From positions 62,001-126,000 of the IMG/VR virus record IMGVR_UViG_3300032753_000003: a stretch of DNA of 64,000 bases. The stretch is one strand, 5' to 3'. The notes beneath the pieces were generated by a model. It was not told the DNA's origin, searched no databases, and saw only the letters and a list, made by a program, of their open reading frames with translations. The position numbers and the translations under genes are program-made. The stretch comes from a virus. Below, piece by piece: positions 1 to 64,000 of this stretch; the first letter of the stretch is position 1, and every line of letters starts with the position of its first letter.

Positions 1-219
1 AATTTCCCCAAGTTAGATGCCAACCGTAATATAACAGCACAATCATTTAAGGATGCTGGATATTATGGTGTAGAATGGGTTAACGTAGATGTTAGAGTAT
101 TTGTTAATGCTATAACATGGTGCGACGACAACATGAAAGATCGTTATGATTTTGTTGATCGTTATTTTTGGTTTACAACAATAGAAGATGCAACACATTT
201 TAGGTTAGTGTTCACATGA
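1..219 (+). CDS. hypothetical protein, 3' part only
   Basis: The gene is cut by the window edge; the frame is open from base 1 and gives the last 72 residues. The end (WFTTIEDATHFRLVF) matches the pattern seen at the C terminus of several small proteins here: an acidic residue pair, a helix, then F-x-L. The stop overlaps the next start as ATGA, so the two are translationally coupled. No function recognised. Confidence 0.6.
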   Translation, partial: NFPKLDANRNITAQSFKDAGYYGVEWVNVDVRVFVNAITWCDDNMKDRYDFVDRYFWFTTIEDATHFRLVFT

Positions 220-476
220 CTGATATTCCAGAGGTTCTATACGGTATACCAATTACCAACATGAGCGATCAACAGATTTACAAAGCAATGAACTTTTCTA
301 TGACTGTTGAACCATGGTTGAACGCTAACATTGGCGAGTTTGGTAAGGATTGGTTTGTCGAACTAGATAAAGAATTTAACAGTTTAAGATTGTATTTTAA
401 AGACAACGAAACAGAAGTATATTTTAAACTGGCTTGGTTACACGGAGCAAAGGAAGATTATGAAGTGGAGAGCTAG
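216..476 (+). CDS. small hypothetical protein (FKLxW family)
   Basis: 86 residues, starting inside the stop of the gene before it. Near the C terminus it has FKLAW, the signature shared with the proteins at 460, 1689, 26805 and 54296. It is acidic and has no signal peptide or membrane segment. It overlaps the next gene by 17 bases. The family function is unknown; repeated occurrence next to radical SAM genes is the only context clue. Confidence 0.65.
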   Translation: MTDIPEVLYGIPITNMSDQQIYKAMNFSMTVEPWLNANIGEFGKDWFVELDKEFNSLRLYFKDNETEVYFKLAWLHGAKEDYEVES

Positions 477-753
477 GAAGATTGATAATCGCAATCAAAT
501 GTTTGGATATATGGATTATCAGGTAATCTGTAGCTTGCCCGAATTTTTTGATGCTAGAGATTGGTGCTGGGAACAATGGGGTCCGGGTATCGAATATGAG
601 CATTTCCGCAATCATATGAATTATACAGGTCAAACAAAATATTGGGTATGGGATTGCACTAAGTATCAAGGGTCTAGCATAAACAATGGTAAGATATATC
701 TCAAAGACGAACATGCTATGACATTATTCAAATTGAGATGGACTGAGGATTAA
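460..753 (+). CDS. small hypothetical protein (FKLRW family), upstream of radical SAM gene
   Basis: 97 residues, aromatic-rich, ending FKLRWTED. It overlaps the previous gene and ends three bases before the radical SAM gene, so they are surely cotranscribed. It could be a partner or substrate of that enzyme, but nothing in the sequence proves it. No Cys-rich core or leader-peptide motif is visible, so a RiPP precursor role is only speculative. Confidence 0.65.
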   Translation: MKWRARKIDNRNQMFGYMDYQVICSLPEFFDARDWCWEQWGPGIEYEHFRNHMNYTGQTKYWVWDCTKYQGSSINNGKIYLKDEHAMTLFKLRWTED

Positions 754-756
754 CAA

Positions 757-1692
757 ATGGTAGATAGAATTACAAATGATAAACCCAACAGTTTAAACGT
801 ATGTTGGGAACCTACCAGCACTTGCAATTATTCATGCTGGTATTGTCCAGAAGAACTGCATGACGGAAAATATAGATGGCCCGATTTAGATACAGCACTT
901 TCATTCTTCAAAAATATTGCAGCTAAACGTGATACTGTACACATTGATATGGTTGGGGGTGAGCCAACGTTGTGGCCGGATATAGATGAGTTTCTAGATA
1001 AGAAGCCAGACAATGTTCATGTGGAAATCAGCAGCAATGGCGCAAGGACTGTTAGATGGTGGCGTCAAAATTTCTCTAAGATGGCAGGTGCTACGTTAAC
1101 CTTCCATCCCAACTCTGCCGATCCTGATCATTTTTATGACTTATGCGAAGCATTACATGATATGGATAAAGAACTGCATGTATTCATAATGGCAGTTAAG
1201 AGCAAGATTGATGTTTGTCAGTCGCTATTCACTAGGCTCAAAGAGTCTGGATTTAAGATCAGTGTAAGTACCAAGATGCTAGATGTACGACATGACGATG
1301 CTAGAATGCCAATAGCTGAAATAAATTCAGATGCAGACATAGTACATTTACTTAAAACCAATAGATTCAATAGACGCAAACACGGCAAATATGTTAGTAA
1401 GCCTAACATATCGTATTTGAACGGCGAAGAATTTGACCATCTGCTAGCACCTTTGCATAAGAAAAATTTATTCAAAGGTTGGACTTGCTGGGCAGGTGTT
1501 ACTAGATTATATATTAAACCAAACGGAGACATATATAGGGGATCTTGTCGCAACGGTGGTGTAATAGGTAATATCAACAACAATTTAGACATATTAGATA
1601 TTAAACCTGAGATTTGCCAACTAGCACAATGTAACTGTATTGATGAGATATTGATAGAAAAACATTATCCACTAAATGAGAATGAATCATGA
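757..1692 (+). CDS. radical SAM/twitch-domain protein
   Basis: 311 residues. The radical SAM cluster motif CxxxCxxC lies at Cys23, Cys27 and Cys30 (CNYSCWYC), followed by the GGEPT motif near residue 66 and SSNG near 92. The C-terminal part has a second Cys set (GWTCWAG, GSCRNGG, CNC), as in SPASM/twitch domains that hold an auxiliary Fe-S cluster. Such enzymes reductively cleave S-adenosylmethionine to start radical chemistry on peptides, RNA or small molecules; the substrate here is unknown. It resembles the protein at 20749 (same WCxGxTCNxSCxYCP-type start). The downstream gene overlaps by ATGA. Confidence 0.9.
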   Translation: MVDRITNDKPNSLNVCWEPTSTCNYSCWYCPEELHDGKYRWPDLDTALSFFKNIAAKRDTVHIDMVGGEPTLWPDIDEFLDKKPDNVHVEISSNGARTVRWWRQNFSKMAGATLTFHPNSADPDHFYDLCEALHDMDKELHVFIMAVKSKIDVCQSLFTRLKESGFKISVSTKMLDVRHDDARMPIAEINSDADIVHLLKTNRFNRRKHGKYVSKPNISYLNGEEFDHLLAPLHKKNLFKGWTCWAGVTRLYIKPNGDIYRGSCRNGGVIGNINNNLDILDIKPEICQLAQCNCIDEILIEKHYPLNENES

Positions 1693-2060
1693 CTGCTGCG
1701 GTTCACCCGGTTATCGTATCAATGATGAATAATATAATATACAATAGTGGAATGATTATTGATCAAAGATCTAGTCATGTAATAGAAAATTGGTATCGCT
1801 GTCGTACCCGTGTAAGTTCAGCAATTTATAAAGTATTTGTGAGGCTCAATAACCGTCGCAAAACACAAGGAATTGAGGATTTTATATCCGCTGAATATCC
1901 AACTTATAAAAGTGAACAGTTTCTTTTGAAATTGTCTGAATGTACAGAATGGTGTAATGACCAATTTGGTAAAAATGGTTATTTTAGAATTGGTAAAGAA
2001 TTGATATTTAAAAACTCCAAAGATCTAATGCTATACAAGCTAAGATGGGAAAATGAATAA
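1689..2060 (+). CDS. small hypothetical protein (FKLRW-like family)
   Basis: 123 residues, basic, ending LMLYKLRWENE. The start overlaps the stop of the radical SAM gene as ATGA, giving translational coupling. The last 70 residues (a helix around SECTEWCNDQFG, then a short beta hairpin) look like those of the protein at 460, so this radical SAM gene is flanked by family members on both sides. Function unknown. Confidence 0.65.
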   Translation: MTAAVHPVIVSMMNNIIYNSGMIIDQRSSHVIENWYRCRTRVSSAIYKVFVRLNNRRKTQGIEDFISAEYPTYKSEQFLLKLSECTEWCNDQFGKNGYFRIGKELIFKNSKDLMLYKLRWENE

Positions 2061-2085
2061 ATTCAAATCAATAGTTAGGTAAATT

Positions 2086-2340
2086 ATGTTCAAATATCAG
2101 CTAGCAATAATAGATATATTAACAAGTAACGATCCTCCACTATTAACTACAGACGATTACACAATTGATCTCAAAAATCTCACCAATCTCCTTAAAGAAC
2201 TATGTCCTGGCAATTTTGAATTAAAATGGAAAGATCCCAACAAGAGAATGGGATTATTCGACGGGGTAGATATTCATCTGATAGAACCAGTTTTTGAAAA
2301 TGATTATGATAGAATGGAGTGGATGCTGCGTTATGAGTAA
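2086..2340 (+). CDS. small hypothetical protein
   Basis: 84 residues, acidic. The end (YDRMEWMLRYE) matches the next protein (YSRLEWLLKYS), so the two are tandem paralogues; both also share a CPGxxEL/CPGxYEI segment in the middle. The last bases overlap the next start. Function unknown. Confidence 0.6.
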   Translation: MFKYQLAIIDILTSNDPPLLTTDDYTIDLKNLTNLLKELCPGNFELKWKDPNKRMGLFDGVDIHLIEPVFENDYDRMEWMLRYE

Positions 2341-2578
2341 ACCTTATTTTGTCAAAGTGATTGAAAACATAGCGTGGGACACTGTAATTGAACCCGGGTC
2401 ATATAATATCAATAAAATATGCGCTAAACTTAAAAGAGTTTGTCCAGGAGATTATGAAATTGAAATCAATCCAGATATCTCCAAAATGGATTTATGTGTA
2501 AATGGAAAGAGTTTTGGCATATACTTGGTGTTTAGTGACATATATTCTCGTTTAGAATGGTTATTGAAATATAGCTGA
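2333..2578 (+). CDS. small hypothetical protein, paralogue of its upstream neighbour
   Basis: 81 residues from the ATG at 2333, chosen because it overlaps the stop of the previous gene (ATGAGTAA); an upstream in-frame ATG would lie deep in that gene. It shares the KRVCPGDYEIEIN and RLEWLLKY segments with its neighbour. A promoter for the following gene starts at its stop codon. Function unknown. Confidence 0.6.
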   Translation: MSKPYFVKVIENIAWDTVIEPGSYNINKICAKLKRVCPGDYEIEINPDISKMDLCVNGKSFGIYLVFSDIYSRLEWLLKYS

Positions 2579-2607
2579 TTGACTAACCTTTTGCTAGCTG
2601 CTATTCT
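2579..2607 (+). promoter_or_regulatory. early-type promoter
   Basis: TTGACT, 17-base spacer, then TATTCT within TGCTATTCT. It matches the recurring TTGACA-N16/17-TGCTATTRT pattern of this phage and lies just upstream of the gene at 2634. Confidence 0.7.
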
Positions 2608-2633
2608 AACTTAGAATAATTTGGAGAAATATT

Positions 2634-2843
2634 ATGGTACCAGATAATATTGTATGTGTTGATTTTAACCTCAATCCAAACTTAGATAATAGGTCAAAGT
2701 TCTTGAACATCTGCAAAACTGAGCTTTGTGAAGATGATTATGTTGACCTGTTAGAAGCTATTATTAGTCCATATTATTACAATAAATGTGACGAAGTTAT
2801 ACAAGATTTAGTTAATATCTATTATGATAGATACCATACCTAG
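2634..2843 (+). CDS. small hypothetical protein
   Basis: 69 residues, acidic, from an ATG with a good TTGGAG ribosome site and its own early-type promoter. No recognised domain; it ends with an amphipathic stretch (DEVIQDLVNIYYDRY). Likely an early host-takeover protein by context. Confidence 0.6.
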   Translation: MVPDNIVCVDFNLNPNLDNRSKFLNICKTELCEDDYVDLLEAIISPYYYNKCDEVIQDLVNIYYDRYHT

Positions 2844-2871
2844 TTAACTTTTATAATGAAAATAAATGATA

Positions 2872-2900
2872 TTAGACTTTTTGGATAAACTGCATATAAT
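2872..2900 (+). promoter_or_regulatory. putative promoter
   Basis: TTAGAC, 17-base spacer, then a perfect TATAAT, upstream of the gene at 2928. The -35 box is weaker than in the main early class. Confidence 0.5.
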
Positions 2901-2927
2901 CATTGTAGTTTAATCAAGAGGTTATCT

Positions 2928-3152
2928 ATGAATCTTCTCAAAGATCGTCCAGACAAGAACCGTGTTTACATACAATGCAGTGAGACTGAGAGAAAAGTAA
3001 AAGCCACAATCCTTAAAAAGGATGATAGGTTATTACAAGTAGAGATGCCAACCGGATTTGTATTGACAATGCAAAAACGCAACCGACGTACTCACTATTC
3101 ATTCAAGGTAGGTATAGTTGAATTTCATAGCGACGGTAAACCAGTAGTTTAG
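2928..3152 (+). CDS. small basic hypothetical protein
   Basis: 74 residues, Lys/Arg-rich, predicted all-beta (VKATILKKDDRLLQVEMPTGF), preceded by AAGAGG. It faces the convergent gene at 3149, with ends overlapping by four bases. The look is of a small nucleic-acid-binding fold, but no family is recognised. Confidence 0.6.
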   Translation: MNLLKDRPDKNRVYIQCSETERKVKATILKKDDRLLQVEMPTGFVLTMQKRNRRTHYSFKVGIVEFHSDGKPVV

Positions 3153-3457
3153 TAAGAGTTGCCAGCGAACGTGAAACTGGTAGTACCGTTTGTGCTGTAT
3201 ACAAAAATACCTTGTAGCAAACCAAGTGCTATATTTTGTAGTGTTACTGTATGATTGGGTGGTATGATAGTATTATATAGTAACCAAGATGTTTCGTCCG
3301 GTTGAAGGTTAGCATTGGTATTAACGCCGACATTAATAATGTCGGCAGTTGATGATTGATTAACTAGGAAGAGGTTGCCTAAGACACCATTTCCATTTGG
3401 CACATAGTATAATAAAGATATATCATTTGCTACTGGTATAATATCAGCTAAAATCAT
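3149..3457 (-). CDS. probable small virion protein
   Basis: 102 residues, beta-rich and hydrophobic with many Asn and Thr and no signal peptide. The composition (NQSSTADIINVGV, PPNHTVTLQNIALG) resembles small decoration or tail-accessory proteins that sit beside T4-like fibre genes. A TAAATA late-type box lies exactly four bases before the ATG and there is no Shine-Dalgarno, as for other putative late genes here. Same strand as the fibre gene at 3514. Role inferred from context. Confidence 0.6.
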   Translation of the reverse strand: MILADIIPVANDISLLYYVPNGNGVLGNLFLVNQSSTADIINVGVNTNANLQPDETSWLLYNTIIPPNHTVTLQNIALGLLQGIFVYSTNGTTSFTFAGNSY

Positions 3458-3461
3458 ATAG

Positions 3462-3467
3462 TATTTA
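3462..3467 (-). promoter_or_regulatory. late-type TAAATA box, 4 nt before ATG
   Basis: On the minus strand GTAAATA is followed by CTAT and the ATG of the virion-like gene ending at 3149. No Shine-Dalgarno is present. Confidence 0.55.
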
Positions 3468-3513
3468 CTCTAATACAAATCTAAAAATTGTACAATCACA
3501 AATGCACACCTTA

Positions 3514-5010
3514 TTAAGGGTGAGAATTTTTGTAAGTGTTAAATTCCAAAGTCAGCGCGTCTAGCTTTTCACTGAGCTCTTGTATAGCCTTAGTCAATAA
3601 CGGTACCAAGCTAGATTCGCGAATGCCCAATGATGTTTGCACAGTTCCGTCTTCTGTAATAGAATCACTACTTTCTATTACAGAACCAACATAATTGGTA
3701 TTAGCCAAGGTCGTTTGGACTTCCTGTGCTATGAAACCCACATGAGTTCCATCTGAGAAATCATGTTTACTGTCGTCAACAAACTCAAATGTAACTGGTC
3801 TCAATTGGTTAACTAAATCAAGTGTGCTATCTAAATCTGTTATATTTTTCTTATATTGCTGATCAGAAACATATATGATAGAATTAGCAACCCATATAGT
3901 TCCGTTTACTTGCAACGGGTATGCTCCGTTACTACTTGTGTATCCTATTAGTGTAGTTCCTGTTAATGTAGCACCAGAGGCCAGTATATTGCCGTCTATT
4001 TGTAATAGATATCCGCCCGAATTAACTACAGTATAGCCCATCAAGGTAGTTCCGCTAACAATTAGGTTTCCACCAATGATTGCATACCCATATGAAACGT
4101 TAAGGTTGCCCCCTTCTATGTAGACATTGCCGCTTACACCTAACCCACCGCCGACTGTTAACGCGCCAGTGTCATAGCTGGTGCTAGGAGTATTATTGAT
4201 TATGTTGAGTATATTTGATATTTGTCCGCCATTGAACTCTGGTCCAGTTGGACCCTGTGGACCGGTATATCCAATTGGTCCCATAGTACCGGCTATACCC
4301 TGACTTCCTGTAGGACCGGTAGGGCCGTTAGCAGGTCCTGTTGGACCTGTTGCACCAGTGTTAGCTGCAGTTCCGTCTGCACCTGTCGGACCAAAAGGAC
4401 CGGTCGGTCCGCCGGGTCCAGTTGGCCCGGGATATCCTTGTTCTCCAGTAGGACCAGTAACAACGCTCGGTGCACCTGTAGCACCTGGATATCCTGTTGG
4501 ACCTATTGATCCAGTTGGACCGGTACTACCCATAGGACCAAGCGGACCTATAATACCTGTTGGACCTGTAACACCAATAGGACCTGTAACACCAATTGAA
4601 CCAGTTGGTCCTGTAACGCCAGTTGGTCCAGTTTTACCTATACCAGTTGGTCCAAACGGCCCAATTGGTCCGGTTGCACCTGTTGGACCTGTTGCACCAG
4701 TGTTAACTGCTGTTCCTGGTATTCCCGTTGGACCGGTTGGACCTCCTGCGGGTCCTGTAGGACCTGTTGCACCAGTGTTAACTGCTGTTCCTGGTATTCC
4801 CGTTGGACCGGTTGGACCGGTAGAACCTATTTGGCCATAAGCGCCTGTTGGGCCAGTTGAACCAGACGGACCTCGGTTTCCAGTTGGCCCTGTTGCGCCC
4901 GTATTAACAGCATAACCTGCTGCTCCAGTCGGGCCAGTTGGACCTCCTGCGGGACCTTGCGGACCAGTTGGTCCCATTTGATTTATAACCGGATATGTGT
5001 AAACGCTCAT
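3514..5010 (-). CDS. collagen-like tail fibre with C-terminal S74-type chaperone
   Basis: 498 residues. Residues 10-260 are Gly-X-Y collagen repeats, mostly GPTGPTG and NTGATGPTG, expected to form a triple-helical shaft. A beta-rich linker (repeated [17 protein letters not shown]-type units) follows. From about residue 380 comes [11 protein letters not shown]...LRPVTFEF...GFIAQEVQ, the hallmark of the intramolecular chaperone (peptidase S74/endosialidase) domain that trimerises fibres and often cleaves itself off. An ATAAATA late-type box lies about 30 bases upstream. The near-perfect DNA repeats mean copy number may vary. Confidence 0.88.
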
Positions 5011-5071
5011 GATGTCACTTTTGTCTGGTGGTATCCATATTTATGTTAGATATTGCGCAATGAGATTCAGA

Positions 5072-5077
5072 TAAATA
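5072..5077 (+). promoter_or_regulatory. late-type TAAATA box, 4 nt before ATG
   Basis: ATAAATA followed by TGTC and the ATG at 5082; no Shine-Dalgarno. Confidence 0.55.
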
Positions 5078-5081
5078 TGTC

Positions 5082-5540
5082 ATGACTCTTGCTCCTAGCG
5101 TTTGGCCTTTACCTTATGGCGTAACTATTAGAACTGATTATAGCCCTGACCATAATTATGCTATACCCCGCAGTCAGACACAGTGCTGGCCTGTTCAACT
5201 AAACGAATATCAACAAGTTAATATAGCCGCTATACATAACGGCTGGATAGGACATCAAGCATGGACTCTAAGAGCTTGGTTAAGTCCTGATCCAAGCGGC
5301 GGCAATGTTCTTCCGTCAGCGTACGGTGTAAGACAAAATGTACATTTAACCTATGCAGGAAATACCTGGGACTTTTATGCAGTTGGATTGCCACCAAATT
5401 TAATACAAAATGCAAACACAGCATATGTAATAAATCCTGCTCAAATCTATTATTTTAATATACAGAATATTTCAAATACAGACGACGGATATTATTGTAG
5501 ATTTACTTTCACAGGTGCTGGCACTACACTAGTGATATGA
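5082..5540 (+). CDS. probable virion or tail-associated protein
   Basis: 152 residues, beta-rich, with many aromatic residues (WPLPYGV, GWIGHQAWTLRAWLS). There is no signal peptide or catalytic motif. It is divergent from the collagen-like fibre gene and preceded at 4 bases by a late-type box without ribosome site, so it is probably a late structural protein. Its stop overlaps the start of the exonuclease gene (ATGA). Family not recognised. Confidence 0.55.
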   Translation: MTLAPSVWPLPYGVTIRTDYSPDHNYAIPRSQTQCWPVQLNEYQQVNIAAIHNGWIGHQAWTLRAWLSPDPSGGNVLPSAYGVRQNVHLTYAGNTWDFYAVGLPPNLIQNANTAYVINPAQIYYFNIQNISNTDDGYYCRFTFTGAGTTLVI

Positions 5541-6352
5541 ATCAGATAGAAATATTCAAACGATCGATAACAGTACTAGACACTGAAACTACTAATCTAT
5601 TACCAGACCTTTGCGAAATTGTTGAAGTAGCTGGTACGCTATGGCAAGATGGCAACTGGGAAGCAAGTAGCATGTTGCTAGGTGCTCACAAAGGTATACC
5701 ACCAGAAGCCAGTGCAAAAAACAACATTTCAAATCGTATGATACATGGTCTTTCAACATTTGATCGCAGTGCAACAGCAGTTAAAAATATATTAAACTGG
5801 CCTCGTTCAAAATGGTATGTAGCTCATAATGCAGATTATGATATGATAGCTCTGAAGACTGCGTTTAGCCGTATTGATAGACAAGAGGATGCGGCGTTAT
5901 GTACAGACAAATCTCGATGGATATGTACATGGAGACTGAGCAAACAGATACTATCGCATGAGTTTAATGACATACAATATGGTCTCAGTTACCTACGATA
6001 TAAATTAGATCTGCCAATAGCCGATACAGTTGGTGTACATAGAGCAGATGCAGATACTTTGGTTTGCGCAAAATTGCTAGATAGATTGATAGATATTGCT
6101 ATCAAAAATGGTCAAATTGATCAATCTAAAGATATAGGTGTTCAGCTAAACGAGTTGTGTTGGGGACACATACCTGTTAAGACGTGGCCGTTTGGCAAGC
6201 ATAAAGGTCAACGTTTAGAAGATCTAGATAACGACTATTATAGTTGGGCTCTCAAGAACTTACCACAACTTAATGAAAAAGATTCTTCATATGACGATGA
6301 CTTAGCTGAGAGCATCAGACAAGTATTAGAAAAAAGATTTGTTGTTTCTTAA
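5537..6352 (+). CDS. DnaQ-type 3'-5' exonuclease with C-terminal DUF3820-like domain
   Basis: 271 residues. The DEDDh exonuclease motifs are all present: LDTETT with Asp15 and Glu17, HNADYD near residue 95, and HRADADT near 165. These bind two metal ions and remove nucleotides from 3' ends of DNA or RNA. After a linker, residues 216-245 (PFGKHKGQRLEDLDNDYYSWAL) match the small domain often fused to phage exonucleases. Coupled by ATGA to the gene before. A role in nucleotide recycling or proofreading is inferred; it is not the phage polymerase itself. Confidence 0.88.
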   Translation: MNQIEIFKRSITVLDTETTNLLPDLCEIVEVAGTLWQDGNWEASSMLLGAHKGIPPEASAKNNISNRMIHGLSTFDRSATAVKNILNWPRSKWYVAHNADYDMIALKTAFSRIDRQEDAALCTDKSRWICTWRLSKQILSHEFNDIQYGLSYLRYKLDLPIADTVGVHRADADTLVCAKLLDRLIDIAIKNGQIDQSKDIGVQLNELCWGHIPVKTWPFGKHKGQRLEDLDNDYYSWALKNLPQLNEKDSSYDDDLAESIRQVLEKRFVVS

Positions 6353-6373
6353 TTCCAATTAGGAAGGTATATC

Positions 6374-7030
6374 ATGAGTGTAAAGATTGCGGTATTGTTC
6401 AGAGGTCCTGTTAGGCCAAATCCCAGCAGAGTAGTAGATAGAGTTAAAGAGTTCATGAGTCATTTTGCAGGTGCTCAAAATGTAGAGATACATACTTATT
6501 TGGCTACTTGGAGAACCTGGAAGCAATACAATGCAGCAGAATTATTGGCATTAGATATGTTTGACAACGTAATCATGCAGACTGCACCAACTGCAGAGCA
6601 TTGGGGCCGTTGCACGTCGTTAACGAAGTTGCCGAATGGTGCCGATATTGAACCGGTGTTTAAGATGTATTATCAGTCTAAGACAGCGTTAGATTTAATT
6701 ACTAAGGCAGACACATATAGCTATATCGTACATACTCGAACAGACTTACAAATGATATTAGGTGAGCATATTAATCAATGGTTTGATCCCACATTCTATG
6801 TAGCACCACATGTGCATCCTAATCCGTTTATGAATGACCAATTTGGTATAGCTCCTGCACATATCATGCATAAAGCTTGGGATTATTGGGATATGAGTAA
6901 TTTCAAACGACTAATAGAATCTGCCGATAAGCCAGAAGCTATTTTACAGAATATGATAGATGAAGCAGGTATAAAGGTTAGAACCGCACCATATATAGCA
7001 TGGAATTTGGATCCGATGCGCAATCACTGA
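6374..7030 (+). CDS. WavE-like glycosyltransferase-family protein
   Basis: 218 residues. It starts KIAVLFRGPVRPNP and has MYYQSKTALDLI and YIVHTRTDLQM, the pattern of LPS-biosynthesis (WavE/fringe-like) glycosyltransferases where the R-x-D segment binds the nucleotide sugar and metal. Preceded by AGGAAGG. The next gene is a paralogue (about half identical by eye). Substrate unknown: host glycan, phage DNA base or virion protein are all possible. Confidence 0.7.
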   Translation: MSVKIAVLFRGPVRPNPSRVVDRVKEFMSHFAGAQNVEIHTYLATWRTWKQYNAAELLALDMFDNVIMQTAPTAEHWGRCTSLTKLPNGADIEPVFKMYYQSKTALDLITKADTYSYIVHTRTDLQMILGEHINQWFDPTFYVAPHVHPNPFMNDQFGIAPAHIMHKAWDYWDMSNFKRLIESADKPEAILQNMIDEAGIKVRTAPYIAWNLDPMRNH

Positions 7031-7057
7031 CCATATAGCTATTGTTTACCATATTTG

Positions 7058-7091
7058 TTCTCTGTTTAAATATTAAAAAACAAACAGAGAA
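7058..7091 (+). repeat. 10-bp inverted repeat around a late-type box
   Basis: TTCTCTGTTT and AAACAGAGAA flank TAAATATTAAAAAAC upstream of the gene at 7100. The hairpin would enclose the TTTAAATA box. Confidence 0.5.
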
Positions 7092-7099
7092 TAATAAAA

Positions 7100-7744
7100 A
7101 TGAAAATAGCACTGTTGTTTAGAGGCCCAATACGACCAAATCCAAACAAGGTTAAAGAGCTAACTCTTGAAAGTATGGAAGATGTTAGATCTTCAGGTCA
7201 CGAGGTACATACATATCTAGCCACTTGGATGACTCACGAAGAACACCATGCCAGTGACCTAGTCAACAACAAGATATATGATAACATTATTGTTCAATAG
7301 CCGACAACGGAAGAATTCATGCGCAAGTATGTGAAGCGCGAAACATATGGTGTTTATCCTGTGAGCAATATCTTTAGAATGTATTATCAAAGCTTAACTG
7401 CTATTAAAGTGATAACAGGTGCAGCCGATTATGACTATATCATACACAGTCGTACAGATATGAACATGCTATTTGGTGATAAATTAGAACAATGGTTTGA
7501 CAAAGAACACTACGTATCCCCGCACAATAATCCTCCCTGGATATGTGATTGGATTGGTGTAGCTACACCTGAGAATATGTTGAAATCTTGGGATTATGGT
7601 ACTTTAGAAAATCTAGGTAAGTTGATAGACGAAACAAATGTACCGGAACATATTGTTACCAATATTATAGACACTGCCGGTGTGAAACGTCGCATAGGGC
7701 ATGCCCATAAGTGCTATATAGAACCTCATCAACTGTACCAATAA
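7100..7744 (+). pseudogene. WavE-like glycosyltransferase paralogue with in-frame TAG
   Basis: The two halves (7100-7300 and 7301-7744) are in one frame and together align along the whole of the protein at 6374: KIALLFRGPIRPNP, HTYLATW, MYYQSLTAIKVI, YIIHSRTDMNM. One TAG at 7298-7300 interrupts them between IIVQ and PTTEE. No other damage is seen, so this is either recent loss, a sequencing error, or read-through. No amber-suppressor tRNA is visible in the window. Confidence 0.75.
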
Positions 7745-7746
7745 GG

Positions 7747-7777
7747 TTGACAGCTTATATCATCCCAAAGGTATAAT
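7747..7777 (+). promoter_or_regulatory. putative promoter
   Basis: TTGACA and TATAAT with a 19-base spacer, upstream of the gene at 7808. Good boxes but a spacing longer than the usual 16-17. Confidence 0.5.
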
Positions 7778-7807
7778 AAGTTATCATATACTTTGCGGTG
7801 ATACAAA

Positions 7808-7996
7808 ATGCCTCAATTGTTATTTAAAAATCAGTTTTACGGTGATAATGCATTAAATCCCACTTGTTATTTTAAAGATGCTAGATGGATAGCAGGATAT
7901 CATAGCTATTGGAAGTTTGATATCAAAGAAACATATCCTTATGAAATATACATGCATCTAGATACTGATGATAAAAAATTACCAATGAAATCATGA
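7808..7996 (+). CDS. small hypothetical protein
   Basis: 62 residues, aromatic-rich, no recognised domain. The last codons overlap the start of the gene at 7993. There is a promoter upstream but a poor ribosome site. Confidence 0.55.
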   Translation: MPQLLFKNQFYGDNALNPTCYFKDARWIAGYHSYWKFDIKETYPYEIYMHLDTDDKKLPMKS

Positions 7997-8280
7997 TTGA
8001 TTTACGTAAGTTTGTGGAAAGGCGAGCTCTAGGTGACGTAATCGTTAGTGAACTAGATATGTCACATGTGTGGTGTTGGAATGCTGACATGACTAATAAT
8101 ACTTGGGATAAAAAATGGTCTCAGATACAGCATAGATATTTGGTTCTAAATTTTGAATGTGCAGAAGACACAATAACATGGAAACTGATGTATCCAGATT
8201 ATGTTACAGAACAGACTTCGCAGTGGCATCCAAGATATGTAGATCATGCTGAAAATTGTCAAAAGACCAATTGGGGTTGA
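7993..8280 (+). CDS. small hypothetical protein
   Basis: 95 residues starting with an ATGA overlap. The middle (YLVLNFECAEDTITWKLMYPD) recalls the xFKLxW signature of the small family at 216-2060. Its stop lies within a promoter for the PTH2 gene. Function unknown. Confidence 0.6.
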   Translation: MIDLRKFVERRALGDVIVSELDMSHVWCWNADMTNNTWDKKWSQIQHRYLVLNFECAEDTITWKLMYPDYVTEQTSQWHPRYVDHAENCQKTNWG

Positions 8281-8305
8281 CACTATTGAAACTTGGTGTT
8301 ATTGT
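8277..8305 (+). promoter_or_regulatory. early-type promoter
   Basis: TTGACA, 17-base spacer, TGTTATTGT; upstream of the PTH2-like gene. Confidence 0.7.
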
Positions 8306-8336
8306 TGTCTAGAATACAATGAGGAAATAATTTATA

Positions 8337-8831
8337 ATGCAAGAAATGAAAAAAGATTATCCAGTATTGTACGTATTTGTTAGAAGTGATATGCCAAGTT
8401 TAGGGTCATCTTCAGGAAAAATGGCTGCACATAGCGGTCACGCTGCTAACGCATTTGTGCATGAAAATGTAGTCAAGAAGCTGCTCAAGGGCAAGAAGCT
8501 TGATCCTGCTGTACAGGAATGGATGGACAGCACTGAGCACGGATTTGGCACACAAATCAATCTCAAAGGTGCGTGGTCAGAAGTTTGTGATGCTCACGAC
8601 CATGCGTTAAAGAATGGTTTCCCTGCCGATCTAGTTACTGACCCAACTTATCCTTATGTTGTAGACGGTGAAATTGTTGGTCTAATTGAAAATATCCGAC
8701 ATACGCTAAATCCTGTTGATATTGGAAATGATAAGTTCATGTGTTTTCGTGCAGAACATACCGCTGCATATATCTTTGGTATGAAGAGTCAGCTTGTTGA
8801 CATTGTTGGAAAGTTTCAGTTGCACCCATGA
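8337..8831 (+). CDS. peptidyl-tRNA hydrolase 2 (PTH2) family protein
   Basis: 164 residues. The N-terminal YVFVRSDMPSLGSSSGKMAAHSGHAANAF matches the PTH2 core, in which the GKMAAQxxHA segment holds the catalytic residues that hydrolyse the ester between a peptide and its tRNA. PTH2 is common in archaea and eukaryotes and rare in bacteria. In a tRNA-rich phage it could recycle peptidyl-tRNA during late infection. A GAGGA site lies 12 bases upstream. An in-frame ATG nine bases downstream is an alternative start. Confidence 0.75.
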   Translation: MQEMKKDYPVLYVFVRSDMPSLGSSSGKMAAHSGHAANAFVHENVVKKLLKGKKLDPAVQEWMDSTEHGFGTQINLKGAWSEVCDAHDHALKNGFPADLVTDPTYPYVVDGEIVGLIENIRHTLNPVDIGNDKFMCFRAEHTAAYIFGMKSQLVDIVGKFQLHP

Positions 8832-8901
8832 CTTGTTAATATCAGAAACACATATTAGACATAAGACTAAATACACTACAACTATTAATCATGGTGGTTT
8901 T

Positions 8902-9755
8902 ATGTCTATTAAATTTATTTGTGATAAATGTGGAAATATAGGAGAAAAAAATTTAAATCTTCAATTAAATTAAAAAATTATTGTTCGGCTGCATGCGGTA
9001 ATGCCGCTAAATCGCGGCCGGGACCATTGAACAGTAGATTTGGATATAAATGGTCAGATGAAGAAAAACTGCAACAGTCTAATCTAATTAAATCTAAAGT
9101 AGACGATGTTTATCGATTTAATGCAGGTACAGCAAATCGAGGTAAAAAGTTCTCAAAAGAAAGAATATCTGCTATGCATGATCATCGCAGTGTAGACAGT
9201 TATAGGCATTATCCAACTGATGAAACTAGAAAACTAATAGGTAAAAAATCTGCCGAAAAGTTTAAGAAACCAGGATTTAAAGAAAAAATTAGAAAATCTA
9301 TGGAAAAATCCAAACGTTGGGTACCTTTAGAAGATTTGGATGCATTTGTAATATACAAACGCGAGTGTTATTGGGCGGGACCTATGTGGAATTTAATTTC
9401 GGATCCTGCTCAGTTAAAGTTGTTAAATGAGAAAAAGGTATTTCATCCAACTAAAAACAGCAAGGGATGCGTGAGAGATCATTTATTTACAAAGGTTGAC
9501 GGATTTACGTTAGGTGTGTATCCGGAAATATTAAGACATCCCGCGAACTGCAAAATAATAACACACGGCGAAAATGCCAGGAAAGGATCGAAGTCTGATA
9601 TATCGCTTGACATGTTATTTGAAGAAATTTACAATTATGATGGAAATTGGTTCGAGCATAATTCAGTTATCGAGTTAATAAAAAAGTACAAAGAAGGATT
9701 TAGGTGGTCTAAATCTGAGTATATCTTTTATAAGAAAGGAGGTCGTCATGAGTGA
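8902..9755 (+). pseudogene. HNH-type homing endonuclease, frameshift in A7 run
   Basis: The ATG at 8902 reads MSIKFICDKCGNIGEK and then stops; the frame from the A-run at 8945-8951 continues KNYCSAACGNAAKSR to 9755. Restoring one A gives an N-terminal zinc ribbon (CDKCGN...YCSAACGN) joined to a DNA-binding middle with GKKFSKERIS repeats and a C-terminal HNH-like fold (RDHLF...GVYPEILRHPANCKIITHGEN). The C-terminal part is paralogous to the protein at 57750. A0-frame AAAAAAT could permit -1 slippage, but an indel is equally likely. Confidence 0.75.
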
Positions 9756-10306
9756 AAACATTTGGTTCATTAGTGACACACACTTTTTCTCACGCTAATT
9801 TTCTCAACTTTGTTGATGAGAAGGGTGACAAGATCCGCAAGTTCAATTCTGTTCAGGAAATGGACGACTGCATGATCACTCGATGGAACGAAAGAATCAA
9901 ACCCAGCGACCGAGTATATCATCTTGGTGATGTTGGGTTTGATAGCACCGCTAACCATAAAATCCTAAGCAAGTTAAATGGAAGCAAGCGACTGATTCTT
10001 GGTAATCACGACATTATTAAAGGTGATTTAATTAATCATTTCAAGAAGATCAGCATGTGGCGCATCTTCAAAGAGTATGATTTTGTTTGCAGTCATGTAC
10101 CGTTGCGAGAAGATAGTATGTTTAAGATCACGTTTAATTTGCACGGACATATTCATCAGCAACCTAGCCCTAGTATTCGACATATGAATATGTGCGTTGA
10201 GCACACCAACTATGCGCCCGTACATCTTGATGAGGTACTGGCAGAACTTGCTCGTAGGCGTGCTAGTGAAGAATTTGCCAAGTTGAGTACAGCACATGAT
10301 CGCTAA
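9748..10306 (+). pseudogene. calcineurin-like metallophosphoesterase, frameshift in T5 run
   Basis: From the ATG at 9748 (with AAGGAGG upstream) the frame reads MSENIWFISDTHF and then stops; removing one T from the T5 run at 9784-9788 joins it to SHANFLNFVDEKGDKIRKF...GDVGF...LGNHD...SHVPL...HGHIH. All metal-ligand motifs of the family (DTHFSH, GDxGF, GNHD, HxHIH) are then in place, length about 185. Such phage enzymes hydrolyse phosphodiesters; the substrate is unknown. Given the intact motifs, the shift is probably recent or a sequencing error. Confidence 0.8.
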
Positions 10307-10616
10307 AACTTCTGATGATGCTAAACTGGAAGCGTTGGATATTTTACAGGAAGAATGTGCCGAACTTATCCAAATTGCCAGCAAGATGATTAGATTTGGT
10401 GAGATGGATACACACGAAGGCAAGCTTCCTACCGTTAGATATAGGATGATGCAAGAGATTGCTGATGTTCTTGCTATGATAAGCATAGTAAATGCGCAGA
10501 TGGGCTACACCAAAACAGAACTAGATGTAGCTATGGAAAGCAAATACAAAAAGCTTAGGAAATATAGCAACCTACTAGAACCAGATGAAGTTAGCCAAGA
10601 CCCATATATTTCTTGA
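10296..10616 (+). CDS. MazG-like nucleotide pyrophosphohydrolase
   Basis: 106 residues. ILQEECAELIQIASK and MQEIADVLAMI give the EExxE...ExxD arrangement of the all-alpha MazG/dUTPase-like fold that hydrolyses NTPs to NMPs. Phage MazG-like enzymes are thought to adjust nucleotide pools or alarmone signalling. Its start overlaps the metallophosphoesterase end; its 3' end overlaps the convergent endolysin-like gene by 26 bases. Confidence 0.72.
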   Translation: MIAKTSDDAKLEALDILQEECAELIQIASKMIRFGEMDTHEGKLPTVRYRMMQEIADVLAMISIVNAQMGYTKTELDVAMESKYKKLRKYSNLLEPDEVSQDPYIS

Positions 10617-11316
10617 ACCATTCAGTACGTTCTGGTAAGCCTAGCATACCGGGATTTATGAACTTGGTTACATTCTTGACATCAGTAAAGTCTTTGACAT
10701 TTGGTCTAACATGATTTAGCCAATACCAAACTGATACTTCTGCTGCAACTCTTAGATTTTTCTCTGCTAGATCTGGATGTAACTCTAGAGGTAAGTTGAG
10801 TTCATCTCCTGCCGTACTATAATTATCGCGACCGGTTATCTGTATAAATCCGCGACCTCTGTATCTAATACCGTCGCCTTTTCTAGTATTGCCAAGCTCT
10901 TCTGCCTTGTCAGGATTGTACTTGATATCATACTTCTTTGCGAAATATTCGGGTGTACCCTTTTCTCGCAAAGTACTAAATCCACTTGTCTCATGCGCGC
11001 ATTGTGCCATAAACGCTGCCAATTCTGTACCTTTTATACCGTTGCGAATGGCAATATTCCTTAAGATTCTTTCATAGGTTCTATTGCGTATACTTGGAAT
11101 TTGTACATGCGCAACAGGTTTTTTATCTGCAGCCTGTTGAGTAATAGCCGTTGGTTCTGTTGGCACCTTTCCAGTATTTGGATTCAATGCTACAGTTGCA
11201 CCAAATGCACCAGATAATCCACCTATTACCGCAGCCTTTTTCATCCAACTGGGCATAGCTTCATCTAATGCAGATTCTAATAATTGATCAGTTTGGTAAA
11301 ATTCTTTTAATCGCAT
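10591..11316 (-). CDS. GH19 (chitinase/lysozyme-like) protein with N-terminal tag
   Basis: 241 residues. From residue 70 it matches GH19 muramidase-type endolysins: FMAQCAHETSGF (catalytic Glu near 109) and RYRGRGFIQITGRDNY. These cleave glycan strands of peptidoglycan. The N terminus (MRLKEFYQTDQLLESALDEA) looks like T4 capsid-targeting sequences and contains LLE/S and LDE/A, the (L,I)xE type of prohead-protease site. A hydrophobic stretch at 28-44 could be an anchor. A TAAATA box is seven bases from the ATG. So it may be virion-packaged, not a classical lysis enzyme. Confidence 0.8.
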   Translation of the reverse strand: MRLKEFYQTDQLLESALDEAMPSWMKKAAVIGGLSGAFGATVALNPNTGKVPTEPTAITQQAADKKPVAHVQIPSIRNRTYERILRNIAIRNGIKGTELAAFMAQCAHETSGFSTLREKGTPEYFAKKYDIKYNPDKAEELGNTRKGDGIRYRGRGFIQITGRDNYSTAGDELNLPLELHPDLAEKNLRVAAEVSVWYWLNHVRPNVKDFTDVKNVTKFINPGMLGLPERTEWFKKYMGLG

Positions 11317-11323
11317 GCACAGT

Positions 11324-11329
11324 TATTTA
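11324..11329 (-). promoter_or_regulatory. late-type TAAATA box
   Basis: AATAAATAACTGTGC precedes the ATG of the GH19 gene; gap seven bases, no Shine-Dalgarno. Confidence 0.5.
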
Positions 11330-11425
11330 TTTTAAAATAACCTATTGCATTATTGTGTCATCTGTTGTATAAATATGTTGTGGATGGATAGACCGTCCGC
11401 TCAAAAATACGTAGTAGGATTTACT

Positions 11426-12496
11426 ATGACACACACTTATGATATTGCCGTATTCATCGGCAGGTTTCAACCGCTACATTTAGGACACTGTCACGTTATT
11501 GAAAGTGCGCTTGATCGAGCAGATCATGTATGCATCTTGGTTGGATCGTCGTATATGCCTCGCAGCTATCGCAATCCTTGGCTCTTTGAAGAGCGCAAGG
11601 AAATGATCCTAGAAAGTTTTGCTAGCCAGCGCGATCGCATCACGGTTCTAGCCCTAGAAGATACTATCTACAACGATTCTCAGTGGGTACAGAATGTACA
11701 ACATCTGGTATCTAATGTAGTGGTTGACCAGTTTGGTCCCAATATCGTGCATACTGGCAGATATCCTAGGATCGCATTAATCGGACATAGCAAGGACAAT
11801 TCCAGCTACTATCTCAAGCTATTCCCACAGTGGGAGTCAGTCAACGTCCCAGGTTACGTCAATGAGGAATTTGTACTGGCTGCTACCAACATTCGAGATT
11901 GGTACTTCAGCAAGGACAGCGACTACTTCCTTAGAATTGAAGCTCGGCATCTGACACCAGCTGTTAGCAAGTTCTTGGCTAAGTTCAACAAGACCGAAGT
12001 ATTCAAGAACATTGTTGAAGAATACGAGTTTGTGCAGAGCTACAAGAATGCGTGGGCTGCTGCTCCATATGCACCAACGTTTGTGACTACAGATGCTGTT
12101 GTTGTGCAGAGCGGACACATCTTGCTAGTCAAGCGCAAGGCTCGTCCCGGTAAGGGGCTGTGGGCGCTGCCGGGTGGCTTCCTCAATGCTAATGAGCGCA
12201 TTGAAGATGGTGTACTCAGGGAACTGCGGGAGGAAACTAAGATCAAGGTACCTTTGCCAGTACTTCGAGGCAGCATTGTTGCAAACAGGGTGTTTGATGA
12301 TCCCTATCGCAGTAGCCGCGGCAGGACCATTACACATGCGCATCTGATCAACCTAGCACCCGACACAGTTCTACCTCAAGTCAAGGGGTCAGATGATGCT
12401 GAAAAGGCTCGTTGGGTTCCTCTTGCAGAAGTTAAGCGCGAAATGATGTTCGAAGATCACAAAGATATAATTGATTGCCTTACAGCGTTGATCTGA
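11426..12496 (+). CDS. bifunctional NMN adenylyltransferase / Nudix hydrolase
   Basis: 356 residues from the ATG at 11426 (AGTAGGA upstream); earlier in-frame starts lie before the ribosome site. The N-terminal half has GRFQPLHLGH, the nucleotide-binding HxGH motif of NadM-type NMN adenylyltransferases (NMN + ATP to NAD+). The C-terminal half has the Nudix box GGFLNANERIEDGVLRELREET, which hydrolyses NDP-X compounds such as ADP-ribose. The same fusion is known in phage KVP40. It pairs with NadV at 13169 to make NAD+ from nicotinamide, and may counter NAD-depleting defences. Confidence 0.93.
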   Translation: MTHTYDIAVFIGRFQPLHLGHCHVIESALDRADHVCILVGSSYMPRSYRNPWLFEERKEMILESFASQRDRITVLALEDTIYNDSQWVQNVQHLVSNVVVDQFGPNIVHTGRYPRIALIGHSKDNSSYYLKLFPQWESVNVPGYVNEEFVLAATNIRDWYFSKDSDYFLRIEARHLTPAVSKFLAKFNKTEVFKNIVEEYEFVQSYKNAWAAAPYAPTFVTTDAVVVQSGHILLVKRKARPGKGLWALPGGFLNANERIEDGVLRELREETKIKVPLPVLRGSIVANRVFDDPYRSSRGRTITHAHLINLAPDTVLPQVKGSDDAEKARWVPLAEVKREMMFEDHKDIIDCLTALI

Positions 12497-13055
12497 GAGA
12501 AATAATATGTTTATATGTATAACCGGCCTTCATAGCGGCAGAATAAGTTGGATATTCGATACCATCGATGGTAATCGACTTAGCCCTGAAATGTTTTGCA
12601 CCACTAATAGAAGCAGCTTGCTTAGCCCGTGCAATCGGATCTTTAGACGATTTTTTACCATTCAAAGAAACCGCCTTTCTGGTACGATCAGATACAGGAT
12701 GCCCAAGTTGAGATTGTCTCATTCTCTCTCTTGTTTCAAGGGTATGTTTTTTACCTGCAAACCCTCTGGTAATACTACCTTTACCTCCATCAGTGAGGTT
12801 GTACCAATTGGGATCAGAAACAGCATTATAAAATTCAATATAATGCTTTTCAGCTCTATTAAGATCAGCAAGGTCAATGGCTTCATAGATTATAGTTCTG
12901 GAAAAGTTTTCAGAACCATATGCTTTGATGGCCTTTTTCAAAAGTTTACCCGAACCAAGATAATATTTCCATCGACCGTTATAAACACGCTGCCCGATAT
13001 ATTTTTTACCGTTAATATGATTTTTGGTAATATAGATAAATCCATAGTAATTCAT
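12480..13055 (-). CDS. GIY-YIG homing endonuclease
   Basis: 191 residues. The N terminus GFIYITKNHINGKKYIGQ is the GIY-YIG nuclease core, with a catalytic Arg/Glu pair expected near 60-70; KKHTLETRERMRQSQLGHPVS is a NUMOD3-type DNA-binding repeat. It lies antisense between the two NAD+ salvage genes and overlaps the 3' end of nadM by 17 bases, as expected of a mobile free-standing endonuclease. A TAAATA box lies four bases before the ATG. Confidence 0.88.
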   Translation of the reverse strand: MNYYGFIYITKNHINGKKYIGQRVYNGRWKYYLGSGKLLKKAIKAYGSENFSRTIIYEAIDLADLNRAEKHYIEFYNAVSDPNWYNLTDGGKGSITRGFAGKKHTLETRERMRQSQLGHPVSDRTRKAVSLNGKKSSKDPIARAKQAASISGAKHFRAKSITIDGIEYPTYSAAMKAGYTYKHIISLRSTL

Positions 13056-13059
13056 AATG

Positions 13060-13065
13060 TATTTA
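13060..13065 (-). promoter_or_regulatory. late-type TAAATA box, 4 nt before ATG
   Basis: CTAAATA, then CATT, then the ATG of the GIY-YIG gene; no Shine-Dalgarno. Confidence 0.5.
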
Positions 13066-13168
13066 GTAATGAAAATACATTATGACATAATAAATCCTGA
13101 AATTAATAATTTCAGGTCAGTATATGGGATAGACCCTACACTGCAATATGATGTAAAGGAGATTTACA

Positions 13169-14551
13169 ATGTTTAAGAACTTACTTTTGAATACAGATAG
13201 TTACAAGCCAAGCCACACATTCCAGTACCCACCGGGCACTGAATATGTTTACAGCTACATTGAATCACGCGGCGGCCGCTTTGACCGCACAGTGTTCTTT
13301 GGGCTGCAGATGTGGTTGAAGGAATATCTCAGCAACCCGATCACTCGCGCGGATATCGAAGAGGCGGCTGAATTTTGGGCAGCACACGGAGAACCATTCT
13401 ATCGCGAAGGCTGGGAGTATATCCTAGAAAAGCACAACGGACATTTGCCAGTTGTGATCAATGCAGTTCCCGAAGGTACTGTGGTACCAGTCAAGAACGT
13501 GCTGGCTACGATTGTCAACACAGATCCCAAGTGCTGGTGGCTGCCCGGCTTCCTTGAAACTGCAATGCTGCGAGCTGTTTGGTACCCAACTACGGTTGCT
13601 ACCAACAGTTGGTACTGCAAGCAGATCATCAAGGCTGCACTGGAAAAGAGCAGTGATGATCAAGCTCAGGTAGTGTTCAAGCTGCATGACTTTGGCGCCC
13701 GTGGTGTTAGCAGTCAGGAATCGGCGGCTATTGGCGGTGTTGCACATTTGGTTAACTTCATGGGTTCAGACACGGTTGCAGGGGTACTAGCAGCACGCAA
13801 GTACTATCATGAGCCAATGGCTGCGTTTAGTATTCCTGCTGCTGAACACAGTACCATTACCAGTTGGGGTCGTGAACATGAAGTAGATGCATATCGCAAC
13901 ATGCTCAAGCAGTTTGCCCGGCCGGGCTCACTGGTGGCAGTGGTCAGCGATAGCTATGACATCATGAATGCTACTAGCAATATCTGGGGCGGTGTACTCC
14001 GTGATGAGGTCGTTGCATCCGGTGCCACAGTGGTTGTGCGTCCTGACTCCGGCAATTCTCTCACAGTGCCAGTAGACGTAGTTGCTGCTCTTGCTGACAA
14101 GTTTGGTTATACTGTCAACAGCAAGGGTTACAAGGTGCTGCCCGGGTGTGTTAGGGTAATCCAGGGAGACGGTATCACACCAGATACTCTACCTGTTATC
14201 CTAGACAACTTGCTAGCTGCTGGATTTGCAGCAGACAACATTGCATTTGGTATGGGTGGTGGCTTGCTACAGCAGGTCAATCGCGACAGTCAAAGGTTTG
14301 CAATGAAGTGCAGTGCTGTGATGATCAACGGTACTTGGCGAGAAGTGTTCAAGGATCCTGCGGGAGACCACAGCAAGGCCAGCAAGCGCGGGCAGTTGGC
14401 ACTGATCAACGACGGCGAAGGTTGGCAGACAGTGTCTCGAGAGGGCAATGCATGGAGGGATCAGTTGCTACAAGTATGGCGCAACGGCGATCTACAGCAG
14501 GAGTGGACACTGGCTGAAATCCGCGAACGTTCTAACTCAGTATCAATGTAA
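13169..14551 (+). CDS. nadV: nicotinamide phosphoribosyltransferase
   Basis: 460 residues, full family length. It starts NLLLNTDSYKPSHTFQYPPGTEYVYSYIESRGG, with HDFGARGVSS, VSDSYD, RPDSG and GGLLQ segments typical of NAMPT/NadV. The enzyme makes NMN from nicotinamide and PRPP; NadM-Nudix then makes NAD+. A strong AAAGGAG site lies upstream and a terminator downstream. The two steps match the NAD+ reconstitution route (NARP2 type) used by phages against NAD-depleting defences; that role is inferred. Confidence 0.95.
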   Translation: MFKNLLLNTDSYKPSHTFQYPPGTEYVYSYIESRGGRFDRTVFFGLQMWLKEYLSNPITRADIEEAAEFWAAHGEPFYREGWEYILEKHNGHLPVVINAVPEGTVVPVKNVLATIVNTDPKCWWLPGFLETAMLRAVWYPTTVATNSWYCKQIIKAALEKSSDDQAQVVFKLHDFGARGVSSQESAAIGGVAHLVNFMGSDTVAGVLAARKYYHEPMAAFSIPAAEHSTITSWGREHEVDAYRNMLKQFARPGSLVAVVSDSYDIMNATSNIWGGVLRDEVVASGATVVVRPDSGNSLTVPVDVVAALADKFGYTVNSKGYKVLPGCVRVIQGDGITPDTLPVILDNLLAAGFAADNIAFGMGGGLLQQVNRDSQRFAMKCSAVMINGTWREVFKDPAGDHSKASKRGQLALINDGEGWQTVSREGNAWRDQLLQVWRNGDLQQEWTLAEIRERSNSVSM

Positions 14552-14564
14552 AATTACCAAAATG

Positions 14565-14594
14565 CAATAGCTGCCCAAGGGCAGCTATTGTTTT
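14565..14594 (+). terminator. rho-independent terminator after nadV
   Basis: A 12-bp perfect stem (CAATAGCTGCCC / GGGCAGCTATTG) followed by TTTT. Confidence 0.85.
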
Positions 14595-14651
14595 GAATTT
14601 GCACTATATAACATTTTGAAATAGTACATAAAAATTTTGCAAAATTAACGG

Positions 14652-14679
14652 TTGACAATCTTTGTATAGATGCTATTGT
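14652..14679 (+). promoter_or_regulatory. early-type promoter
   Basis: TTGACA, 16-base spacer, AGATGCTATTGT. One of the best matches to the phage consensus; drives the genes from 14709. Confidence 0.85.
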
Positions 14680-14708
14680 ACGGAATAAGCAATGCATGGG
14701 GAACCACA

Positions 14709-15107
14709 ATGGCCTACATGAATCAAGAACGCAAGACACATATTGCTCCCAAGGTCAAGGAGATTCTCAAACGCTATGGCATCAAGGGTTCGCTTGCTGT
14801 ACGAGATCACATGACGCTGGTGTTGAATATCAGCGAAGGATCAATTGACTTCATCAGCAACTATGCTGATACTATGGGTGCCAGTCGCCATCTAGGACAC
14901 AAGCCCAATGGTTACCTCAACGTCAACTGCTATCACTATCGCGATCATTTCTCTGATGTTGCTCGCAAGTGCCTCGACGAAGTGTATGCTGCTATGATGG
15001 AAGGCAATTGGGACAAGAGCCAAATTGAGTACGATATTCATGATGTTGGCTGGTATGTTGACATCAACATTGGCCGTTGGAATAAGCCTTACCGTTTGAC
15101 AGCTTGA
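14709..15107 (+). CDS. conserved phage protein, LPD29-like
   Basis: 132 residues from the ATG at 14709; an earlier ATG at 14670 lies inside the -10 box and cannot be used. The segment KVKEILKRYGIKGSLAVRDHMTLVLNISEGSIDFI recalls a small alpha/beta domain found in many phage and plasmid proteins (large polyvalent protein associated type). Function unknown; first gene of an early operon with 15120 and 15801. Confidence 0.65.
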   Translation: MAYMNQERKTHIAPKVKEILKRYGIKGSLAVRDHMTLVLNISEGSIDFISNYADTMGASRHLGHKPNGYLNVNCYHYRDHFSDVARKCLDEVYAAMMEGNWDKSQIEYDIHDVGWYVDINIGRWNKPYRLTA

Positions 15108-15119
15108 GGAACAACCGTC

Positions 15120-15794
15120 GTGAGCTATCGCATCAATCGTGCTATGGGATATGGTATGCCATATGAACAATTTAAAGACGTGTGTATCCTTCCCAAAGAT
15201 AACGATGATGTACTTGACGGGGTACTTAACGTCTTATACAATGCCTTCGAAAAGCTCACTGATGCAGATCTCACAGTAGACGACAAGCTATATCGAGCAT
15301 TGTTCTACGGCGACGGAGTAAAGCCCGCCCCAGTTCTTCAAACTAGATTGTTGGCAGAAGATTTCACGAGAGTTTCTAACAAGCCCTGCACAATTGGAAA
15401 GGCAGAAGATCTATTTGTTACTGTAACGACTCCCGACGAAACAACAGACATCATCTTCTTTCCAAATTTGTACTTTCGTAAGAAGTGGTATCGCTGGGAT
15501 GATGAGCTAGATTATGCATTTGAACAGTGGAGATCTGGTTCAGGCGATAGAAGTTCTGCACAGGGTCCGCAAGATTTTACAATCTATACAGAATACGGAC
15601 ATCATCCATTTTCATATGACATTATGGACATTAACGGTAATCCCTTAAAATGGGAGCCCGCTAGGCTAAATCAACACAGCAATTGGATACCCGCTGTTCC
15701 CAGCGAGATTAGATGGTATTTGACTCAACATGGGATTATGTTCAATGAAGGTGTAAACCAGTTGCGACCCGTAGTTGCGCAGTGGTGGAGTTGA
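15120..15794 (+). CDS. hypothetical protein
   Basis: 224 residues, GTG start with GAGGAAC upstream. Acidic and aromatic-rich with no motif I recognise. It sits 12 bases after the LPD29-like gene and 6 before the next, so it is in the same early operon. Confidence 0.65.
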   Translation: MSYRINRAMGYGMPYEQFKDVCILPKDNDDVLDGVLNVLYNAFEKLTDADLTVDDKLYRALFYGDGVKPAPVLQTRLLAEDFTRVSNKPCTIGKAEDLFVTVTTPDETTDIIFFPNLYFRKKWYRWDDELDYAFEQWRSGSGDRSSAQGPQDFTIYTEYGHHPFSYDIMDINGNPLKWEPARLNQHSNWIPAVPSEIRWYLTQHGIMFNEGVNQLRPVVAQWWS

Positions 15795-15800
15795 TCGGTT

Positions 15801-16088
15801 ATGAAGATCACCAACAAGTGGATCACAGTATTCAAAGAAGTTGCAGAAGATTGGTATGGAAATTATCGCATAGCAGATGACGTTAGATATACAGGAAAAT
15901 ATGTCAGCGTTGGTATAACCAAACTGTCCAACGGAATGTATCGTGTTGCAGTATGGGGCAATGACGATTTTGGAATGGAATATGATACCAAGACCAAAAA
16001 CCGAGCTGTGCTGATATTTCAGCGTTGTGTGATGGAAGATCTCTTAACCAAACAATGGTTATTGGACAACGGATTTGCGAATTGTTAA
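15801..16088 (+). CDS. small hypothetical protein
   Basis: 95 residues, predicted beta-rich (RYTGKYVSVGITKLSNGMYRVAVWGNDDFGMEY) then a helix. The pattern recalls small proteins that bind phage or host enzymes but no family is recognised. Third gene of the early operon. Confidence 0.6.
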   Translation: MKITNKWITVFKEVAEDWYGNYRIADDVRYTGKYVSVGITKLSNGMYRVAVWGNDDFGMEYDTKTKNRAVLIFQRCVMEDLLTKQWLLDNGFANC

Positions 16089-16150
16089 TCTTTTGATCAT
16101 ACCTACCTTCTCCTCTGATAACTAATGTTGTGTATTAGAGGAGAGTTACT

Positions 16151-16348
16151 ATGACTTATCTAGAACAGTTTATAGGACAATATTGGCCAGGTCAGGTTCA
16201 GGATGCTATAAATCAGTGGGCCGCCCAAAATGGATATGACACTAACATTATACCCGATGGTGTAGACAACATTGATGTTGAACCTCGCAGGTTGAACGTA
16301 TGGTTGGACGGTAACACCAGTACTGTCATCCGTTTCACAGTAGGGTGA
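16151..16348 (+). CDS. small hypothetical protein
   Basis: 65 residues, acidic, with GAGGAGA six bases upstream. No recognised domain. It precedes the TolQ-like module but on its own ribosome site. Confidence 0.55.
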   Translation: MTYLEQFIGQYWPGQVQDAINQWAAQNGYDTNIIPDGVDNIDVEPRRLNVWLDGNTSTVIRFTVG

Positions 16349-16374
16349 TGATCAGTAGATCATTAACACTCTAC

Positions 16375-16380
16375 TAAATA
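16375..16380 (+). promoter_or_regulatory. late-type TAAATA box, 4 nt before ATG
   Basis: CTAAATA then AATG then ATG at 16385 (another ATG lies one base after the box). No Shine-Dalgarno. Confidence 0.5.
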
Positions 16381-16384
16381 AATG

Positions 16385-16837
16385 ATGACAGACAAAGACA
16401 GATTCCTCTATTGGGTTATCACGATGTGCTGCTTGGTACTTGCAGCATTACTCGCTCAGAATTTCAATCTTTGGGAAACAATGAATTCCAAAGATGCTAC
16501 AAAGATAAGCTGGCTGATATGTACTATAACAGCTGGCACTAGTTTAGCTATAGGTTGGTGCTCATTGCAACCAACAATTAGCCAAAACATCATGAACAAA
16601 TTTTGGTTTATAGCTGATGCTATGTTTACTTTGGGAATGATAGGATCGGTATCAGGATTCTTGCTGATGACTGGCGACGGATTAACCAGTATTAACACAT
16701 CCGATCCTTCTAGCATACAGAAGACTCTCAATCTCATTGTGACGGGTGTTGGTACCACAATGGTCACAACACTACTGGGCTTGATTAGTAGCTTACTGTT
16801 GAGATTGCAGTTGGAAATCATATACCATGAGGAATAA
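16385..16837 (+). CDS. MotA/TolQ/ExbB-like proton-channel protein
   Basis: 150 residues with about four membrane segments (near 8-24, 38-55, 72-92, 118-140). The final segment TGVGTTMVTTLLGLISSLLLRLQLE resembles the conserved TM region of ExbB/TolQ/MotA, which with a partner forms a proton-driven rotary motor in the inner membrane. The ATG at 16385 is chosen by the four-base spacing to the TAAATA box. The next gene overlaps by 11 bases. The cytoplasmic domain is short compared with bacterial members. Confidence 0.65.
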   Translation: MTDKDRFLYWVITMCCLVLAALLAQNFNLWETMNSKDATKISWLICTITAGTSLAIGWCSLQPTISQNIMNKFWFIADAMFTLGMIGSVSGFLLMTGDGLTSINTSDPSSIQKTLNLIVTGVGTTMVTTLLGLISSLLLRLQLEIIYHEE

Positions 16838-17495
16838 ATTTCGACATGGTAGCTTACTTGGCTATGTTGACATATGCGTAAACATGCTGATGTTTTTTAC
16901 AGCCATGTTTATGTTAGCTATGGTACTGATCAAAGTACAGGAAAGTACCAATGACAAATCTGGACTAACTCCAAAAGGCAAACTCATAATACATCTAAGT
17001 TGGGATCCCAAGAGCAATACTGACTTAGACTTGTGGGCTAGAACTGACAATCCAGTTAGCATTGTGAGTTTTAGACAAACTGATAGCAGCAACATGTGGT
17101 TGGATCATGATAGCCGCGGTGCAGCAAGTAACAAGGTCAAGATGGCTGATGGTACCTATAAGACTACCTTTGGTAACGATGAGATAATACAATTTAAGGA
17201 ATGCACTAAAACTAGGGTAACTGTTAATGTGCATGCATATCATCTAGATCTAGGTCTACCTGTTGCTGCAACAGTTGATATAATCTTGCCACCTAGCTAC
17301 AAGACAATACACACAGCGCAACTTGACATTAAAGTAAACGGTCAAGAATCCACCGCATTTAGCTTTGATCTTGATGAAGATTGCAATGTTTCTAACTTTG
17401 ATGATACATTAATACCGTTTGTCTATAGCGTTATTACGCCTAATTCATCAACATTGCCTGGCTCCCCACCTTACGAACAACACGGAGAACAATAA
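16827..17495 (+). CDS. membrane-anchored periplasmic protein, ExbD/MotB-position partner
   Basis: 222 residues: short basic N terminus, one membrane segment at about 14-34 and a beta-rich outer domain. LIIHLSWDPKSNTDLDLWARTDNPVSI...WLDHDSRG resembles the DUF2135/YfaP-type beta-sandwich. The topology (N-in, one TM, periplasmic domain) matches ExbD/TolR/MotB, and it overlaps the TolQ-like gene, so it is probably the stator or rotor partner. No OmpA-type peptidoglycan-binding motif is seen. Confidence 0.6.
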   Translation: MRNKFRHGSLLGYVDICVNMLMFFTAMFMLAMVLIKVQESTNDKSGLTPKGKLIIHLSWDPKSNTDLDLWARTDNPVSIVSFRQTDSSNMWLDHDSRGAASNKVKMADGTYKTTFGNDEIIQFKECTKTRVTVNVHAYHLDLGLPVAATVDIILPPSYKTIHTAQLDIKVNGQESTAFSFDLDEDCNVSNFDDTLIPFVYSVITPNSSTLPGSPPYEQHGEQ

Positions 17496-18028
17496 TGCTT
17501 TGGCTATTATCCTTACATGAAGTGCAGTTCCTGTTGGCAATTTGGTTAATTCAGTTGATGTATGCCGCTGTTGTAACTGTAGGATGCAAATGGAATTGGA
17601 AATCCAAAGCTATAGCTATACCTATTTTATTTGCCGCTTGCTATCAAACCATAATGGTAAGTAACAGTCTATTGGGAACTCCCAAATTTACCAACGATGA
17701 AATTACTGGAACGCTAGCTGGATATGCTGAATTTAAAAATGGGGATCAAAAGGAATTAGCAGTTCTGCTAATTACCAAAACTGGTCCTATCATGTTTGCA
17801 GTACCGTATGATCCAAAGTCTGAGACAGACCTAAGGCAAGCTATGAATCAATTAGCTACCACAGGAAAACCCACGTTGGTTAGAAAGAAATCCAATAATC
17901 AGCTGCAGAATGCAAAACAAACTAATAAGAACGGCAAAGAAGGTCAAGGCAATCAAGTTTCTGGGAATTTAGAATTGTATGATTTCACAGACCAATTGCT
18001 AGTTCCTAAAGGCCAGAAGGATCAATAA
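17495..18028 (+). CDS. membrane protein of the TolQ-like module
   Basis: 177 residues with two N-terminal membrane segments (about 10-32 and 40-60) and a soluble C-terminal domain ending in a Lys/Asn/Gln-rich low-complexity tail. The start overlaps the previous stop by one base. Function unknown, but conserved order suggests it works with the two genes upstream. Its 3' end overlaps the convergent HtrA-like gene. Confidence 0.55.
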   Translation: MLWLLSLHEVQFLLAIWLIQLMYAAVVTVGCKWNWKSKAIAIPILFAACYQTIMVSNSLLGTPKFTNDEITGTLAGYAEFKNGDQKELAVLLITKTGPIMFAVPYDPKSETDLRQAMNQLATTGKPTLVRKKSNNQLQNAKQTNKNGKEGQGNQVSGNLELYDFTDQLLVPKGQKDQ

Positions 18029-19061
18029 CCTTAAATGTAAACACCTTGTGTTCGCCATCGCGCAATACACTGAGTTCTACGGTATCGCCTGGTTTGGTTA
18101 ATTGCGTCTCGTAAATTAACTCTTCTGGTAATTTTACATCTACCCACTGTCGATTTGATGCAGGAGTTCTTATTGCAATTATTTCATCATTTGGTAGTAA
18201 CCCTGCAGCCACAGCCGGGCTATTTTTAGATACAGCTGAAACAGCAATATGATGCTGATCTTTACTGGGACCTAATAGCAACCCTATCTTACCAACTTTG
18301 ATCTTGCCGCCATCTAATAGGTCATTTACTACCTTCTTGGCATAATCGCTTGGTATAATAAGGCCAAAATATCCTTCTCTACCAAAAATAGCTGTGTTAA
18401 TACCTATCACATTTCCTCTGCTATCAAATAGAGGTCCTCCACTGTTGCCCGGATATATCGGAGTTGTGGTCTGCATATAATATTCAGGACTGTCATCATC
18501 ATGTCTAAGCTTATTGCTAATGATGCCCTGTGCTACAGTCCAAGATAGTCCATACGGGTGTCCTATGCTCCATACTATGTCGCCAACATTCAACGCTCTA
18601 CTACTACCCCACGACAATATAGTTGGATGCTCAACTGCCACAAAGTCATCCCATTCATCAATCTTTATTACAGCAATGTCTGCGTTTGCATCAGTTGCTA
18701 TAACAGTCGCGTTATAGGGTTTCATATCATCATAACCAATTACCTTTATCTTGCGGTCTTTACCTGCAATAACATGATTGTTGGTAACGATTATGTTCGG
18801 AGCTATTATAAATCCAGTACCCAAACTGGAATGATGGTCGGGATCATTATCTTTATCATTATTATGATCTTTATCGGCATCTGGTTTTATGGGTTCTTCT
18901 TTTTTAGGCGTGGGAACCGCTGGTAATTTATCATCAGTATTTGGTGGAAGATTACTCACCAAAACTACACTTGAAAGCCGTTGATTGCTCATGGTGCTTA
19001 TCGTGTCAGAGCATGAAACTAGAGACAAGCAAGCTAGCATCATTGTGATAAATTTAATCAT
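18006..19061 (-). CDS. HtrA/DegP-like trypsin-fold serine protease, lipoprotein
   Basis: 351 residues. The N terminus is a lipoprotein signal with lipobox LVSC (Cys17), so the mature protein is membrane-tethered outside the cytoplasm. A Pro/Asp/His-rich linker follows. The catalytic triad is visible: His96 (TNNHVIAG), Asp128 (NADIAVI) and Ser207 (GNSGGPL). A PDZ-like domain spans about 255-351. HtrA proteases cut misfolded envelope proteins. Phage copies are unusual. A perfect TATAAATA late box lies four bases before the ATG; no ribosome site. Confidence 0.9.
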   Translation of the reverse strand: MIKFITMMLACLSLVSCSDTISTMSNQRLSSVVLVSNLPPNTDDKLPAVPTPKKEEPIKPDADKDHNNDKDNDPDHHSSLGTGFIIAPNIIVTNNHVIAGKDRKIKVIGYDDMKPYNATVIATDANADIAVIKIDEWDDFVAVEHPTILSWGSSRALNVGDIVWSIGHPYGLSWTVAQGIISNKLRHDDDSPEYYMQTTTPIYPGNSGGPLFDSRGNVIGINTAIFGREGYFGLIIPSDYAKKVVNDLLDGGKIKVGKIGLLLGPSKDQHHIAVSAVSKNSPAVAAGLLPNDEIIAIRTPASNRQWVDVKLPEELIYETQLTKPGDTVELSVLRDGEHKVFTFKVIDPSGL

Positions 19062-19065
19062 ACTT

Positions 19066-19073
19066 TATTTATA
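19066..19073 (-). promoter_or_regulatory. late promoter TATAAATA, 4 nt before ATG
   Basis: Identical to the T4 late-promoter -10 consensus; followed by AAGT and the ATG of the HtrA-like gene. Confidence 0.65.
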
Positions 19074-19091
19074 ATAGTAGATATCTATTGG

Positions 19092-19119
19092 TTGACTTAA
19101 ATCTGTGCGATGTTATTAT
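19092..19119 (+). promoter_or_regulatory. early-type promoter
   Basis: TTGACT, 16-base spacer, GATGTTATTAT. Its position shows that the ATG at 19118 cannot be the start of the gene that follows. Confidence 0.75.
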
Positions 19120-19153
19120 GGCTAATCATAAACGCACTGAGATAGGATGTGAT

Positions 19154-19816
19154 ATGAAATATGGAGCATTTCGCCGGCGTATTAGGCACAATACTGCAGT
19201 GTTGAAGAAGGCACTTGATCAGCGAGAAAAGTTGATCACCATCCTACCCAACCTATATACAATGACAACTGGTCCGGGAGAGTTGCACAGTTCGGTAATG
19301 ATCCGTAATGCTCATGATATATTGCCTTCTGCGTTTATTGGCGCACTAGCCAGCATCAATGCTAACGGTACTGATGCCTATCAGATCACACCCAATGACG
19401 AAGAAATTCAAATTGAACTTAAGACCAGTGAGATTGATAGCAGAAAGGTTTGGAAAGGTGTAAGAGGCGGACTGTATACCGGAAAATGCAACTCGAAAGC
19501 CAGCAAAGTTGCAGTTACCAGTCATCTTAATGCATCATATCAGTTTGATTCAGAAGCTATTAAAAATGAAAAGAGAGTCAAAACTGTACTCATAGTCTGC
19601 GATACTGCTAGTGAAATTGATACCTATTTTGATGCATGGGAAATTGACGGCAATATTCTAGTTGACGAATATCTACACAACAAGACCACTGCTGCAATTA
19701 AATTGGGTAGCTTTATGCTACACGGCAAGCGAGCCAAAACAGTAGTAGATCTAGAAGGCATTGACACATGGAAGAAGCGCGTTGGTGCCAATGCCCCTAT
19801 CAAGTATCCAGTCTAA
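19154..19816 (+). CDS. putative PD-(D/E)XK nuclease
   Basis: 220 residues from the ATG at 19154; in-frame ATGs upstream lie within the promoter. GTDAYQITPNDEEIQIELK gives Asp74, Glu88 and Lys90 in the D...E-x-K arrangement of restriction-endonuclease folds, and the flanking strand-helix pattern fits. Such an early phage nuclease could degrade host DNA or act in repair. Confidence is moderate because only the active-site motif was used. Confidence 0.6.
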   Translation: MKYGAFRRRIRHNTAVLKKALDQREKLITILPNLYTMTTGPGELHSSVMIRNAHDILPSAFIGALASINANGTDAYQITPNDEEIQIELKTSEIDSRKVWKGVRGGLYTGKCNSKASKVAVTSHLNASYQFDSEAIKNEKRVKTVLIVCDTASEIDTYFDAWEIDGNILVDEYLHNKTTAAIKLGSFMLHGKRAKTVVDLEGIDTWKKRVGANAPIKYPV

Positions 19817-19821
19817 TTAAA

Positions 19822-20631
19822 TCAACGACGAGGAAGTGACCTGCTTGGGCGCCTAACTGGCTCCTGAGCGGGAGCTTTATTACCTATCTGAGGTGTAGCA
19901 CCTATGCTATCGGCTTCAGGCCAACAATATATGTAATCCCCAAACTGATCTTTAACGATCTTGAATCTAATACCGCCAACCACATAGTGTTTGACGTCTG
20001 CCCTGTATCCGGGTATAGTTGCTCCAAAATCTATGCTGGCTGTGTCAACCGGACGACCGTGCTCAACTACCCAATTTGCAACTGATCGAACTTCGCGGGT
20101 GGTGTTAGGACCCTGTCCGCCAACATTGCCTATCATCACAATATCCTCAGTAGGTGTACGAGTAAATGCGCGGAACAATGCCTTACCTAGTGTAAGTATA
20201 GCTCTTGACATGTTACCAGGTAAGTTGGCCACGGTATGCCAAGTTGGATTTACAGCATGTGGATCAGTCATAGCTATCTCTCTGCTGATTACTGCTGGTA
20301 AATGTTCCGGTGTAATGCGTTGTGTAGAAGGTAGGTTATCAGTCGGTTCATCTACACCCGTATCATCTACAGGCACATTGATTCTGCTCATCATGTCTCT
20401 CATTGCATCAGTAGGTGACATCTTTGCAGTTGCCTTTGCTGTATCTGCAGCACTGCCTATCTTCATATGAGGTACTTCTGCAGCACCTGCAGATGGTTTC
20501 AGTGAGCTGCTCTTAGTATCAGTGCTCAACTCTCCGCCAGCGGGCTCATCAAAGATGTTATCCCAATCGATACCAGTCTTGTCTTTGACATCGGTTGGTT
20601 TTTCAGCTTCATTTTGTATATCGTTTGCCAT
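19822..20631 (-). CDS. hypothetical protein with acidic disordered N terminus
   Basis: 269 residues. The first 100 are acidic, Pro/Thr/Ser-rich and probably disordered; the rest looks folded (TRTPTEDIVMIGNVGGQG, GIRFKIVKDQFGDYIYCWPEAD) and the tail is PRRPSRSLPRR. A GGAGATC site precedes the ATG and a GATAAATA box lies about 32 bases upstream, so it is probably a late or virion-associated protein. No family recognised. Confidence 0.6.
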   Translation of the reverse strand: MANDIQNEAEKPTDVKDKTGIDWDNIFDEPAGGELSTDTKSSSLKPSAGAAEVPHMKIGSAADTAKATAKMSPTDAMRDMMSRINVPVDDTGVDEPTDNLPSTQRITPEHLPAVISREIAMTDPHAVNPTWHTVANLPGNMSRAILTLGKALFRAFTRTPTEDIVMIGNVGGQGPNTTREVRSVANWVVEHGRPVDTASIDFGATIPGYRADVKHYVVGGIRFKIVKDQFGDYIYCWPEADSIGATPQIGNKAPAQEPVRRPSRSLPRR

Positions 20632-20690
20632 TTTGATCTCCGCGGCGAATGTCTCGTTAGATTATTTATCTATTCATTGCTGTAAAATAA

Positions 20691-20720
20691 TTGCAAATAT
20701 ATCGGCTAAAAGTTTATAAT
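20691..20720 (+). promoter_or_regulatory. putative promoter of the radical SAM operon
   Basis: TTGCAA and TATAAT with an 18-base spacer, about 30 bases before the first radical SAM gene. Confidence 0.5.
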
Positions 20721-20748
20721 TAAACTATTATAGTCTATAAGGTTTATC

Positions 20749-21705
20749 ATGATTGATCATCAATACATTCGCTTAGAACATTCTAATCCAGATAGCAAAA
20801 ATTGGTTTGTAGTTAACTGGTGTCTCGGTAACACTTGTAATTTCTCTTGTAGTTATTGCCCGTCTGGATTACACGATGGTTCAACCAAATGGCCCGAACC
20901 AGACACCATAAAGAATTTTATAGATAAGGTAAAACTAACACACAACGACAAGAACATTTATTTTGAGTTTACAGGAGGCGAAGTAACTGTTTACAAGCAT
21001 TTTATCGACATATGCAAATATTGTACTGAACTTGGCATTAAGGTTGGTATGATATCAAATGGCTCTAGAACTCTGCGTTATTGGGAACAAAACAAACATT
21101 TCTTTGATCATGTTTGCCTCAGTTTTCATCCTGAGTTTACTGACAAAGATCATTTTGTAGAAGTAGTTAAGATATTACACAACGAGTTGCGAGTACATGT
21201 TAACATCATGATGAGTCCATCTAAGTTTGATTATTGTTATGATGTAGCAAACACTGTAAAAGATTTAGGTAATATCAGCATGGCATTACAACCTCTAATA
21301 CATGACTTTGGAGATAAACTCTTTGACTATACACCAGAGCAGAAAGATATATTAACAAACCAATATAAATTAATAATCAGACATATTAAGTTTACTAAAA
21401 GTTTTCAATTCTACCGCGGCGCAATGAAAAAAGTAAATTCAGATGGAACCTCAGAGGTTCAACCCGCACATAAATTCATATCAACTAATACAAACGATTG
21501 GTCTGGATGGAATTGTTATGCCGGAGTTGAACAGTTAATAGTAGATATGGACGGTAGTGTACATCGAGGTTGGTGCAAAGTAGGGAAACCAATAGGTCGC
21601 ATAACAGATAATGATCTCCAGCTACCAACGAATCCAATACTTTGCGACAAGACCATGTGTCATTGTAACTATGATATCATGAGTACCAAGGAAAAAATTA
21701 TATGA
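20749..21705 (+). CDS. radical SAM/twitch-domain protein (first of operon)
   Basis: 318 residues. CNFSCSYC with Cys30, Cys34 and Cys37 binds the catalytic 4Fe-4S cluster; FTGGEVTV and SNGSRTLRYW follow. The C terminus has GWNCYAGVEQLIVDMDG, GWCKVG and CHCN, a twitch/SPASM-like auxiliary cluster site. It is a close relative of the protein at 757. The stop overlaps the next start (ATGA), so it heads an operon of four radical SAM genes reaching 26630. Substrate unknown. Confidence 0.9.
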   Translation: MIDHQYIRLEHSNPDSKNWFVVNWCLGNTCNFSCSYCPSGLHDGSTKWPEPDTIKNFIDKVKLTHNDKNIYFEFTGGEVTVYKHFIDICKYCTELGIKVGMISNGSRTLRYWEQNKHFFDHVCLSFHPEFTDKDHFVEVVKILHNELRVHVNIMMSPSKFDYCYDVANTVKDLGNISMALQPLIHDFGDKLFDYTPEQKDILTNQYKLIIRHIKFTKSFQFYRGAMKKVNSDGTSEVQPAHKFISTNTNDWSGWNCYAGVEQLIVDMDGSVHRGWCKVGKPIGRITDNDLQLPTNPILCDKTMCHCNYDIMSTKEKII

Positions 21706-22970
21706 GACAATTAATTTCGCTAGATGAGTCTAATACCAATAAACAAGTTAGGCATTACGACAAAGACGGATATTACATAAGACTAAGTGTAGATGAAACC
21801 ATAGCAAATAATCTCAACGAATGGCAAGGATGGCATTGCAGTGCCGGTATAAGTGGTTTATACATAGATTATGATGGTAATGTATGGACATGCAATACCG
21901 CTGGATCAAAACTTGATAGGTTTAATAGTACTGAATGGGAAAAAACTTTTAAACCATATATTGACCCATTTGGTCCAAATATACCGCTCGAATGGCAAGG
22001 CGATGGCAAAAAATGGTTAAATCTTCTCAAAAAGTTTAACGCACGTGATATTGCATTTGCAAAATTAGTACCTGCAACAAAAGAAAATAAAGAAAAGTAT
22101 CCTGGGTTTTTAGGAAATATCAAAGAAGGTTTTGAATTACCAACTACTTGGTTTAAATGCCCTTGGCAAGCATGCGGGTGCGGCGCAGATGTATTTCTAG
22201 CTAAATCAAAATCAAAACCAACCCAAGATAATTTACCTGTATTTTTTAAAGGGGATCTGGGGCAAGCTGAAACTAAAAATAAATTAGTAAAAGATATTCC
22301 AAAAGAGGACATCATAGGAATTGAAATAAATTTTCATAAACCCTATCAAATATTGTGGGATTTAGGTAGGCGATGCAATTATGACTGTTCTTATTGTTGG
22401 TCGGGCGTACACAATCGAGACGGTGCTCATTTAACCCTAGACGAAATGGTTAATACAGCAGATAAGATAATTGCCAAATGGTCAAAAGGAGAATCAATAA
22501 GGTGGAACTTTGGCGGCGGCGAACCTACACTAAATCCAAACTTCTTAGATTTTTTGAAATACCTAAAATCTAAAAACCAATGGGTATTGGTAACCACCAA
22601 CGGCAGCAGACCCAATACATATTGGAGCAAGGCTGTTGAATATGTCAACAGCATAAATCTCAGTGTTCATTTTGAATTTGCTGATGAAAATAAAATGTTG
22701 CTCAATATAAAAGCAATATGCGAACATTTCGATCAGCATGATGACGATCATTGGCTAGAAATAAAATTAATGGCGCCGCCTGCATATGTTGAACAAGCAG
22801 TTAATTTTAAAAAGACAATATTATCAAAAACTGATATATTAAATACCGGAGCTAATGGTCGTTTAAAAGGTACTGTTAGTATTGTTCCTATCAGAGGCAT
22901 TGACGATAGTAGTCATATTATTGACTACAACAACACACAACTCGAACTATTGAAGAGTCAAGATACATGA
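21702..22970 (+). CDS. radical SAM protein with N-terminal twitch-like region
   Basis: 422 residues with an inverted domain order. Residues 40-165 hold an auxiliary-cluster type set (GWHCSAG Cys46, WTCNTAG Cys64, FKCPWQACGCGAD Cys153/158/160). The radical SAM motif CNYDCSYC comes later (Cys225, Cys229, Cys232), with GGGEPT and TTNGSRP after it, and no C-terminal cluster follows. It may be a fusion of the missing end of one enzyme to the start of another, or a genuinely permuted enzyme. Overlaps both neighbours by ATGA. Confidence 0.88.
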   Translation: MRQLISLDESNTNKQVRHYDKDGYYIRLSVDETIANNLNEWQGWHCSAGISGLYIDYDGNVWTCNTAGSKLDRFNSTEWEKTFKPYIDPFGPNIPLEWQGDGKKWLNLLKKFNARDIAFAKLVPATKENKEKYPGFLGNIKEGFELPTTWFKCPWQACGCGADVFLAKSKSKPTQDNLPVFFKGDLGQAETKNKLVKDIPKEDIIGIEINFHKPYQILWDLGRRCNYDCSYCWSGVHNRDGAHLTLDEMVNTADKIIAKWSKGESIRWNFGGGEPTLNPNFLDFLKYLKSKNQWVLVTTNGSRPNTYWSKAVEYVNSINLSVHFEFADENKMLLNIKAICEHFDQHDDDHWLEIKLMAPPAYVEQAVNFKKTILSKTDILNTGANGRLKGTVSIVPIRGIDDSSHIIDYNNTQLELLKSQDT

Positions 22971-25291
22971 ACCAATCAGAATTAGATAAAATCTATTTAG
23001 AAAAATTAAAATCTTGTGAAAATTATATTGAGCGAATATCGTTACTCAACAACAGCGATTGTCCTCTATGGTTGATTGAATTATATTGCACTGCTGACAT
23101 AGAGTTTGATGTTGCAAAAGCCGCAGCGCTGGATCCAAGAGCCTTACATTCCTGGGTTATGGTTGCAATCAACAGATTTCCAAACCTCAATAACGACAAC
23201 TTTTGGAAAACTAAAAAAAATCGTTTAGAAGTATATAATCGACTTCTCGAAATAAAACAGCTTGAAGACGAAGCAGGCCCAAACATGTCTGGTGATCGAG
23301 ATCAGATTATCATGGAACATATAAAGAAAGTAGATGATATTAAAAAGACCATTGGACATGCAGAAGCGCATCTTGGTACTTTCGAATTAAAAAATGATTT
23401 AACATTAGTAAATTCAGATATACCTTGGGCCGAAACTGATAAATTTAGAATAGCTTTGGTAATGGCACCTGCATGGGGTATTTTATTTCCCCCGTATAAC
23501 ATAGCAAAATTAACTGGGCTTTTGAGAAATGATGGTTACAGTGTTAAAGTATATGACCTCAATATAGAATCATATTATCATTTGTTAAAGCAAACCAATC
23601 AAGATTTTTGGAGATCTGAAAAATATTTTCTTTGGGTAAATGAACAAAATTTTGAAAAATATATTTTACCTTATTTAGAGTCACTTTTTTTTGAAACTAT
23701 AAAAAACATTGTCAGTTCAAACCCAAAAGTCATTGGATTTAGTGTATACAATACCAATTTATATGCAACATGGTATTTGATTAAAGAAATTAGACTAGCA
23801 TTGCCCGATGTATGTATAATAGTAGGTGGTCCTGAAATCGCTACAATGCCGGGGTCAATGGCGCGTTCATTGGTTAATTATATATTTGTGGGCGAAGCTG
23901 AAGAAAATCTATTAAATGTATTAAAAGAAATAGCTGATCAAACAACTTATCCGATAGATAAAACTATTGGGTCTACTGCAAGCCGACTCAATTTAGATCA
24001 GTTTCCCTATCCCGACTATACTGATTATAATTTAAATAATTATTTGCATCAGGACGGCGTTAGCATAGAAACGTCTCGAGGATGTGTTGCACAATGCAGT
24101 TTTTGCGCAGAAACATATTTTTGGAAATTTCGCAGTATGTCACCCGAAAGAGTAGTTGATGAGATAGAATATCAACTAAACAAACACGGTATAAAAAGAT
24201 TTTGGTTTGTTGATAGTTTGGTTAATGGAAATCTTAAAAATTTCTCAAAGGTAGTAGATTTGATAATAGAAAGAAATTTAAAGATTGACTGGAATAGCTA
24301 TGCTCGATGTGATGGTAGAATGACTGCAGATTTCTTAAAACGTGTAAATCAAAGCGGATGTACTTGTTTAAGTTTTGGTGTAGAGTCTGGCAGTCAAAAA
24401 GTACTAAATGATATGCGTAAAAAAATAGAAATTTGGGAAATAGAAAACAATCTTAGAGACGGACACAACGCTGGCATGTTTAATCATGTCAATTGGATTG
24501 TGGGATTTCCCACAGAAGAACCAATTGATTGGTTACATAGTCTGCAATTGCTCTATAATTGCAAGGATTGGATAAGCTCAATAAGTCCCGGCTTCACCGC
24601 TGGACCTGCCGAATCTAGTCATACACATACACATTGGCAACTGTATGATATACAATGGAAAGAAAAACCCTGGGACAATAAATTTTTAGACTCTTGGTAT
24701 ACTGGTGATTATAACAATACAAAATTACATAGATTTATAAGACTTAAATTAACACATGTCTGGTTAGAACTAATTGAAAACCATACTTCGGGTATCATTG
24801 TAGATGGCCAAAAAGATGAAAGAATTAAAGACTTTTTTACATTTTCAGTTTCAAAACCTACGTCGGTCGTTTACATACCATGTGAAAATTTTGTCAAGTT
24901 AGATAGGGTATCTAATGATACTTTTAGCAAGAAGATTATGAATGAGTATTTTGCATTCCTTTACGCATTATACATATACTTTGGTGAATGTGAGTTTGAA
25001 TTTACTTGCGATAAAAATAGAGATTTAACTGTGTTTGGTAATTATCTAGCATCAGTATATAACTGTAACCTAAAATTCAAAATTGATTCAAACGGAAATT
25101 ATAAAATTAATATCAAACACAACCTAATACATGACACAGACGATGATAGACTCAAACAAATATATGCTATCGAAAGAGAAAGAAAAGATATGAGTTTTAA
25201 TGATTCATATTTTCATGTAGGTAATATTAACGATTGGAAAACAACTATAAATCAAACTAAAGAAACTATACACGCTGCATATAGAAAATAA
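22967..25291 (+). CDS. cobalamin-binding-domain radical SAM protein
   Basis: 774 residues. Residues 1-150 are a helical extension. About 158-330 form a Rossmann-like B12-binding domain (RIALVMAPAWGILFPPYNIAKLTGLL, VGGPEIATMPG, FVGEAEENL). The radical SAM motif SRGCVAQCSFCAE has Cys373, Cys377 and Cys380, then a TIM-barrel half with FVDSLVNGN and SFGVESGSQ. Class B enzymes of this type methylate or otherwise modify unactivated carbons. The DxHxxG cobalamin ligand motif is not evident, as in many family members. Third gene of the operon. Confidence 0.88.
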   Translation: MNQSELDKIYLEKLKSCENYIERISLLNNSDCPLWLIELYCTADIEFDVAKAAALDPRALHSWVMVAINRFPNLNNDNFWKTKKNRLEVYNRLLEIKQLEDEAGPNMSGDRDQIIMEHIKKVDDIKKTIGHAEAHLGTFELKNDLTLVNSDIPWAETDKFRIALVMAPAWGILFPPYNIAKLTGLLRNDGYSVKVYDLNIESYYHLLKQTNQDFWRSEKYFLWVNEQNFEKYILPYLESLFFETIKNIVSSNPKVIGFSVYNTNLYATWYLIKEIRLALPDVCIIVGGPEIATMPGSMARSLVNYIFVGEAEENLLNVLKEIADQTTYPIDKTIGSTASRLNLDQFPYPDYTDYNLNNYLHQDGVSIETSRGCVAQCSFCAETYFWKFRSMSPERVVDEIEYQLNKHGIKRFWFVDSLVNGNLKNFSKVVDLIIERNLKIDWNSYARCDGRMTADFLKRVNQSGCTCLSFGVESGSQKVLNDMRKKIEIWEIENNLRDGHNAGMFNHVNWIVGFPTEEPIDWLHSLQLLYNCKDWISSISPGFTAGPAESSHTHTHWQLYDIQWKEKPWDNKFLDSWYTGDYNNTKLHRFIRLKLTHVWLELIENHTSGIIVDGQKDERIKDFFTFSVSKPTSVVYIPCENFVKLDRVSNDTFSKKIMNEYFAFLYALYIYFGECEFEFTCDKNRDLTVFGNYLASVYNCNLKFKIDSNGNYKINIKHNLIHDTDDDRLKQIYAIERERKDMSFNDSYFHVGNINDWKTTINQTKETIHAAYRK

Positions 25292-25316
25292 ATCAAACAA
25301 CAGGTTGAGATAATAT

Positions 25317-26630
25317 ATGACTAATACTATTTGTTCGTTACCGTGGCACCATCTTTCATTACAACAAAACGGAGATTATAGAATCTGTTGCCAGATGATA
25401 CATCATCCTTTTGGAAAATTAAATACTGATAACAACGATTATTTGAATATTAAAAACACCAGCATGAATGATGTTAGAAACCATGAGATATTGAAAGAAC
25501 TTAGAAAAAGCATGTTGAATGGAGAACAACACAGTTTGTGCAATTTGTGTTGGACGGAGGAAGCAAGCGGGTTAAATTCGAAAAGAATTTTTATGAATAA
25601 TCAAATACCGAGCGATCATATACAATATATGATCAATAATACTGATCAAGATGGATAAATAGATCCAAATTTATTTCCAATTAGTTATTATGATATAAGA
25701 TTTGGAAATCTCTGTAATCTAAAATGCAGAAGTTGCAGTGCAAGTGATAGCTCGCTGTGGTATGAAGACCATGAGAAGTTAACTGGTTCAAATAATTTTT
25801 GGTTTTATGGTAGAGAAAATTACTATAAAATAATCAATAACAACAATACCTATGATGTAAATTTTGATGATTTCAAATGGTATGAAGATGAAAACTTTTG
25901 GAATGAATTTAAATCAAATATACATAATACAGAAATTGTTTATATAACAGGTGGCGAACCAACAATAAACAAAGCACATTTTAGATTGTTAGATTTGTGC
26001 ATATCAGAAGGTGCTGCACATAATATCAAACTTGAATATAATTCAAATATGTTTGCTGTACCTGATAAACTTTATAACCTATGGAAAAATTTTAAACATG
26101 TATCTATTGGGTGCAGCATCGATGGTAAAGACAAAATGGCAAATTATCTCAGACCGCCAAGCACCTGGGATAGATTAGAAAAAAATCTAAATAAATTAGA
26201 TTCAAGTGATAATCAAAATATAACTGCCGCTATAAGCACCACAGTGAGCGTGTATAATGTTTTACATTTTTTAGATTTCACTGATTGGCTATTGTCTAAG
26301 GAATATAAAATTATAGGGAATATACCAGTATTTCATATGTTAGACGGTCCGCATCGTTATAGCGTACAGGTGCTACCAAAAGACGTAAAAAAGAAAATCA
26401 CTAAAACTTATGAAAATTACTACAATCGAGTAAAAAGTAAATTTGGTATTACAATATCTAGAGAAATTGAAAGCACGTACTCTGGTATTATCAACTATAT
26501 GAACTTAGAGGATAAATCCAACCTATTACCTAAACTAGCAGATTCAACCTATCGTTTGGATGCAATAAGAAATCAACAACTAGCAGATGTAATTCCTTGG
26601 TTAGATGAAATACTAAAAAATTTTGTATAA
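25317..26630 (+). pseudogene. twitch-type radical SAM protein with in-frame TAA
   Basis: The N-terminal part (CSLPWHHLSLQQNGDYRICCQ ... LCNLCW) and the part after the TAA at 25656-25658 (YYDIRFGNLCNLKCRSC, TGGEPTINK, SIDGKDKMANYLRP) are in one frame and together make one enzyme of about 437 residues, like the protein at 48647. The Cys-rich N-terminal twitch region precedes the CxxxCxxC radical SAM core. Only one codon is damaged. It may be a recent nonsense mutation, sequencing error or read-through. Confidence 0.8.
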
Positions 26631-26637
26631 TACGTGG

Positions 26638-26666
26638 TTGACCTCTTAACATTCAGATGCTAGTGT
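26638..26666 (+). promoter_or_regulatory. early-type promoter
   Basis: TTGACC, 17-base spacer, AGATGCTAGTGT, upstream of the short gene at 26691. Confidence 0.65.
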
Positions 26667-26690
26667 TCATCATAGTTAAGAGGACAGCAC

Positions 26691-26789
26691 ATGAAGTTCG
26701 ATGTACCGTTGATTATATACGAGCATCCTACTAAGGAATATTGGAAAAGCATGTATTCCAATGCCTTCCAAGCAAAAGAGGCTGCGTGA
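26691..26789 (+). CDS. micro-protein
   Basis: 32 residues from an ATG after AGAGGACAGC, just below an early promoter. It ends KEYWKSMYSNAFQAKEAA. It may be a small regulator or the remnant of a longer gene, since 26805 follows closely. Confidence 0.4.
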   Translation: MKFDVPLIIYEHPTKEYWKSMYSNAFQAKEAA

Positions 26790-26804
26790 AGTAGAACTGA
26801 TCCC

Positions 26805-27107
26805 ATGCACGAAACTGATGAAGAGCGAATCCGTCGTCTCATAAAATATGTTAAAAGCCAGTCTGTCAACTTTGATAGGAGGAAAAACGACATTCTAGCT
26901 GCTAAAAAGTGGTGTTTGGAAAACGTAGGCGAACAGCGAAGCCAGCATCCAATTTGGGAGGCAGCAGAAGGGTGGCTGGATTTCTTTGAGGGCGACTGGG
27001 CTGTAGATTCATATTACTACCTCGAACCCAATCAAAATAATATTGCATCATTTTGGTTTTCTCGTACAGAAGATCGCGTGCAGTTTCAGTTGATATGGGG
27101 TAGTTGA
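26805..27107 (+). CDS. small hypothetical protein (FxLxW family)
   Basis: 100 residues. The C terminus SFWFSRTEDRVQFQLIWGS repeats the signature of the proteins at 1, 216 and 460. An N-terminal helix (DEERIRRLIKYVKSQ) is basic. It directly follows the radical SAM operon, as the first family members surround the radical SAM gene at 757. Confidence 0.6.
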   Translation: MHETDEERIRRLIKYVKSQSVNFDRRKNDILAAKKWCLENVGEQRSQHPIWEAAEGWLDFFEGDWAVDSYYYLEPNQNNIASFWFSRTEDRVQFQLIWGS

Positions 27108-27161
27108 CATTGCTTCATATTAAAATTATCATTAATTCTAACAGTAGAGAGGTAATATCAA

Positions 27162-27509
27162 GTGTGGGTATTCATTAATGACGCATTTTACAGTATTGTA
27201 GATCCCAGCCGAGGTTCGGGTGACAAGCTATTAGTTAGGGCTAGATTTCCGGGCGATATCAAAAGGAATTTCCCAAACGCAGTTGAAGTACAGTTGCCCA
27301 ACAGGGATTATGCCTATCGAGCAGAAGTTGACAGAAACCAAGTTGCTGCTGTTATTGCTAACCATGTTGCTAATATCAAGTATGACAATTTCAAAGACAG
27401 TGTGAGAGAACACTGGCGTCACGATGCATATGCAGATGTGTGGGCAGTGTTGTATCGAGAACAGCACCGTCGCAGCATGAAGAATAAGGAACTCAATACG
27501 GTAGGATGA
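27162..27509 (+). CDS. conserved hypothetical protein (WVFxxDAF family)
   Basis: 115 residues, GTG start with GAGAGG nine bases upstream. The start WVFINDAFYSIVDPS...LLVRARFPGDIKRNFP belongs to a small family widespread in phages and alphaproteobacteria. Function unknown. TTGACA at 27114 suggests a promoter but the -10 is unclear. Confidence 0.65.
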   Translation: MWVFINDAFYSIVDPSRGSGDKLLVRARFPGDIKRNFPNAVEVQLPNRDYAYRAEVDRNQVAAVIANHVANIKYDNFKDSVREHWRHDAYADVWAVLYREQHRRSMKNKELNTVG

Positions 27510-28003
27510 TAACTCATATATTGCATACAGGAGTGGTGCATGCCAGCACCATTCAACCATCATCTGATACCGTAGTGATTAGCATATTAGATTATAACAG
27601 CCGGCATCCTAGACCCAACTTCTCAGGTTTTAGAGACTCGCTGTCACTGTGTTTCAAAGATCGTTGCGAAGAAGATTATGGGGTCAAATCCCATTGGCCT
27701 GACGAGATACCAGACAACTTGCAGGCGTTCTATACGGGAGACGAGTTAGAACGTATATGTAATCTAAGTGATGCAGAGAAGATCTTGAGATTCTTTGACA
27801 AACATCACCGTGATCCTCAACCTATAAATTTGGTTGCGCATTGCAAAAGTGGAGTTGGTCGTAGTGCTGCTATCGCACATTGGTTTGGAACAGTATATGG
27901 CATTAGCTATCACGGAACAGATTTGAGAAAACGTTTCAATCCCAATCCCAGGGTAATTCGTATGCTCAACAAAGCGTACAATCAATTACACAAAACAGTG
28001 TAA
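27506..28003 (+). CDS. protein tyrosine phosphatase-like protein
   Basis: 165 residues. HCKSGVGRSAA is the HCx5R P-loop of tyrosine and dual-specificity phosphatases, with catalytic Cys113 and Arg119; an Asp general acid may be in CEEDYGVKSHWPDE. It would dephosphorylate proteins or polyphosphorylated small molecules. Overlaps the previous stop as ATGA. Confidence 0.78.
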   Translation: MITHILHTGVVHASTIQPSSDTVVISILDYNSRHPRPNFSGFRDSLSLCFKDRCEEDYGVKSHWPDEIPDNLQAFYTGDELERICNLSDAEKILRFFDKHHRDPQPINLVAHCKSGVGRSAAIAHWFGTVYGISYHGTDLRKRFNPNPRVIRMLNKAYNQLHKTV

Positions 28004-28006
28004 ATA
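28001..28006 (+). promoter_or_regulatory. late-type TAAATA box, 4 nt before ATG
   Basis: GTAAATA, CTGT, then the ATG at 28011; no Shine-Dalgarno. Confidence 0.55.
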
Positions 28007-28010
28007 CTGT

Positions 28011-28481
28011 ATGCTGATAAATGAGATAATGAAAGAGCCTTTCACCAATTGGTCCTTCCCAAATGAAGCAACCATGCAGGCAGATTTCAAAGAATACAAA
28101 AAGAAGGAAACTAGCAAATGGCAAGGTCGTGCCAGCAGTATGGGGTTCCGTTTCCCTATCTTTGATACCTTTGACGATTTCTCAAATGCTCTAAGATCAG
28201 CCGAAGTTATCACGCTAACTCCCCAGCATGATTCGCGTATAGCCAATCGTAGTCATACCAGTAATATAGACGACCTTAAATCTCTAGTTGGCAGCTATGT
28301 TAGACCGAGAGATGTAGATAGGATCGTGCATGGATTTGAGAGCAATGCACCAATTCCCATGCCCATTGTGTTAAAAGGTCGCAAAGGTGAATGGATAATG
28401 GCAGGTAATACACGTTTAGACACTGCATTTATTCTAGGCGTAAATCCCATTAAAATTTTGTTAGTTGACGTCAGCGCTTAG
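28011..28481 (+). CDS. ParB/Srx-like domain protein with N-terminal tag
   Basis: 156 residues. The C-terminal PMPIVLKGRKGEWIMAGNTRLDTAFILGVNPIKILLVDVS follows the ParB/sulfiredoxin-like pattern (strand, GNxR loop, helix, strand). The start MLINEIMKE resembles the MKIxE-type tags of 33352, 36587 and 49937. Homologous small proteins are common in T4-like phages; role unknown. An early promoter for the next gene lies at its stop. Confidence 0.65.
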   Translation: MLINEIMKEPFTNWSFPNEATMQADFKEYKKKETSKWQGRASSMGFRFPIFDTFDDFSNALRSAEVITLTPQHDSRIANRSHTSNIDDLKSLVGSYVRPRDVDRIVHGFESNAPIPMPIVLKGRKGEWIMAGNTRLDTAFILGVNPIKILLVDVSA

Positions 28482-28493
28482 TGGTGCTATATT
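28465..28493 (+). promoter_or_regulatory. early-type promoter
   Basis: TTGACG, 17-base spacer, GGTGCTATATT; upstream of 28521. Confidence 0.7.
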
Positions 28494-28520
28494 CTGCTCA
28501 CATTGCTACAGAGGTGAGCT

Positions 28521-28700
28521 ATGCTGTTGACCGAAAAACGCTTGCAGACGCTGGTTGATCTTGCTACTGAATACGCCAAAAGCAAGAATCTCTGTGTTAC
28601 AGAATATCTACGTGGAATACTCAACCCCGATACGCTGGGCAATGTAGATGCTGGCGTTATTGTTGAGACGCTAATCCGTTATCACAAAGAATGGAAGTGA
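28521..28700 (+). CDS. small hypothetical protein
   Basis: 59 residues, helical, with a strong GAGGTGA site and early promoter. This short gene is more GC-rich than the late genes. Function unknown. Confidence 0.6.
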   Translation: MLLTEKRLQTLVDLATEYAKSKNLCVTEYLRGILNPDTLGNVDAGVIVETLIRYHKEWK

Positions 28701-28712
28701 AAGGACTCTAAC

Positions 28713-29047
28713 ATGCCCTGCCGTACAGATGATTATTATTATGATGACTCTACTCGTATTTCAGCTTTTGAGCTCCGTGAATATAAGATTGCCAAAGCAA
28801 CTTTGTGCATGTTGTTTACCCATTACGGTATCCACACGCTGATTAATGAACAGATTACGCCTGCTGAATTAAAGGAAGCCGGTGTTAAAAAGGGAGAAAT
28901 TTTTGGTTGGTGGAACCGGCACGAAAAAGAAGATCGGGCGCGGCGCGAACGCGAGCGTGTGCTGAGCATGAAAAGCGCGAGAAGACCAAAGCTGCTCTTG
29001 CCAAACTTACACCGGAAGAACGTGCTTTGCTGGGCCTTAAAAGCTAG
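28713..29047 (+). pseudogene. conserved hypothetical protein, frameshift near 28962
   Basis: The first 85 residues (RTDDYYYDDSTRISAFELREYKIAK...GEIFGWWNRHEKEDRARRERE) are in one frame; the natural end (EHEKREKTKAALAKLTPEERALLGLKS) is in another, ending at 29047. Adding one base near GTGCTGAG (28960) joins them. The unshifted frame ends in an unlikely Arg/Leu-rich tail. The family is a common small phage protein of unknown role. Confidence 0.65.
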
Positions 29048-29081
29048 TAATTTACGTTGATAAGCAGTGCTGTCTTTTTGG

Positions 29082-29109
29082 TTGACAGCACCGCTACAGA
29101 TGCTATTGT
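29082..29109 (+). promoter_or_regulatory. early-type promoter
   Basis: TTGACA, 16-base spacer, AGATGCTATTGT; upstream of 29135. Confidence 0.85.
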
Positions 29110-29134
29110 GGGACATCAAACGAGGAGCTAGGTC

Positions 29135-29626
29135 ATGAAGCATACCGTTGAAAGCATCAAGCATCTTCTCGCTACCAATGACAAGGCAGTGGGCCGCGCG
29201 CTGATTGTGCTGCGCAACCGCCAGACTGTTGACGAACGTAGCTCCGAAACTACCCGGCATCTCAACGGCCGTGGGTTCCGTCCCTGCCATGCGCGGATGG
29301 GTACTTCGATGGCTAACTTTTTTGAGAGCCGCGGGTATCTTACTGCCAAGCAGGTTGCCTATTGGCGAGTGGCTATGGCTGACGGCAATAGCCGCATTGA
29401 GATCTACGCTCGCCAGTTGCTGGAAGAGGCTGAAGTCAAGGCCAAAGCTGCTGCTAAGGTTCAGCAGGATGCAATTGATCCCGATACCATGAACAAGATG
29501 CAGTGGGACGCTATGCGCGCGGAACGTGAGATGCAGAGCATGGAAGCCGAGTGGGATCGTGCCCAAACTGTTCGCGATGAAATGAACAAGTGGGCTGCGC
29601 GCGAATACATGGAAAGGGCTGCCTAA
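29135..29626 (+). CDS. conserved phage hypothetical protein
   Basis: 163 residues, GAGGAGC upstream. The N-terminal part (HLLATNDKAVGRALIVLRNRQTVDE) is followed by a Lys/Glu-rich coiled-coil region from about 95. GC-rich codon use compared with late genes. Function unknown. Confidence 0.7.
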   Translation: MKHTVESIKHLLATNDKAVGRALIVLRNRQTVDERSSETTRHLNGRGFRPCHARMGTSMANFFESRGYLTAKQVAYWRVAMADGNSRIEIYARQLLEEAEVKAKAAAKVQQDAIDPDTMNKMQWDAMRAEREMQSMEAEWDRAQTVRDEMNKWAAREYMERAA

Positions 29627-29746
29627 TGAATACTTCGGCGTTCAGGTGGTATTGTTTTTATGCGTGGGAAAGGCAGCATAACTTTCCCAACGATGCAAAC
29701 GACTGTGATTACATGCACAGTATTGTCTGGTGCTAGGAGAAGCAAC

Positions 29747-29962
29747 ATGCTCAAGGACCACACTCATAACAATATACAAGAAGCATTTGTACGTGTCTGC
29801 CAAGACAGTGGGTGGAAAATGAGTCATATTGATGCGGCTATATTCACCGCAAAAGTTCTCAACATACATCCACTTGAAGTATGGATTGCATTCTCTTCTC
29901 TTGATGCAATGGCACAGATAGCCAATCATTCTCACCCATACGTTGCACAAATGCGCAAATAA
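29747..29962 (+). CDS. small hypothetical protein
   Basis: 71 residues from the ATG at 29747, chosen for its TAGGAG site; earlier in-frame ATGs lack one. Helical, His-rich. Function unknown. Confidence 0.6.
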   Translation: MLKDHTHNNIQEAFVRVCQDSGWKMSHIDAAIFTAKVLNIHPLEVWIAFSSLDAMAQIANHSHPYVAQMRK

Positions 29963-29977
29963 TTAGCGCATAGGATC

Positions 29978-30005
29978 TTGACAAATCCGCAACAAATGCT
30001 AATAT
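29978..30005 (+). promoter_or_regulatory. early-type promoter
   Basis: TTGACA, 16-base spacer, AATGCTAATAT; upstream of 30033. Confidence 0.7.
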
Positions 30006-30032
30006 TATCCTACGGTAGAAGGAGAACCAATC

Positions 30033-30257
30033 ATGCATTACAAATATAATGGTCTAAACCCGATTGCCGAAGCTGAATTCACTGTGGCCCAGCGCATGGC
30101 AGCATACGATGCTCTACCTGCTGAAGTTCGACGCTTGCTGTGGACTCTCAATGACCTGTTGGACTACGGAAACAATACGCAGTCTGATATCGTTGATCTT
30201 CTCTTGGTCAATGAAAATATCAATCCCAGCATCAACCGCAGAGAGATGCAGGAGTAA
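30033..30257 (+). CDS. small hypothetical protein
   Basis: 74 residues, acidic and helical, with AAGGAGA upstream. First gene of an early operon running to 31741. Function unknown. Confidence 0.6.
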   Translation: MHYKYNGLNPIAEAEFTVAQRMAAYDALPAEVRRLLWTLNDLLDYGNNTQSDIVDLLLVNENINPSINRREMQE

Positions 30258-30271
30258 ATGCGAGTGTAAAA

Positions 30272-30526
30272 ATGGCGTATCAAATCGTCCAGTGCGAGGT
30301 TCTTTGGGACGCTGTCTACTATGTCAGCGGCAATGAAAGTGTAGGTACGCCGTATTCGTTAGGGTATTTTGAAACAGAAGGCGATGCATGCCGTGCATTT
30401 GCCGAAGCTGGGTTTACCCGACACGAAAATAATTCTTGGCGCAGACCATATTCGAGTGGTTATGTGTCGAGAATATTGAGGGAGATTAAAAGATGTGGCG
30501 GAAACCTTATGGATATGAATCGTTAA
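30272..30526 (+). CDS. small hypothetical protein
   Basis: 84 residues, aromatic-rich start (YQIVQCEVLWDAVYYV) and basic end. Overlaps the next gene by 34 bases. Function unknown. Confidence 0.5.
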   Translation: MAYQIVQCEVLWDAVYYVSGNESVGTPYSLGYFETEGDACRAFAEAGFTRHENNSWRRPYSSGYVSRILREIKRCGGNLMDMNR

Positions 30527-30750
30527 GTACCAGTGAATTATCTAAACATGTTGCTGAAGGTAAGGCAGAATTAGAAAAAGTTGCAACAAAAGCCGTTAAG
30601 GTTGATGATATGATTGCGAATCTAGAACAAAAACTTAGAGAGTTCAAACTTTTAAAACTCAGTTTGTTTGAAGATACGAAAAATATCGTCATGGACCTAG
30701 ACGAAGTGTCAGAGCTTTATAAACTTAGGAACGCATTTAAGGATTTATGA
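30493..30750 (+). CDS. small coiled-coil protein
   Basis: 85 residues; residues 15-60 form a likely coiled coil (KHVAEGKAELEKVATKAVKVDDMIANLEQKL). GGGAGA precedes the ATG. Function unknown. Confidence 0.6.
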   Translation: MWRKPYGYESLSTSELSKHVAEGKAELEKVATKAVKVDDMIANLEQKLREFKLLKLSLFEDTKNIVMDLDEVSELYKLRNAFKDL

Positions 30751-30753
30751 TCA

Positions 30754-31128
30754 ATGGCCAAGGAAGTTAAACCTCGGGAACGAGGCTATCTCAAGCGATC
30801 CAATCTAGAATTTAATGGTGTTTGGACGGTTGACGGAAATAGTATTCATTCTGTCATCGTTCGAGCACTGGAATTCTTTGAAACACATCGCATCGTCAAA
30901 GACAAGGATGTTACAGAATATTTTAATGTAGCATACACAATCGAGCGGCTACATGCTAGTGAACGTCATTGGAACCCAGATATCATTAGGTCGTGGATTG
31001 ACATGTTCCACGACTATATGTCTAGTGCAGTGTATCTAGACGCATTCCATGGTACACAGGGTGGTGAGAAACCAAAGTTCAAAGCTGCAGAGTCTGTGTT
31101 TGCAGAGTTCCAGAAAACATTTGCCTAA
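30754..31128 (+). CDS. hypothetical protein
   Basis: 124 residues, alpha/beta, no recognised motif. Four bases after the coiled-coil gene, same operon. Confidence 0.6.
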   Translation: MAKEVKPRERGYLKRSNLEFNGVWTVDGNSIHSVIVRALEFFETHRIVKDKDVTEYFNVAYTIERLHASERHWNPDIIRSWIDMFHDYMSSAVYLDAFHGTQGGEKPKFKAAESVFAEFQKTFA

Positions 31129-31139
31129 GGTAAACTGTG

Positions 31140-31559
31140 ATGAAGTTAGTGGTTTGTTACGGCCATGGATCAGAAGGATCCGGATGTTGGACAGAAAATA
31201 TCTGTGTGGAATATGAAAGCAAGGATCACTTCCTTGTGGCATTTATTGACGGATTTGAAGCTTGGGGCAAGCGCCGCAAGCTAGAGAATCAATACCGGTC
31301 CAAGATTGCCCTTGTCCGAGCATCTCGCAATCAGGACAAGGTTAGTGCTGCCATAGATGAATATTCAGAGTTTTTGAAGTCTAAAAACAGCTACGATTAT
31401 GACTTAATTGTAGACGGGGCTGTCTTTGACTATTTTGAAGACTACGAATACGATAGCAAGACAGGCGAATACACTATTATATCATTACCAAATGTTTATG
31501 ATCTTGACGAATGGTTTGAACTCAATCGACCAAAGACAATACAAGGGGCATCTAAATGA
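31140..31559 (+). CDS. hypothetical protein
   Basis: 139 residues from the ATG at 31140 (a GTG three bases earlier is possible). It has a compact alpha/beta start (KLVVCYGHGSEGSGCW) and an acidic middle (VDGAVFDYFEDYEYDSKTGEY). Overlaps the next start as ATGA. Function unknown. Confidence 0.6.
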   Translation: MKLVVCYGHGSEGSGCWTENICVEYESKDHFLVAFIDGFEAWGKRRKLENQYRSKIALVRASRNQDKVSAAIDEYSEFLKSKNSYDYDLIVDGAVFDYFEDYEYDSKTGEYTIISLPNVYDLDEWFELNRPKTIQGASK

Positions 31560-31741
31560 CTGACAAAACAGATACATCAACCGAGACCGTGTTGTCGCAG
31601 ATTGCAATGATGAAGGACGGCTTGCTGCCTTGGACTGTAAATGTGATACGTGCTCTGTTGACTGAACGAGATGCGCTAGCAGCTCAGCTAGCAGTAACAG
31701 AACAAACTACTTTTGAAAAAAGTACAAAAGAAAACAAGTAA
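31556..31741 (+). CDS. small helical protein
   Basis: 61 residues, last gene of the early operon. Predicted helix hairpin (PWTVNVIRALLTERDALAAQLAV). A weak hairpin plus T-run (31743-31769) follows. Confidence 0.55.
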   Translation: MTDKTDTSTETVLSQIAMMKDGLLPWTVNVIRALLTERDALAAQLAVTEQTTFEKSTKENK

Positions 31742-31771
31742 TTACAATTTAAAATTGTATAATTTTTATGG

Positions 31772-31799
31772 TTGACAAACGGTCTATAGATGCTATTGT
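31772..31799 (+). promoter_or_regulatory. early-type promoter
   Basis: TTGACA, 16-base spacer, AGATGCTATTGT; upstream of the gene at 31823. Confidence 0.85.
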
Positions 31800-31822
31800 T
31801 CCTAAACGATAGGGAGAGCACG

Positions 31823-32038
31823 ACGGAACGCACCGTTCATTTTGTGGGATTTAGAGGCGATGAATACACAGCCGCAGTGCGTGTTTTTGGTCGTCCAAAT
31901 TTTATCCATCGCATTTGGGATATTAGGGCTGCGGCTGAGATTCAGCCCGAAGATCTTGTGGTATTCGCGCGCGAAAAAGACTGGGCAAACCTGCGGAAGC
32001 CCAACAAATTCGCGTTCGATGACAGTGCAGCGATGTGA
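31823..32038 (+). CDS. conserved small protein with apparent ACG start
   Basis: The conserved part reads TERTVHFVGFRGDEYTAAVRVFGRPNFIHRIWDIRA, a small family found in phages and bacteria. The open frame has an ATG at 31790 but it lies inside the -10 box, upstream of any transcript. Below the AGGGAG site (31811-31816) the only start-like codon at the right distance is ACG at 31823; the first GTG is far inside the conserved region. So it may use a rare ACG start, or an ATG was lost. Confidence 0.6.
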   Translation, partial: TERTVHFVGFRGDEYTAAVRVFGRPNFIHRIWDIRAAAEIQPEDLVVFAREKDWANLRKPNKFAFDDSAAM

Positions 32039-32095
32039 ATAGTAATTCACAAACTGTGCTGTTTAATCTAAAAGTAAAAATCCGCAGAATAGTGG

Positions 32096-32123
32096 TTGAC
32101 AAAATGCGTTAAGATGCTAATGT
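32096..32123 (+). promoter_or_regulatory. early-type promoter
   Basis: TTGACA, 16-base spacer, AGATGCTAATGT; upstream of 32157. Confidence 0.8.
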
Positions 32124-32156
32124 ACAGCATAGGCGCTCAAACTTAGGAGTTAATGA

Positions 32157-32657
32157 ATGGATAAGGTATTTGCAGTTGCCGGTGTTTCCACCCTTGAGGG
32201 TGTTGTTAAGGCTCGCTTTGCCAAGGACTTGGCTCGCGTGAAGGTGCTTGAGAAGAACGGCCATACGGCAATCCGTTTGGTCGAGCTCCCCAATGAGATG
32301 ACCAAGGATGCTGCGCTGTCGTGGCTGCGCGGCCACAAGGACTTCCAGGATGCTGCCGCACAGGCTGCGCTGGTTCCCGAGGACACGGCTGCTGCTAAGC
32401 CTGTCAAGGCTGCTAAGCCGTCGTCGGAACCTAAGGCCAAGGCTGAACCCAAGGCCAAGCCCGAGAAGGCTGTTGCCAAGGCGGCGGCGCCCAAGGCCAA
32501 GACTGAGCCCAAGGTGACTTCGGATGTTGAGGCTATCCGTGCTAAGAATCGCGAGGCCATGAAGGCTGCATTCGACAAGTTCAAGGAACAGCAGGTTGAG
32601 GCAACCGAAGGTACTGATGCTGCTGCAACTGATCACATGCCGGGCGTCCTCAAGTAA
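32157..32657 (+). CDS. Ala/Lys/Pro-rich histone-like protein
   Basis: 166 residues. Residues 1-70 are a folded acidic/basic domain; 75-125 are repeats of Ala, Lys and Pro (KAAKPSSEPKAKAEPKAKPEKA), typical of DNA-binding tails of histone-like proteins; the C terminus is helical and Lys-rich. High GC and regular codons suggest strong expression; strong early promoter and AGGAG site. A compact hairpin follows. It may bind host or phage DNA early in infection. Confidence 0.7.
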   Translation: MDKVFAVAGVSTLEGVVKARFAKDLARVKVLEKNGHTAIRLVELPNEMTKDAALSWLRGHKDFQDAAAQAALVPEDTAAAKPVKAAKPSSEPKAKAEPKAKPEKAVAKAAAPKAKTEPKVTSDVEAIRAKNREAMKAAFDKFKEQQVEATEGTDAAATDHMPGVLK

Positions 32658-32671
32658 GGTCCTTAGCAATC

Positions 32672-32694
32672 AAGGAGGGACTAGATCCCTCCTT
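32672..32694 (+). terminator. 9-bp hairpin, probable terminator
   Basis: AAGGAGGGA-CTAGA-TCCCTCCTT, perfect stem right after the histone-like gene; the T-run is weak. Confidence 0.6.
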
Positions 32695-32714
32695 CCTCAT
32701 GGACGAATGGTCAA

Positions 32715-33344
32715 ATGAGTCAAGACTTAGAGCAACTGTTAGAACAGTATAAACACGCTCTGCAGCACTATGCAGCTATCCCGGGCGAAGTTGGTGCTAG
32801 GGCTAGGGTAGCTCTAGATGGGCCTTTGGCTGTCATGGACAGTCCTTACCTCATTAGATATAACGCTGAACTGAATTACAATCCCAATTTTGGCGACAAT
32901 CGCAAATGCAAATGTGGTCATCCATACTTCAGACACTTTGATCCATATGAAGACAATCGTGCAGTTGGATGCAAATACTGTCACTGTTATACATTTGTAT
33001 GTGAATCAATTGACACTACCTGGAAGCTGTTCCTAGATGATGAACGCGATCCAGTTGATGACAGTTGGATAGTGTGCCGTACTGTATTAACTGCTATAGG
33101 TGAATGTACTGCAAGAGGCTTACCAACCTATATCAACTTTGATCATGATCTCGGTAACAGCGGTAACGATCATCCCATGTTCAAAGACGGCATAGGATTT
33201 GCTCACTGGATGATTGAAGAGGTGCTAAATGACAGATGGACTTTGCCCAAAAACTTTGATTGGTATGTGCATAGCCAGAACCCCATTGGTGCAGAAAACA
33301 TCAATGCGTTGATGCACAATTGGATGCGATCGCTGGGGAGATAA
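32715..33344 (+). CDS. cyclic-phosphate-processing receiver-like (cREC) protein
   Basis: 209 residues. A zinc-binding segment lies near 70-95 (CKCGHPYFRHF...GCKYCHCYTF). From about residue 103 comes WKLFLDDERDPVDDSW...INFDHDLGNSG...WYVHSQNPIGAENI, the receiver-like domain predicted to process cyclic-phosphate ends of nucleotides or RNA. Many phage copies sit near RNA-repair or ADP-ribose genes; here an ADP-ribosyltransferase-like gene follows after eight bases. Confidence 0.72.
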   Translation: MSQDLEQLLEQYKHALQHYAAIPGEVGARARVALDGPLAVMDSPYLIRYNAELNYNPNFGDNRKCKCGHPYFRHFDPYEDNRAVGCKYCHCYTFVCESIDTTWKLFLDDERDPVDDSWIVCRTVLTAIGECTARGLPTYINFDHDLGNSGNDHPMFKDGIGFAHWMIEEVLNDRWTLPKNFDWYVHSQNPIGAENINALMHNWMRSLGR

Positions 33345-33347
33345 ATA
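33342..33347 (+). promoter_or_regulatory. late-type TAAATA box, 4 nt before ATG
   Basis: ATAAATA, TTCC, then the ATG at 33352. A GGGGAG is also present 11 bases upstream. Confidence 0.5.
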
Positions 33348-33351
33348 TTCC

Positions 33352-33798
33352 ATGAAGCTTGAAGAGATCACTAGCAAACGCTATTACCACGGTAGCTACA
33401 CTCAACTACCGGTTGGTACTATTCTAAATGCTCGTAACGAGGATTACGAAGCCGATTGGAAGGGTACAGATTTTTATAATATCCTGGAACGCTATCGTCC
33501 GGAAGGACAGCTATCCCATAAACAGTCTGTATTCATGTGTGATAATCCCGACGACATTGATGCTGCTGGCGGTGGTACTGATTGGATGTTCACTCTCAAA
33601 GCTCTTGGTCCTGTTCAACGCCACGACCTAAATTGGAGCAGTGAGATTAGCGTGCTAATTAGTGATGGATATGCAGCTGATAGCCCAGAGGTAAAAGAAG
33701 CTGCTGAAAACTATTGGGCAGGTGTACCTCATCACAACGAATCGTTATGGGAGTACCTTACTCCTTCTGCACAGATTATAGCTGTTGAACCCTTCTAA
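33352..33798 (+). CDS. ADP-ribosyltransferase-like protein with N-terminal tag
   Basis: 148 residues. RYYHGSYTQLPVGTIL resembles the YHGT NAD-binding start of Arr-type ADP-ribosyltransferases, SVFMCDNPDDIDAAGG the middle segment, and ESLWEYLTPSAQIIAVEPF the C-terminal part. It would transfer ADP-ribose from NAD+ to a target. The start MKLEEITSKR fits the tag shared by putative packaged proteins. T4 packages its ADP-ribosyltransferase Alt through such a tag. Assignment rests on motifs only. Confidence 0.65.
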   Translation: MKLEEITSKRYYHGSYTQLPVGTILNARNEDYEADWKGTDFYNILERYRPEGQLSHKQSVFMCDNPDDIDAAGGGTDWMFTLKALGPVQRHDLNWSSEISVLISDGYAADSPEVKEAAENYWAGVPHHNESLWEYLTPSAQIIAVEPF

Positions 33799-33807
33799 AA
33801 TTTTTGG

Positions 33808-33835
33808 TTGACACTGTCGTTAGAGATGCTATTAT
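33808..33835 (+). promoter_or_regulatory. early-type promoter
   Basis: TTGACA, 16-base spacer, AGATGCTATTAT; upstream of 33869. Confidence 0.85.
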
Positions 33836-33868
33836 GCATCATAAACGCCAATGACAGGAACAGTCTCT

Positions 33869-34168
33869 ATGAACACTGAAGTTTTTGATTATAACTGTAC
33901 TGTTATCGGCAAGTCCGAGCTGAAGGTTGTTGAACTTACCAACGACCTCCATGCCTATTCGTTAACTGTACAACACACTGAAGTAGATTCAACTGGCACG
34001 TTTACTCCTCTCAAAAGTAAGCTGCGAACTGCTTTTGAAGAGCAGGGGTTTATTGACAACAATAACCTCGAGCGGATCAAGACAGGAAAGTCATATGAGA
34101 CTCGCAATCTAAAAGTTATGCCGTTTGACCTTCAAGAAAAACTTCGCCAGAAAGGTTGGCGATTGTGA
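33869..34168 (+). CDS. small hypothetical protein
   Basis: 99 residues from the ATG at 33869 (ACAGGA upstream); an ATG at 33851 is too close to the promoter. Beta-rich N terminus. The stop TGA is followed in the same frame, without a start codon, by the next coding region. Confidence 0.6.
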   Translation: MNTEVFDYNCTVIGKSELKVVELTNDLHAYSLTVQHTEVDSTGTFTPLKSKLRTAFEEQGFIDNNNLERIKTGKSYETRNLKVMPFDLQEKLRQKGWRL

Positions 34169-34738
34169 GACAACAAGACGTATGCCAATTGGCAGCCTGC
34201 ACGGGCATTTGATGCTGCTAGTGATCCTGCATTTGATCTAAACACTCTAGTTGAGATCAAGGATGACTGCCACATGCTGGCTAACTATGCCGGACAAGTG
34301 TTGCCTGTTGGAATTGAATTTGATTATATCTCACACGGTGGTATCACGGACGGACGGTACGATCTCGAAAAGCTAGCCAAACACCTATTGGCTCGTAACG
34401 ATTGCAAGATTTACAAAGTTAATTATCGCGGCGATCTTTATGACACTACAAAGTATGCAACTACGGTAAAAGAAGCCATTGTTGACATTCCCTATTACAA
34501 TGCCAACCATTATTGCCAAAAGACCATTTACTTCATTTGGCAACCAAATGCTGCTGACTACGCTCGTATGTGGGATTGGTGTATAGCCAACAACAAGAAG
34601 TATCCTAGCACCAGTATGCATCAAGCGATCTTTGAATTGGATCTAATTGGTGCTCGTGCCGCTGGCGCTGCGCTGTTTGATAGCTATCACAAGAGCAAAG
34701 AATACCATAATAGCAAATATACAGAAGATGATGATTAA
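34169..34738 (+). CDS. hypothetical protein with unclear start
   Basis: The coding signal (YANWQPARAFDAASDPAFDLNTLVEIKDDCHMLANYAGQVLPVGIEFDYISHGG) starts right after the stop of the previous gene and in its frame, but no ATG, GTG or TTG is present before 34274. It could start at the ACG at 34178, arise by TGA read-through, or reflect an indel. About 188 residues in full, 154 from 34274. Aromatic-rich C-terminal half; function unknown. Confidence 0.6.
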   Translation, partial: DNKTYANWQPARAFDAASDPAFDLNTLVEIKDDCHMLANYAGQVLPVGIEFDYISHGGITDGRYDLEKLAKHLLARNDCKIYKVNYRGDLYDTTKYATTVKEAIVDIPYYNANHYCQKTIYFIWQPNAADYARMWDWCIANNKKYPSTSMHQAIFELDLIGARAAGAALFDSYHKSKEYHNSKYTEDDD

Positions 34739-34742
34739 GAGG

Positions 34743-34770
34743 TTGACTGTTTCAAAATAGATGCTATTAT
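34743..34770 (+). promoter_or_regulatory. early-type promoter
   Basis: TTGACT, 16-base spacer, AGATGCTATTAT; upstream of the 17-residue gene. Confidence 0.8.
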
Positions 34771-34804
34771 CAATCATAGGCGATACAAACAAAAGGAGCA
34801 CACA

Positions 34805-34858
34805 ATGGGTGATACTGAGTTTGAAGACGACGAAGGCATCGTGTTTGACGAATATTGA
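34805..34858 (+). CDS. 17-residue acidic micro-protein
   Basis: MGDTEFEDDEGIVFDEY, translated from an ATG with a perfect AAGGAG site nine bases upstream and a consensus early promoter. Eight of 17 residues are Asp or Glu. Such acidic micro-proteins could mimic nucleic acid, but function is unknown. Confidence 0.55.
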   Translation: MGDTEFEDDEGIVFDEY

Positions 34859-34884
34859 TGCAGAAATAAAATTTTTATCGGGTA

Positions 34885-34913
34885 TTGACACGATCTTTAA
34901 CCGAGTGTATAAA
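34885..34913 (+). promoter_or_regulatory. promoter of structured RNA
   Basis: TTGACA, 17-base spacer, TATAAA; about 10 bases before the structured RNA that follows. Confidence 0.7.
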
Positions 34914-34919
34914 TAGAGA

Positions 34920-35095
34920 TACGTTTAAAAGGGTTTAGTAAACTATGCAACACCAGGTCAAACACCAGTTTAATATGGATTTGGAACGCGCCGCATGGTC
35001 GTATCTTACGATCTTGTACGGGGGTGTTGCAGTATGATGTGAATCGCACATCATATGTTACGCTAAACCCCCGGAGCAATCCGAGGGTTTTTTAT
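34920..35095 (+). ncRNA. structured RNA with own promoter and terminator, may encode 30-residue peptide
   Basis: Nested perfect helices: GGGTTTAG (34931) with CTAAACCC (35061), TGCAACACC with GGTGTTGCA, and the hairpin ATGATGTG-AATCG-CACATCAT. A CG-rich hairpin with a T6 run ends it. Between lies an open frame from 34945 (30 codons, ending GGVAV before TGA) without a clear ribosome site, so it may be a regulatory RNA, a dual-function RNA, or a small gene. Not a tRNA-like or tmRNA end. No known class recognised. Confidence 0.6.
35064..35095 (+). terminator. rho-independent terminator
   Basis: AACCCCCGG-AGCAAT-CCGAGGG stem followed by TTTTTT. Confidence 0.75.
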
Positions 35096-35125
35096 TGAAG
35101 AATTTTGTAGGATAATAACCTTATC

Positions 35126-35317
35126 CTACAAATTATAGGAACGGGTTGCTAGAATCAACTGGTGGTAGTCTTCCCCCGTAACATAAGGAAGGCCCCTGAT
35201 TAGTGCGTCTCTGGTGTCAGAAGCCAGGCGATGAGGGTCAATAGCTTGGCCACGCGGACTCAACAGGAGAGATGTAACGAAGAATAAACACCAAAGTGTG
35301 TATATCTTCACGAGCAT
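35126..35317 (-). CDS. possible small secreted protein
   Basis: 63 residues with an N-terminal KIYTLWCLFFVTSLLLSPRGQA, which reads as a signal peptide, and a short mature part. No Shine-Dalgarno is seen and the start overlaps the promoter region of the tRNA array on the other strand, so it may be chance. Confidence 0.3.
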   Translation of the reverse strand: MLVKIYTLWCLFFVTSLLLSPRGQAIDPHRLASDTRDALIRGLPYVTGEDYHQLILATRSYNL

Positions 35318-35333
35318 ATATAGATGCTATATG
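35307..35333 (+). promoter_or_regulatory. putative promoter of tRNA array
   Basis: TTCACG, 15-base spacer, AGATGCTATATG; degenerate member of the early class, just upstream of tRNA-Glu. Confidence 0.45.
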
Positions 35334-35351
35334 TTCATGAAGATATATTAA

Positions 35352-35428
35352 CCGCCCATAGTTAACGTTGGCTATAATGCTGGTCCTTCAAACCGGAGTA
35401 GGGAGATCGACACTCCCTGGGCGGACCA
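35352..35428 (+). tRNA. tRNA-Glu (TTC)
   Basis: Perfect 7-bp acceptor (CCGCCCA/TGGGCGG), anticodon stem CTGGT/ACCGG, TTC at 35387-35389 and encoded CCA. Position 33 is C, not the usual T, and the T-loop is ATCGACA. Confidence 0.8.
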
Positions 35429-35437
35429 ATTCAAATT

Positions 35438-35515
35438 GCAAGGTGAGCTAGTTTGGTAATTCAGCGTCCCGCTGAAGACGGGAAGAACTCAGTTCGATTC
35501 TGAGACCTTGCACCA
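35438..35515 (+). tRNA. tRNA-Phe (GAA)
   Basis: Acceptor GCAAGGT/ACCTTGC, anticodon arm TCCCG-CTGAAGA-CGGGA, T-arm CTCAG-TTCGATT-CTGAG, CCA encoded. Confidence 0.93.
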
Positions 35516-35516
35516 T

Positions 35517-35801
35517 TTATATAGTAGTATCATCCAACCAACGCATGATAGCAAACTGTAACATCCTAACTGCATCCTGAGGTGATATGTCAAACCATTC
35601 ACCTTTTAAGCGTATATGGTTAAGTTCTTTGTGCAGTTTGCGTTCCAATATACGAACACGGTCTTGGGGTACAGCTTCAAAGTGATGTATTTTGAGCTTG
35701 GTTGGGTTGCCTGTTTGTAAGGTGGCTAGACGCTTATTAACGTCTTTGGTGAATCCAATTTTTTGATAATTGTCGTCTGTACCTATTACATAAATGAACA
35801 T
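35517..35801 (-). CDS. T5orf172/GIY-YIG-like nuclease-domain protein
   Basis: 94 residues from the Met at 35801. FIYVIGTDDNYQKIGFTKDVNKRLATLQTGNP is the T5orf172 (Mug113) variant of the GIY-YIG fold, usually a putative endonuclease. Longer in-frame starts run back through tRNA-Tyr and are unlikely. It ends one base from tRNA-Phe, converging on it, like other mobile endonucleases in the array that sit against tRNAs. Confidence 0.75.
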   Translation of the reverse strand: MFIYVIGTDDNYQKIGFTKDVNKRLATLQTGNPTKLKIHHFEAVPQDRVRILERKLHKELNHIRLKGEWFDISPQDAVRMLQFAIMRWLDDTTI

Positions 35802-35842
35802 AATATGTAATAGTACAACACAATAATGTATAATCCAAATAT

Positions 35843-35927
35843 GGGCAAGCGGTGCAGTTAGAGAGGCACGGCGGTCTGTAAAACCGTTCCGTACGGTGAG
35901 TAGGTGCAAATCCTACCTTGCCTACCA
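35843..35927 (+). tRNA. tRNA-Tyr (GTA)
   Basis: Acceptor GGGCAAG/CTTGCCT, anticodon loop CTGTAAA, long type II variable arm, CCA encoded. Confidence 0.9.
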
Positions 35928-35931
35928 ATTT

Positions 35932-36016
35932 GAGTGGCAACGTCTAGGATGACGGCCCCGGCAGGGGGTAGCTTGGTTCGAACCCAAGGTTGACAGGGAC
36001 GCCTGGTCTACTCAAT
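35932..36016 (+). ncRNA. tRNA-like element without CCA
   Basis: Closing stem TTGAGT/ACTCAA surrounds three hairpins: CGTC-TAGGAT-GACG, CCCC-GGCA-GGGG and a perfect T-arm copy CTTGG-TTCGAAC-CCAAG. The acceptor position and CCA expected of a tRNA are missing. Degenerate tRNA or a separate structured RNA. Confidence 0.4.
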
Positions 36017-36061
36017 ACAAAAACAAGGGCAGGATGACGAATCCGTAAGACCCATGAATTT

Positions 36062-36152
36062 GGGGAGTACAATAAGGTCAGGCTGGTGCCGACGCTGCGC
36101 TGTAAACGCAGTCCTTAGAGGCAAGAGGTTCGATTCCATCTGCTCCCCACCA
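36062..36152 (+). tRNA. tRNA-Tyr (GTA), second copy
   Basis: Acceptor GGGGAGT/GCTCCCC, anticodon arm CTGCG-CTGTAAA-CGCAG, variable arm, CCA encoded. The T-stem has mismatches, so it may be partly decayed. Confidence 0.75.
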
Positions 36153-36157
36153 ATTAT

Positions 36158-36246
36158 GGAGTGCGTATCTAGCCGGGGATGCTAGCACGGTCTCGAACAC
36201 CGTAGGAGCCGCAAGGCCAGGGGATCAATACCTCACCACTCCGCCA
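36158..36246 (+). tRNA. tRNA-Ser (CGA)
   Basis: Anticodon arm ACGGT-CTCGAAC-ACCGT, long variable arm with GCCGCAAGGC, discriminator G, CCA encoded. Confidence 0.85.
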
Positions 36247-36249
36247 TTT

Positions 36250-36325
36250 GCTCTCATCATCTAGCGGCCAAGGATACTGCCCTCTCAAGGCAGGCACGCG
36301 GGTTCAAATCCCGCTGGGAGCGCCA
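36250..36325 (+). tRNA. tRNA-Glu (CTC)
   Basis: Acceptor GCTCTCA/TGGGAGC, anticodon arm CTGCC-CTCTCAA-GGCAG, T-arm GCGGG-TTCAAAT-CCCGC, G discriminator and CCA. Confidence 0.92.
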
Positions 36326-36348
36326 ATTGCAACCAAAGGAGAACCACA

Positions 36349-36522
36349 ATGAAACAAAAACCTAACAAAATACCAAAAGCTAGAAACATAATGGTATCAG
36401 CTGCAATGTTTCGCAAAGCAGGCGCACATGTCAAGACCAACAAAGCCAAACGTAAATCACTCAAGCAGGAGTTTCAGCGTAACCTACGCAACAACAACGA
36501 TTTGTATTTGATTGCATATTGA
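36349..36522 (+). CDS. small basic protein
   Basis: 57 residues, Lys/Arg/Asn-rich (KTNKAKRKSLKQEFQRNLRNNN), with AAGGAGA upstream of the ATG. Its composition suits an RNA- or ribosome-binding or internal-head peptide. The 3' end is part of an 18-bp perfect inverted repeat. Confidence 0.6.
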   Translation: MKQKPNKIPKARNIMVSAAMFRKAGAHVKTNKAKRKSLKQEFQRNLRNNNDLYLIAY

Positions 36523-36545
36523 GTTAGTATGCAATCAAATACAAA
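36501..36545 (+). repeat. perfect 18-bp inverted repeat over a gene end
   Basis: TTTGTATTTGATTGCATA at 36501-36518 and its complement at 36528-36545, nine-base loop containing the stop codon. Possible mRNA-stabilising hairpin or bidirectional terminator without T-run. Confidence 0.7.
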
Positions 36546-36586
36546 TTAAATAGTTACAAATATTATTCAAAGTTGGATGTATTCAA

Positions 36587-37171
36587 ATGAAAATATCGGA
36601 AATAACTTATGCCGATACTATTCCGGAACTCAATATAACAGATACTAGTTTTGCACAACACCTAGGTCAAATTGACAACCGCGACGTTTGGCTAATATCA
36701 GATCATAACTATTTTATACCATTTTTTAAAGACGGCTATGATAAAATTGCGGCCTATATAGCATTTACAATTGCAGAACACGACGGATTTGTAGATCTTG
36801 CTAGAATACATAATAAATCAAATACAGCAGGATTAATAACAGCGTTATTGCAATTTGCTAGGAGTAAAGGATTTAAGTTTTGCATTCCAAACACCGAACC
36901 CTTAACTACAGATGGGTTTAATTGGTTGGCAAAATTAATAGCCGCAGGCGGACGAGGATTTAATATAACTGATCAAAATCATAAACAAGTTGATATCAAC
37001 AGTCTCAAACAGGAACGGGAGACTGCAAGAAAAACAGGATCCCCGGGTAAAACTTCAATTTTTATTGAAGGACGTATTGATACCGATATAGGACAATCAC
37101 TACTAGAAAAATATCCCAGTGCATTGCTGAAACCAACTATTAGATTTATTGGCGACACAACATTAGATTAA
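36587..37171 (+). CDS. tagged hypothetical protein, GNAT-like topology
   Basis: 194 residues, starting MKISEITYAD, the tag seen on several putative packaged proteins. The middle (DKIAAYIAFTIAEHDGFVDLARIHNKSNTAGLITALLQFARSKGF) resembles the strand-helix order of GNAT acyltransferases but lacks the clear acetyl-CoA loop. A TTAAATAG late-type box lies 34 bases upstream. Confidence 0.55.
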   Translation: MKISEITYADTIPELNITDTSFAQHLGQIDNRDVWLISDHNYFIPFFKDGYDKIAAYIAFTIAEHDGFVDLARIHNKSNTAGLITALLQFARSKGFKFCIPNTEPLTTDGFNWLAKLIAAGGRGFNITDQNHKQVDINSLKQERETARKTGSPGKTSIFIEGRIDTDIGQSLLEKYPSALLKPTIRFIGDTTLD

Positions 37172-37179
37172 TAATTTTT

Positions 37180-37253
37180 GGGCTGTTAGTTAAGTGGGAT
37201 AACTTCGCCTCGGCATGGCGACATCGGGAGTTCAAATCTCCCACGGTCCACCA
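37180..37253 (+). tRNA. tRNA-Ala (GGC)
   Basis: Acceptor GGGCTGT/ACGGTCC, anticodon arm TCGCC-TCGGCAT-GGCGA (position 33 is C), T-arm GGGAG-TTCAAAT-CTCCC, ACCA. Confidence 0.8.
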
Positions 37254-37254
37254 C

Positions 37255-37329
37255 AGACACATAGCTTAGTGGTAAAGCGCCGTCCTGACTCGACGGAGAT
37301 TGATGGTTCGATCCCATCTGTGTCTACCA
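37255..37329 (+). tRNA. tRNA-Val (GAC)
   Basis: Acceptor AGACACA/TGTGTCT, anticodon arm CCGTC-CTGACTC-GACGG, CCA encoded. Confidence 0.92.
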
Positions 37330-37343
37330 CAATAGAAGTTTAT

Positions 37344-37427
37344 TCCTGGGTGGCGGAATGGTAAACGCACCTGACTGTTAATCAGACGCCGAAAGGCTTG
37401 CAGGTTCGAGTCCTGCTCCAGGAGCCA
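37344..37427 (+). tRNA. tRNA-Asn (GTT) with type II variable arm
   Basis: Acceptor TCCTGGG/TCCAGGA, G73 and CCA, anticodon loop CTGTTAA. The D-arm (GGCGGAATGGTAAACGC) and the long variable arm with CCGAAAGG are of the tRNA-Leu type, whereas G73 and GTT are asparagine identity elements. An apparent chimera. Confidence 0.8.
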
Positions 37428-37448
37428 AACAAACTATCGATCTTTGTG

Positions 37449-37454
37449 ATAAAT
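37449..37454 (+). promoter_or_regulatory. late-type TAAATA box within an 8-bp hairpin
   Basis: GTGATAAA-TATT-TTTATCAC encloses the TAAATA box upstream of 37479. Confidence 0.45.
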
Positions 37455-37478
37455 ATTTTTATCACAGAGGTTTATACT

Positions 37479-38117
37479 ATGAAGATAAGCGAACTTGAAC
37501 GTAACTACATATCACAAAACGTACCTGATCCGCCTAGAGCTAAAGGTACATATAAGAACATAGTGCCTATGGTTATAGGGGATTATGAAGTTAGATACAA
37601 GAAGCAGCACGGATATACAGACATCAGTGTATGGGACAAGAATAACGGTGTTGCAGAACTTAGATTACAGCCTGCACAGTTCCAGGGTATTCAAGGTTAT
37701 CATGTAGCATGGGCATGATTGAATCCAAAATATAAAGGTCAGGGTATAGGATACGAGTTGTATAAAGGTTTAATTACACTGTGGAACATTACATTCATGC
37801 AAGCCGAAAGTCACAGTGCAGGCGCATCAAAGACCTGGGCACGACTAAGTCAAGAACCAAAAATATCGGCGTATGGGTTTGATATAAATGATCAGATTGT
37901 GTTTCCTGTGAAACCAAATGCAAGCAAGACAGAATTGGTATCCGCTAAAAAAGGTATAACCTTATATAATACATATTCTACCGCTCTAATGTTGTGCAAG
38001 CGAGGTAGCGCTAACGACAAGAGAATGGCAGATCTAATGGATAGAAGCATAAATCCTGCTAAGGTAAAGCCAGACTTGTTTGGTAACAAAACTTTCCATC
38101 CTTTGGAAAAATATTAA
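37479..38117 (+). pseudogene. GNAT-like protein with N-terminal tag and in-frame TGA
   Basis: Both halves are in one frame and align along the protein at 49937: MKISELERN...PKYKGQGIGYELYKGLI...ESHSAGASKTWARLSQEP. The acetyl-CoA-binding QGIG loop follows the TGA at 37716-37718 by eight codons. The stop falls where the paralogue has Val. Gene has GAGG site and a late-type box. Recent loss, sequence error or read-through; no opal suppressor tRNA is seen. Confidence 0.75.
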
Positions 38118-38139
38118 TATAACTTGTATAACACATCTT

Positions 38140-38237
38140 ATTGCTGTGTAAGCTTTGGGCGTTTCGCGATCCCGAAGATATAGGATACTGACGTCAGTTT
38201 CGCAACAAAATGCATGTGAAACTCATGCCACAGCAGC
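38140..38237 (+). ncRNA. small structured RNA
   Basis: TTGCTGTG (38141) pairs with CACAGCAG (38229). Inside are CTTTGGG/CCCGAAG, the palindrome ACTGACGTCAGT and GCATG/CATGC hairpins. No open frame. No known class recognised. Confidence 0.5.
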
Positions 38238-38248
38238 CAAATTTACCG

Positions 38249-38276
38249 TTGACACTATCTGCAGAGATGCTATTAT
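38249..38276 (+). promoter_or_regulatory. early-type promoter
   Basis: TTGACA, 16-base spacer, AGATGCTATTAT; upstream of the two tRNA-Lys genes. Confidence 0.85.
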
Positions 38277-38341
38277 CTTATTGTTGGTATTGCAAATTAC
38301 TTTGCATTTGGAGATAACTGTGATGCACCAGTAACAGATTT

Positions 38342-38419
38342 GGACCGTTAGCTGAGTTGGTTCTAGCGGGAGGCTCTTAACCTCCGTCTACGTAGGTTCA
38401 AATCCTACACGGTCTACCA
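38342..38419 (+). tRNA. tRNA-Lys (CTT)
   Basis: Acceptor GGACCGT/ACGGTCT, anticodon arm GGAGG-CTCTTAA-CCTCC, T-arm GTAGG-TTCAAAT-CCTAC, ACCA. Confidence 0.93.
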
Positions 38420-38427
38420 AAGTTAAT

Positions 38428-38503
38428 GGACCCTTAGCTCAATAGGTAGAGCAGTGGACTTTTAATCCAAAGGCTGCCGGTTCAAGTCCGGCAGGGTCTA
38501 CCA
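38428..38503 (+). tRNA. tRNA-Lys (TTT)
   Basis: Acceptor GGACCCT/AGGGTCT, anticodon loop CTTTTAA, T-arm GCCGG-TTCAAGT-CCGGC, ACCA. Confidence 0.95.
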
Positions 38504-38682
38504 AACGATCCCCATGTGCAAACATAGAGGGTCTTGCAGATAGCTTAGAGCTATAACTGGACAATAGTAACTGTTGCAGTTGCAAGCGTATGCTGAAGTA
38601 CGAAACCGTTCAGTATGCTCGATGATGTGAAGCGAGCAGTCACTAGCTTGGCTAAAGGGTATGTTACCCATGCTAATAACAG
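38504..38682 (+). other. hairpin-rich gene-free stretch
   Basis: No open frame. Several hairpins are visible: TAGCT-TAG-AGCTA, TATGCTGAA/TTCAGTATG, GCTCG...CGAGC and GGGTA-TGT-TACCC. Possibly a structured RNA cotranscribed with tRNA-Lys, or processed trailer. Confidence 0.35.
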
Positions 38683-38710
38683 TTGACAGTGTCGTTAAAG
38701 ACGTTATTAT
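38683..38710 (+). promoter_or_regulatory. early-type promoter
   Basis: TTGACA, 16-base spacer, GACGTTATTAT; about 120 bases of leader before tRNA-Met at 38832. Confidence 0.8.
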
Positions 38711-38831
38711 ATAGATGTTGAGATTGAAACGGTAAGATCCATATTAGAGGCTAGGACGCAACGGCGACTCAAGCGCTGAGATTGGAAAACTGTGCAGGCG
38801 GGGAAGGGGGCCAAGCACGGAAACGAGATTT

Positions 38832-38906
38832 GGACTGGTAGCTCAAAGGAGGAGCAGCCCGCTCATAACGGGAAGGTTGAGATATCATAATTCTCCCGGT
38901 CCACCA
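38832..38906 (+). tRNA. tRNA-Met/Ile2 (CAT)
   Basis: Acceptor GGACTGG/CCGGTCC, anticodon loop CTCATAA, ACCA. T-loop is divergent (ATCATAA). Lysidine-modified Ile cannot be excluded. Confidence 0.8.
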
Positions 38907-38915
38907 TTATACAAC

Positions 38916-38993
38916 GCCCTGTTAGCCCAACTGGCTAGAGGCGCCTGCCTCAGGAGCAGGATGTTGCTGGTTCGAATCCAGTGCAGGGCACCA
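38916..38993 (+). tRNA. tRNA-Leu (CAG) with short variable loop
   Basis: Acceptor GCCCTGT/GCAGGGC, A73, anticodon arm CCTGC-CTCAGGA-GCAGG. The variable loop is only ATGTT, whereas leucine tRNAs normally have the long type II arm; the body resembles tRNA-Met. Confidence 0.8.
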
Positions 38994-38998
38994 ATATT

Positions 38999-39086
38999 GC
39001 GCTTGTGGAGAAATGTTTGGTATACTCGCTGTCTTGAGGAGGCAGTGCCGCAAGGATTGTGGGTTCAAATCCCACCAAGCGCACCA
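38999..39086 (+). tRNA. tRNA-Leu (GAG)
   Basis: Acceptor GCGCTTG/CAAGCGC, anticodon loop TTGAGGA, long variable arm TGCCGCAAGGAT, ACCA. Confidence 0.92.
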
Positions 39087-39093
39087 AGAATAG

Positions 39094-39175
39094 GCCCGGG
39101 TAGAGAAATGGTAAACTCAGGAGTCTCAAAAACTCCCGCGCAAGCTTGTCGGTTCGAGTCCGACCCCGGGCACCA
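39094..39175 (+). tRNA. tRNA-Leu (CAA)
   Basis: Acceptor GCCCGGG/CCCGGGC, anticodon arm GGAGT-CTCAAAA-ACTCC, variable arm, ACCA. Confidence 0.93.
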
Positions 39176-39187
39176 AAGTTTAGAGCC

Positions 39188-39240
39188 AGCCATAGGCTCA
39201 GGGTATGTCCTATACCCAGCATCAACGGCATGATGCTTAA
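39188..39240 (+). ncRNA. three consecutive hairpins between tRNAs
   Basis: GAGCC-AGCCATA-GGCTC, GGGTAT-GTCCT-ATACCC and GCATCA-ACGGCA-TGATGC follow each other with one-base gaps. Possibly tRNA-processing spacer or small RNA. Confidence 0.4.
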
Positions 39241-39291
39241 TGTGCGCAGTGCGAGCATGACTGCAATCATATGGACGACTATGAGTAATGA

Positions 39292-39379
39292 TCAGGGATA
39301 GTTTAATTGGTAAAACTCCAGACTCTGACTCTGGCAACAGATAATGCTAGTCCACGTTCGAATCGTGGTCCCTGAACCA
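39292..39379 (+). tRNA. tRNA-Gln (CTG) with extended variable region
   Basis: Acceptor TCAGGGA/TCCCTGA, anticodon arm CCAGA-CTCTGAC-TCTGG, T-arm CCACG-TTCGAAT-CGTGG, ACCA. The variable region CAACAGATAATGCTAGT has 17 bases and is nearly identical in the tRNA-Gln at 45744. Confidence 0.85.
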
Positions 39380-39406
39380 ATCAATAAATATTGTAGGAGG
39401 TGTATC

Positions 39407-39619
39407 ATGAAAACTGTTATTGTAGTTAGGCCGCGCGGCGGATGGCGATATGGATTTCCCAAGACATTGCCACCTGAAGACGATGTAGTCTGGACCAACA
39501 AGCAACACCTAAACTTCAAAGAGAAATTGGTTTGGTGGTTGCGTTATCAAAATTATCCAGATTGGTTGATCAAGAGTATTGGAGATTTAAACAACATACT
39601 TGAATTTAATCAAGTATAA
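39407..39619 (+). CDS. small hypothetical protein
   Basis: 70 residues, ATG at 39407 with a perfect AGGAGG. Starts KTVIVVRPRGGWRYGFPKTLPPEDDVVW; no family recognised. It lies between a functional and a decayed tRNA-Gln. Confidence 0.6.
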   Translation: MKTVIVVRPRGGWRYGFPKTLPPEDDVVWTNKQHLNFKEKLVWWLRYQNYPDWLIKSIGDLNNILEFNQV

Positions 39620-39624
39620 TTTGA

Positions 39625-39708
39625 GGATGTAGTTCAATTAGTAGAACTGCTAACTTTGACTCTGGCAACAGATAATGCTAGTCCATGTTTGAATCGTTGT
39701 CCATAAAA
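39625..39708 (+). pseudogene. decayed tRNA-Gln copy
   Basis: Shares the run ACTCTGGCAACAGATAATGC and TAGTCCA with the tRNA-Gln at 39292, but acceptor, anticodon and T stems have many mismatches and CCA is lost. Confidence 0.7.
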
Positions 39709-39717
39709 CAATTATAT

Positions 39718-39907
39718 TTGCTGTAGACAATGCAGTGATCTAGTGGAATTCCTGTGACTACGGCTGCGACGGCGGCGGGCAGGAGTTGCGATATCCGTTC
39801 TGTGTCAGCTTAGGTGCGCACCCAAGCTGTTACTAGATTGGAGAATGCTTAAGATACGATCCGCGGAGGCTCGAAACACCCAGGTAGATCTGCATTGTCT
39901 ACAGCAA
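39718..39907 (+). ncRNA. 190-nt structured RNA closed by perfect 18-bp helix
   Basis: TTGCTGTAGACAATGCAG pairs perfectly with the 18 bases at 39890-39907. Inside: GATCTAGT/ACTAGATT, AATTCCTG/CAGGAGTT with a GC-rich tip, and the hairpin AGCTTAGGTG-CG-CACCCAAGCT. No open frame. Compact, nested folding strongly suggests a functional RNA; no known class recognised. Confidence 0.65.
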
Positions 39908-39916
39908 TATGTATGT

Positions 39917-40066
39917 TCGGGATGGGGAAATGGTATACCCGCCGGCGTGAAGGCTGGAGGTTGTAACAGGTACGGTGAGTTTTACCAGTAGTAAGCTGCA
40001 GACGAGGCTGGTAGCAAGAGACGTATGTCTGACAACGTTGTAGGTTCGAGTCCTACTCCCGACACC
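39917..40066 (+). ncRNA. tRNA-like gene with ~80-nt structured insertion in variable region
   Basis: Acceptor (TTCGGGA/TCCCGAC, six of seven pairs), D-arm, a short anticodon-like arm CCGGC-GTGAAG-GCTGG, T-arm GTAGG-TTCGAGT-CCTAC and ACCA are present. Between anticodon arm and T-arm lie about 80 extra bases with hairpins GGTA/TACC, ACCAG/CTGGT and AGAC-GTAT-GTCT. The six-base anticodon loop gives no safe identity (GAA or GTG). Confidence 0.55.
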
Positions 40067-40068
40067 AC

Positions 40069-40142
40069 AGGGGTGTAGTTCAAAGGAAGAATAATAGTCT
40101 CCAAAACTATCGATGCAGTGTCAGGATCTGCCACCCCTGCCA
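40069..40142 (+). tRNA. tRNA-Trp (CCA)
   Basis: Acceptor AGGGGTG/CACCCCT, anticodon arm ATAGT-CTCCAAA-ACTAT, G73 and CCA. The T-loop is divergent. Confidence 0.85.
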
Positions 40143-40143
40143 A

Positions 40144-40149
40144 TAAATA
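40144..40149 (+). promoter_or_regulatory. late-type TAAATA box, 5 nt before ATG
   Basis: Starts two bases after the CCA of tRNA-Trp; TAAATA, TCAAC, ATG. The 15-mer ATAAATATCAACATG recurs at 48635. Confidence 0.6.
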
Positions 40150-40154
40150 TCAAC

Positions 40155-40325
40155 ATGAAAATGTCAGAGATATCAAAACCCATGACTATCAGAAGCGCTA
40201 CTGACAGCCACGGCAATGTAAGTAGAGCCAAAGCTGAACGCATATATGATCCCAAGGGTTGGTTCAAAAAGAACAAGAGCAGGATAAGCAAGAGATTTAA
40301 GCCTGCAGGCGGCTCTGTTAGTTAA
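40155..40325 (+). CDS. small basic tagged protein
   Basis: 56 residues: MKMSEISKPM tag then a strongly basic tail (KGWFKKNKSRISKRFKPAGG). Resembles T4 internal head peptides in size and charge. No Shine-Dalgarno. Its last codons overlap the acceptor and D-arm of tRNA-Thr. Confidence 0.6.
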   Translation: MKMSEISKPMTIRSATDSHGNVSRAKAERIYDPKGWFKKNKSRISKRFKPAGGSVS

Positions 40326-40385
40326 GTGATATAACAGCTGATTCGTAACCAGCAATCGACAGTTTGATTCTGTCACGGAGCACCA
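40312..40385 (+). tRNA. tRNA-Thr (CGT), overlapping a gene end
   Basis: Acceptor GCTCTGT/ACGGAGC, anticodon loop TTCGTAA, T-arm GACAG-TTTGATT-CTGTC, ACCA. The first 14 bases also encode the end of the 40155 gene. Confidence 0.85.
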
Positions 40386-40391
40386 ATCAAT

Positions 40392-40468
40392 GCCAGTGGG
40401 GAGGTAGTGGATATCTCACCATCCTCATAAGGTGGCTAAACAGATTTCGAGTATCTGCACCGGCACCA
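40392..40468 (+). tRNA. tRNA-Met/Ile2 (CAT)
   Basis: Anticodon arm CCATC-CTCATAA-GGTGG, T-arm CAGAT-TTCGAGT-ATCTG, ACCA; one acceptor mismatch. Confidence 0.82.
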
Positions 40469-40497
40469 TATTTCAATATAACTGCATTTACACCCGG

Positions 40498-40503
40498 TAA
40501 ATA
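40498..40503 (+). promoter_or_regulatory. late-type TAAATA box, 5 nt before ATG
   Basis: GTAAATA, ACGAT, then the ATG at 40509; no Shine-Dalgarno. Confidence 0.5.
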
Positions 40504-40508
40504 ACGAT

Positions 40509-40655
40509 ATGAAGCAACTTTTTATCAAATTAAGCTATTGTTGGCACATACCAATCAATATGGTTTCAAAATTCTTTAAGAGAATAAAACAAAAACATGA
40601 GTTCCACAAAAGTATGAAGAAGATGCGCAAACGAAATCCATTTATCTATAGATGA
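40509..40655 (+). CDS. micro-protein with amphipathic N terminus and basic tail
   Basis: 48 residues: KQLFIKLSYCWHIPINMVSK then KKMRKRNPFIYR. The stop overlaps the next start as ATGA. The 36-residue peptide at 41434 has the same plan (hydrophobic/aromatic start, basic tail, ending YIYK), so each enzyme gene of this operon is preceded by such a peptide. Confidence 0.6.
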   Translation: MKQLFIKLSYCWHIPINMVSKFFKRIKQKHEFHKSMKKMRKRNPFIYR

Positions 40656-41437
40656 GAATTATCGTGTCTGATCATAAACCAACGATTGCATTTTGTGGAG
40701 ATAGTTTTTGCGAATATGTAGACGATTGGAATCCGCAAGGTAGAACTTGGTTGAGATCAATAGTTGATCATTATGGATACAATGTTGTGCATAGTGGATT
40801 TGGTGGTAGCAGCATCTGGGATCTAGCAGTTATACAACTGCCCAAACTTTTGAAAGTAAAAAGTCTAATAGATGTTAACCAAGATACAGTATGTCCAGAT
40901 ACATTAATTATTACTATCACAAGTTCTTATAGAGTGTTTGATCGAACGCATAGAAATATAGGAAAATGGGTAATTGATAGCCAAAATTCAAAAACAGATC
41001 CAGTGTTATCAGCAGCCAGAGAATATTATCTGTGGTTATGGGACCAAGACAAAAGCTACCTAGAGGACAAAATGCTGATGCATTACCTCGACACAGTGGT
41101 ATTTGATCAATTAAAAAATAGATGCAAGATAATCTGCATGTGGTCATTTGGTACTATCAAATGGGATAATTTTGAACAACAGCACCCATTAGTAACGCAA
41201 TATGCACATATATGGGAAAATGCAGCCGAGATAAGGCCTAGCTTGCATAGTGTAAGCGTTATAGATAACAAATGGGGATTTTGGGATAATCTAGATCCTA
41301 GACCAAATCATCTAGAAGATCACAAGAATCCAATTGTGTTTGAAATGGTAAAAGATGCTATAGATCATTACGAGCCTGGCAAGATTTTTGATAACAGCAA
41401 TAAAATTGCAAAGCTCTGGGAAGGTTGGAAAAGATGA
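40652..41437 (+). CDS. SGNH-fold hydrolase-like protein
   Basis: 261 residues. FCGDSFCEY (block I, nucleophile Ser), SGFGGSSIWD (block II/III) and DPRPNHLEDHKN (Asp-His pair) fit the SGNH/GDSL hydrolase pattern, enzymes that remove or transfer acyl groups on carbohydrates. Second gene of a late operon with the carbamoyltransferase and another SGNH gene; glycan decoration is a plausible joint role. Confidence 0.7.
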   Translation: MRIIVSDHKPTIAFCGDSFCEYVDDWNPQGRTWLRSIVDHYGYNVVHSGFGGSSIWDLAVIQLPKLLKVKSLIDVNQDTVCPDTLIITITSSYRVFDRTHRNIGKWVIDSQNSKTDPVLSAAREYYLWLWDQDKSYLEDKMLMHYLDTVVFDQLKNRCKIICMWSFGTIKWDNFEQQHPLVTQYAHIWENAAEIRPSLHSVSVIDNKWGFWDNLDPRPNHLEDHKNPIVFEMVKDAIDHYEPGKIFDNSNKIAKLWEGWKR

Positions 41438-41544
41438 GTTTGATCAAATGGTTCAAAAACAAATGGCACATGATATCATTGCATATGCATAAACGCAAAC
41501 GTTTGGCAGAATTGCGTAAATCTAAAGATTACATATATAAATGA
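41434..41544 (+). CDS. micro-protein, paralogue of 40509
   Basis: 36 residues: MSLIKWFKNKWHMISLHM then KRKRLAELRKSKDYIYK. Overlaps both neighbours by ATGA. Amphipathic and basic; may anchor or tag, function unknown. Confidence 0.6.
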   Translation: MSLIKWFKNKWHMISLHMHKRKRLAELRKSKDYIYK

Positions 41545-42998
41545 TAACTTGGGGTATAAGTGCAGGCGGTCACGATGCTGCTATAGCAGTTATCAAAGAT
41601 CAAGAGATAACGTGGGCTGCTCATAGCGAACGCTACAGCAAGGTTAAAGATTGTGATTGGCTAGATGTCAAGTTGATAGATGCTGCATTAGAATATGGTC
41701 GACCAGATAACATAGTTTGGCATGAACGCAATTGGCTAAAACGCACTAGAGAAATATTCATTGGAGATTGGGAAAGTGTATGGTCTTCGACACCCAAACA
41801 ACAGCTTAATGCGCTGGGATTAGGCAACATACCCATAAAATCTGTAAGTCATCATCACAGTCATGCAGCAGGTGGCTACTTCACAAGCGGTTTTACAAGT
41901 GCAGCTATATTGGTAGTAGATGCAGTGGGAGAATGGGAAACCATAACAGCATGGCATGCAACAGGAAACAACATCAGGAAGATAGCTAGTCTAAAATATC
42001 CGCAAAGTATGGGTATGTTCTACAGTGCTATGACACAGAGATGTGGATTTAAACCAAACGGCGAAGAATACATCATGATGGGTCTCAGCGCATTTGGAAA
42101 TTCTAACAATGTAGATTTGAGCGACATTATAACTGAAAATAAACATTGGCCTTTCTTTAGATTACAGCACAACTTGCATTGGGGTATTGGCGATTGGCAC
42201 ACAGAATATAACATAGCTGATATTGCCGCAGCAGCACAAGAAGCTTACACTTGTGTACTACTAAAAATCAGCAGTTGGTTAAAATCTTTAACTAACGAAC
42301 CCAATTTGGTACTAAGCGGTGGCTGTGCATTAAATTGCGTCGCTAATACAGCATTAGCCAAGCAAGGTCACTGGGATAATATCTGGATCATGCCAAATTC
42401 GGGAGACGCAGGTAATAGTTTAGGTGCGGCGGTGGCTTATTGTACGCAACATGTGCAATGGTCGGGACCTTACCTGGGGCACAACATAATAGGAGAATAT
42501 CCCGTAGACCTATTACTACAAGAATTGCTAGCAGGACGCCCTGTTGGAGTAGCAAATGGTAGAGCTGAGTTTGGTCCAAGAGCATTGGGTAATAGGAGCT
42601 TGTTAGTTGATCCTAGATTACCTGATATAAAATCAACATTAAACAAGCTAAAACATCGAGAAGAATTTAGACCTTTTGCACCAGTTATACTAGCAGAACA
42701 TGCTGCTAGCTGGTTTGAAGATATAGGTCAAGACCTAAGCTATATGCAATATGCCGTTAAGTGTTTGCGTCCAACTGAAATACCAGGGGTTGTACACGTA
42801 GACGGTACTAGCAGAGTGCAAACTGTAAAAATGAGTCAAAATTTTGGTTTGCATAGACTATTGTCAAAATGGTATGCAAAAACTGGATGTCCGGTATTAG
42901 TAAATACCAGTCTAAATTGCAAAGGCGAGCCGATAGTAAATGACTTGTACGATGCAAACAAATTTGAACAGACAACTGGTATTAGAGTATTAACCTAA
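41541..42998 (+). CDS. NodU/CmcH-family carbamoyltransferase
   Basis: 485 residues. The N-terminal ASKHA-like domain has SAGGHDAAIAV and HHHSHAAGGY (metal-binding His near 105-108); LSGGCALNCVANT and the C-terminal NGRAEFGPRALGNRSLL, FRPFAPVI and NTSLNCKGEPIV are diagnostic. The enzyme transfers a carbamoyl group from carbamoyl phosphate to a hydroxyl, usually on a sugar. Flanked by two SGNH genes; the acceptor could be a virion or host glycan or a modified base. Confidence 0.92.
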   Translation: MITWGISAGGHDAAIAVIKDQEITWAAHSERYSKVKDCDWLDVKLIDAALEYGRPDNIVWHERNWLKRTREIFIGDWESVWSSTPKQQLNALGLGNIPIKSVSHHHSHAAGGYFTSGFTSAAILVVDAVGEWETITAWHATGNNIRKIASLKYPQSMGMFYSAMTQRCGFKPNGEEYIMMGLSAFGNSNNVDLSDIITENKHWPFFRLQHNLHWGIGDWHTEYNIADIAAAAQEAYTCVLLKISSWLKSLTNEPNLVLSGGCALNCVANTALAKQGHWDNIWIMPNSGDAGNSLGAAVAYCTQHVQWSGPYLGHNIIGEYPVDLLLQELLAGRPVGVANGRAEFGPRALGNRSLLVDPRLPDIKSTLNKLKHREEFRPFAPVILAEHAASWFEDIGQDLSYMQYAVKCLRPTEIPGVVHVDGTSRVQTVKMSQNFGLHRLLSKWYAKTGCPVLVNTSLNCKGEPIVNDLYDANKFEQTTGIRVLT

Positions 42999-43008
42999 AG
43001 GTCATAGA

Positions 43009-43803
43009 ATGATATGCATGATTGGCAGTAGTTTCAGCAGAGGCGCACAAGGTGCAGACTATTATAATATAGACGCTTATATACACAACTTATTAGCAAA
43101 AGAACTAGATTGTGAAGTGGTCAACTTGGCAGTTCCGGGACACGGATGCGAACTATATCTAGAAAATTACATGATGGCTAGCAAGGAATACAAACCAAAA
43201 TTATTTTTAGCTGAGATATGGCTAGACAGAACATTTTGCAATTTATGGTTATCCACTCATGCTGCTAAAAAACATGCAGAATTATCTCCGCATGAATTAT
43301 ACTCAAATAGTTTTCCTATCGGTACCAATAATGGTCAACACTACGATCATAAAGATCTATGGGATTATAAATTGTTTAGGTATGATGACATAGATGATAG
43401 ATATCGGATGTTGTTTAATCAATTACCTATCTTGGCACACGATCCAAAAGAAATTTTAAACATGTATGAAAACCTAGGTGTATATCTCGAACACGATTGG
43501 GTTTTGACTCTGCGTACCATTAGATATCTCATGAGTGTTGAAAATGCAGCACAGCTAGTAGGTATTCCCGTGTTATGGTGGACTTATTTTGATATGCCAA
43601 TGTTCACAAAATTTTCAGATAGCTTGCCACCAGATAGACATCTTAATACATGGAGTGGTATTAATGTTGGTACTTGTCAATGGGCCAAACAAAAACTAAA
43701 CAGCAAGCATTTAGCAGACAAATGTCATTTGACTGCTCAAGCAGATACTATGGTAGTGAAGGAACTTATGGCACCATTCATACAACATCATTTGAAACAA
43801 TAG
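43009..43803 (+). CDS. SGNH-fold hydrolase-like protein
   Basis: 264 residues. MIGSSFSRG (block I), NLAVPGHGCE and DKCHLTAQAD (Asp-His) match the SGNH pattern. Ten bases after the carbamoyltransferase. Ends immediately before an early-type promoter. Confidence 0.7.
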   Translation: MICMIGSSFSRGAQGADYYNIDAYIHNLLAKELDCEVVNLAVPGHGCELYLENYMMASKEYKPKLFLAEIWLDRTFCNLWLSTHAAKKHAELSPHELYSNSFPIGTNNGQHYDHKDLWDYKLFRYDDIDDRYRMLFNQLPILAHDPKEILNMYENLGVYLEHDWVLTLRTIRYLMSVENAAQLVGIPVLWWTYFDMPMFTKFSDSLPPDRHLNTWSGINVGTCQWAKQKLNSKHLADKCHLTAQADTMVVKELMAPFIQHHLKQ

Positions 43804-43804
43804 G

Positions 43805-43832
43805 TTGACAGCAATCTAAAAGATGCTATTGT
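43805..43832 (+). promoter_or_regulatory. early-type promoter of structured RNA
   Basis: TTGACA, 16-base spacer, AGATGCTATTGT. No protein gene follows for about 700 bases; the transcript begins with a structured RNA. Confidence 0.85.
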
Positions 43833-43838
43833 ATATGA

Positions 43839-44125
43839 GTAAATGCTGTTTGACAAATTAGAAAGCTTATGCTTTGCTAGAGTAAAGCACGCACTGTGTC
43901 GCGAAAGATCCAGTGAGCTAAGATAGACAGGTCTTGCTCACAAACTGTTTACGCCAGCAGCTGATAGACCCGGCCAGGTTGAATTGATGTTGGTAGTTTA
44001 AGTAGGCTGAAAACCGGAGAACGAGGTTAGGTGCAAGCTCCACAGCAAGGCTCTAACTAGGGATCCAATTGCAGAGATTCGAGACACTCTGCCCAATGTT
44101 TCAGCTGCCGGCGTAAACAGTTATG
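43839..44125 (+). ncRNA. ~285-nt structured RNA
   Basis: A long-range helix joins CTGTTTACGCC (43945) to GGCGTAAACAG (44110), extended by CAGCTG/CAGCTG. The 5' part has TGCTTT/AAAGCA, CACTG/CAGTG and GAGC...GCTC hairpins; the enclosed part has GTTAG/CTAAC and GCAGAG/CTCTGC. No open frame. A consensus promoter is just upstream, tRNA-Pro downstream. No class recognised. Confidence 0.65.
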
Positions 44126-44187
44126 TAAAAAATTATAGTCCAAAAAAGATTAATGTATTATAATATAAATATCGTAACTTGAGTTTT

Positions 44188-44265
44188 CAGGGTATCGCCT
44201 AGCCTGGTATGGCACCAGTTTTGGGTACTGGAATAACGGTGGTTCGAATCCGCCTACCCTGACCA
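44188..44265 (+). tRNA. tRNA-Pro (TGG)
   Basis: Acceptor CAGGGTA/TACCCTG, anticodon arm CCAGT-TTTGGGT-ACTGG, ACCA. A TATAAATA-like box lies 25 bases upstream. Confidence 0.93.
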
Positions 44266-44273
44266 ATAATAAT

Positions 44274-44349
44274 GGGGCCTTAGCTCATTCAGGAGAGCGC
44301 CTGCTTTGCAAGCAGGGGGTGGTCGGGGCAGAGCCGACAGGCTCCACCA
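44274..44349 (+). tRNA. tRNA-Ala (TGC)
   Basis: Acceptor GGGGCCT/AGGCTCC, anticodon arm CCTGC-TTTGCAA-GCAGG, ACCA. T-loop GGCAGAG lacks the usual TTC. Confidence 0.88.
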
Positions 44350-44396
44350 TTATTTTATTATTCAAAACCATTTACTCATCAAAAAATTTAACAAAC

Positions 44397-44471
44397 GGTT
44401 CCATAGTGTACTGGTGCGCACAACGGTCTGTCTAATCGTTAGAGGGGGTTCAAATCCCTCTGGGATCGCCA
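44397..44471 (+). tRNA. tRNA-Asp (GTC)
   Basis: Acceptor GGTTCCA/TGGGATC, anticodon loop CTGTCTA, T-loop TTCAAAT, G73 and CCA. Confidence 0.88.
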
Positions 44472-44541
44472 ACGAATATATTGACATATAGACGTTTTTA
44501 AGTAACTATATATTATAATTTAATTTTAGGAAAGGTGCATT

Positions 44542-44804
44542 ATGTCAGAAAACGATAACAAGATCAAGGTCATATTTGCACCAGGTGCATTTGATAATTT
44601 CGAAGGCACTCAATAGAAGAACTCGAAGAGATAATTCAAGAGATTACAGCTATGGCCAAAATCGGCGAGCTAATAGATCACGCAAGGTTGATAAATGAAG
44701 ACGATTTCAATGATATTCCTGATGATGTTATAATGCAGTTGGCAAGCGGATTTGGCCTTATCGAAGACGAAGAAGTTGAAACTCGCAAGAGACCATTAAA
44801 TTAA
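44542..44804 (+). pseudogene. small acidic conserved protein with frameshift
   Basis: MSENDNKIKVIFAPGAFDNFEGTQ stops at the TAG at 44614, but a frame one base back continues IEELEEIIQEITAMAKIGELIDHARLINEDDF to 44804. Restoring one base gives an 87-residue protein of a family I associate with T4-like cyanophages (FEPGxFDxFxGTQEE). AGGAAAGG site upstream. Indel or -1 recoding. Confidence 0.6.
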
Positions 44805-44808
44805 GAAT

Positions 44809-45549
44809 ATGTACGGCGGTGTGAAGAAACAACTTTGTGGTAAATGCTACAAAGAAATATCAGTTAATAACTTCAACCGGCATTACATATCATGCCTGGC
44901 ATCTGTACCTAAAAAAATACGCGGTATCGACTTTGATCCAAATATAGGATTTAAAAATGGTACAAGGCATGCATGGAACAAAGGATTATCTAAAAATACA
45001 GATAATAGAGTTTTAAAGAACGGGCTGGCTTTAAAGGGGCATCCAAACATTGGTAAATGTGCCGATCCAGAAAAAGAAAAACAACGTATATGTAAATTAT
45101 CTGTTAATGCTAAAAAGCAAGGTTTTGGAGGATACAATAAAAATGCAGGCCATTCTAAAAAATTTAAATATCAAGATAGCTTTGGTAATATTGTAACACT
45201 ACAATCAACCTACGAATTAGATACTGCTAAACTATTAGATAGTTTAAATATTAAATGGATAAGACCATCTTATTTGACATATTATAATAAAAAGTATTAT
45301 CCAGATTTTTTATTAGTTGATTATAACATATATTTAGATCCAAAAAACTCATATCTGGCAATAAAGGATAAAGATAAAATACGACTTGCATCTGAACAGA
45401 ACAATGTTAAAATATTCATACTAGAACAGACGCAAATAAACAAAGAATATATAAACACTATATTGGCGCGTAACTCAGCGGTAGAGTGCAATCCTGATAA
45501 GATTGAAGTCGGTGGTTCAACTCCATCCGCGCCAACCAACTACATGTGA
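44809..45549 (+). CDS. PD-(D/E)XK-type homing endonuclease-like protein running through a tRNA gene
   Basis: 246 residues. N-terminal zinc site (CGKC...H...C), a Gly/Lys/Asn-rich DNA-binding middle (HAWNKGLSKNTDNR), and a nuclease-like domain (SFGNIVTLQSTYELDTAKLLDSLNIKWIRP...YYPDFLLVDYNIYLDPK) as in phage EDxHD/PD-(D/E)XK homing enzymes. The last 28 residues are encoded by tRNA-Ile (45464-45538), so the natural C terminus was probably replaced or extended when it landed beside the tRNA. Related to 45908. Confidence 0.7.
   Translation: MYGGVKKQLCGKCYKEISVNNFNRHYISCLASVPKKIRGIDFDPNIGFKNGTRHAWNKGLSKNTDNRVLKNGLALKGHPNIGKCADPEKEKQRICKLSVNAKKQGFGGYNKNAGHSKKFKYQDSFGNIVTLQSTYELDTAKLLDSLNIKWIRPSYLTYYNKKYYPDFLLVDYNIYLDPKNSYLAIKDKDKIRLASEQNNVKIFILEQTQINKEYINTILARNSAVECNPDKIEVGGSTPSAPTNYM
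45464..45538 (+). tRNA. tRNA-Ile (GAT), inside the 3' end of an endonuclease ORF
   Basis: Acceptor TGGCGCG/CGCGCCA, anticodon arm CAATC-CTGATAA-GATTG, ACCA. Confidence 0.9.
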
Positions 45550-45660
45550 GAAACGCATTTGGTAATGCAGCACAGGCATGTGCGTCCTGAGGTTCAATTC
45601 CTTTTGTGTCTCTGCAAGAGATGCTAGTTTGGAACAGTGCAAGTTCGATTCTTGCTGCTC
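45548..45660 (+). ncRNA. tRNA-like element with ~54-nt insertion before the T-arm
   Basis: Acceptor GTGAGAA/TGCTCAC (one mismatch), D-arm GCAT-TTGGTA-ATGC, a short arm GCAC-AGGCAT-GTGC, then an insertion with TTCC...GGAA and TCTC-TGCAA-GAGA hairpins, then T-arm GCAAG-TTCGATT-CTTGC. No CCA. Same plan as the element at 39917. Confidence 0.45.
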
Positions 45661-45733
45661 ACATTTTATTTAGACAACATTGTTATATGAATTTATAATA
45701 ATGATATTGGGAGAGTACTTAAAATACAAAAGT

Positions 45734-45837
45734 AGAGTATAGATCGGGGATAGTTTAATTGGTAAAACTTCGGACTTTGACTCCGATAACAGATAATGCT
45801 AGTGCAGGTTCGAATCCTGCTCCCCGATCTATACTCT
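45734..45837 (+). repeat. 17-18 bp inverted repeat enclosing tRNA-Gln
   Basis: AGAGTATAGATCGGGGA at 45734-45750 is complementary to 45821-45837, extending the acceptor stem by ten pairs beyond the tRNA. Confidence 0.75.
45744..45827 (+). tRNA. tRNA-Gln (TTG), no encoded CCA
   Basis: Acceptor TCGGGGA/TCCCCGA, anticodon arm TCGGA-CTTTGAC-TCCGA, variable region TAACAGATAATGCTAGT, T-arm GCAGG-TTCGAAT-CCTGC. CCA is replaced by TCTATACTCT, which pairs with the upstream flank. Confidence 0.8.
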
Positions 45838-45907
45838 ATTATGATTCATTGATATAATCGAACCTTCAATTATATTGTGTATAAATACATTATATTGAGG
45901 TTCAATT

Positions 45908-46543
45908 ATGACAAAAATATGTCCCAAATGTTTTACTGAGTTTGATCCGGGTAAATAGAACAAATTATTTTGTTCTAGAAAATGCGCAAATAGTAGAGTA
46001 TTTTCATCAGAAACTAATAGCAGGCGTTCCGTTAGCGTTAAACTTGCAAGGTCTAAATTTAGTAATGACGAGTTACAAGAAATTGCACAAAAACGATTAA
46101 GATCTTATAGGAAAACAAAGCCAGAAATACATTGTAAATGCGGCAAAAAAATTTCAAGATCTAATAAACATAAAATGTGTATAGATTGTTATCGACAAAG
46201 CGATGTATTTTTAGAAGTGTGCGGGCATTATCATAAAAATTATAAACGTATGAAAGTAATTGATTCATTTGGTAACAACGTATTATTGTTGTCATCTTTA
46301 GAAATAAAATATTTTCAATATCTTTCTAACAACCATATAAAATGGATGAAACCTCCTGCTATCAAATACACAGATAATATAGGAAAGACACATATATATT
46401 TTGCAGATTTTTACTTAGTTGATACTAACGAAACAATTGAAGTAAAGGGATATTGGTGGAATAACGATAAACAGAAGATGAAATGGGTTATTGAACAACA
46501 TCCAGAATTAAATATAAAAATTTTAACAAGAAAAGATATTTAA
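45908..46543 (+). pseudogene. PD-(D/E)XK homing endonuclease-like gene with in-frame TAG
   Basis: One frame from ATG 45908 to 46543 with a single TAG at 45956-45958 inside a zinc ribbon (CPKCFTEFDPGK-x-NKLFCSRKCANSR). A second Cys set (CKCGKK...CIDCY) and the nuclease part FADFYLVDTNETIEVKGYW (D...E-x-K) follow. Paralogue of 44809. A TATAAATA box lies about 25 bases upstream. Confidence 0.7.
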
Positions 46544-46563
46544 TATATTTGCCAAAAATTCAG

Positions 46564-46591
46564 TTGCACTAATAGATGCAACGTGTATAAT
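46564..46591 (+). promoter_or_regulatory. tRNA promoter
   Basis: TTGCAC, 16-base spacer, TATAAT, ten bases before tRNA-Leu. Confidence 0.65.
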
Positions 46592-46601
46592 AAACGTATA
46601 G

Positions 46602-46686
46602 GCCCGCTTGGTGGAATTGGTAGACATAAGGGACTTAAAATCCCTCGCTTAATAGCATGCCGGTTCGAGTCCGGCAGCGGGCACCA
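46602..46686 (+). tRNA. tRNA-Leu (TAA)
   Basis: Acceptor GCCCGCT/AGCGGGC, anticodon arm AGGGA-CTTAAAA-TCCCT, long variable arm, ACCA. Confidence 0.94.
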
Positions 46687-46705
46687 AACTTAACAGGAAC
46701 AGCAG

Positions 46706-47158
46706 ATGACTGCCACAGAGAATCTCAACAAATGGGACAAGCGATTCATTGAACTAGCCAACCATGTGTCAACATGGAGCAAGGATCCGCGTACCAAAGT
46801 TGGTGCAGTGGTTGTGTCGCCTGACCGCAGAGTCATCAGTCTTGGTTACAATGGGTTCCCCCGTGGTGTTGAGGATACTGATGAGCGATTGACAGATAGA
46901 GCCACCAAATTGAGATTTGTAGCCCATGCTGAGCGCAATGCTCTGGACAACTGTGATCAGAACATGCGAGATTGCACCATGTATGTCACGCTGCAACCCT
47001 GTGCCGAATGCACCAAGAGCATTATACAAAGGGGTATCAAGCGAGTGATCTGCATACTGGATCATTCACGACCTGAGTATGTAGCTGATTTTGTAGATTA
47101 CAGTGCAGCAATGATGCAGGAAGCTGGCGTTGAAGTAGTGAGTATTGATATAACCTGA
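46706..47158 (+). CDS. dCMP deaminase family protein
   Basis: 150 residues. DPRTKVGAVVV, HAERNAL (zinc His and catalytic Glu) and TLQPCAECTKSIIQRGIKRV (zinc Cys pair) are the deoxycytidylate deaminase motifs; it converts dCMP to dUMP to feed dTMP synthesis. Length equals the compact phage and bacterial form. It lies between tRNAs with AGGAACAG upstream. Confidence 0.93.
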   Translation: MTATENLNKWDKRFIELANHVSTWSKDPRTKVGAVVVSPDRRVISLGYNGFPRGVEDTDERLTDRATKLRFVAHAERNALDNCDQNMRDCTMYVTLQPCAECTKSIIQRGIKRVICILDHSRPEYVADFVDYSAAMMQEAGVEVVSIDIT

Positions 47159-47201
47159 GTAAGTGTTGTTAGAGGCACGCTGGTCTGTGGAAACAAACTG
47201 G

Positions 47202-47229
47202 TTGACAGCATGTGTAAACGTGCTATTGT
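47202..47229 (+). promoter_or_regulatory. early-type promoter
   Basis: TTGACA, 16-base spacer, CGTGCTATTGT; seven bases before tRNA-Met. Confidence 0.85.
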
Positions 47230-47236
47230 AAGACAT

Positions 47237-47312
47237 GGACTGGTAGTATAACGGTTAATGCGCCCGCCTCATAAGCGGTCCTATGTAGGTTCGAATCCTA
47301 CCCGGTCCACCA
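47237..47312 (+). tRNA. tRNA-Met/Ile2 (CAT)
   Basis: Acceptor GGACTGG/CCGGTCC, anticodon loop CTCATAA, T-arm GTAGG-TTCGAAT-CCTAC, ACCA. Confidence 0.9.
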
Positions 47313-47319
47313 AAGTTTA

Positions 47320-47400
47320 GCCCCGTCAACGTGGGATGCGTCGGTCCAGAGGTAACGTTACTGGACTGGGAGTGCGGTTCAAATCCGACGCGGGGCGCCA
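47320..47400 (+). ncRNA. tRNA-like gene with enlarged anticodon loop
   Basis: Acceptor GCCCCGT/GCGGGGC, G73 and CCA, D-arm ACG-TGGGATG-CGT, T-arm with one bulge (GTgCGG/CCGAC). The anticodon arm GTCCA...TGGAC carries a 13-base loop GAGGTAACGTTAC, so no anticodon is safe (GGT possible). Confidence 0.5.
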
Positions 47401-47458
47401 AAGTTTTAACTGTTAATCCGTTTATGGTATAAATACTATATTAAATGGATTAACAGTT

Positions 47459-48136
47459 ATGGATTATCAAAGTCATTATAATCGCCTAATAGGACGAGCT
47501 AGAGTGCGATCATTGTCCGGTTATGGCGAAAAGCACCACATACTTCCGCGATGCATGGGAGGAGATGATAGCGACGGTAATCTGGTTACTCTTACAGCCA
47601 GAGAGCACTTTATCGCACATCTGCTTTTAGTTAAGATATATGGTAACGATTTTAGATTGATCAAAGCAGCGGCAATGATGTGTATGGGTCAAGACCAACG
47701 CAAGATGAATAACAAGCTCTACAGCAAATTTAGAGAGTTATGGCGAGCAGCTATGTCTGATAGCCAAACAGGTCAAGGTAACTCGCAATGGGGCACTAAA
47801 TGGATTTACAGCGATACTCTCAAATTATCTCGGAAAATTCCTAAAGAACAAGATATACCGAATGGATGGAATTTAGGTAGGATAGTGAACTTTGATAAGA
47901 AACCTCGGCCGTTACCAACTAAAGATAAACGACGAGATATAATAAGAGAGAAAAATACTGCGCTGGCAAGAAACCTGTACAATAGTTATGTAAATGGTAA
48001 TTTTGTATCGATAAGAGACTTTTGTAGGTTAGGAAATTATACAAAATCGCATGTATCTTTAACAAAGATGTGGAAAAAGTTTATTCCTGAATTCGCTGAT
48101 AATGTTAAACCAGGAAAAAGGTTTATTCCTAAGTAG
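47459..48136 (+). CDS. HNH homing endonuclease
   Basis: 225 residues. GEKHHILPRCMGGDDSDGNLVTLTAREHFIAHLLL is a classic HNH core (His-His, Asn, His). A basic middle and a C-terminal helix-turn-helix-like region (SIRDFCRLGNYTKSHVSLTKMWKK) would bind DNA. A TATAAATA box lies about 26 bases upstream. The last four codons lie inside tRNA-Asn. Confidence 0.9.
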   Translation: MDYQSHYNRLIGRARVRSLSGYGEKHHILPRCMGGDDSDGNLVTLTAREHFIAHLLLVKIYGNDFRLIKAAAMMCMGQDQRKMNNKLYSKFRELWRAAMSDSQTGQGNSQWGTKWIYSDTLKLSRKIPKEQDIPNGWNLGRIVNFDKKPRPLPTKDKRRDIIREKNTALARNLYNSYVNGNFVSIRDFCRLGNYTKSHVSLTKMWKKFIPEFADNVKPGKRFIPK

Positions 48137-48202
48137 CACAACTGGTAGTGCGCCGCACTGTTAATGCGGAGGTTGCTGGATCGTACCCAGCCTTAGGAGC
48201 CA
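48127..48202 (+). tRNA. tRNA-Asn (GTT)
   Basis: Acceptor TCCTAAG/CTTAGGA, anticodon arm CCGCA-CTGTTAA-TGCGG, normal short variable loop, G73 and CCA. Contrast with the type II tRNA-Asn at 37344. Confidence 0.9.
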
Positions 48203-48205
48203 ATT

Positions 48206-48265
48206 GGCAAGGGGAACAACCGGGCAGTCCGGCGTGAAGAACGCATGGCAACGCGGCCCCTTGCT
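48206..48265 (+). ncRNA. small structured RNA between tRNAs
   Basis: GCAAGGGG (48207) pairs with CCCCTTGC (48257); inside are CCGG-GCAGT-CCGG and GCGT-GAAGA-ACGC hairpins. An AGGTT/AACCT stem follows it. Confidence 0.4.
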
Positions 48266-48337
48266 GCTGAGGTTAGAGGGTTGTAGGTGACCTGTACGGA
48301 CTGGGAACCTTCAAACACATTATAAATATGTGTATAC

Positions 48338-48426
48338 GGAGGGTTATCAAGCCTGGGATGCTTGCACGGTCTTGAAAACCGTCGGAACCTTTGGGTCAGG
48401 AGTTCGATTCTGCCAGCCCTCCGCCA
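48338..48426 (+). tRNA. tRNA-Ser (TGA)
   Basis: Anticodon arm ACGGT-CTTGAAA-ACCGT, long variable arm, acceptor GGAGGGT/GCCCTCC, G73 and CCA. Confidence 0.88.
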
Positions 48427-48444
48427 TTAATTCAAATGTTATGT

Positions 48445-48537
48445 GGAAGAGAAACTAGCTGGGAGCTAGTACTGATTGGAAATCAGTGGGGACCGTATCT
48501 GTTACGGTCTGCGGATCGAGACCGCTCTCTTCCTCCA
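48445..48537 (+). tRNA. tRNA-Ser (GGA)
   Basis: Acceptor GGAAGAG/CTCTTCC, anticodon arm ACTGA-TTGGAAA-TCAGT, long variable arm, CCA encoded. Confidence 0.9.
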
Positions 48538-48543
48538 CTATGC

Positions 48544-48635
48544 GGAAAAGTATCTCAGGTGGCCCTAGGTACGGCGTCGAATACCGTCAGTACCTTTGGT
48601 TTGGTATGGAGATCGACACTACCACTTTTCCACCA
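48544..48635 (+). tRNA. tRNA-Ser (CGA), second copy
   Basis: Acceptor GGAAAAG/CTTTTCC, anticodon CGA in loop GTCGAAT (one stem mismatch), long variable arm, ACCA. Confidence 0.82.
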
Positions 48636-48641
48636 TAAATA
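48636..48641 (+). promoter_or_regulatory. late-type TAAATA box, 5 nt before ATG
   Basis: Starts right after the tRNA-Ser CCA; TAAATA, TCAAC, ATG at 48647. Same 15-mer as at 40143. Confidence 0.6.
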
Positions 48642-48646
48642 TCAAC

Positions 48647-49792
48647 ATGTCAGATAAACCATTTTGTATATGGCCTTGGTTCCATCAAACTGTCAAAACT
48701 AACGGAAATGTTACACCGTGCGTGGTATGGAATGAAGATATTGATTCAGTTAACTATGAAAATTTTATCACCAGTCAGTTTATGCAATCTCTAAGAGATT
48801 CATTTAGACAGGGTATTCCGCATGAAAAATGCAAAAGATGTGTATATCTAGATAAATTTTCAGATTTAAGTGTTAGACGGTGGGGGTTTAATGTAGCCGA
48901 TTCTATTGGTATTGGCGAGTTTGAAGCATTAGATGCTACGTCAAATTTAATAGTACAAAGCCAAGATGTCAACTTGAGTAATGTATGCAATTTAAAGTGC
49001 AGAACTTGTAACCAAACCCGTAGTACTAAATGGATGTCTGATGCAGTAGCAATGGGAGAAAAACCAGTTGGTCTATTACGATCAAATTGGTCATTGACTA
49101 CAGAACAAGCAATTAAAATCAAACGACTTAGATTTCCGGGCGGTGAGCCGCTGTTGCACCAGGACATAATATGCAATGAATTAAATAAGATTAAAAAATT
49201 TGGTACTATATCCGAGTTTGTATTGCATTTAACAACTAATATGACAATACCATTCTCAAATGAACTTGTAGAATTAATGAAAGACACAAAGCAAACATTT
49301 ATAAGCTGTAGTGTAGATGGCGTTGGTAAGATAAACAATTATATAAGGTCAGACAGCAAATGGGAAACAATTGAAAGTAATATATTCGCGCTTGAAAAAA
49401 TATGTGTTGAAAACAACAACATAATTTTTGATATCAGTACGGTATACAGTGTATTCAATTCTAACTCGTTAGATGAATTGATAAATTGGACACATAGAAA
49501 TAATTTCAAGCACGGATTAATAATATTAGATCGCCCAACTATACATGATGCGAGAAATTTACCTGTTGATTACAAGAATCTTTTAATTGACAGATACAAA
49601 GATACATTAAAAAAATTCCCAAATCATATCCAATTAATTGAATCAGTTATAACACATCTCAGTAACTCCCCGATAATAGATATTAGCAGTTGGAAAGAAC
49701 AATTTAAGAAACATAATGACTTTTTAGATTATAGACGAAATTCTAAATTAGAAGATGTAAATTTAGAATTATCTTTTATTGTAAATAATTGA
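48647..49792 (+). CDS. twitch-type radical SAM protein
   Basis: 381 residues from the ATG at 48647. N-terminal Cys set (FCIWPWFHQTVKTNGNVTPC, HEKCKRC) forms the twitch cluster; the radical SAM motif CNLKCRTC has Cys114, Cys118 and Cys121, with FPGGEPLLH and LTTNMT after it. Same family as the gene at 25317 and as twitch radical SAM proteins of marine T4-like phages. Preceded by a late-type box, so it may act late, unlike the operon at 20749. Confidence 0.9.
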   Translation: MSDKPFCIWPWFHQTVKTNGNVTPCVVWNEDIDSVNYENFITSQFMQSLRDSFRQGIPHEKCKRCVYLDKFSDLSVRRWGFNVADSIGIGEFEALDATSNLIVQSQDVNLSNVCNLKCRTCNQTRSTKWMSDAVAMGEKPVGLLRSNWSLTTEQAIKIKRLRFPGGEPLLHQDIICNELNKIKKFGTISEFVLHLTTNMTIPFSNELVELMKDTKQTFISCSVDGVGKINNYIRSDSKWETIESNIFALEKICVENNNIIFDISTVYSVFNSNSLDELINWTHRNNFKHGLIILDRPTIHDARNLPVDYKNLLIDRYKDTLKKFPNHIQLIESVITHLSNSPIIDISSWKEQFKKHNDFLDYRRNSKLEDVNLELSFIVNN

Positions 49793-49816
49793 CATAATAT
49801 AATAATATTTTATATG
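49789..49816 (+). promoter_or_regulatory. putative tRNA promoter
   Basis: TTGACA then TATATG after 16 bases, at the start of tRNA-Gly; the short distance makes it uncertain. Confidence 0.4.
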
Positions 49817-49918
49817 CGGGTGTAGCTCAGCGGTAGAGCGCAACCTTGCCTAAGCACATTCTGAGCAGTGTGCTTAACAAGGTTGATGTCGAGAGTTCGA
49901 TCCTCTTCGCCCGCTCCA
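49816..49918 (+). tRNA. tRNA-Gly (GCC) interrupted by a 28-nt hairpin in the anticodon loop
   Basis: Without bases 49851-49878 this is a perfect tRNA-Gly: acceptor GCGGGTG/CGCCCGC, anticodon arm CAACC-TTGCCAA-GGTTG, T-arm GAGAG-TTCGATC-CTCTT, T73 and CCA. The extra 28 bases start right after GCC and form TAAGCACA-TTCTGAGCAG-TGTGCTTA plus AC. It is too short for a group I intron and lacks a clear archaeal bulge-helix-bulge. Confidence 0.8.
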
Positions 49919-49926
49919 TTCTTTAG

Positions 49927-49932
49927 TAAATA
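49927..49932 (+). promoter_or_regulatory. late-type TAAATA box, 4 nt before ATG
   Basis: GTAAATA, GTTG, ATG at 49937; no Shine-Dalgarno. Confidence 0.55.
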
Positions 49933-49936
49933 GTTG

Positions 49937-50530
49937 ATGAAAATAAACGAACTAGAACGCAACACCCTAAGCAAGACTGGCTTGCATCTTCCGCGCAAGC
50001 GTTCTCAATTTCCTAAAGAACTGCCATTCAAAATAGAAGGTTTTGAATTGCGTTATATTAAGAACAATTGGGGAGAAACTACAGTATCTGCCTGGGATGG
50101 CGATACAGAAGTTATGGAGATAACACTAGAACCAATTGCCTATCAAAGCATACGATGCCATAGTATTATAAAAGCTGTGGTAAATCCGCAATACCAAGGC
50201 AAAGGGTTGGGCCTATCTCTATACAAGGGTTTGATAATAAATTTGGATATGCCTATCATCAGCAACGACAGTCACAGTCCCGGTGCTAGAAAGATGTGGG
50301 TCAGGTTAAATCAAGATCCAGCCGTAGATGTATATGGATTTGATTTAAGTTCAAACCGAGTGTTTGCCGTTGGTCCAGATGAATCGGGCACAGAATTATC
50401 TGCATCATCAAAGGACGTTGAACTATACGGACAGCCAAGCACTGGCGTAATAGCTACACGTAAAAACGGACAAGCAGATACCATTATGAAATCCCTACTT
50501 AGACAAAGCCAAATAAAACATAGCGGTTGA
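49937..50530 (+). CDS. GNAT-like acyltransferase with N-terminal tag
   Basis: 197 residues. MKINELERN tag, then a GNAT core: HSIIKAVVNPQYQGKGLGLSLYKGLI is strand 4, the acetyl-CoA pyrophosphate loop (QGKGLG) and helix 3. NDSHSPGARKMWVRLNQDP follows. It would acetylate a protein or small molecule. Intact paralogue of the broken gene at 37479. Confidence 0.75.
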   Translation: MKINELERNTLSKTGLHLPRKRSQFPKELPFKIEGFELRYIKNNWGETTVSAWDGDTEVMEITLEPIAYQSIRCHSIIKAVVNPQYQGKGLGLSLYKGLIINLDMPIISNDSHSPGARKMWVRLNQDPAVDVYGFDLSSNRVFAVGPDESGTELSASSKDVELYGQPSTGVIATRKNGQADTIMKSLLRQSQIKHSG

Positions 50531-50554
50531 CAAACTAGATATACATGTTATAGT
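50527..50554 (+). promoter_or_regulatory. early-type promoter
   Basis: TTGACA, 16-base spacer, CATGTTATAGT; upstream of 50579. Confidence 0.7.
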
Positions 50555-50578
50555 ATTCCCATCCTCAGGAGAATCAAC

Positions 50579-50887
50579 ATGGATGTAAATTTCATTTGGA
50601 TTGGATATTGCAACCGAGACAATCACGACAAAGTTTGGGGCATCCTTTGCATGAACAACTTTAGTGGAGGTGTTCCTCATGGAACTCCTGTACATATTTT
50701 TTGGGGAGGCAGAGGCAAATCACTATCGTTTAAATCTGACAAAATGAATTTCCCTCTACATAAGTTAATTGACACAAAGGAGGGCAAGGGTTATAGGAGG
50801 ATCAGCGCTACGGATCTACGTAGCATGTGTACTGATTTTGACGATACTCTAAAACAGCGATTGACCCTACATATATTGAGTCAATAA
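50579..50887 (+). CDS. small hypothetical protein
   Basis: 102 residues with CAGGAGA upstream. FIWIGYCNRDNHDKVWGILCM...VHIFWGGRGKSLSFK suggests a WGR-like beta fold, but this is uncertain. Early gene. Confidence 0.6.
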   Translation: MDVNFIWIGYCNRDNHDKVWGILCMNNFSGGVPHGTPVHIFWGGRGKSLSFKSDKMNFPLHKLIDTKEGKGYRRISATDLRSMCTDFDDTLKQRLTLHILSQ

Positions 50888-50962
50888 TTTGTTATAAATC
50901 TTGCATCTATTTGTTTTGTATAATACAATAGATCATAAGGGTTAGACATTAGAGAGAGAAAA

Positions 50963-51511
50963 ATGGCAGAGCAAAAAGATCAACTGGACGAAAATAACAT
51001 CTACCTCTTCATGGAGGATTTCACTAACAAGACTGTGAAGCCGGTGATCGATTGGATACTGCAAAAGAATCTCGCACCAACCAAGAGCCGGCCAAAGCAT
51101 CTAACTCTTATGATCAATAGTCCCGGCGGCGAAGTACATTCTGCGTTTGCCTTGATTGATATCATGAAGGGTAGCACTATTCCTGTCCGTACTGTAGGAC
51201 TTGGTATGATCGCTAGCTGTGGACTATTGACATTTATGAGTGGTGAGAAGGGTCACCGGGTAATTACTCCAAATACCAGTATATTGAGCCATCAGTATAG
51301 TTGGGGATCGTATGGCAAGGAGCACGAGCTATTTGCTAGGGTCAAGGAGTTTGAGCTAAGCACTGAACGCATGTTAGAACATTACAAGAAGTGTACTGGT
51401 CTAAATGAAAAAGATGTGCGCAAGTATCTACTACCTGAAAAGGATGTTTGGTTGAGTGCCGAAGAAGCAGTCAAGCATGGTATTGCAGATGAGATCAAAG
51501 AGACGTATTAA
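50963..51511 (+). CDS. ClpP-like serine protease
   Basis: 182 residues. LMINSPGGEVHSAFALIDIM is the conserved oxyanion region; Ser in GLGMIASCGLL (near 90) and His in ILSHQYSWGS (near 114) match the ClpP/SppA catalytic Ser-His, with EEAVKHGIADEI at the end. No ClpX-type ATPase partner is in the window; it might cut the capsid scaffold or use a host ATPase. AGAGAGA site upstream. Confidence 0.85.
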   Translation: MAEQKDQLDENNIYLFMEDFTNKTVKPVIDWILQKNLAPTKSRPKHLTLMINSPGGEVHSAFALIDIMKGSTIPVRTVGLGMIASCGLLTFMSGEKGHRVITPNTSILSHQYSWGSYGKEHELFARVKEFELSTERMLEHYKKCTGLNEKDVRKYLLPEKDVWLSAEEAVKHGIADEIKETY

Positions 51512-51555
51512 GTGATACTTATTTCTACTAAAAACTAAATTGGTAAATTTATAAT

Positions 51556-52229
51556 ATGAAGCCAGTTATAATCTATAGTATGCAAAGGACTCGTAGTAGT
51601 GCAGTGCTTTATTCTTGTATACGAACACAACGTTTATACGAGCCCTTTGGCATAGATACAATTTTTGACGGACATTGGCGAGCACATTCGTTGTTTCCAA
51701 CATTTAACAAATACGTTTCAGATTTAGATTGGACATCATTAATAGAAAAAATGAATGATCCTAATTCAGTAACTAAAATTTTTGGATACCATATATGGAA
51801 ATCTAAAAATGGCAGAAAATGGTTTGAAAGTGCTATTAAAGACAATACACATGATATATTTGTATTAGAAAGAGATTGGATGGAAATAGGATTGTCTAGC
51901 TGTTTGGCTAGGATCACAGGATATGATATTGATCATGAGAAAAAAGATTTCCAATTTCAGTAGACGACGAAACATTTAATAATTTAACTATGCAACTAGA
52001 TTCTTTCATAAGATTTTATCCATCTAGAGGTCAATTAATCACATATGAGAATCTACCAAATAGTCACTTTAATAAAGAATTAAATCATATAATAAATCAG
52101 ACGTCTAATCTTAAGTTGCAACTTATTCAAAATCTTGAATGGACTAAAAAGGTTATAGAAGATATATATGATTTCTATAAAGACGAATGGGATGCAAAAA
52201 GAAATGCGTTGCTAACTTCGAACAGTTGA
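51556..52229 (+). pseudogene. sulfotransferase-like protein with frameshift in A6 run
   Basis: The first 128 residues (IIYSMQRTRSSAVLYSC: a PAPS-binding-loop-like start; HDIFVLERDWMEIGLSS) end early; adding one A to the run at 51940-51945 continues RFPISVDDETFNNLTMQLDS to the ORF ending at 52229 (about 224 residues). Likely a sulfotransferase-fold protein; substrate unknown. Indel, sequence error or slippage. Confidence 0.6.
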
Positions 52230-52253
52230 CAACATCTTAAAAGATGTTATTAT
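52226..52253 (+). promoter_or_regulatory. early-type promoter
   Basis: TTGACA, 16-base spacer, AGATGTTATTAT; upstream of the tRNA Gly-Val-Leu cluster. Confidence 0.82.
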
Positions 52254-52276
52254 ATTTGAAGTAAATACAGTCACAA

Positions 52277-52350
52277 GCGGGTGTAGCTCAATGGTAGAGC
52301 CACTGCCTTCCAAGCAGAAGACGAGGGTTCGATTCCCTTCACCCGCTCCA
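52277..52350 (+). tRNA. tRNA-Gly (TCC)
   Basis: Acceptor GCGGGTG/CACCCGC, anticodon arm ACTGC-CTTCCAA-GCAGA, T73 and CCA. Uninterrupted, unlike the GCC isoacceptor. Confidence 0.93.
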
Positions 52351-52360
52351 ATTATACAAA

Positions 52361-52436
52361 GGGTCCTTAGCTCAGTGGTAGTAGCGCTATCTTTACACGG
52401 TAGATGTCGTAGGTTCGACCCCTACAGGACCCACCA
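52361..52436 (+). tRNA. tRNA-Val (TAC)
   Basis: Acceptor GGGTCCT/AGGACCC, anticodon arm CTATC-TTTACAC-GGTAG, ACCA. Confidence 0.93.
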
Positions 52437-52442
52437 TAAATT

Positions 52443-52526
52443 GCACTAGTGGCGGAATGGTAGACGTGATGGTCTTAGGAACCATTGCTGAAAGGCGTGG
52501 GGGTTCGAGTCCCTCCTGGTGCACCA
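52443..52526 (+). tRNA. tRNA-Leu (TAG)
   Basis: Acceptor GCACTAG/CTGGTGC, anticodon arm ATGGT-CTTAGGA-ACCAT, long variable arm, ACCA. Confidence 0.93.
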
Positions 52527-52550
52527 ACCAATATAACAGAGGATGAAAGC

Positions 52551-52898
52551 ATGTATTATCGAGTGAACATTAACCTACCATCTACTCGTAAACAAAACAG
52601 CAAGCTGGTAAATTACATCGAGCCTCTTCGAGCCAAAGGTCTAGTTGAAGTTGGCAAGACCTACAAGCTTAATCTAAATAATCACTCGCTCTATCAAGAA
52701 CCCACTTGGGCTGGTGCCAATTACGATAATCCATTCTGGTTCACAGATAGAACTCTAGCAGAGAAGTTCATTGAAGATTGGGACGAACTAGCTGTCAAGC
52801 GAGAAGTGTATAGCAAGTTGGCATACAATCGAATGGCGAAGTTCTTTACAGAAATTAGCCAAGTAGAAGAAGTCAAAGAGTTCAAAGATTTTATCTAA
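52551..52898 (+). CDS. hypothetical protein
   Basis: 115 residues from the ATG at 52551 (AGAGGATG site); longer starts run into tRNA-Leu. Alpha/beta with a basic start and a helical C terminus (NRMAKFFTEISQVEEVKEFKDF). Function unknown. Confidence 0.6.
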   Translation: MYYRVNINLPSTRKQNSKLVNYIEPLRAKGLVEVGKTYKLNLNNHSLYQEPTWAGANYDNPFWFTDRTLAEKFIEDWDELAVKREVYSKLAYNRMAKFFTEISQVEEVKEFKDFI

Positions 52899-52905
52899 TA
52901 TTAGA

Positions 52906-53021
52906 TTGCGCTGCTGTTAGCAGAGTGAACAAGGTACCAATTCGTGGCTAGATCGAGCTCGACGCTTCGAGTCAAATTGGACAATACCAAGTAGCTTCAG
53001 AGTAACGATCTGACAGCGCAA
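52906..53021 (+). ncRNA. ~116-nt structured RNA
   Basis: TTGCGCTG pairs with CAGCGCAA; inside GGTA/TACC, CCAATT/AATTGG and TCGAGC/GCTTCGA stack coaxially into one long arm. It has no open frame and follows the gene at 52551 by eight bases. No class recognised. Confidence 0.55.
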
Positions 53022-53037
53022 GCTATCTTTTATCTTT

Positions 53038-53341
53038 TACACCAAACATCTAGTGATGTGCTATTAACCCATGGTATCTGTTTGTGTTTGAGATAGGCAT
53101 ATTGCCATTCATGCAGCTACGAATACGTCTGCAGAATAAGGTACAACTAAGTTGTTGAAAATACTTTGCCAAACTGTCTCAAACGACCAAAAATGTCCAG
53201 ATAGGCAAACTGCTACTTTCACATTAACTATCCTTTGTGATTATAACTTTATAATAGTGTAATATATCAGTCTCTGTATACCAAATTGGCATTAGATTTT
53301 CTTCAAACTAAATATTATTGGTATTTGAAGGAGAGACTGTC
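53038..53341 (+). other. gene-free stretch with paired segments
   Basis: GATGTGCTATTA at 53055 resembles the early -10 region, with a poor -35. After it GTTTGAGA (53087) pairs with TCTCAAAC (53181), enclosing GGC-ATATT-GCC, TGCAG/CTGCA and ACAAC-TAA-GTTGT hairpins, so a further structured RNA is likely at 53085-53200. A CTAAATA box lies before the next gene. Confidence 0.4.
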
Positions 53342-54151
53342 GTGACCAAAAGATCTTACGGATGGAAACAATCTAAACCTGATCCACGTGATCACAAACT
53401 TAAAACTATAAATCCTGCAGTATATAATAGTTTACCTGCCTCCGTTGATTTGAGGCAATATGTACCAGAAGTTTTAGATCAAGGCGATTTGCAATCATGT
53501 ACAGCTAACAGTATCAGTATGGCAATAAGAGTTGCTAGAGCAATACAAAAATTACCCGATTTGCAACCATCAAGATTGTTCATCTATTACAATGAACGAC
53601 TATTAGAAGGCACAGTTGATCAAGACGCAGGTGCCGAACTTAGAGATGGTGCAAAGGTAGTAGCTACATACGGTGCACCTGCTGAATCAGTTTGGGCATA
53701 TGTAGATAACAACTTATATGTTGAACCAAGCAAAGAGGCCTATGAATCTGCGGTACAGGATGAAGTCAACAAATATCTAGCTGTAGACCAAACCCTAAAT
53801 GAACTCAAGTTGTGTTTGCACGAAGGTTTTCCATTTGTGTTTGGTGCTATGCTGTATTCTGCATTTGAATCAGACGATGTAGCAAAAACTGGTATTGTAC
53901 CGATGCCAGATCCCAATGATCAGCTGATTGGCGGTCATGCATTATGCTGCGTTGGTTATGATGATAGCCGCAAGGTATTCATAGTTCTTAACAGTTGGAG
54001 CGACACTTGGGGTGATCACGGATATTGTTATTTCCCATATGATTATATGACCAATCCAAATCTGTGTTTAGACTTCTGGACTATTAGGAATATTGCTCCC
54101 ACTGATCCTAATAGACAATGGGTTATTCCAAATGTTAATGCACAAGCATAG
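53342..54151 (+). CDS. papain-like (C1A) cysteine peptidase
   Basis: 269 residues, GTG start with GGAGAG upstream. DQGDLQSCTANS holds Gln47 and catalytic Cys53; GGHALCCVGYD the His and VLNSWSDTWGDHGYCYF the Asn and the typical GxxGY. N-terminal KPDPRDHKLKT is the usual linker in bacterial/phage members. No signal peptide, so it acts in the cytoplasm or in the virion. A late-type box is about 30 bases upstream. Confidence 0.88.
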   Translation: MTKRSYGWKQSKPDPRDHKLKTINPAVYNSLPASVDLRQYVPEVLDQGDLQSCTANSISMAIRVARAIQKLPDLQPSRLFIYYNERLLEGTVDQDAGAELRDGAKVVATYGAPAESVWAYVDNNLYVEPSKEAYESAVQDEVNKYLAVDQTLNELKLCLHEGFPFVFGAMLYSAFESDDVAKTGIVPMPDPNDQLIGGHALCCVGYDDSRKVFIVLNSWSDTWGDHGYCYFPYDYMTNPNLCLDFWTIRNIAPTDPNRQWVIPNVNAQA

Positions 54152-54180
54152 TTGATATATTATAGATAATGTGTTAATAT
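54152..54180 (+). promoter_or_regulatory. tRNA promoter
   Basis: TTGATA, 17-base spacer, GTTAATAT; eight bases before tRNA-Cys. Confidence 0.55.
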
Positions 54181-54187
54181 AAATTGT

Positions 54188-54262
54188 GGAACGGTGGCAG
54201 AGTAGTTATGCAACAGCCTGCAAAGCTGTATTAGGTAGGTTCAATTCCTACCCGTTCCTCCA
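54188..54262 (+). tRNA. tRNA-Cys (GCA)
   Basis: Acceptor GGAACGG/CCGTTCC, anticodon arm ACAGC-CTGCAAA-GCTGT, CCA encoded. Confidence 0.92.
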
Positions 54263-54279
54263 ATTCCTACCCGTTCCTC
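54242..54279 (+). repeat. 19-bp tandem duplication of the tRNA-Cys 3' end
   Basis: CAATTCCTACCCGTTCCTC occurs twice in a row, the second copy just outside the tRNA. Confidence 0.9.
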
Positions 54280-54295
54280 CAATTTGGTTAACATA

Positions 54296-54502
54296 ATGCA
54301 AGACGATGGTTTCAAAGTATTAATTTGTGACCCAATTGATATAGTAAACATTTACGAATGGTTTCTAGATCAAGGTATATCTGTAAAAGATATTAGCCTT
54401 GTTGACGTAAGTGATGTTAGCGCATTTGATACCATACTGGAAGTGGTATTTGATAACAAAGAAGATGCTATGTTTTTTAATATCACATGGGGCGGTAAAT
54501 GA
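54296..54502 (+). CDS. small hypothetical protein (FxxTW family)
   Basis: 68 residues from ATG 54296. Ends NKEDAMFFNITWGGK, like the small family at 216-2060, and immediately overlaps a membrane protein gene (ATGA). No clear ribosome site. Function unknown. Confidence 0.6.
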   Translation: MQDDGFKVLICDPIDIVNIYEWFLDQGISVKDISLVDVSDVSAFDTILEVVFDNKEDAMFFNITWGGK

Positions 54503-54720
54503 AGGTAGATAAGTTTCTCAAATGGTTTGCTACTTTTACACTGATTGTTGGTGCTATCCTCACCAGCATGGACATCCGTCCTTGGAACATATGGGCGTTT
54601 AATACAGCCAATTTGTCTTGGTTAATAGTTGGTATTATCTGGAAGGAGTGGAGCCTGGTGGTTATGAACGGTGTGTTGATAGCTATCTATGCCTACGGAT
54701 TATTGTTTACTTTTGGATAA
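54499..54720 (+). CDS. small membrane protein
   Basis: 73 residues with two or three membrane segments (about 8-24, 38-48, 52-70). Overlaps the previous stop. Many phages encode such proteins next to DNA-injection or superinfection genes; role unknown. Confidence 0.65.
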   Translation: MKVDKFLKWFATFTLIVGAILTSMDIRPWNIWAFNTANLSWLIVGIIWKEWSLVVMNGVLIAIYAYGLLFTFG

Positions 54721-54726
54721 TGACTA

Positions 54727-54755
54727 TTGAGTTTTTGCTATTTAGACGCTATAGT
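54727..54755 (+). promoter_or_regulatory. tRNA promoter
   Basis: TTGAGT, 17-base spacer, GACGCTATAGT; upstream of tRNA-Met. Confidence 0.65.
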
Positions 54756-54770
54756 TAAGATTATAAATGA

Positions 54771-54846
54771 TGCGGATTAGAGAAGTGGTCATCTCGCTTG
54801 GTTCATACCCAGGAAATCGAAAGTTCGAATCTTTCATCCGCAACCA
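54771..54846 (+). tRNA. tRNA-Met (CAT)
   Basis: Acceptor TGCGGAT/ATCCGCA, anticodon arm CTTGG-TTCATAC-CCAGG, ACCA. A paired first position argues for elongator type. Confidence 0.88.
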
Positions 54847-54858
54847 CCTCTCATAGAG

Positions 54859-55065
54859 ATGCCAATGACCATAGACGAATTTGCTAAAAATCTAGCGCTT
54901 GACCTGCGCAACAAATCTTTAGAAATATCCAAGAAGGTACAGAACGGAAAGTCTGACGGGTTCCATGCGTTAGTGGATGCTACTATTGCGTCCACTCTCA
55001 TGCATGTAGCAGATTCAGTCTTAGAGGCGTCAATTGAAAAGATCAGTAATCATACAATACGTTGA
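54859..55065 (+). CDS. small helical hypothetical protein
   Basis: 68 residues, all-helical, with an AGAG site just upstream; a second ATG six bases on is an alternative start. Function unknown. Confidence 0.55.
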   Translation: MPMTIDEFAKNLALDLRNKSLEISKKVQNGKSDGFHALVDATIASTLMHVADSVLEASIEKISNHTIR

Positions 55066-55124
55066 TATCTATTTTTAACACCTGGTAAATAATATGCTAT
55101 CTAATTAGCAAGTACCGGGGGTAA

Positions 55125-55364
55125 TTGGCTGTGAAAGATCTAGAATCAAGATTCATCAGCGAATTTGAATTGATATATAGACATCGACGCAATTGGAATA
55201 GAACTATCAAAAGCTCGATTAGGATAATAACTAGCAGTGTTGTGGCTATCTATATCTTGGTCAAATGGTTAAATTCTACAGCCCCGCAAACTGATCTTAT
55301 GGTTTATATCTTAGCTATAGGTTACGGATTAGCAGAATTTATAGGTGTTGTTGAAAATTGGTAG
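55125..55364 (+). CDS. small membrane protein
   Basis: 79 residues; basic N terminus then two membrane segments (about 31-47 and 56-74). Start is TTG 55125 or GTG 55131; a GGGGGT site favours either. A TAAATA box lies about 35 bases upstream. Function unknown. Confidence 0.55.
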   Translation: MAVKDLESRFISEFELIYRHRRNWNRTIKSSIRIITSSVVAIYILVKWLNSTAPQTDLMVYILAIGYGLAEFIGVVENW

Positions 55365-55403
55365 GTATTTAACTTTAGCAATTTATCTAAATAAACACAG
55401 CAT

Positions 55404-55479
55404 GCATCTGTAGCTCAATGGACAGAGCATTGCCCTCCGAAGGCAAGGGTCAAAGGTTCAAATCCTTTCGGGTGCTCCA
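55404..55479 (+). tRNA. tRNA-Arg (CCG)
   Basis: Acceptor GCATCTG/CGGGTGC, anticodon arm TTGCC-CTCCGAA-GGCAA, T73 and CCA. Confidence 0.88.
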
Positions 55480-55555
55480 TTAATATACTTAAAATTACTA
55501 TCTTCTAATATTACAGATTCAATTAAATAAAGCTGTTGATCAACTAAGGATATGC

Positions 55556-56605
55556 ATGTCAAGGATATTGTTAATACTCAAGAGACGAGAAGATTTTAAT
55601 AGCACTATAAATAACAAGATAGGGTTGAGCACCGGTCTATACAATTCAGCAAACTTTGTCAATGAAATGTTAATACAACAGGGAATTGAATCTAAGCTGG
55701 TAGTTGTTATAGACAATAACGACATCGATAGAGAAGTCGCTGCCTATCGACCAACACACGTTGTAATAGAAGCGTTATGGGTAGTACCTAGCAAGTTTGC
55801 AATACTACAGAAGTTGCACCCAAATGTAACATGGATCATAAGGTTACACTCTGAAATGCCTTTCATGGCCGGGGAAGGTGTAGCTATGGATTGGCTAGGC
55901 GATTACAGCAGTTTCAAAAACATCATTATTGCGTGCAATGCACCACGCATGTTAAGAGAAGTTAAGACCTATTTAAGAATAAGAAACTCTTGGTCTAGCG
56001 AAACAGCAGATTCAAAGATCATTTATCTTCCCAATCACTATCCACAGAATTACAAGACTAAATCAATAGATAAAAACAAAGATTACGTTGACATCAGTTG
56101 CTTTGGTGCAATTAGACCGTTGAAAAATCATTTGTTACAAGCCATAGCAGCAGTTGAGTTTGCAGATAGTATAGGCAAGAAGTTGAGATTTCATGTCAAC
56201 GCAGGTCGCATTGAGATGAAGGGCGAACCAATGATCAACAACCTAAAAGGTCTATTCATGCAATTGGCTGAACGAGGTCATTCATTAGTTAATAATCAAT
56301 GGATGCCGCACGAAGAATTTATAACATTGTGTGAAACAATGGATATTGGCATGCAGGTTAGCTTCTCCGAGACGTTTAATATAGTTGGTGCCAACCTTAT
56401 CAGTCAAGGTGTACCTGTGGTAGGCAGCAAGGAAATACCTTGGATGCCAGCTGATAACTGTGCCGATCCCACTGACAGTGCAGATATGATAAGTAAGCTT
56501 CTTGCTACATGGAATGATCCATTAGCTAATGTAACATCTAATCAGGCAGCACTAACGACATATACAAATAATACACAAACGATGTGGAATAACTATTTCA
56601 AATAA
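55556..56605 (+). CDS. GT-B glycosyltransferase (GT4-like)
   Basis: 349 residues. N-terminal acceptor-binding half with STGLYNSANFVNEML; C-terminal half with CFGAIRPLKNHLLQAIAAV and SFSETFNIVGANLISQGVPVVGSKEIPWM, where the E-x7-E-type segment of GT4 enzymes binds the nucleotide sugar. Related proteins occur in many T4-like phages. Target unknown: phage DNA or host surface. Confidence 0.82.
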   Translation: MSRILLILKRREDFNSTINNKIGLSTGLYNSANFVNEMLIQQGIESKLVVVIDNNDIDREVAAYRPTHVVIEALWVVPSKFAILQKLHPNVTWIIRLHSEMPFMAGEGVAMDWLGDYSSFKNIIIACNAPRMLREVKTYLRIRNSWSSETADSKIIYLPNHYPQNYKTKSIDKNKDYVDISCFGAIRPLKNHLLQAIAAVEFADSIGKKLRFHVNAGRIEMKGEPMINNLKGLFMQLAERGHSLVNNQWMPHEEFITLCETMDIGMQVSFSETFNIVGANLISQGVPVVGSKEIPWMPADNCADPTDSADMISKLLATWNDPLANVTSNQAALTTYTNNTQTMWNNYFK

Positions 56606-56617
56606 AGGAGAAACAAC

Positions 56618-56821
56618 ATGAGCAAGAGACACGGATGGCATAAGGTTAAGGTACATCGTTGGAAGGACGGATTACTTAACGTAGAAGAAATATTTTTCGA
56701 TACCTATGAGCACGCAGTTGAGTGGTGCAAGACTATTGTAGCTGATAGCATTAAAATATTTGATAGTCTCGATGTATTGGTATATAGTGGAAATTGCACT
56801 GATATTGATTTTTATGCCTAA
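56618..56821 (+). CDS. small hypothetical protein
   Basis: 67 residues with a perfect AAAGGAG site, 12 bases after the glycosyltransferase. Beta-alpha-beta pattern, His/Trp-rich start. Function unknown. Confidence 0.6.
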   Translation: MSKRHGWHKVKVHRWKDGLLNVEEIFFDTYEHAVEWCKTIVADSIKIFDSLDVLVYSGNCTDIDFYA

Positions 56822-56846
56822 TTTTTTAAAAATATCGTTTTAATGG

Positions 56847-56874
56847 TTGACCTAATTTACTAAAGGTCTTATAT
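56847..56874 (+). promoter_or_regulatory. promoter of the giant structured RNA
   Basis: TTGACC, 16-base spacer, TTATAT; about seven bases before the first RNA helix. Confidence 0.65.
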
Positions 56875-56880
56875 TAACAA

Positions 56881-57732
56881 TATAGACGCTGAGGACAACG
56901 CAAGTTGAACTTGGTGCAGAAATTGGTTGCATGAACCAATAAGCTGGGTGACCAGTAAATTGCGGTGAAGCCTACATAACCGCGCCGTAACTTGTTACGG
57001 AAATCATGCAAGCTTGGGTTAGACTTGACTCGGTAATACCGAAAGCAAGTCCCGTCAGTAGAATGGCGGTATGCGGTAAGTTACCGCAATGGGTCCGAAA
57101 GGATAGTGTCAGAGCCAATCGGTGAGACACAATGTGGTTGGCGCCACAGCCTATTGCACGCCAGGGTAACGAGCGCAGAAGACCAACAGGTGGATGTGAG
57201 TCTGACTGTTCGCGCAGAAAGGCAAAGCATCAGTTCAAAAGTCAAAGGGATAACCGGAGACTTGAAGAACAGCTAAGTAGCCCGCAAGGTGAAAAGTATG
57301 CGGCGTGGTGTATTGGGTATGCCAAAAGCATATTCAGCAACTGAGGTAGCACGTCGTTGTTAGGTTGATAAAAAGCAAAGACTACCTCGGTTACATAGGT
57401 AAGGTATCAAATACTTGACTCGCAAGAGAATCAAGTCTAATAGACCTCGCAAGGGAATATTAGTTAGTCATGGATGTTTCATAGACGGTTAGCGCTGTCG
57501 AACTGCTCGCAAGGTAGGTGGGAAGAAAGTGGCTGAGAACTATGTAATGACACCGCGGAACGTGAGCGGTATATAAGAACGTGATACTAGTGAATACAAA
57601 TGTACCGCAAGGACATTTGTGGTCAAGAAATTAACAGATCCCGCAAGGATGCTGGTACGGTTTCTAAGGTCACTGTATAAAGCTGTAGGCTCAAGCTTTT
57701 CAAAACACCAAACATAATGTTTGGTGTTTTCT
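56881..57732 (+). ncRNA. giant ornate structured RNA, GOLLD/ROOL-like
   Basis: About 850 bases without a credible gene, from promoter to terminator. At least a dozen helices are visible, among them CCGTAAC/GTTACGG, GACTTG/CAAGTC, GCGGTAA/TTACCGC, GTGTC/GACAC, TGGCG/CGCCA, ACTTGA/TCAAGT, CTAATA/TATTAG, ACCGC/GCGGT and ACAAATGT/ACATTTGT. Six are capped by GCAA tetraloops (57284, 57422, 57449, 57509, 57607, 57643) and others by GAAA, the sign of tertiary packing. Size, phage setting and tRNA neighbourhood match GOLLD RNAs; ROOL is the alternative. Class membership is inferred. Confidence 0.75.
57704..57732 (+). terminator. terminator of the giant RNA
   Basis: AACACCAAAC-ATAAT-GTTTGGTGTT followed by TT and C. 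Confidence 0.85.
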
Positions 57733-57749
57733 ATTAAAGAATAGGCATC

Positions 57750-58370
57750 ATGCAAAAGCGTAAATTTCAAGAAAAGTTTATAGATTCTATTCTTGATCAC
57801 GCTAACAGTTTACAATCATTAATGGTAGTCAAATCAAACGTAGATCGTGAGATATCAGAACTCTCATTAAAACGTAAACAATTACATTCTACTCTTAAGA
57901 AAGAAACTACATTAAGGTTACAAAGTTTTTATCTTCTTAGAAAACGCATTGAAATTATGTTACCGTCTTTTATAGACGATGCAACAAAACTACAATTAGA
58001 ATTGCTCGTTCCTGAACACGAACGGACTGACATTTATCGATATAGATGTATGTGTGCATTTAAATTAACTGCAAATGAGTTGCAGCACGTCAAGGGATAT
58101 GATCTATTAGTCAAATATGGATATTACAACTCTATTAATACAATTGGAGTTGTTAAAGATCATCGACTTTCAATCAAAGCTGGATTTATATCCAAAATTA
58201 ATCCAGAACTTCTATCTCATCCTGCAAACTGCGAATTTTTATTGCACAAAGATAATTTAAACAAATCATCTAATTCGTCAATTACATTAGACGATTTGCA
58301 AAAAGAAATTGTTGATTGGAATAATAGAGCTAATCAAAAAACAAAAAGATGGAAAACATTCTCTAATTAA
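57750..58370 (+). CDS. HNH-like endonuclease, paralogue of the 8902 gene C terminus
   Basis: 206 residues. N-terminal coiled coil (residues 10-60), then VVKDHRLSIKAGFISKINPELLSHPANCEFLLHKDNLNKSSNSSITLDDLQKEI, which matches RDHLFTKVDGF...YPEILRHPANCKIITHGEN in the 8902 product: an HNH variant with DH, HPAN and H-x-x-N. It lies directly after the giant RNA, so it may be a mobile endonuclease associated with it. Confidence 0.7.
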   Translation: MQKRKFQEKFIDSILDHANSLQSLMVVKSNVDREISELSLKRKQLHSTLKKETTLRLQSFYLLRKRIEIMLPSFIDDATKLQLELLVPEHERTDIYRYRCMCAFKLTANELQHVKGYDLLVKYGYYNSINTIGVVKDHRLSIKAGFISKINPELLSHPANCEFLLHKDNLNKSSNSSITLDDLQKEIVDWNNRANQKTKRWKTFSN

Positions 58371-58430
58371 TAATCAAATTATTGAAAATGTTATTATAAA
58401 ATTTATCGAATGAATCAAATTAAAAATTTG

Positions 58431-58455
58431 AAATGGCCCTACGGGGCCATTTCTC
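58431..58455 (+). terminator. rho-independent terminator
   Basis: AAATGGCCC-TACG-GGGCCATTT, nine-pair stem with a UACG tetraloop. Confidence 0.8.
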
Positions 58456-58484
58456 ATGATCTGTGCATATTCAAAAGATTTTAG

Positions 58485-58511
58485 TTGACCCTTAAAGACA
58501 AAAACTATAGT
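58485..58511 (+). promoter_or_regulatory. putative promoter
   Basis: TTGACC, 15-base spacer, CTATAGT; upstream of 58563. Confidence 0.5.
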
Positions 58512-58562
58512 GTAATAAACATCTTAGTAAGGTTGGTATATCTAAACTTTTGGAGTCAAAAT

Positions 58563-59717
58563 ATGTCTGCAACCAATTCAGTGAATAATCCTGTACCTAG
58601 CACATATGCTACTAAAAGAAACCGTCGTTTTTCCGATAAAACATTCCACGCAGTTTCTTTGAAAGAACGATTCGGCACCGTTTTGAACAGTTTACCTGTA
58701 CATGAGCAGAGAGTGGTACGTGCTAGACTGGTATCAGCAGAATCTGAATTTCGACGTAACTATCCTAATCTTACCAAATGGTCTGATATAGAATTGTGCG
58801 ATGCAAAGGAAGCTAAGTTAAGTGATGTTTATATTGATATCACCATGCAACGTAGGTTAAATCTACATTGGGTTAGCCAACTACTCGGTAAGTTTAGAAT
58901 GATCAGTGTAATGCCAATTTCAGTTTATCTAGATGCTACAACTGGAAAATTTATGGCGTGGGACGGGCAGCATACCGTTATGTTGCTATGGTATATTGCA
59001 ACACAGATCTTTGGAGAAGATCCAGAGAATGTTACTATTCCCGTTGTAATTTATAAAAATGCTCATAAGAGCGATATGCGGTTTAATTTTGTGGTTTTGA
59101 ACGGCGGCGAAGCCAAAATGGCATTGGACGATATTGACAAAATTGAACAGGAAATTTTTGGTGTTCGAGTTGACGGTAATACCAATCCAAAATGGAAAGA
59201 AACTGAACAAAAGCAATGCAGTTTAGAGAAGTATGACCTTTTCATTACACACGAAAAGTTTGGTGATGAAAAAGAAGTTAACGCTATATCTCGAGCAGAA
59301 GAGTTCAAGAAGATGAGGGTAACAAGCTTCGATTGGTTATGCAACTATCTTAGCTTTGCCACAAAGGGAAGCCAACCAGTTGAACCAAAAGAATTAGTAA
59401 TGATGGAACACTATTTCACACGATGTTTGATAGACAACATAAAAGTTGACGATGTGTATATTGCCGACCTTGCTACTACAATTGACAACTTGTGGGATTG
59501 TGATTTTGAACCAGAAGGCAAGTTTTGGACTAAAGCTAAGACTGCATATTATGAATGGCATTACAAAATGAATATAGATAAGGATGCTCGTTTTACTAAA
59601 CATACGTTGCACGGATTTCCATTTTTAATTGCACAACTTAAGAAAAGTTTCAAGCATCCTACGCCATTTAATGACAGCAGTAGCGAATTTTATCCTCTAA
59701 CAACGAGTCTAGACTGA
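58563..59717 (+). CDS. DGQHR/ParB-like domain protein
   Basis: 384 residues from the ATG at 58563 (TTTGGAG upstream); a TTG at 58485 lies in the promoter. ISVMPISVYLDATTGKFMAWDGQHTVMLLWYI has the DGQHx motif of DGQHR/ParB-like proteins, a group that includes DndB, followed by an extended helical region. The next gene overlaps by one base (TGATG). With the HNH and helicase genes it forms a four-gene unit; DNA processing or defence is inferred. Confidence 0.75.
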   Translation: MSATNSVNNPVPSTYATKRNRRFSDKTFHAVSLKERFGTVLNSLPVHEQRVVRARLVSAESEFRRNYPNLTKWSDIELCDAKEAKLSDVYIDITMQRRLNLHWVSQLLGKFRMISVMPISVYLDATTGKFMAWDGQHTVMLLWYIATQIFGEDPENVTIPVVIYKNAHKSDMRFNFVVLNGGEAKMALDDIDKIEQEIFGVRVDGNTNPKWKETEQKQCSLEKYDLFITHEKFGDEKEVNAISRAEEFKKMRVTSFDWLCNYLSFATKGSQPVEPKELVMMEHYFTRCLIDNIKVDDVYIADLATTIDNLWDCDFEPEGKFWTKAKTAYYEWHYKMNIDKDARFTKHTLHGFPFLIAQLKKSFKHPTPFNDSSSEFYPLTTSLD

Positions 59718-60175
59718 TGCTGGAAAGTAAGTGGGACAGATTTAAGAGCTATAGTCAAATTCGAAAAGAGATCGATATGTGTTGTACTGTAGAAGGATGT
59801 AACAATCCACTGACTCATTTCAAAGGTCTAGGGGAAAGTGTTCTCTGCCGCGAGCATCAACTCAATCAACGAGAATACGGTAGTACAGGTCGACTTGATC
59901 GCCTTCACACCTTCCATCGAACATTCACATGTGACGAATGCGGAAAAAATTCTGTAGAAGAAGTTGATAAGAAGTATCCAGATCTCAAAAACAGTGATCC
60001 TGATACATTTTATAGACTGTGCCGAAATAGAGTAATTGGAGATCACCAGAAGCGTAAAGCTGATGGTGGCGACGATTCTGCAGAGAACATTAGAACGTTA
60101 TGCCTTGATTGTAATAGTGATAAGACTATATTGTTTAAAGATTATCGACGTAGAAATGAGGATTTGTCAGCATGA
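59717..60175 (+). CDS. HNH nuclease
   Basis: 152 residues. Two Cys pairs (CTVEGC...LCREH and CDECGK) and the HNH core GDHQKRKADGGDDSAENIRTLCLDCNSDKT. Overlaps both neighbours, so it is translated together with the DGQHR-like protein and the helicase and is probably part of their complex, not a mobile gene. Confidence 0.82.
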   Translation: MLESKWDRFKSYSQIRKEIDMCCTVEGCNNPLTHFKGLGESVLCREHQLNQREYGSTGRLDRLHTFHRTFTCDECGKNSVEEVDKKYPDLKNSDPDTFYRLCRNRVIGDHQKRKADGGDDSAENIRTLCLDCNSDKTILFKDYRRRNEDLSA

Positions 60176-62188
60176 AGAAAAATATCAAAATACTGCCCAC
60201 CGATATCAACATCGGATCAAGCTGATCATGATCGCATGTTTGCATACCTTTGGTGGGAGAAGGTTAAGCCCCATGAAAGCAAGTTTGGTGACCATTTTGT
60301 GCCTGCTGGAGAAAATGCTGACTTGGGAGTCAAAAATCGAATCAGAAAATCGCTTGGTGTTAACAAGCACCAATATGATAGCGGCGAAATTGTAATTGAA
60401 CACTATTGGGACGTTACTGACTATGCCAAGTCAGTTGGCTGTTTTTATAAGCACGGCAAGGTAGATGACAAGATTAGACCTTGTATTGGTCATCGCAAAG
60501 GAACTACAGGAGACTTTCACAACTTGCCCGCAAGCGAAGTTAAACTCAAAGTTGATAAGTGGCTGTCCAAGTTGGGACAACCGCTGCCGGTAGTTGGCTT
60601 ATCGGCGTGGCAGGCTAGGACTGCACGCAACGTCTTAGATGCCATACAGAATAACAAGCGCACTATCGTAGCAGAACTTTGCGCTAGATTTGGTAAGACC
60701 ATATGGAGTGGCGCAATGGTGCGCGAACTCAATTCGCCACTGACTATCATTGCCAGTTATGTATTGACTAGTTTTACCAGTTTTGAAAATGATTTCAGTG
60801 GTTTTGAGCAGTTCAAAGACCTAGTGTTGGTTGATACAGCTGATGTGGAATATCAAGAAATCATTGATGCTGCACTAGCACAAAACAAGCAGGTGGTAGC
60901 GTTCCTTAGCCTTTGCAACGGTACCAAGCGAGCTAGCAAGATCAAATATCTTTTTGGTCTCCCATGCAATCGGTCAGTGATACTAGATGAGGCTGATTTT
61001 GGTGCATGGAACGACAATCAAGCTACAGCGCTGATAAAAGCTAGACATGCAGACGATACAGTAATATTGATGACTGGTACCAATGCAGACAAAGCTGCTA
61101 GCTATTGGGCAGTTGATCATTATGTATCGGTAGTTTATCCAGAACTTCTGATGGAAAAACGCAGCGGTATTGTACAGTATCCAAAATATCTAACAAATTT
61201 TGATATAGATGCGACTCGCCACAAGCTTGTAGTTGATGTAGAATTTTACCAAATGGATCTCAAGCGTCTTGTAAATTGGGTGCGCAAAGTTGATCAGGAT
61301 TCATTTACTGAAGATGGTAAATTCCTGCCCAGCTGGAGCAAGTTTGCAGCTAATCCTGTCAAGGCCAAAGGTTTTTGGACTCGTATGCTACAGTCTGTGT
61401 TCCTCGCTGAAAATGGATTTGACGAGTTAAATGTAGATTATCAGACCAATCGAAAGCCAACTGAAGGTCCGCGAGTTGCTATGATGTTCCTAAGTGGCAG
61501 TATGACCAACGATAATCTCACTGCAGCGGCAGAGTTGGCTCGTCAAGCTTTGCCAGCATATAAAATCGTTCCAATTTACGGTGAGACTGCAACCAATCGT
61601 ACTGCTGAATCATATGTCAAGGAAGAAATTGAAAAGTCAACTAAGATTGGTCAGAGCGTGTTGTTGCTCAGCGTCAATATGGCTCAGCGTAGCTTTGGAG
61701 TTGGCGACATCACAGAGTTGTATCTAGCCTATGATAAAGGCGATAACGGAACTACCATTCAAAAGATCAGCCGCGCGCTAACGCCAAAGGATCACGGTAA
61801 GATTGGTCGTATTATCAGTCTAAGCTTTGATAGCAATCGTGACGACAAGTTCGATGCGCTAATTTTAGAAACTGCTCTTAACTATAAGAAAACACATCAG
61901 TTAGATTCTGCAAAGGATGCACTACGACAGGTATTACGTACAGTTGATATCTTTCGATGCAGTGAGGACGGTGCAGTCAAATTTGAAATTGATGACTATC
62001 TCAAAGATGCCATCGAACGCAACAGTCTAAGCCGAGTTATTGGTAAGACTTGCGATTTAACTGTTCTTAGCAGAGAACAGCTAATTGCATTAGCCCAGGG
62101 TAAAATTGATGTATTTAGAGCCAGTCATAGAGAAGTAACAGATCACGGCAAGACTCGAGACAGCAAACTGACCTTACGGTTAGACTAA
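60172..62188 (+). pseudogene. SF2 helicase with frameshift in A5 run near start
   Basis: From 60176 the open frame reads YCPPISTSDQADHDRMFAYLWWEKVKPHESKFGDHF and runs to 62188 (about 670 residues). No start precedes it, but the ATG at 60172, overlapping the HNH stop, joins this frame if one A is removed from 60178-60182. Motif I is ELCARFGKT, II LDEADF, III MTGT, VI TIQKISRAL. It would be an ATP-driven DNA helicase or translocase. The internal ATG at 60236 is an alternative without ribosome site. Confidence 0.8.
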
Positions 62189-62634
62189 GTGACAAATACA
62201 AGGCGCGCAAGATTGTAGGTATTGCGTATGTGCCTGCAATTATTGCAAGTATTTTAGTGGTTTGGTATACTGGTGCTCCAACAAGTGTTGCTGTCCGTAT
62301 CGGTATTGCTAGCGGAACTGCATATTTGCTCAGCAATCTTCTAGACGTCTATGTATTCCAAAAGGTTCGCGAGAGGTTGTCTCAGTGGTGGGCTGCACCT
62401 GCACTAAGCTCTGTTGCTGCTAACATTATTGACACGTTTACGTTCTTTGGTGTTGCGTTCTATGCCAGCGAGAACGTGTTCATGCGCGAACATTGGGTTA
62501 GTGTAGCAGAAGGACAGACACTAACTAAGATTGTTGTCAGTGCATTAGTAATTCTTCCAACTTATGGTGTATTGCTGAGTTATTTGACTAGTAAGCTAGG
62601 AAAGTCTCTCACTGGTACTGTAAGTTCAAATTGA
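62189..62634 (+). pseudogene. YhhQ/VUT-family (queuosine precursor) transporter, possible start frameshift
   Basis: About 148 residues with five or six membrane segments. YLLSNLLDVYVFQKVRERLSQWWAAPALSSVAANIIDTFTFFGVAFY matches the VUT family that imports 7-deazaguanine precursors (preQ0/preQ1) for tRNA or DNA modification. The first membrane segment (KIVGIAYVPAIIASILVVWY) is in frame with no normal start except GTG 62230 inside it; a GTG at 62189 fits if one A is added in ACAAGG. Confidence 0.7.
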
Positions 62635-62656
62635 CATAATAACAATTACAAATGCA

Positions 62657-62681
62657 AACAGGAGCGCATTGCGCTCCTGTT
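62657..62681. terminator. bidirectional terminator
   Basis: AACAGGAGCGC-ATT-GCGCTCCTGTT between convergent genes; perfect 11-pair stem. Confidence 0.85.
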
Positions 62682-62705
62682 CTAATTTCTAAATCTCTTG
62701 TGAGA

Positions 62706-63407
62706 TCATGGAACCATAGTTACTTCCATGTGCTGCTTCTTAAATGAACCAAACACAATGTTATGATCCATATGATGAATCTTACGGTTCATATTCTTGT
62801 TCCTAAATCCAACACCCATTAGCAAGGACGGAGGATTCTTCATACCTAGGATAGCTTGAATTTCGTCACCTTCCATGCACTGACAACAACCTGTTGCATA
62901 TCCTAGCATATTTGAAATAAAATTAACATATCCAGCCGATATACCAAGTGCCAATGTAGCATCGCGTTCGATGCTCCATGCATGAATCTCGTCCAATTGT
63001 CCAATGCTCTTATTATATGTCTCAGCATTTCTTGGTGGACCTTCCTCGCCGTTGTCAATCTCGTCAATAGTTTTACGCTCATACACCAGCAGCAAATTTG
63101 CTAGAGTTTGAGGGTTGGTATATGAACGTCCGCGCGGAGGATAGCCTCCCTTGGGACCGCTATTATTTTCCTTGTCCATAATAGCACCTTGTGTGAGATT
63201 ATAAACTTTCTCTATGACTTCTCGATTGGTAATCATCTGCAGACGGAAATATGATATATTCTGTTTGCTCGGGCACTGTGTGGCTGCTTCTTTTATCAGC
63301 TCAATGTCTTCTTGCGGAATACTCTTTGATAGGTCCCAGTTGCGTTGGCAATGCTGGCTCCTATGTATTGCTTTTACTACTTCAGCATGTGTAAATTCGA
63401 TGCTCAT
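62706..63407 (-). CDS. nitroreductase-family protein
   Basis: 233 residues. HRSQHCQRNWDLSKSIPQEDIELIKEAATQCPSKQNISYFRLQMI matches the FMN-binding start of nitroreductases, and LALGISAGYVNFISNMLGYATGCCQCMEG the dimer helix and FMN loop. These enzymes reduce nitro groups, quinones or flavins with NAD(P)H. The N terminus has an AGGAG site. It is divergent from another nitroreductase gene at 63556. Confidence 0.82.
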   Translation of the reverse strand: MSIEFTHAEVVKAIHRSQHCQRNWDLSKSIPQEDIELIKEAATQCPSKQNISYFRLQMITNREVIEKVYNLTQGAIMDKENNSGPKGGYPPRGRSYTNPQTLANLLLVYERKTIDEIDNGEEGPPRNAETYNKSIGQLDEIHAWSIERDATLALGISAGYVNFISNMLGYATGCCQCMEGDEIQAILGMKNPPSLLMGVGFRNKNMNRKIHHMDHNIVFGSFKKQHMEVTMVP

Positions 63408-63498
63408 GTATAACTCCTATATTAAACAAGCACAAGTCATGTTCATGTGCTCGCAAATATTTAGTTTAATGTTAACGAATAACATGGTATTATGATAG

Positions 63499-63527
63499 TT
63501 GCTAAATTAGATCATATATAATATAAT
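63499..63527 (+). promoter_or_regulatory. promoter
   Basis: TTGCTA, 17-base spacer, TATAAT; upstream of 63556. Confidence 0.55.
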
Positions 63528-63555
63528 TCAGTTATAAACAACTGAGGAAAATATT

Positions 63556-64000
63556 ATGGAATTCAATAAGCTAATAGAATCACGTCGAACCCGTAGAGAT
63601 TTTGATCCCGATCACAGCATGAGCGACAGTGATCTCAACTATATCATCAATGCCGCACGCAGCACTCCGACCAGTTTCAATATTCAAAATTGGAGGTTTG
63701 TTGCTATCCGTGATAGGGGTCTGAAGGAAAAGATCAAGCGATCAGCTTGGGATCAAGCCCAGGTAGCTACTAATTCTGTACTGATTGCAGTGTGTGCAGA
63801 TCTAAATGCATGGGACAAGGATGTTGGCCGTTATTGGGTCGCTAATGGTCCCGAAGTTGCTGAACGTATGGTTGGTATGACCCATAGTTTCTATAATGGT
63901 CGAGATCAGGTTCAGCGAGATGAGGCCATGCGTAGTGTAGGTATGGCAGCCACAGCTATCATGCTTGCAGCGACTGATCTAGGATATTCTTCAAGTCCGA
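63556..64000 (+). CDS. nitroreductase-family protein, 5' part
   Basis: Runs off the window. FNKLIESRRTRRDFDPDHSMSDSDLNYIINAARSTPTSFNIQNWRFVAI is the canonical nitroreductase N terminus with Arg residues that bind FMN phosphate; AATAIMLAATDLGYSSSP follows. ACTGAGGAAA precedes the ATG. Paired with 62706, it suggests redox or flavin metabolism. Confidence 0.9.
   Translation, partial: MEFNKLIESRRTRRDFDPDHSMSDSDLNYIINAARSTPTSFNIQNWRFVAIRDRGLKEKIKRSAWDQAQVATNSVLIAVCADLNAWDKDVGRYWVANGPEVAERMVGMTHSFYNGRDQVQRDEAMRSVGMAATAIMLAATDLGYSSSP

What the first reader, a model, noticed from the sequence alone, without database searches (positions are those of the whole stretch)
56881..57732. Giant (~850 nt) structured RNA of GOLLD/ROOL type with its own promoter and terminator
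Seen: a gene-free 850-base unit bounded by an early-type promoter and a strong terminator, at least a dozen perfect helices, six GCAA and several GAAA tetraloops. Known: GOLLD and ROOL are very large ornate RNAs of phages and prophages, often beside tRNAs, of unresolved function. Inference: this is a member or a new relative. Next to it lies an HNH-like gene.
Basis: partly seen in the sequence, partly recalled or inferred. Interest (0 to 1): 0.88.

Follow-up and report, generated by a model that had tools for sequence, protein, structure and literature searches.

The report
Phage GOLLD RNA, empty tRNA slot
A large phage carries an ~820-base GOLLD RNA, a known family whose solved member self-assembles into hollow RNA cages; in most of its close relatives the cage linker holds a shortened tRNA mimic with an unusually fast-changing anticodon loop, and in this phage that slot is empty.

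Summary
Window 57300-57697 is GOLLD (RF02032, 169 bits against a cut-off of 150, E 1e-45); nothing matches ROOL. The 5' half has no Rfam match but is homologous to the 5' half of dozens of other viral GOLLDs, and a 109-pair consensus from 34 of them shows compensatory change in 85 pairs (96.5% of cells paired, shuffles 78.2%, 0/500). The window copy keeps 105 of the 109. It starts behind a promoter-like site, ends in a 13-bp terminator, has no conserved reading frame, and lies 1.4 kb downstream of a 29-tRNA array.

So this is a new, intact member of a known family. The surprise is in its relatives. Most of 85 distinct GOLLDs carry, in the linker, a tRNA-like module with complete D, anticodon and T arms but an acceptor stem of only 4-5 bp. 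Its anticodon loop is hypervariable: among modules with bodies at least 93% alike, 23 of 37 pairs differ in anticodon, against 0 of 75 for ordinary tRNAs of the same phages. Cultured Caulobacter phages show it (annotated as tRNA-Gly or tRNA-Lys). In the window the slot is empty. Cage assembly and a tRNA-decoy role are inferred, not shown.

The parts
56847..56875 (+). promoter-like site (TTGACC, 17 nt, TATATT); predicted RNA start near 56882
   Evidence: consensus match only, no transcript data
56882..57732 (+). predicted full-length GOLLD RNA
   Evidence: from the predicted start to the terminator
56887..56916 (+). variable 5' leader hairpin, not shared with relatives
   Evidence: folds; not alignable in A1
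56918..57299 (+). 5' domain (cap domain by analogy with the cryo-EM structure)
   Evidence: homology to other GOLLD 5' halves; covariation in 34 sequences
57300..57697 (+). 3' domain, Rfam GOLLD RF02032 positions 1-416
   Evidence: 169 bits, gathering score 150, E 1.1e-45
57362..57376 (+). linker with empty module slot (AGGTT-GATA-AAAAGC); relatives have about 70 nt more here
   Evidence: gap 4 nt here, the smallest of 85 distinct GOLLDs; about 70 nt in most
57702..57732 (+). intrinsic terminator, 13-bp stem followed by a T-rich tail
   Evidence: -16.7 kcal/mol for the stretch, z -5.5
57750..58370 (+). neighbouring gene, 206 aa, HNH-like by resemblance only (phrog_23051); not shown to belong to the RNA
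35352..55479 (+). array of 29 tRNA genes on the same strand, upstream of the RNA

Best explanation
A structured non-coding RNA of the GOLLD family, made as its own transcript of about 820-850 nt by a phage of at least 200 kb. By homology with the solved GOLLD it most likely folds into a 5' cap domain and a 3' ring domain and assembles into a homo-oligomeric hollow cage. The linker that faces the lumen is here cut down to a few bases, so this copy lacks the tRNA-like module found in most relatives of its clade; if it acts, it acts as a bare cage. Shown here: family, domain make-up, conserved pairing, terminator hairpin, empty slot. Inferred: transcription start, cage assembly, any function. Most likely general role of the clade (about 1 in 3): protecting phage translation, with the relatives' lumen tRNA mimics as decoys for enzymes that act on tRNA anticodon loops.
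For: Rfam hit over the full model. Of 18 viral contigs holding a 16-mer from the 5' half of this RNA, 13 also have RF02032 at E <= 0.001, so the two halves travel together. Covariation: 85 of 109 pairs of the 5' domain change on both sides, 96.5% of cells paired against 78.2% in shuffles and 34-39% when the partners are slid; whole-RNA alignment 143 of 216 pairs. This copy is intact: 105 of 109 consensus pairs kept. tRNAs are about 17 times denser around relatives than in background loci (1.05 against 0.06 per kb). Cage structure of GOLLD with separate cap and ring domains and the linker inside: PMC12286853.
Against: No transcript data. Promoter matches are not enriched locally. On the smaller 13-sequence alignment the window pairs slightly less well than its relatives (90.7% and 93.9% against 96.7% and 97.7%), so mild relaxation cannot be excluded.
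Confidence: 0.8

Rival explanations
1. The RNA is a decaying copy that has lost its tRNA module and no longer functions.
For: The slot is the shortest of 85 distinct GOLLDs; pairing on the 13-sequence alignment is a little below the relatives.
Against: 105 of 109 consensus pairs kept on the 34-sequence alignment, equal to the mean of the others; Rfam score above the gathering cut-off; terminator intact. GOLLDs without a linker tRNA are normal elsewhere: env-38 has a 42-nt disordered linker (PMC12286853).
Confidence: 0.12
2. GOLLD acts mainly late in infection as a scaffold or ribosome-binding RNA, and the tRNA-like inserts of relatives are neutral passengers derived from neighbouring tRNA genes.
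For: GOLLD rises during lysis and was dispensable for phage production in one Lactobacillus prophage (PMC7567579 and PMC12286853, citing earlier work); ribosomes bind GOLLD in pull-downs (PMC12286853); tRNA genes are abundant nearby; a 'pseudo tRNA' inside mycobacterial GOLLD gave no separate transcript (PMC6582537).
Against: Passengers should decay evenly. Instead the arms stay paired, acceptors are uniformly 4-5 bp (50 of 64) and the anticodon loop diverges far faster than the body.
Confidence: 0.35
3. The region is protein-coding or a chance structured stretch.
For: ORFs of up to 70 aa exist inside it, and tblastn finds them in some relatives.
Against: The relatives' frames hold stops and indels and no start codon is kept; the tblastn hits follow nucleotide similarity; covariation exceeds all shuffles.
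Confidence: 0.01

Closest known systems
GOLLD RNA (Rfam RF02032)
   Same: 3' domain matches the whole covariance model; separate, more variable 5' domain; phage genome; tRNA array nearby; HNH genes in the neighbourhood as reported for mycobacterial GOLLD clusters (PMC6582537, PMC9569102)
   Different: linker reduced to a few bases; private 5' leader hairpin; 5' domain outside the Rfam model
GOLLD of Caulobacter phages phiCbK, CcrKarma, BL57 and of MD18, Phosso, Cp1R7A-A1 (loci L230-L235)
   Same: same 5'+3' architecture, all above the RF02032 cut-off
   Different: they carry a linker module, annotated as tRNA-Gly, -Lys, -Arg or -Leu in five of them and unannotated in Phosso; the window does not
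GOLLD env-38 (cryo-EM 14-mer, PMC12286853)
   Same: family, cap and ring domains, linker without a tRNA
   Different: sequence not compared here; oligomer of the window RNA untested
ROOL RNA
   Same: size, phage setting, cage in cryo-EM
   Different: no model match

Membership tests
GOLLD (RF02032) | match to the covariance model above the gathering score, full length | tested here: met
   169 bits against 150, model 1-416
GOLLD (RF02032) | conserved 3' region preceded by a structured, less conserved 5' region, >800 nt in all | tested here: met
GOLLD (RF02032) | covariation-supported helices | tested here: met
   143 of 216 pairs; 85 of 109 pairs
GOLLD (RF02032) | phage or prophage location, often near tRNAs | tested here: met
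   199,865-bp virus record; 29 tRNAs
GOLLD (RF02032) | symmetric kissing loop with a self-complementary dinucleotide (bridge B8) | tested here: inconclusive
   loop UUAGCG with the GC dinucleotide is present in the window and in all 11 aligned relatives whose sequence reaches it, but its identity with loop L21a rests on position only
GOLLD (RF02032) | homo-14-mer cage | not testable with these tools
   needs mass photometry or cryo-EM
GOLLD (RF02032) | expression during the lytic cycle | not testable with these tools
   no transcript data for this phage
ROOL | match to the ROOL covariance model | tested here: not met
   no ROOL hit, even at E <= 1

The most novel reading that the evidence does not exclude
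GOLLD cages of this clade are carriers of an exchangeable tRNA mimic that is unlikely to be a normal tRNA (4-5 bp acceptor stem, both ends continuous with the cage RNA) and whose anticodon loop evolves far faster than the rest, most simply as a lumen-displayed decoy or bait in an arms race with host enzymes that cut or modify tRNA anticodon loops. The window RNA is an empty-slot allele of such a cage. The pattern itself is measured here; the decoy role is inference.
Probability: 0.3. Interest if true: 0.87.

Novelty: new member of a known kind. Interest (0 to 1): 0.55.

Why it matters
The function of GOLLD has been open since its discovery. The window RNA is one more member, but tracing its relatives shows that one small part, the anticodon loop of a linker tRNA mimic, changes while everything around it stays nearly fixed. 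That points to a working part and gives a direct experiment in culturable laboratory phages (Caulobacter phiCbK against CcrKarma, whose GOLLDs differ at about 10 positions, 5 of them in that loop). It also suggests that some tRNA genes annotated in phage genomes are parts of a giant RNA and not separate tRNAs.

Tried and rejected
Direct blastn of the RNA against 50,697 phage records found nothing, and a 23-base exact pattern found nothing in IMG/VR. The search for related loci with the 410-aa neighbour found nothing. Only short GOLLD-wide or 5'-domain patterns worked. The genome-collection pattern returned 11 bacterial contigs, none of which gave a 5'- or 3'-domain profile hit. The first automatic acceptor-stem finder picked wobble helices with upstream bases; it was replaced by a fixed-geometry test with real tRNAs as control. 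tblastn hits of internal ORFs looked like a conserved frame but are explained by RNA conservation. The idea that the module sits elsewhere in this genome found no support from one strict pattern. The most relevant paper on GOLLD in mycobacterial tRNA arrays (PMC7549688) is not held, and the original GOLLD papers did not turn up, so earlier notice of the loop pattern cannot be excluded.

Full report
What was checked. The finding names 56881-57732. Rfam gives a full-length GOLLD match at 57300-57697, 169 bits, E 1.1e-45, and no other family in the neighbourhood even at E <= 1; ROOL is therefore excluded. The record is a 199,865-bp virus contig with one GOLLD. Nearly nothing in it is close to any of 50,697 phage records (one 77-base match); its genes include a DNA polymerase, RIIA and a Dda-like helicase as in T4-like phages.

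The 5' half. 56881-57299 matches no Rfam family, and direct similarity searches failed. A pattern from the 3' end brought in 11 other GOLLD contigs, of which one clearly shared the 5' half too. Patterns from that shared part gave 14 more contigs with GOLLD, and two further scans raised the set to 85 distinct GOLLDs with both halves, the window included. The nearest in the 5' domain is L123, 73% identical. On 34 diverse 5' domains a 109-pair consensus has 96.5% of cells paired, 85 pairs with compensatory change and a covariation score of 0.571 against 0.213 in shuffles, 0 of 500 shuffles reaching any measure, and 34-39% paired when partners are slid. The window keeps 105 of these 109 pairs. Related sequences can beat the shuffles without structure, and the consensus was derived from the same alignment, but the size of the excess makes chance very unlikely here.

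Boundaries and coding. A promoter-like site at 56847-56875 puts the start near 56882, just before a private 5' hairpin. A 13-bp hairpin with a T-rich tail at 57702-57732 ends it. Internal ORFs are not conserved. The neighbouring 206-aa gene resembles HNH-like phage proteins only weakly; a clear HNH gene lies 2 kb further on. HNH genes and GOLLD co-occur in mycobacterial tRNA clusters (PMC6582537, PMC9569102).

The slot. In GOLLD the linker near the domain boundary points into the cage (PMC12286853). In the window this linker is AGGTT-GATA-AAAAGC, a gap of 4 nt between the two profile hits, the smallest of the 85; most have about 70 nt. That insert is a tRNA-like module: ARAGORN calls a tRNA in 69 of the 85. 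Its T, D and anticodon arms are complete, but with the standard two-base connector the acceptor helix runs for 4 or 5 pairs in 50 of 64 modules, while 21 of 27 ordinary tRNAs of the window have 7. Both ends are continuous with GOLLD, so charging is unlikely unless it is cut out (inference). tRNAs in the GOLLD linker, and a 'pseudo tRNA' without its own transcript, have been noted before (PMC12286853, PMC6582537); the uniformly short acceptor and what follows I did not find in the open literature searched, and key papers were not available.

The anticodon loop. Among modules whose bodies are at least 93% identical, the 7-nt loop differs at 38.6% of sites and the body at 4.3%; 23 of 37 pairs have different anticodons. 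For ordinary tRNAs from the same loci the figures are 1.3%, 3.8% and 0 of 75. Cultured Caulobacter phages show the same: over 860 aligned columns nine isolates vary in 15, of which 5 fall in the 7-base loop (CGTCCTA in phiCbK, Ccr10, Ccr29, S2L; CTCTTAA in CcrKarma, Magneto, Swift, RBC57, Ccr5; CATCCTA in the more distant BL57), while the rest of the 72-nt module is invariant. The computed probability (1.6e-8) treats sites as independent; the loop change is probably one event, so recurrence across several clusters (L036/L039, L126/L131/L133, L195/L205, L090/L146) is the better evidence. Pairs within a cluster are not independent either, so the pair counts overstate the number of events. Whole modules are also exchanged between nearly identical GOLLDs (L120/L122, L041/L043, L160/L170). 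Loops favour anticodons ending in U: CUU, UCU, GUU and UUU make up 46 of 67, and only 8 of 32 distinct loops occur among 839 ordinary tRNAs.

How it works, with likelihoods. Family membership is as good as certain. Assembly into a cage is likely by homology (about 0.75). For the function of the clade I favour a decoy or bait against enzymes acting on anticodon loops (about 0.3-0.35), because phage tRNAs have been proposed to meet such enzymes through anticodon-loop change (PMC10264068) and because the loop is the part that varies here. A scaffold role with neutral passengers is about as likely (0.35). The window copy, with an empty slot, cannot work through such a module and would be the bare cage; it is a natural control for the clade.

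Verdict. Most of the interest lies in the module pattern of its relatives, to which the window contributes the empty-slot case.

Noticed in passing
L230 1591-1662 (phiCbK), L231 1591-1662 (CcrKarma), L234 1602-1673 (BL57), L232 1585-1658 (MD18), L235 1607-1678 (Cp1R7A-A1): Annotated tRNA-Gly, -Lys, -Arg and -Leu genes of cultured phages lie inside GOLLD RNAs; those of the Caulobacter phages clearly look like acceptor-shortened tRNA mimics rather than separate tRNAs.
   Followed up: partly
linker of about 70 related GOLLDs, e.g. L036, L039, L126, L131, L133: Hypervariable anticodon loop in an otherwise conserved tRNA-like module; most loops end in U36-A37-A38, the sequence on which t6A modification depends (own knowledge).
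   Followed up: partly
L094 7690-8017: The one relative seen whose linker tRNA (Ile, UAU) has a full 7-bp acceptor stem and extra flanks; perhaps a recently captured real tRNA.
   Followed up: no
L230 and L231 699-1017 (-), L234 641-959 (-), L232 2200-2615 (+): Phage-encoded permuted or alphaproteobacterial-type tmRNA close to GOLLD in four cultured phages.
   Followed up: no
L226 3191-8594 (G000:C1 about 129.2-134.6 kb): A PrkA/YeaG-like kinase gene (67% identical to an annotated YeaG) followed by two genes that look by eye like YeaH and SpoVR; an unusual bacterial stress cluster in a phage.
   Followed up: no
window 757-1692, 20749-25291, 48596-49792: Several radical-SAM-like genes (CxxxCxxC motifs read by eye) in one phage window, beside a carbamoyltransferase gene at 41541-42998 (Pfam).
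   Followed up: no
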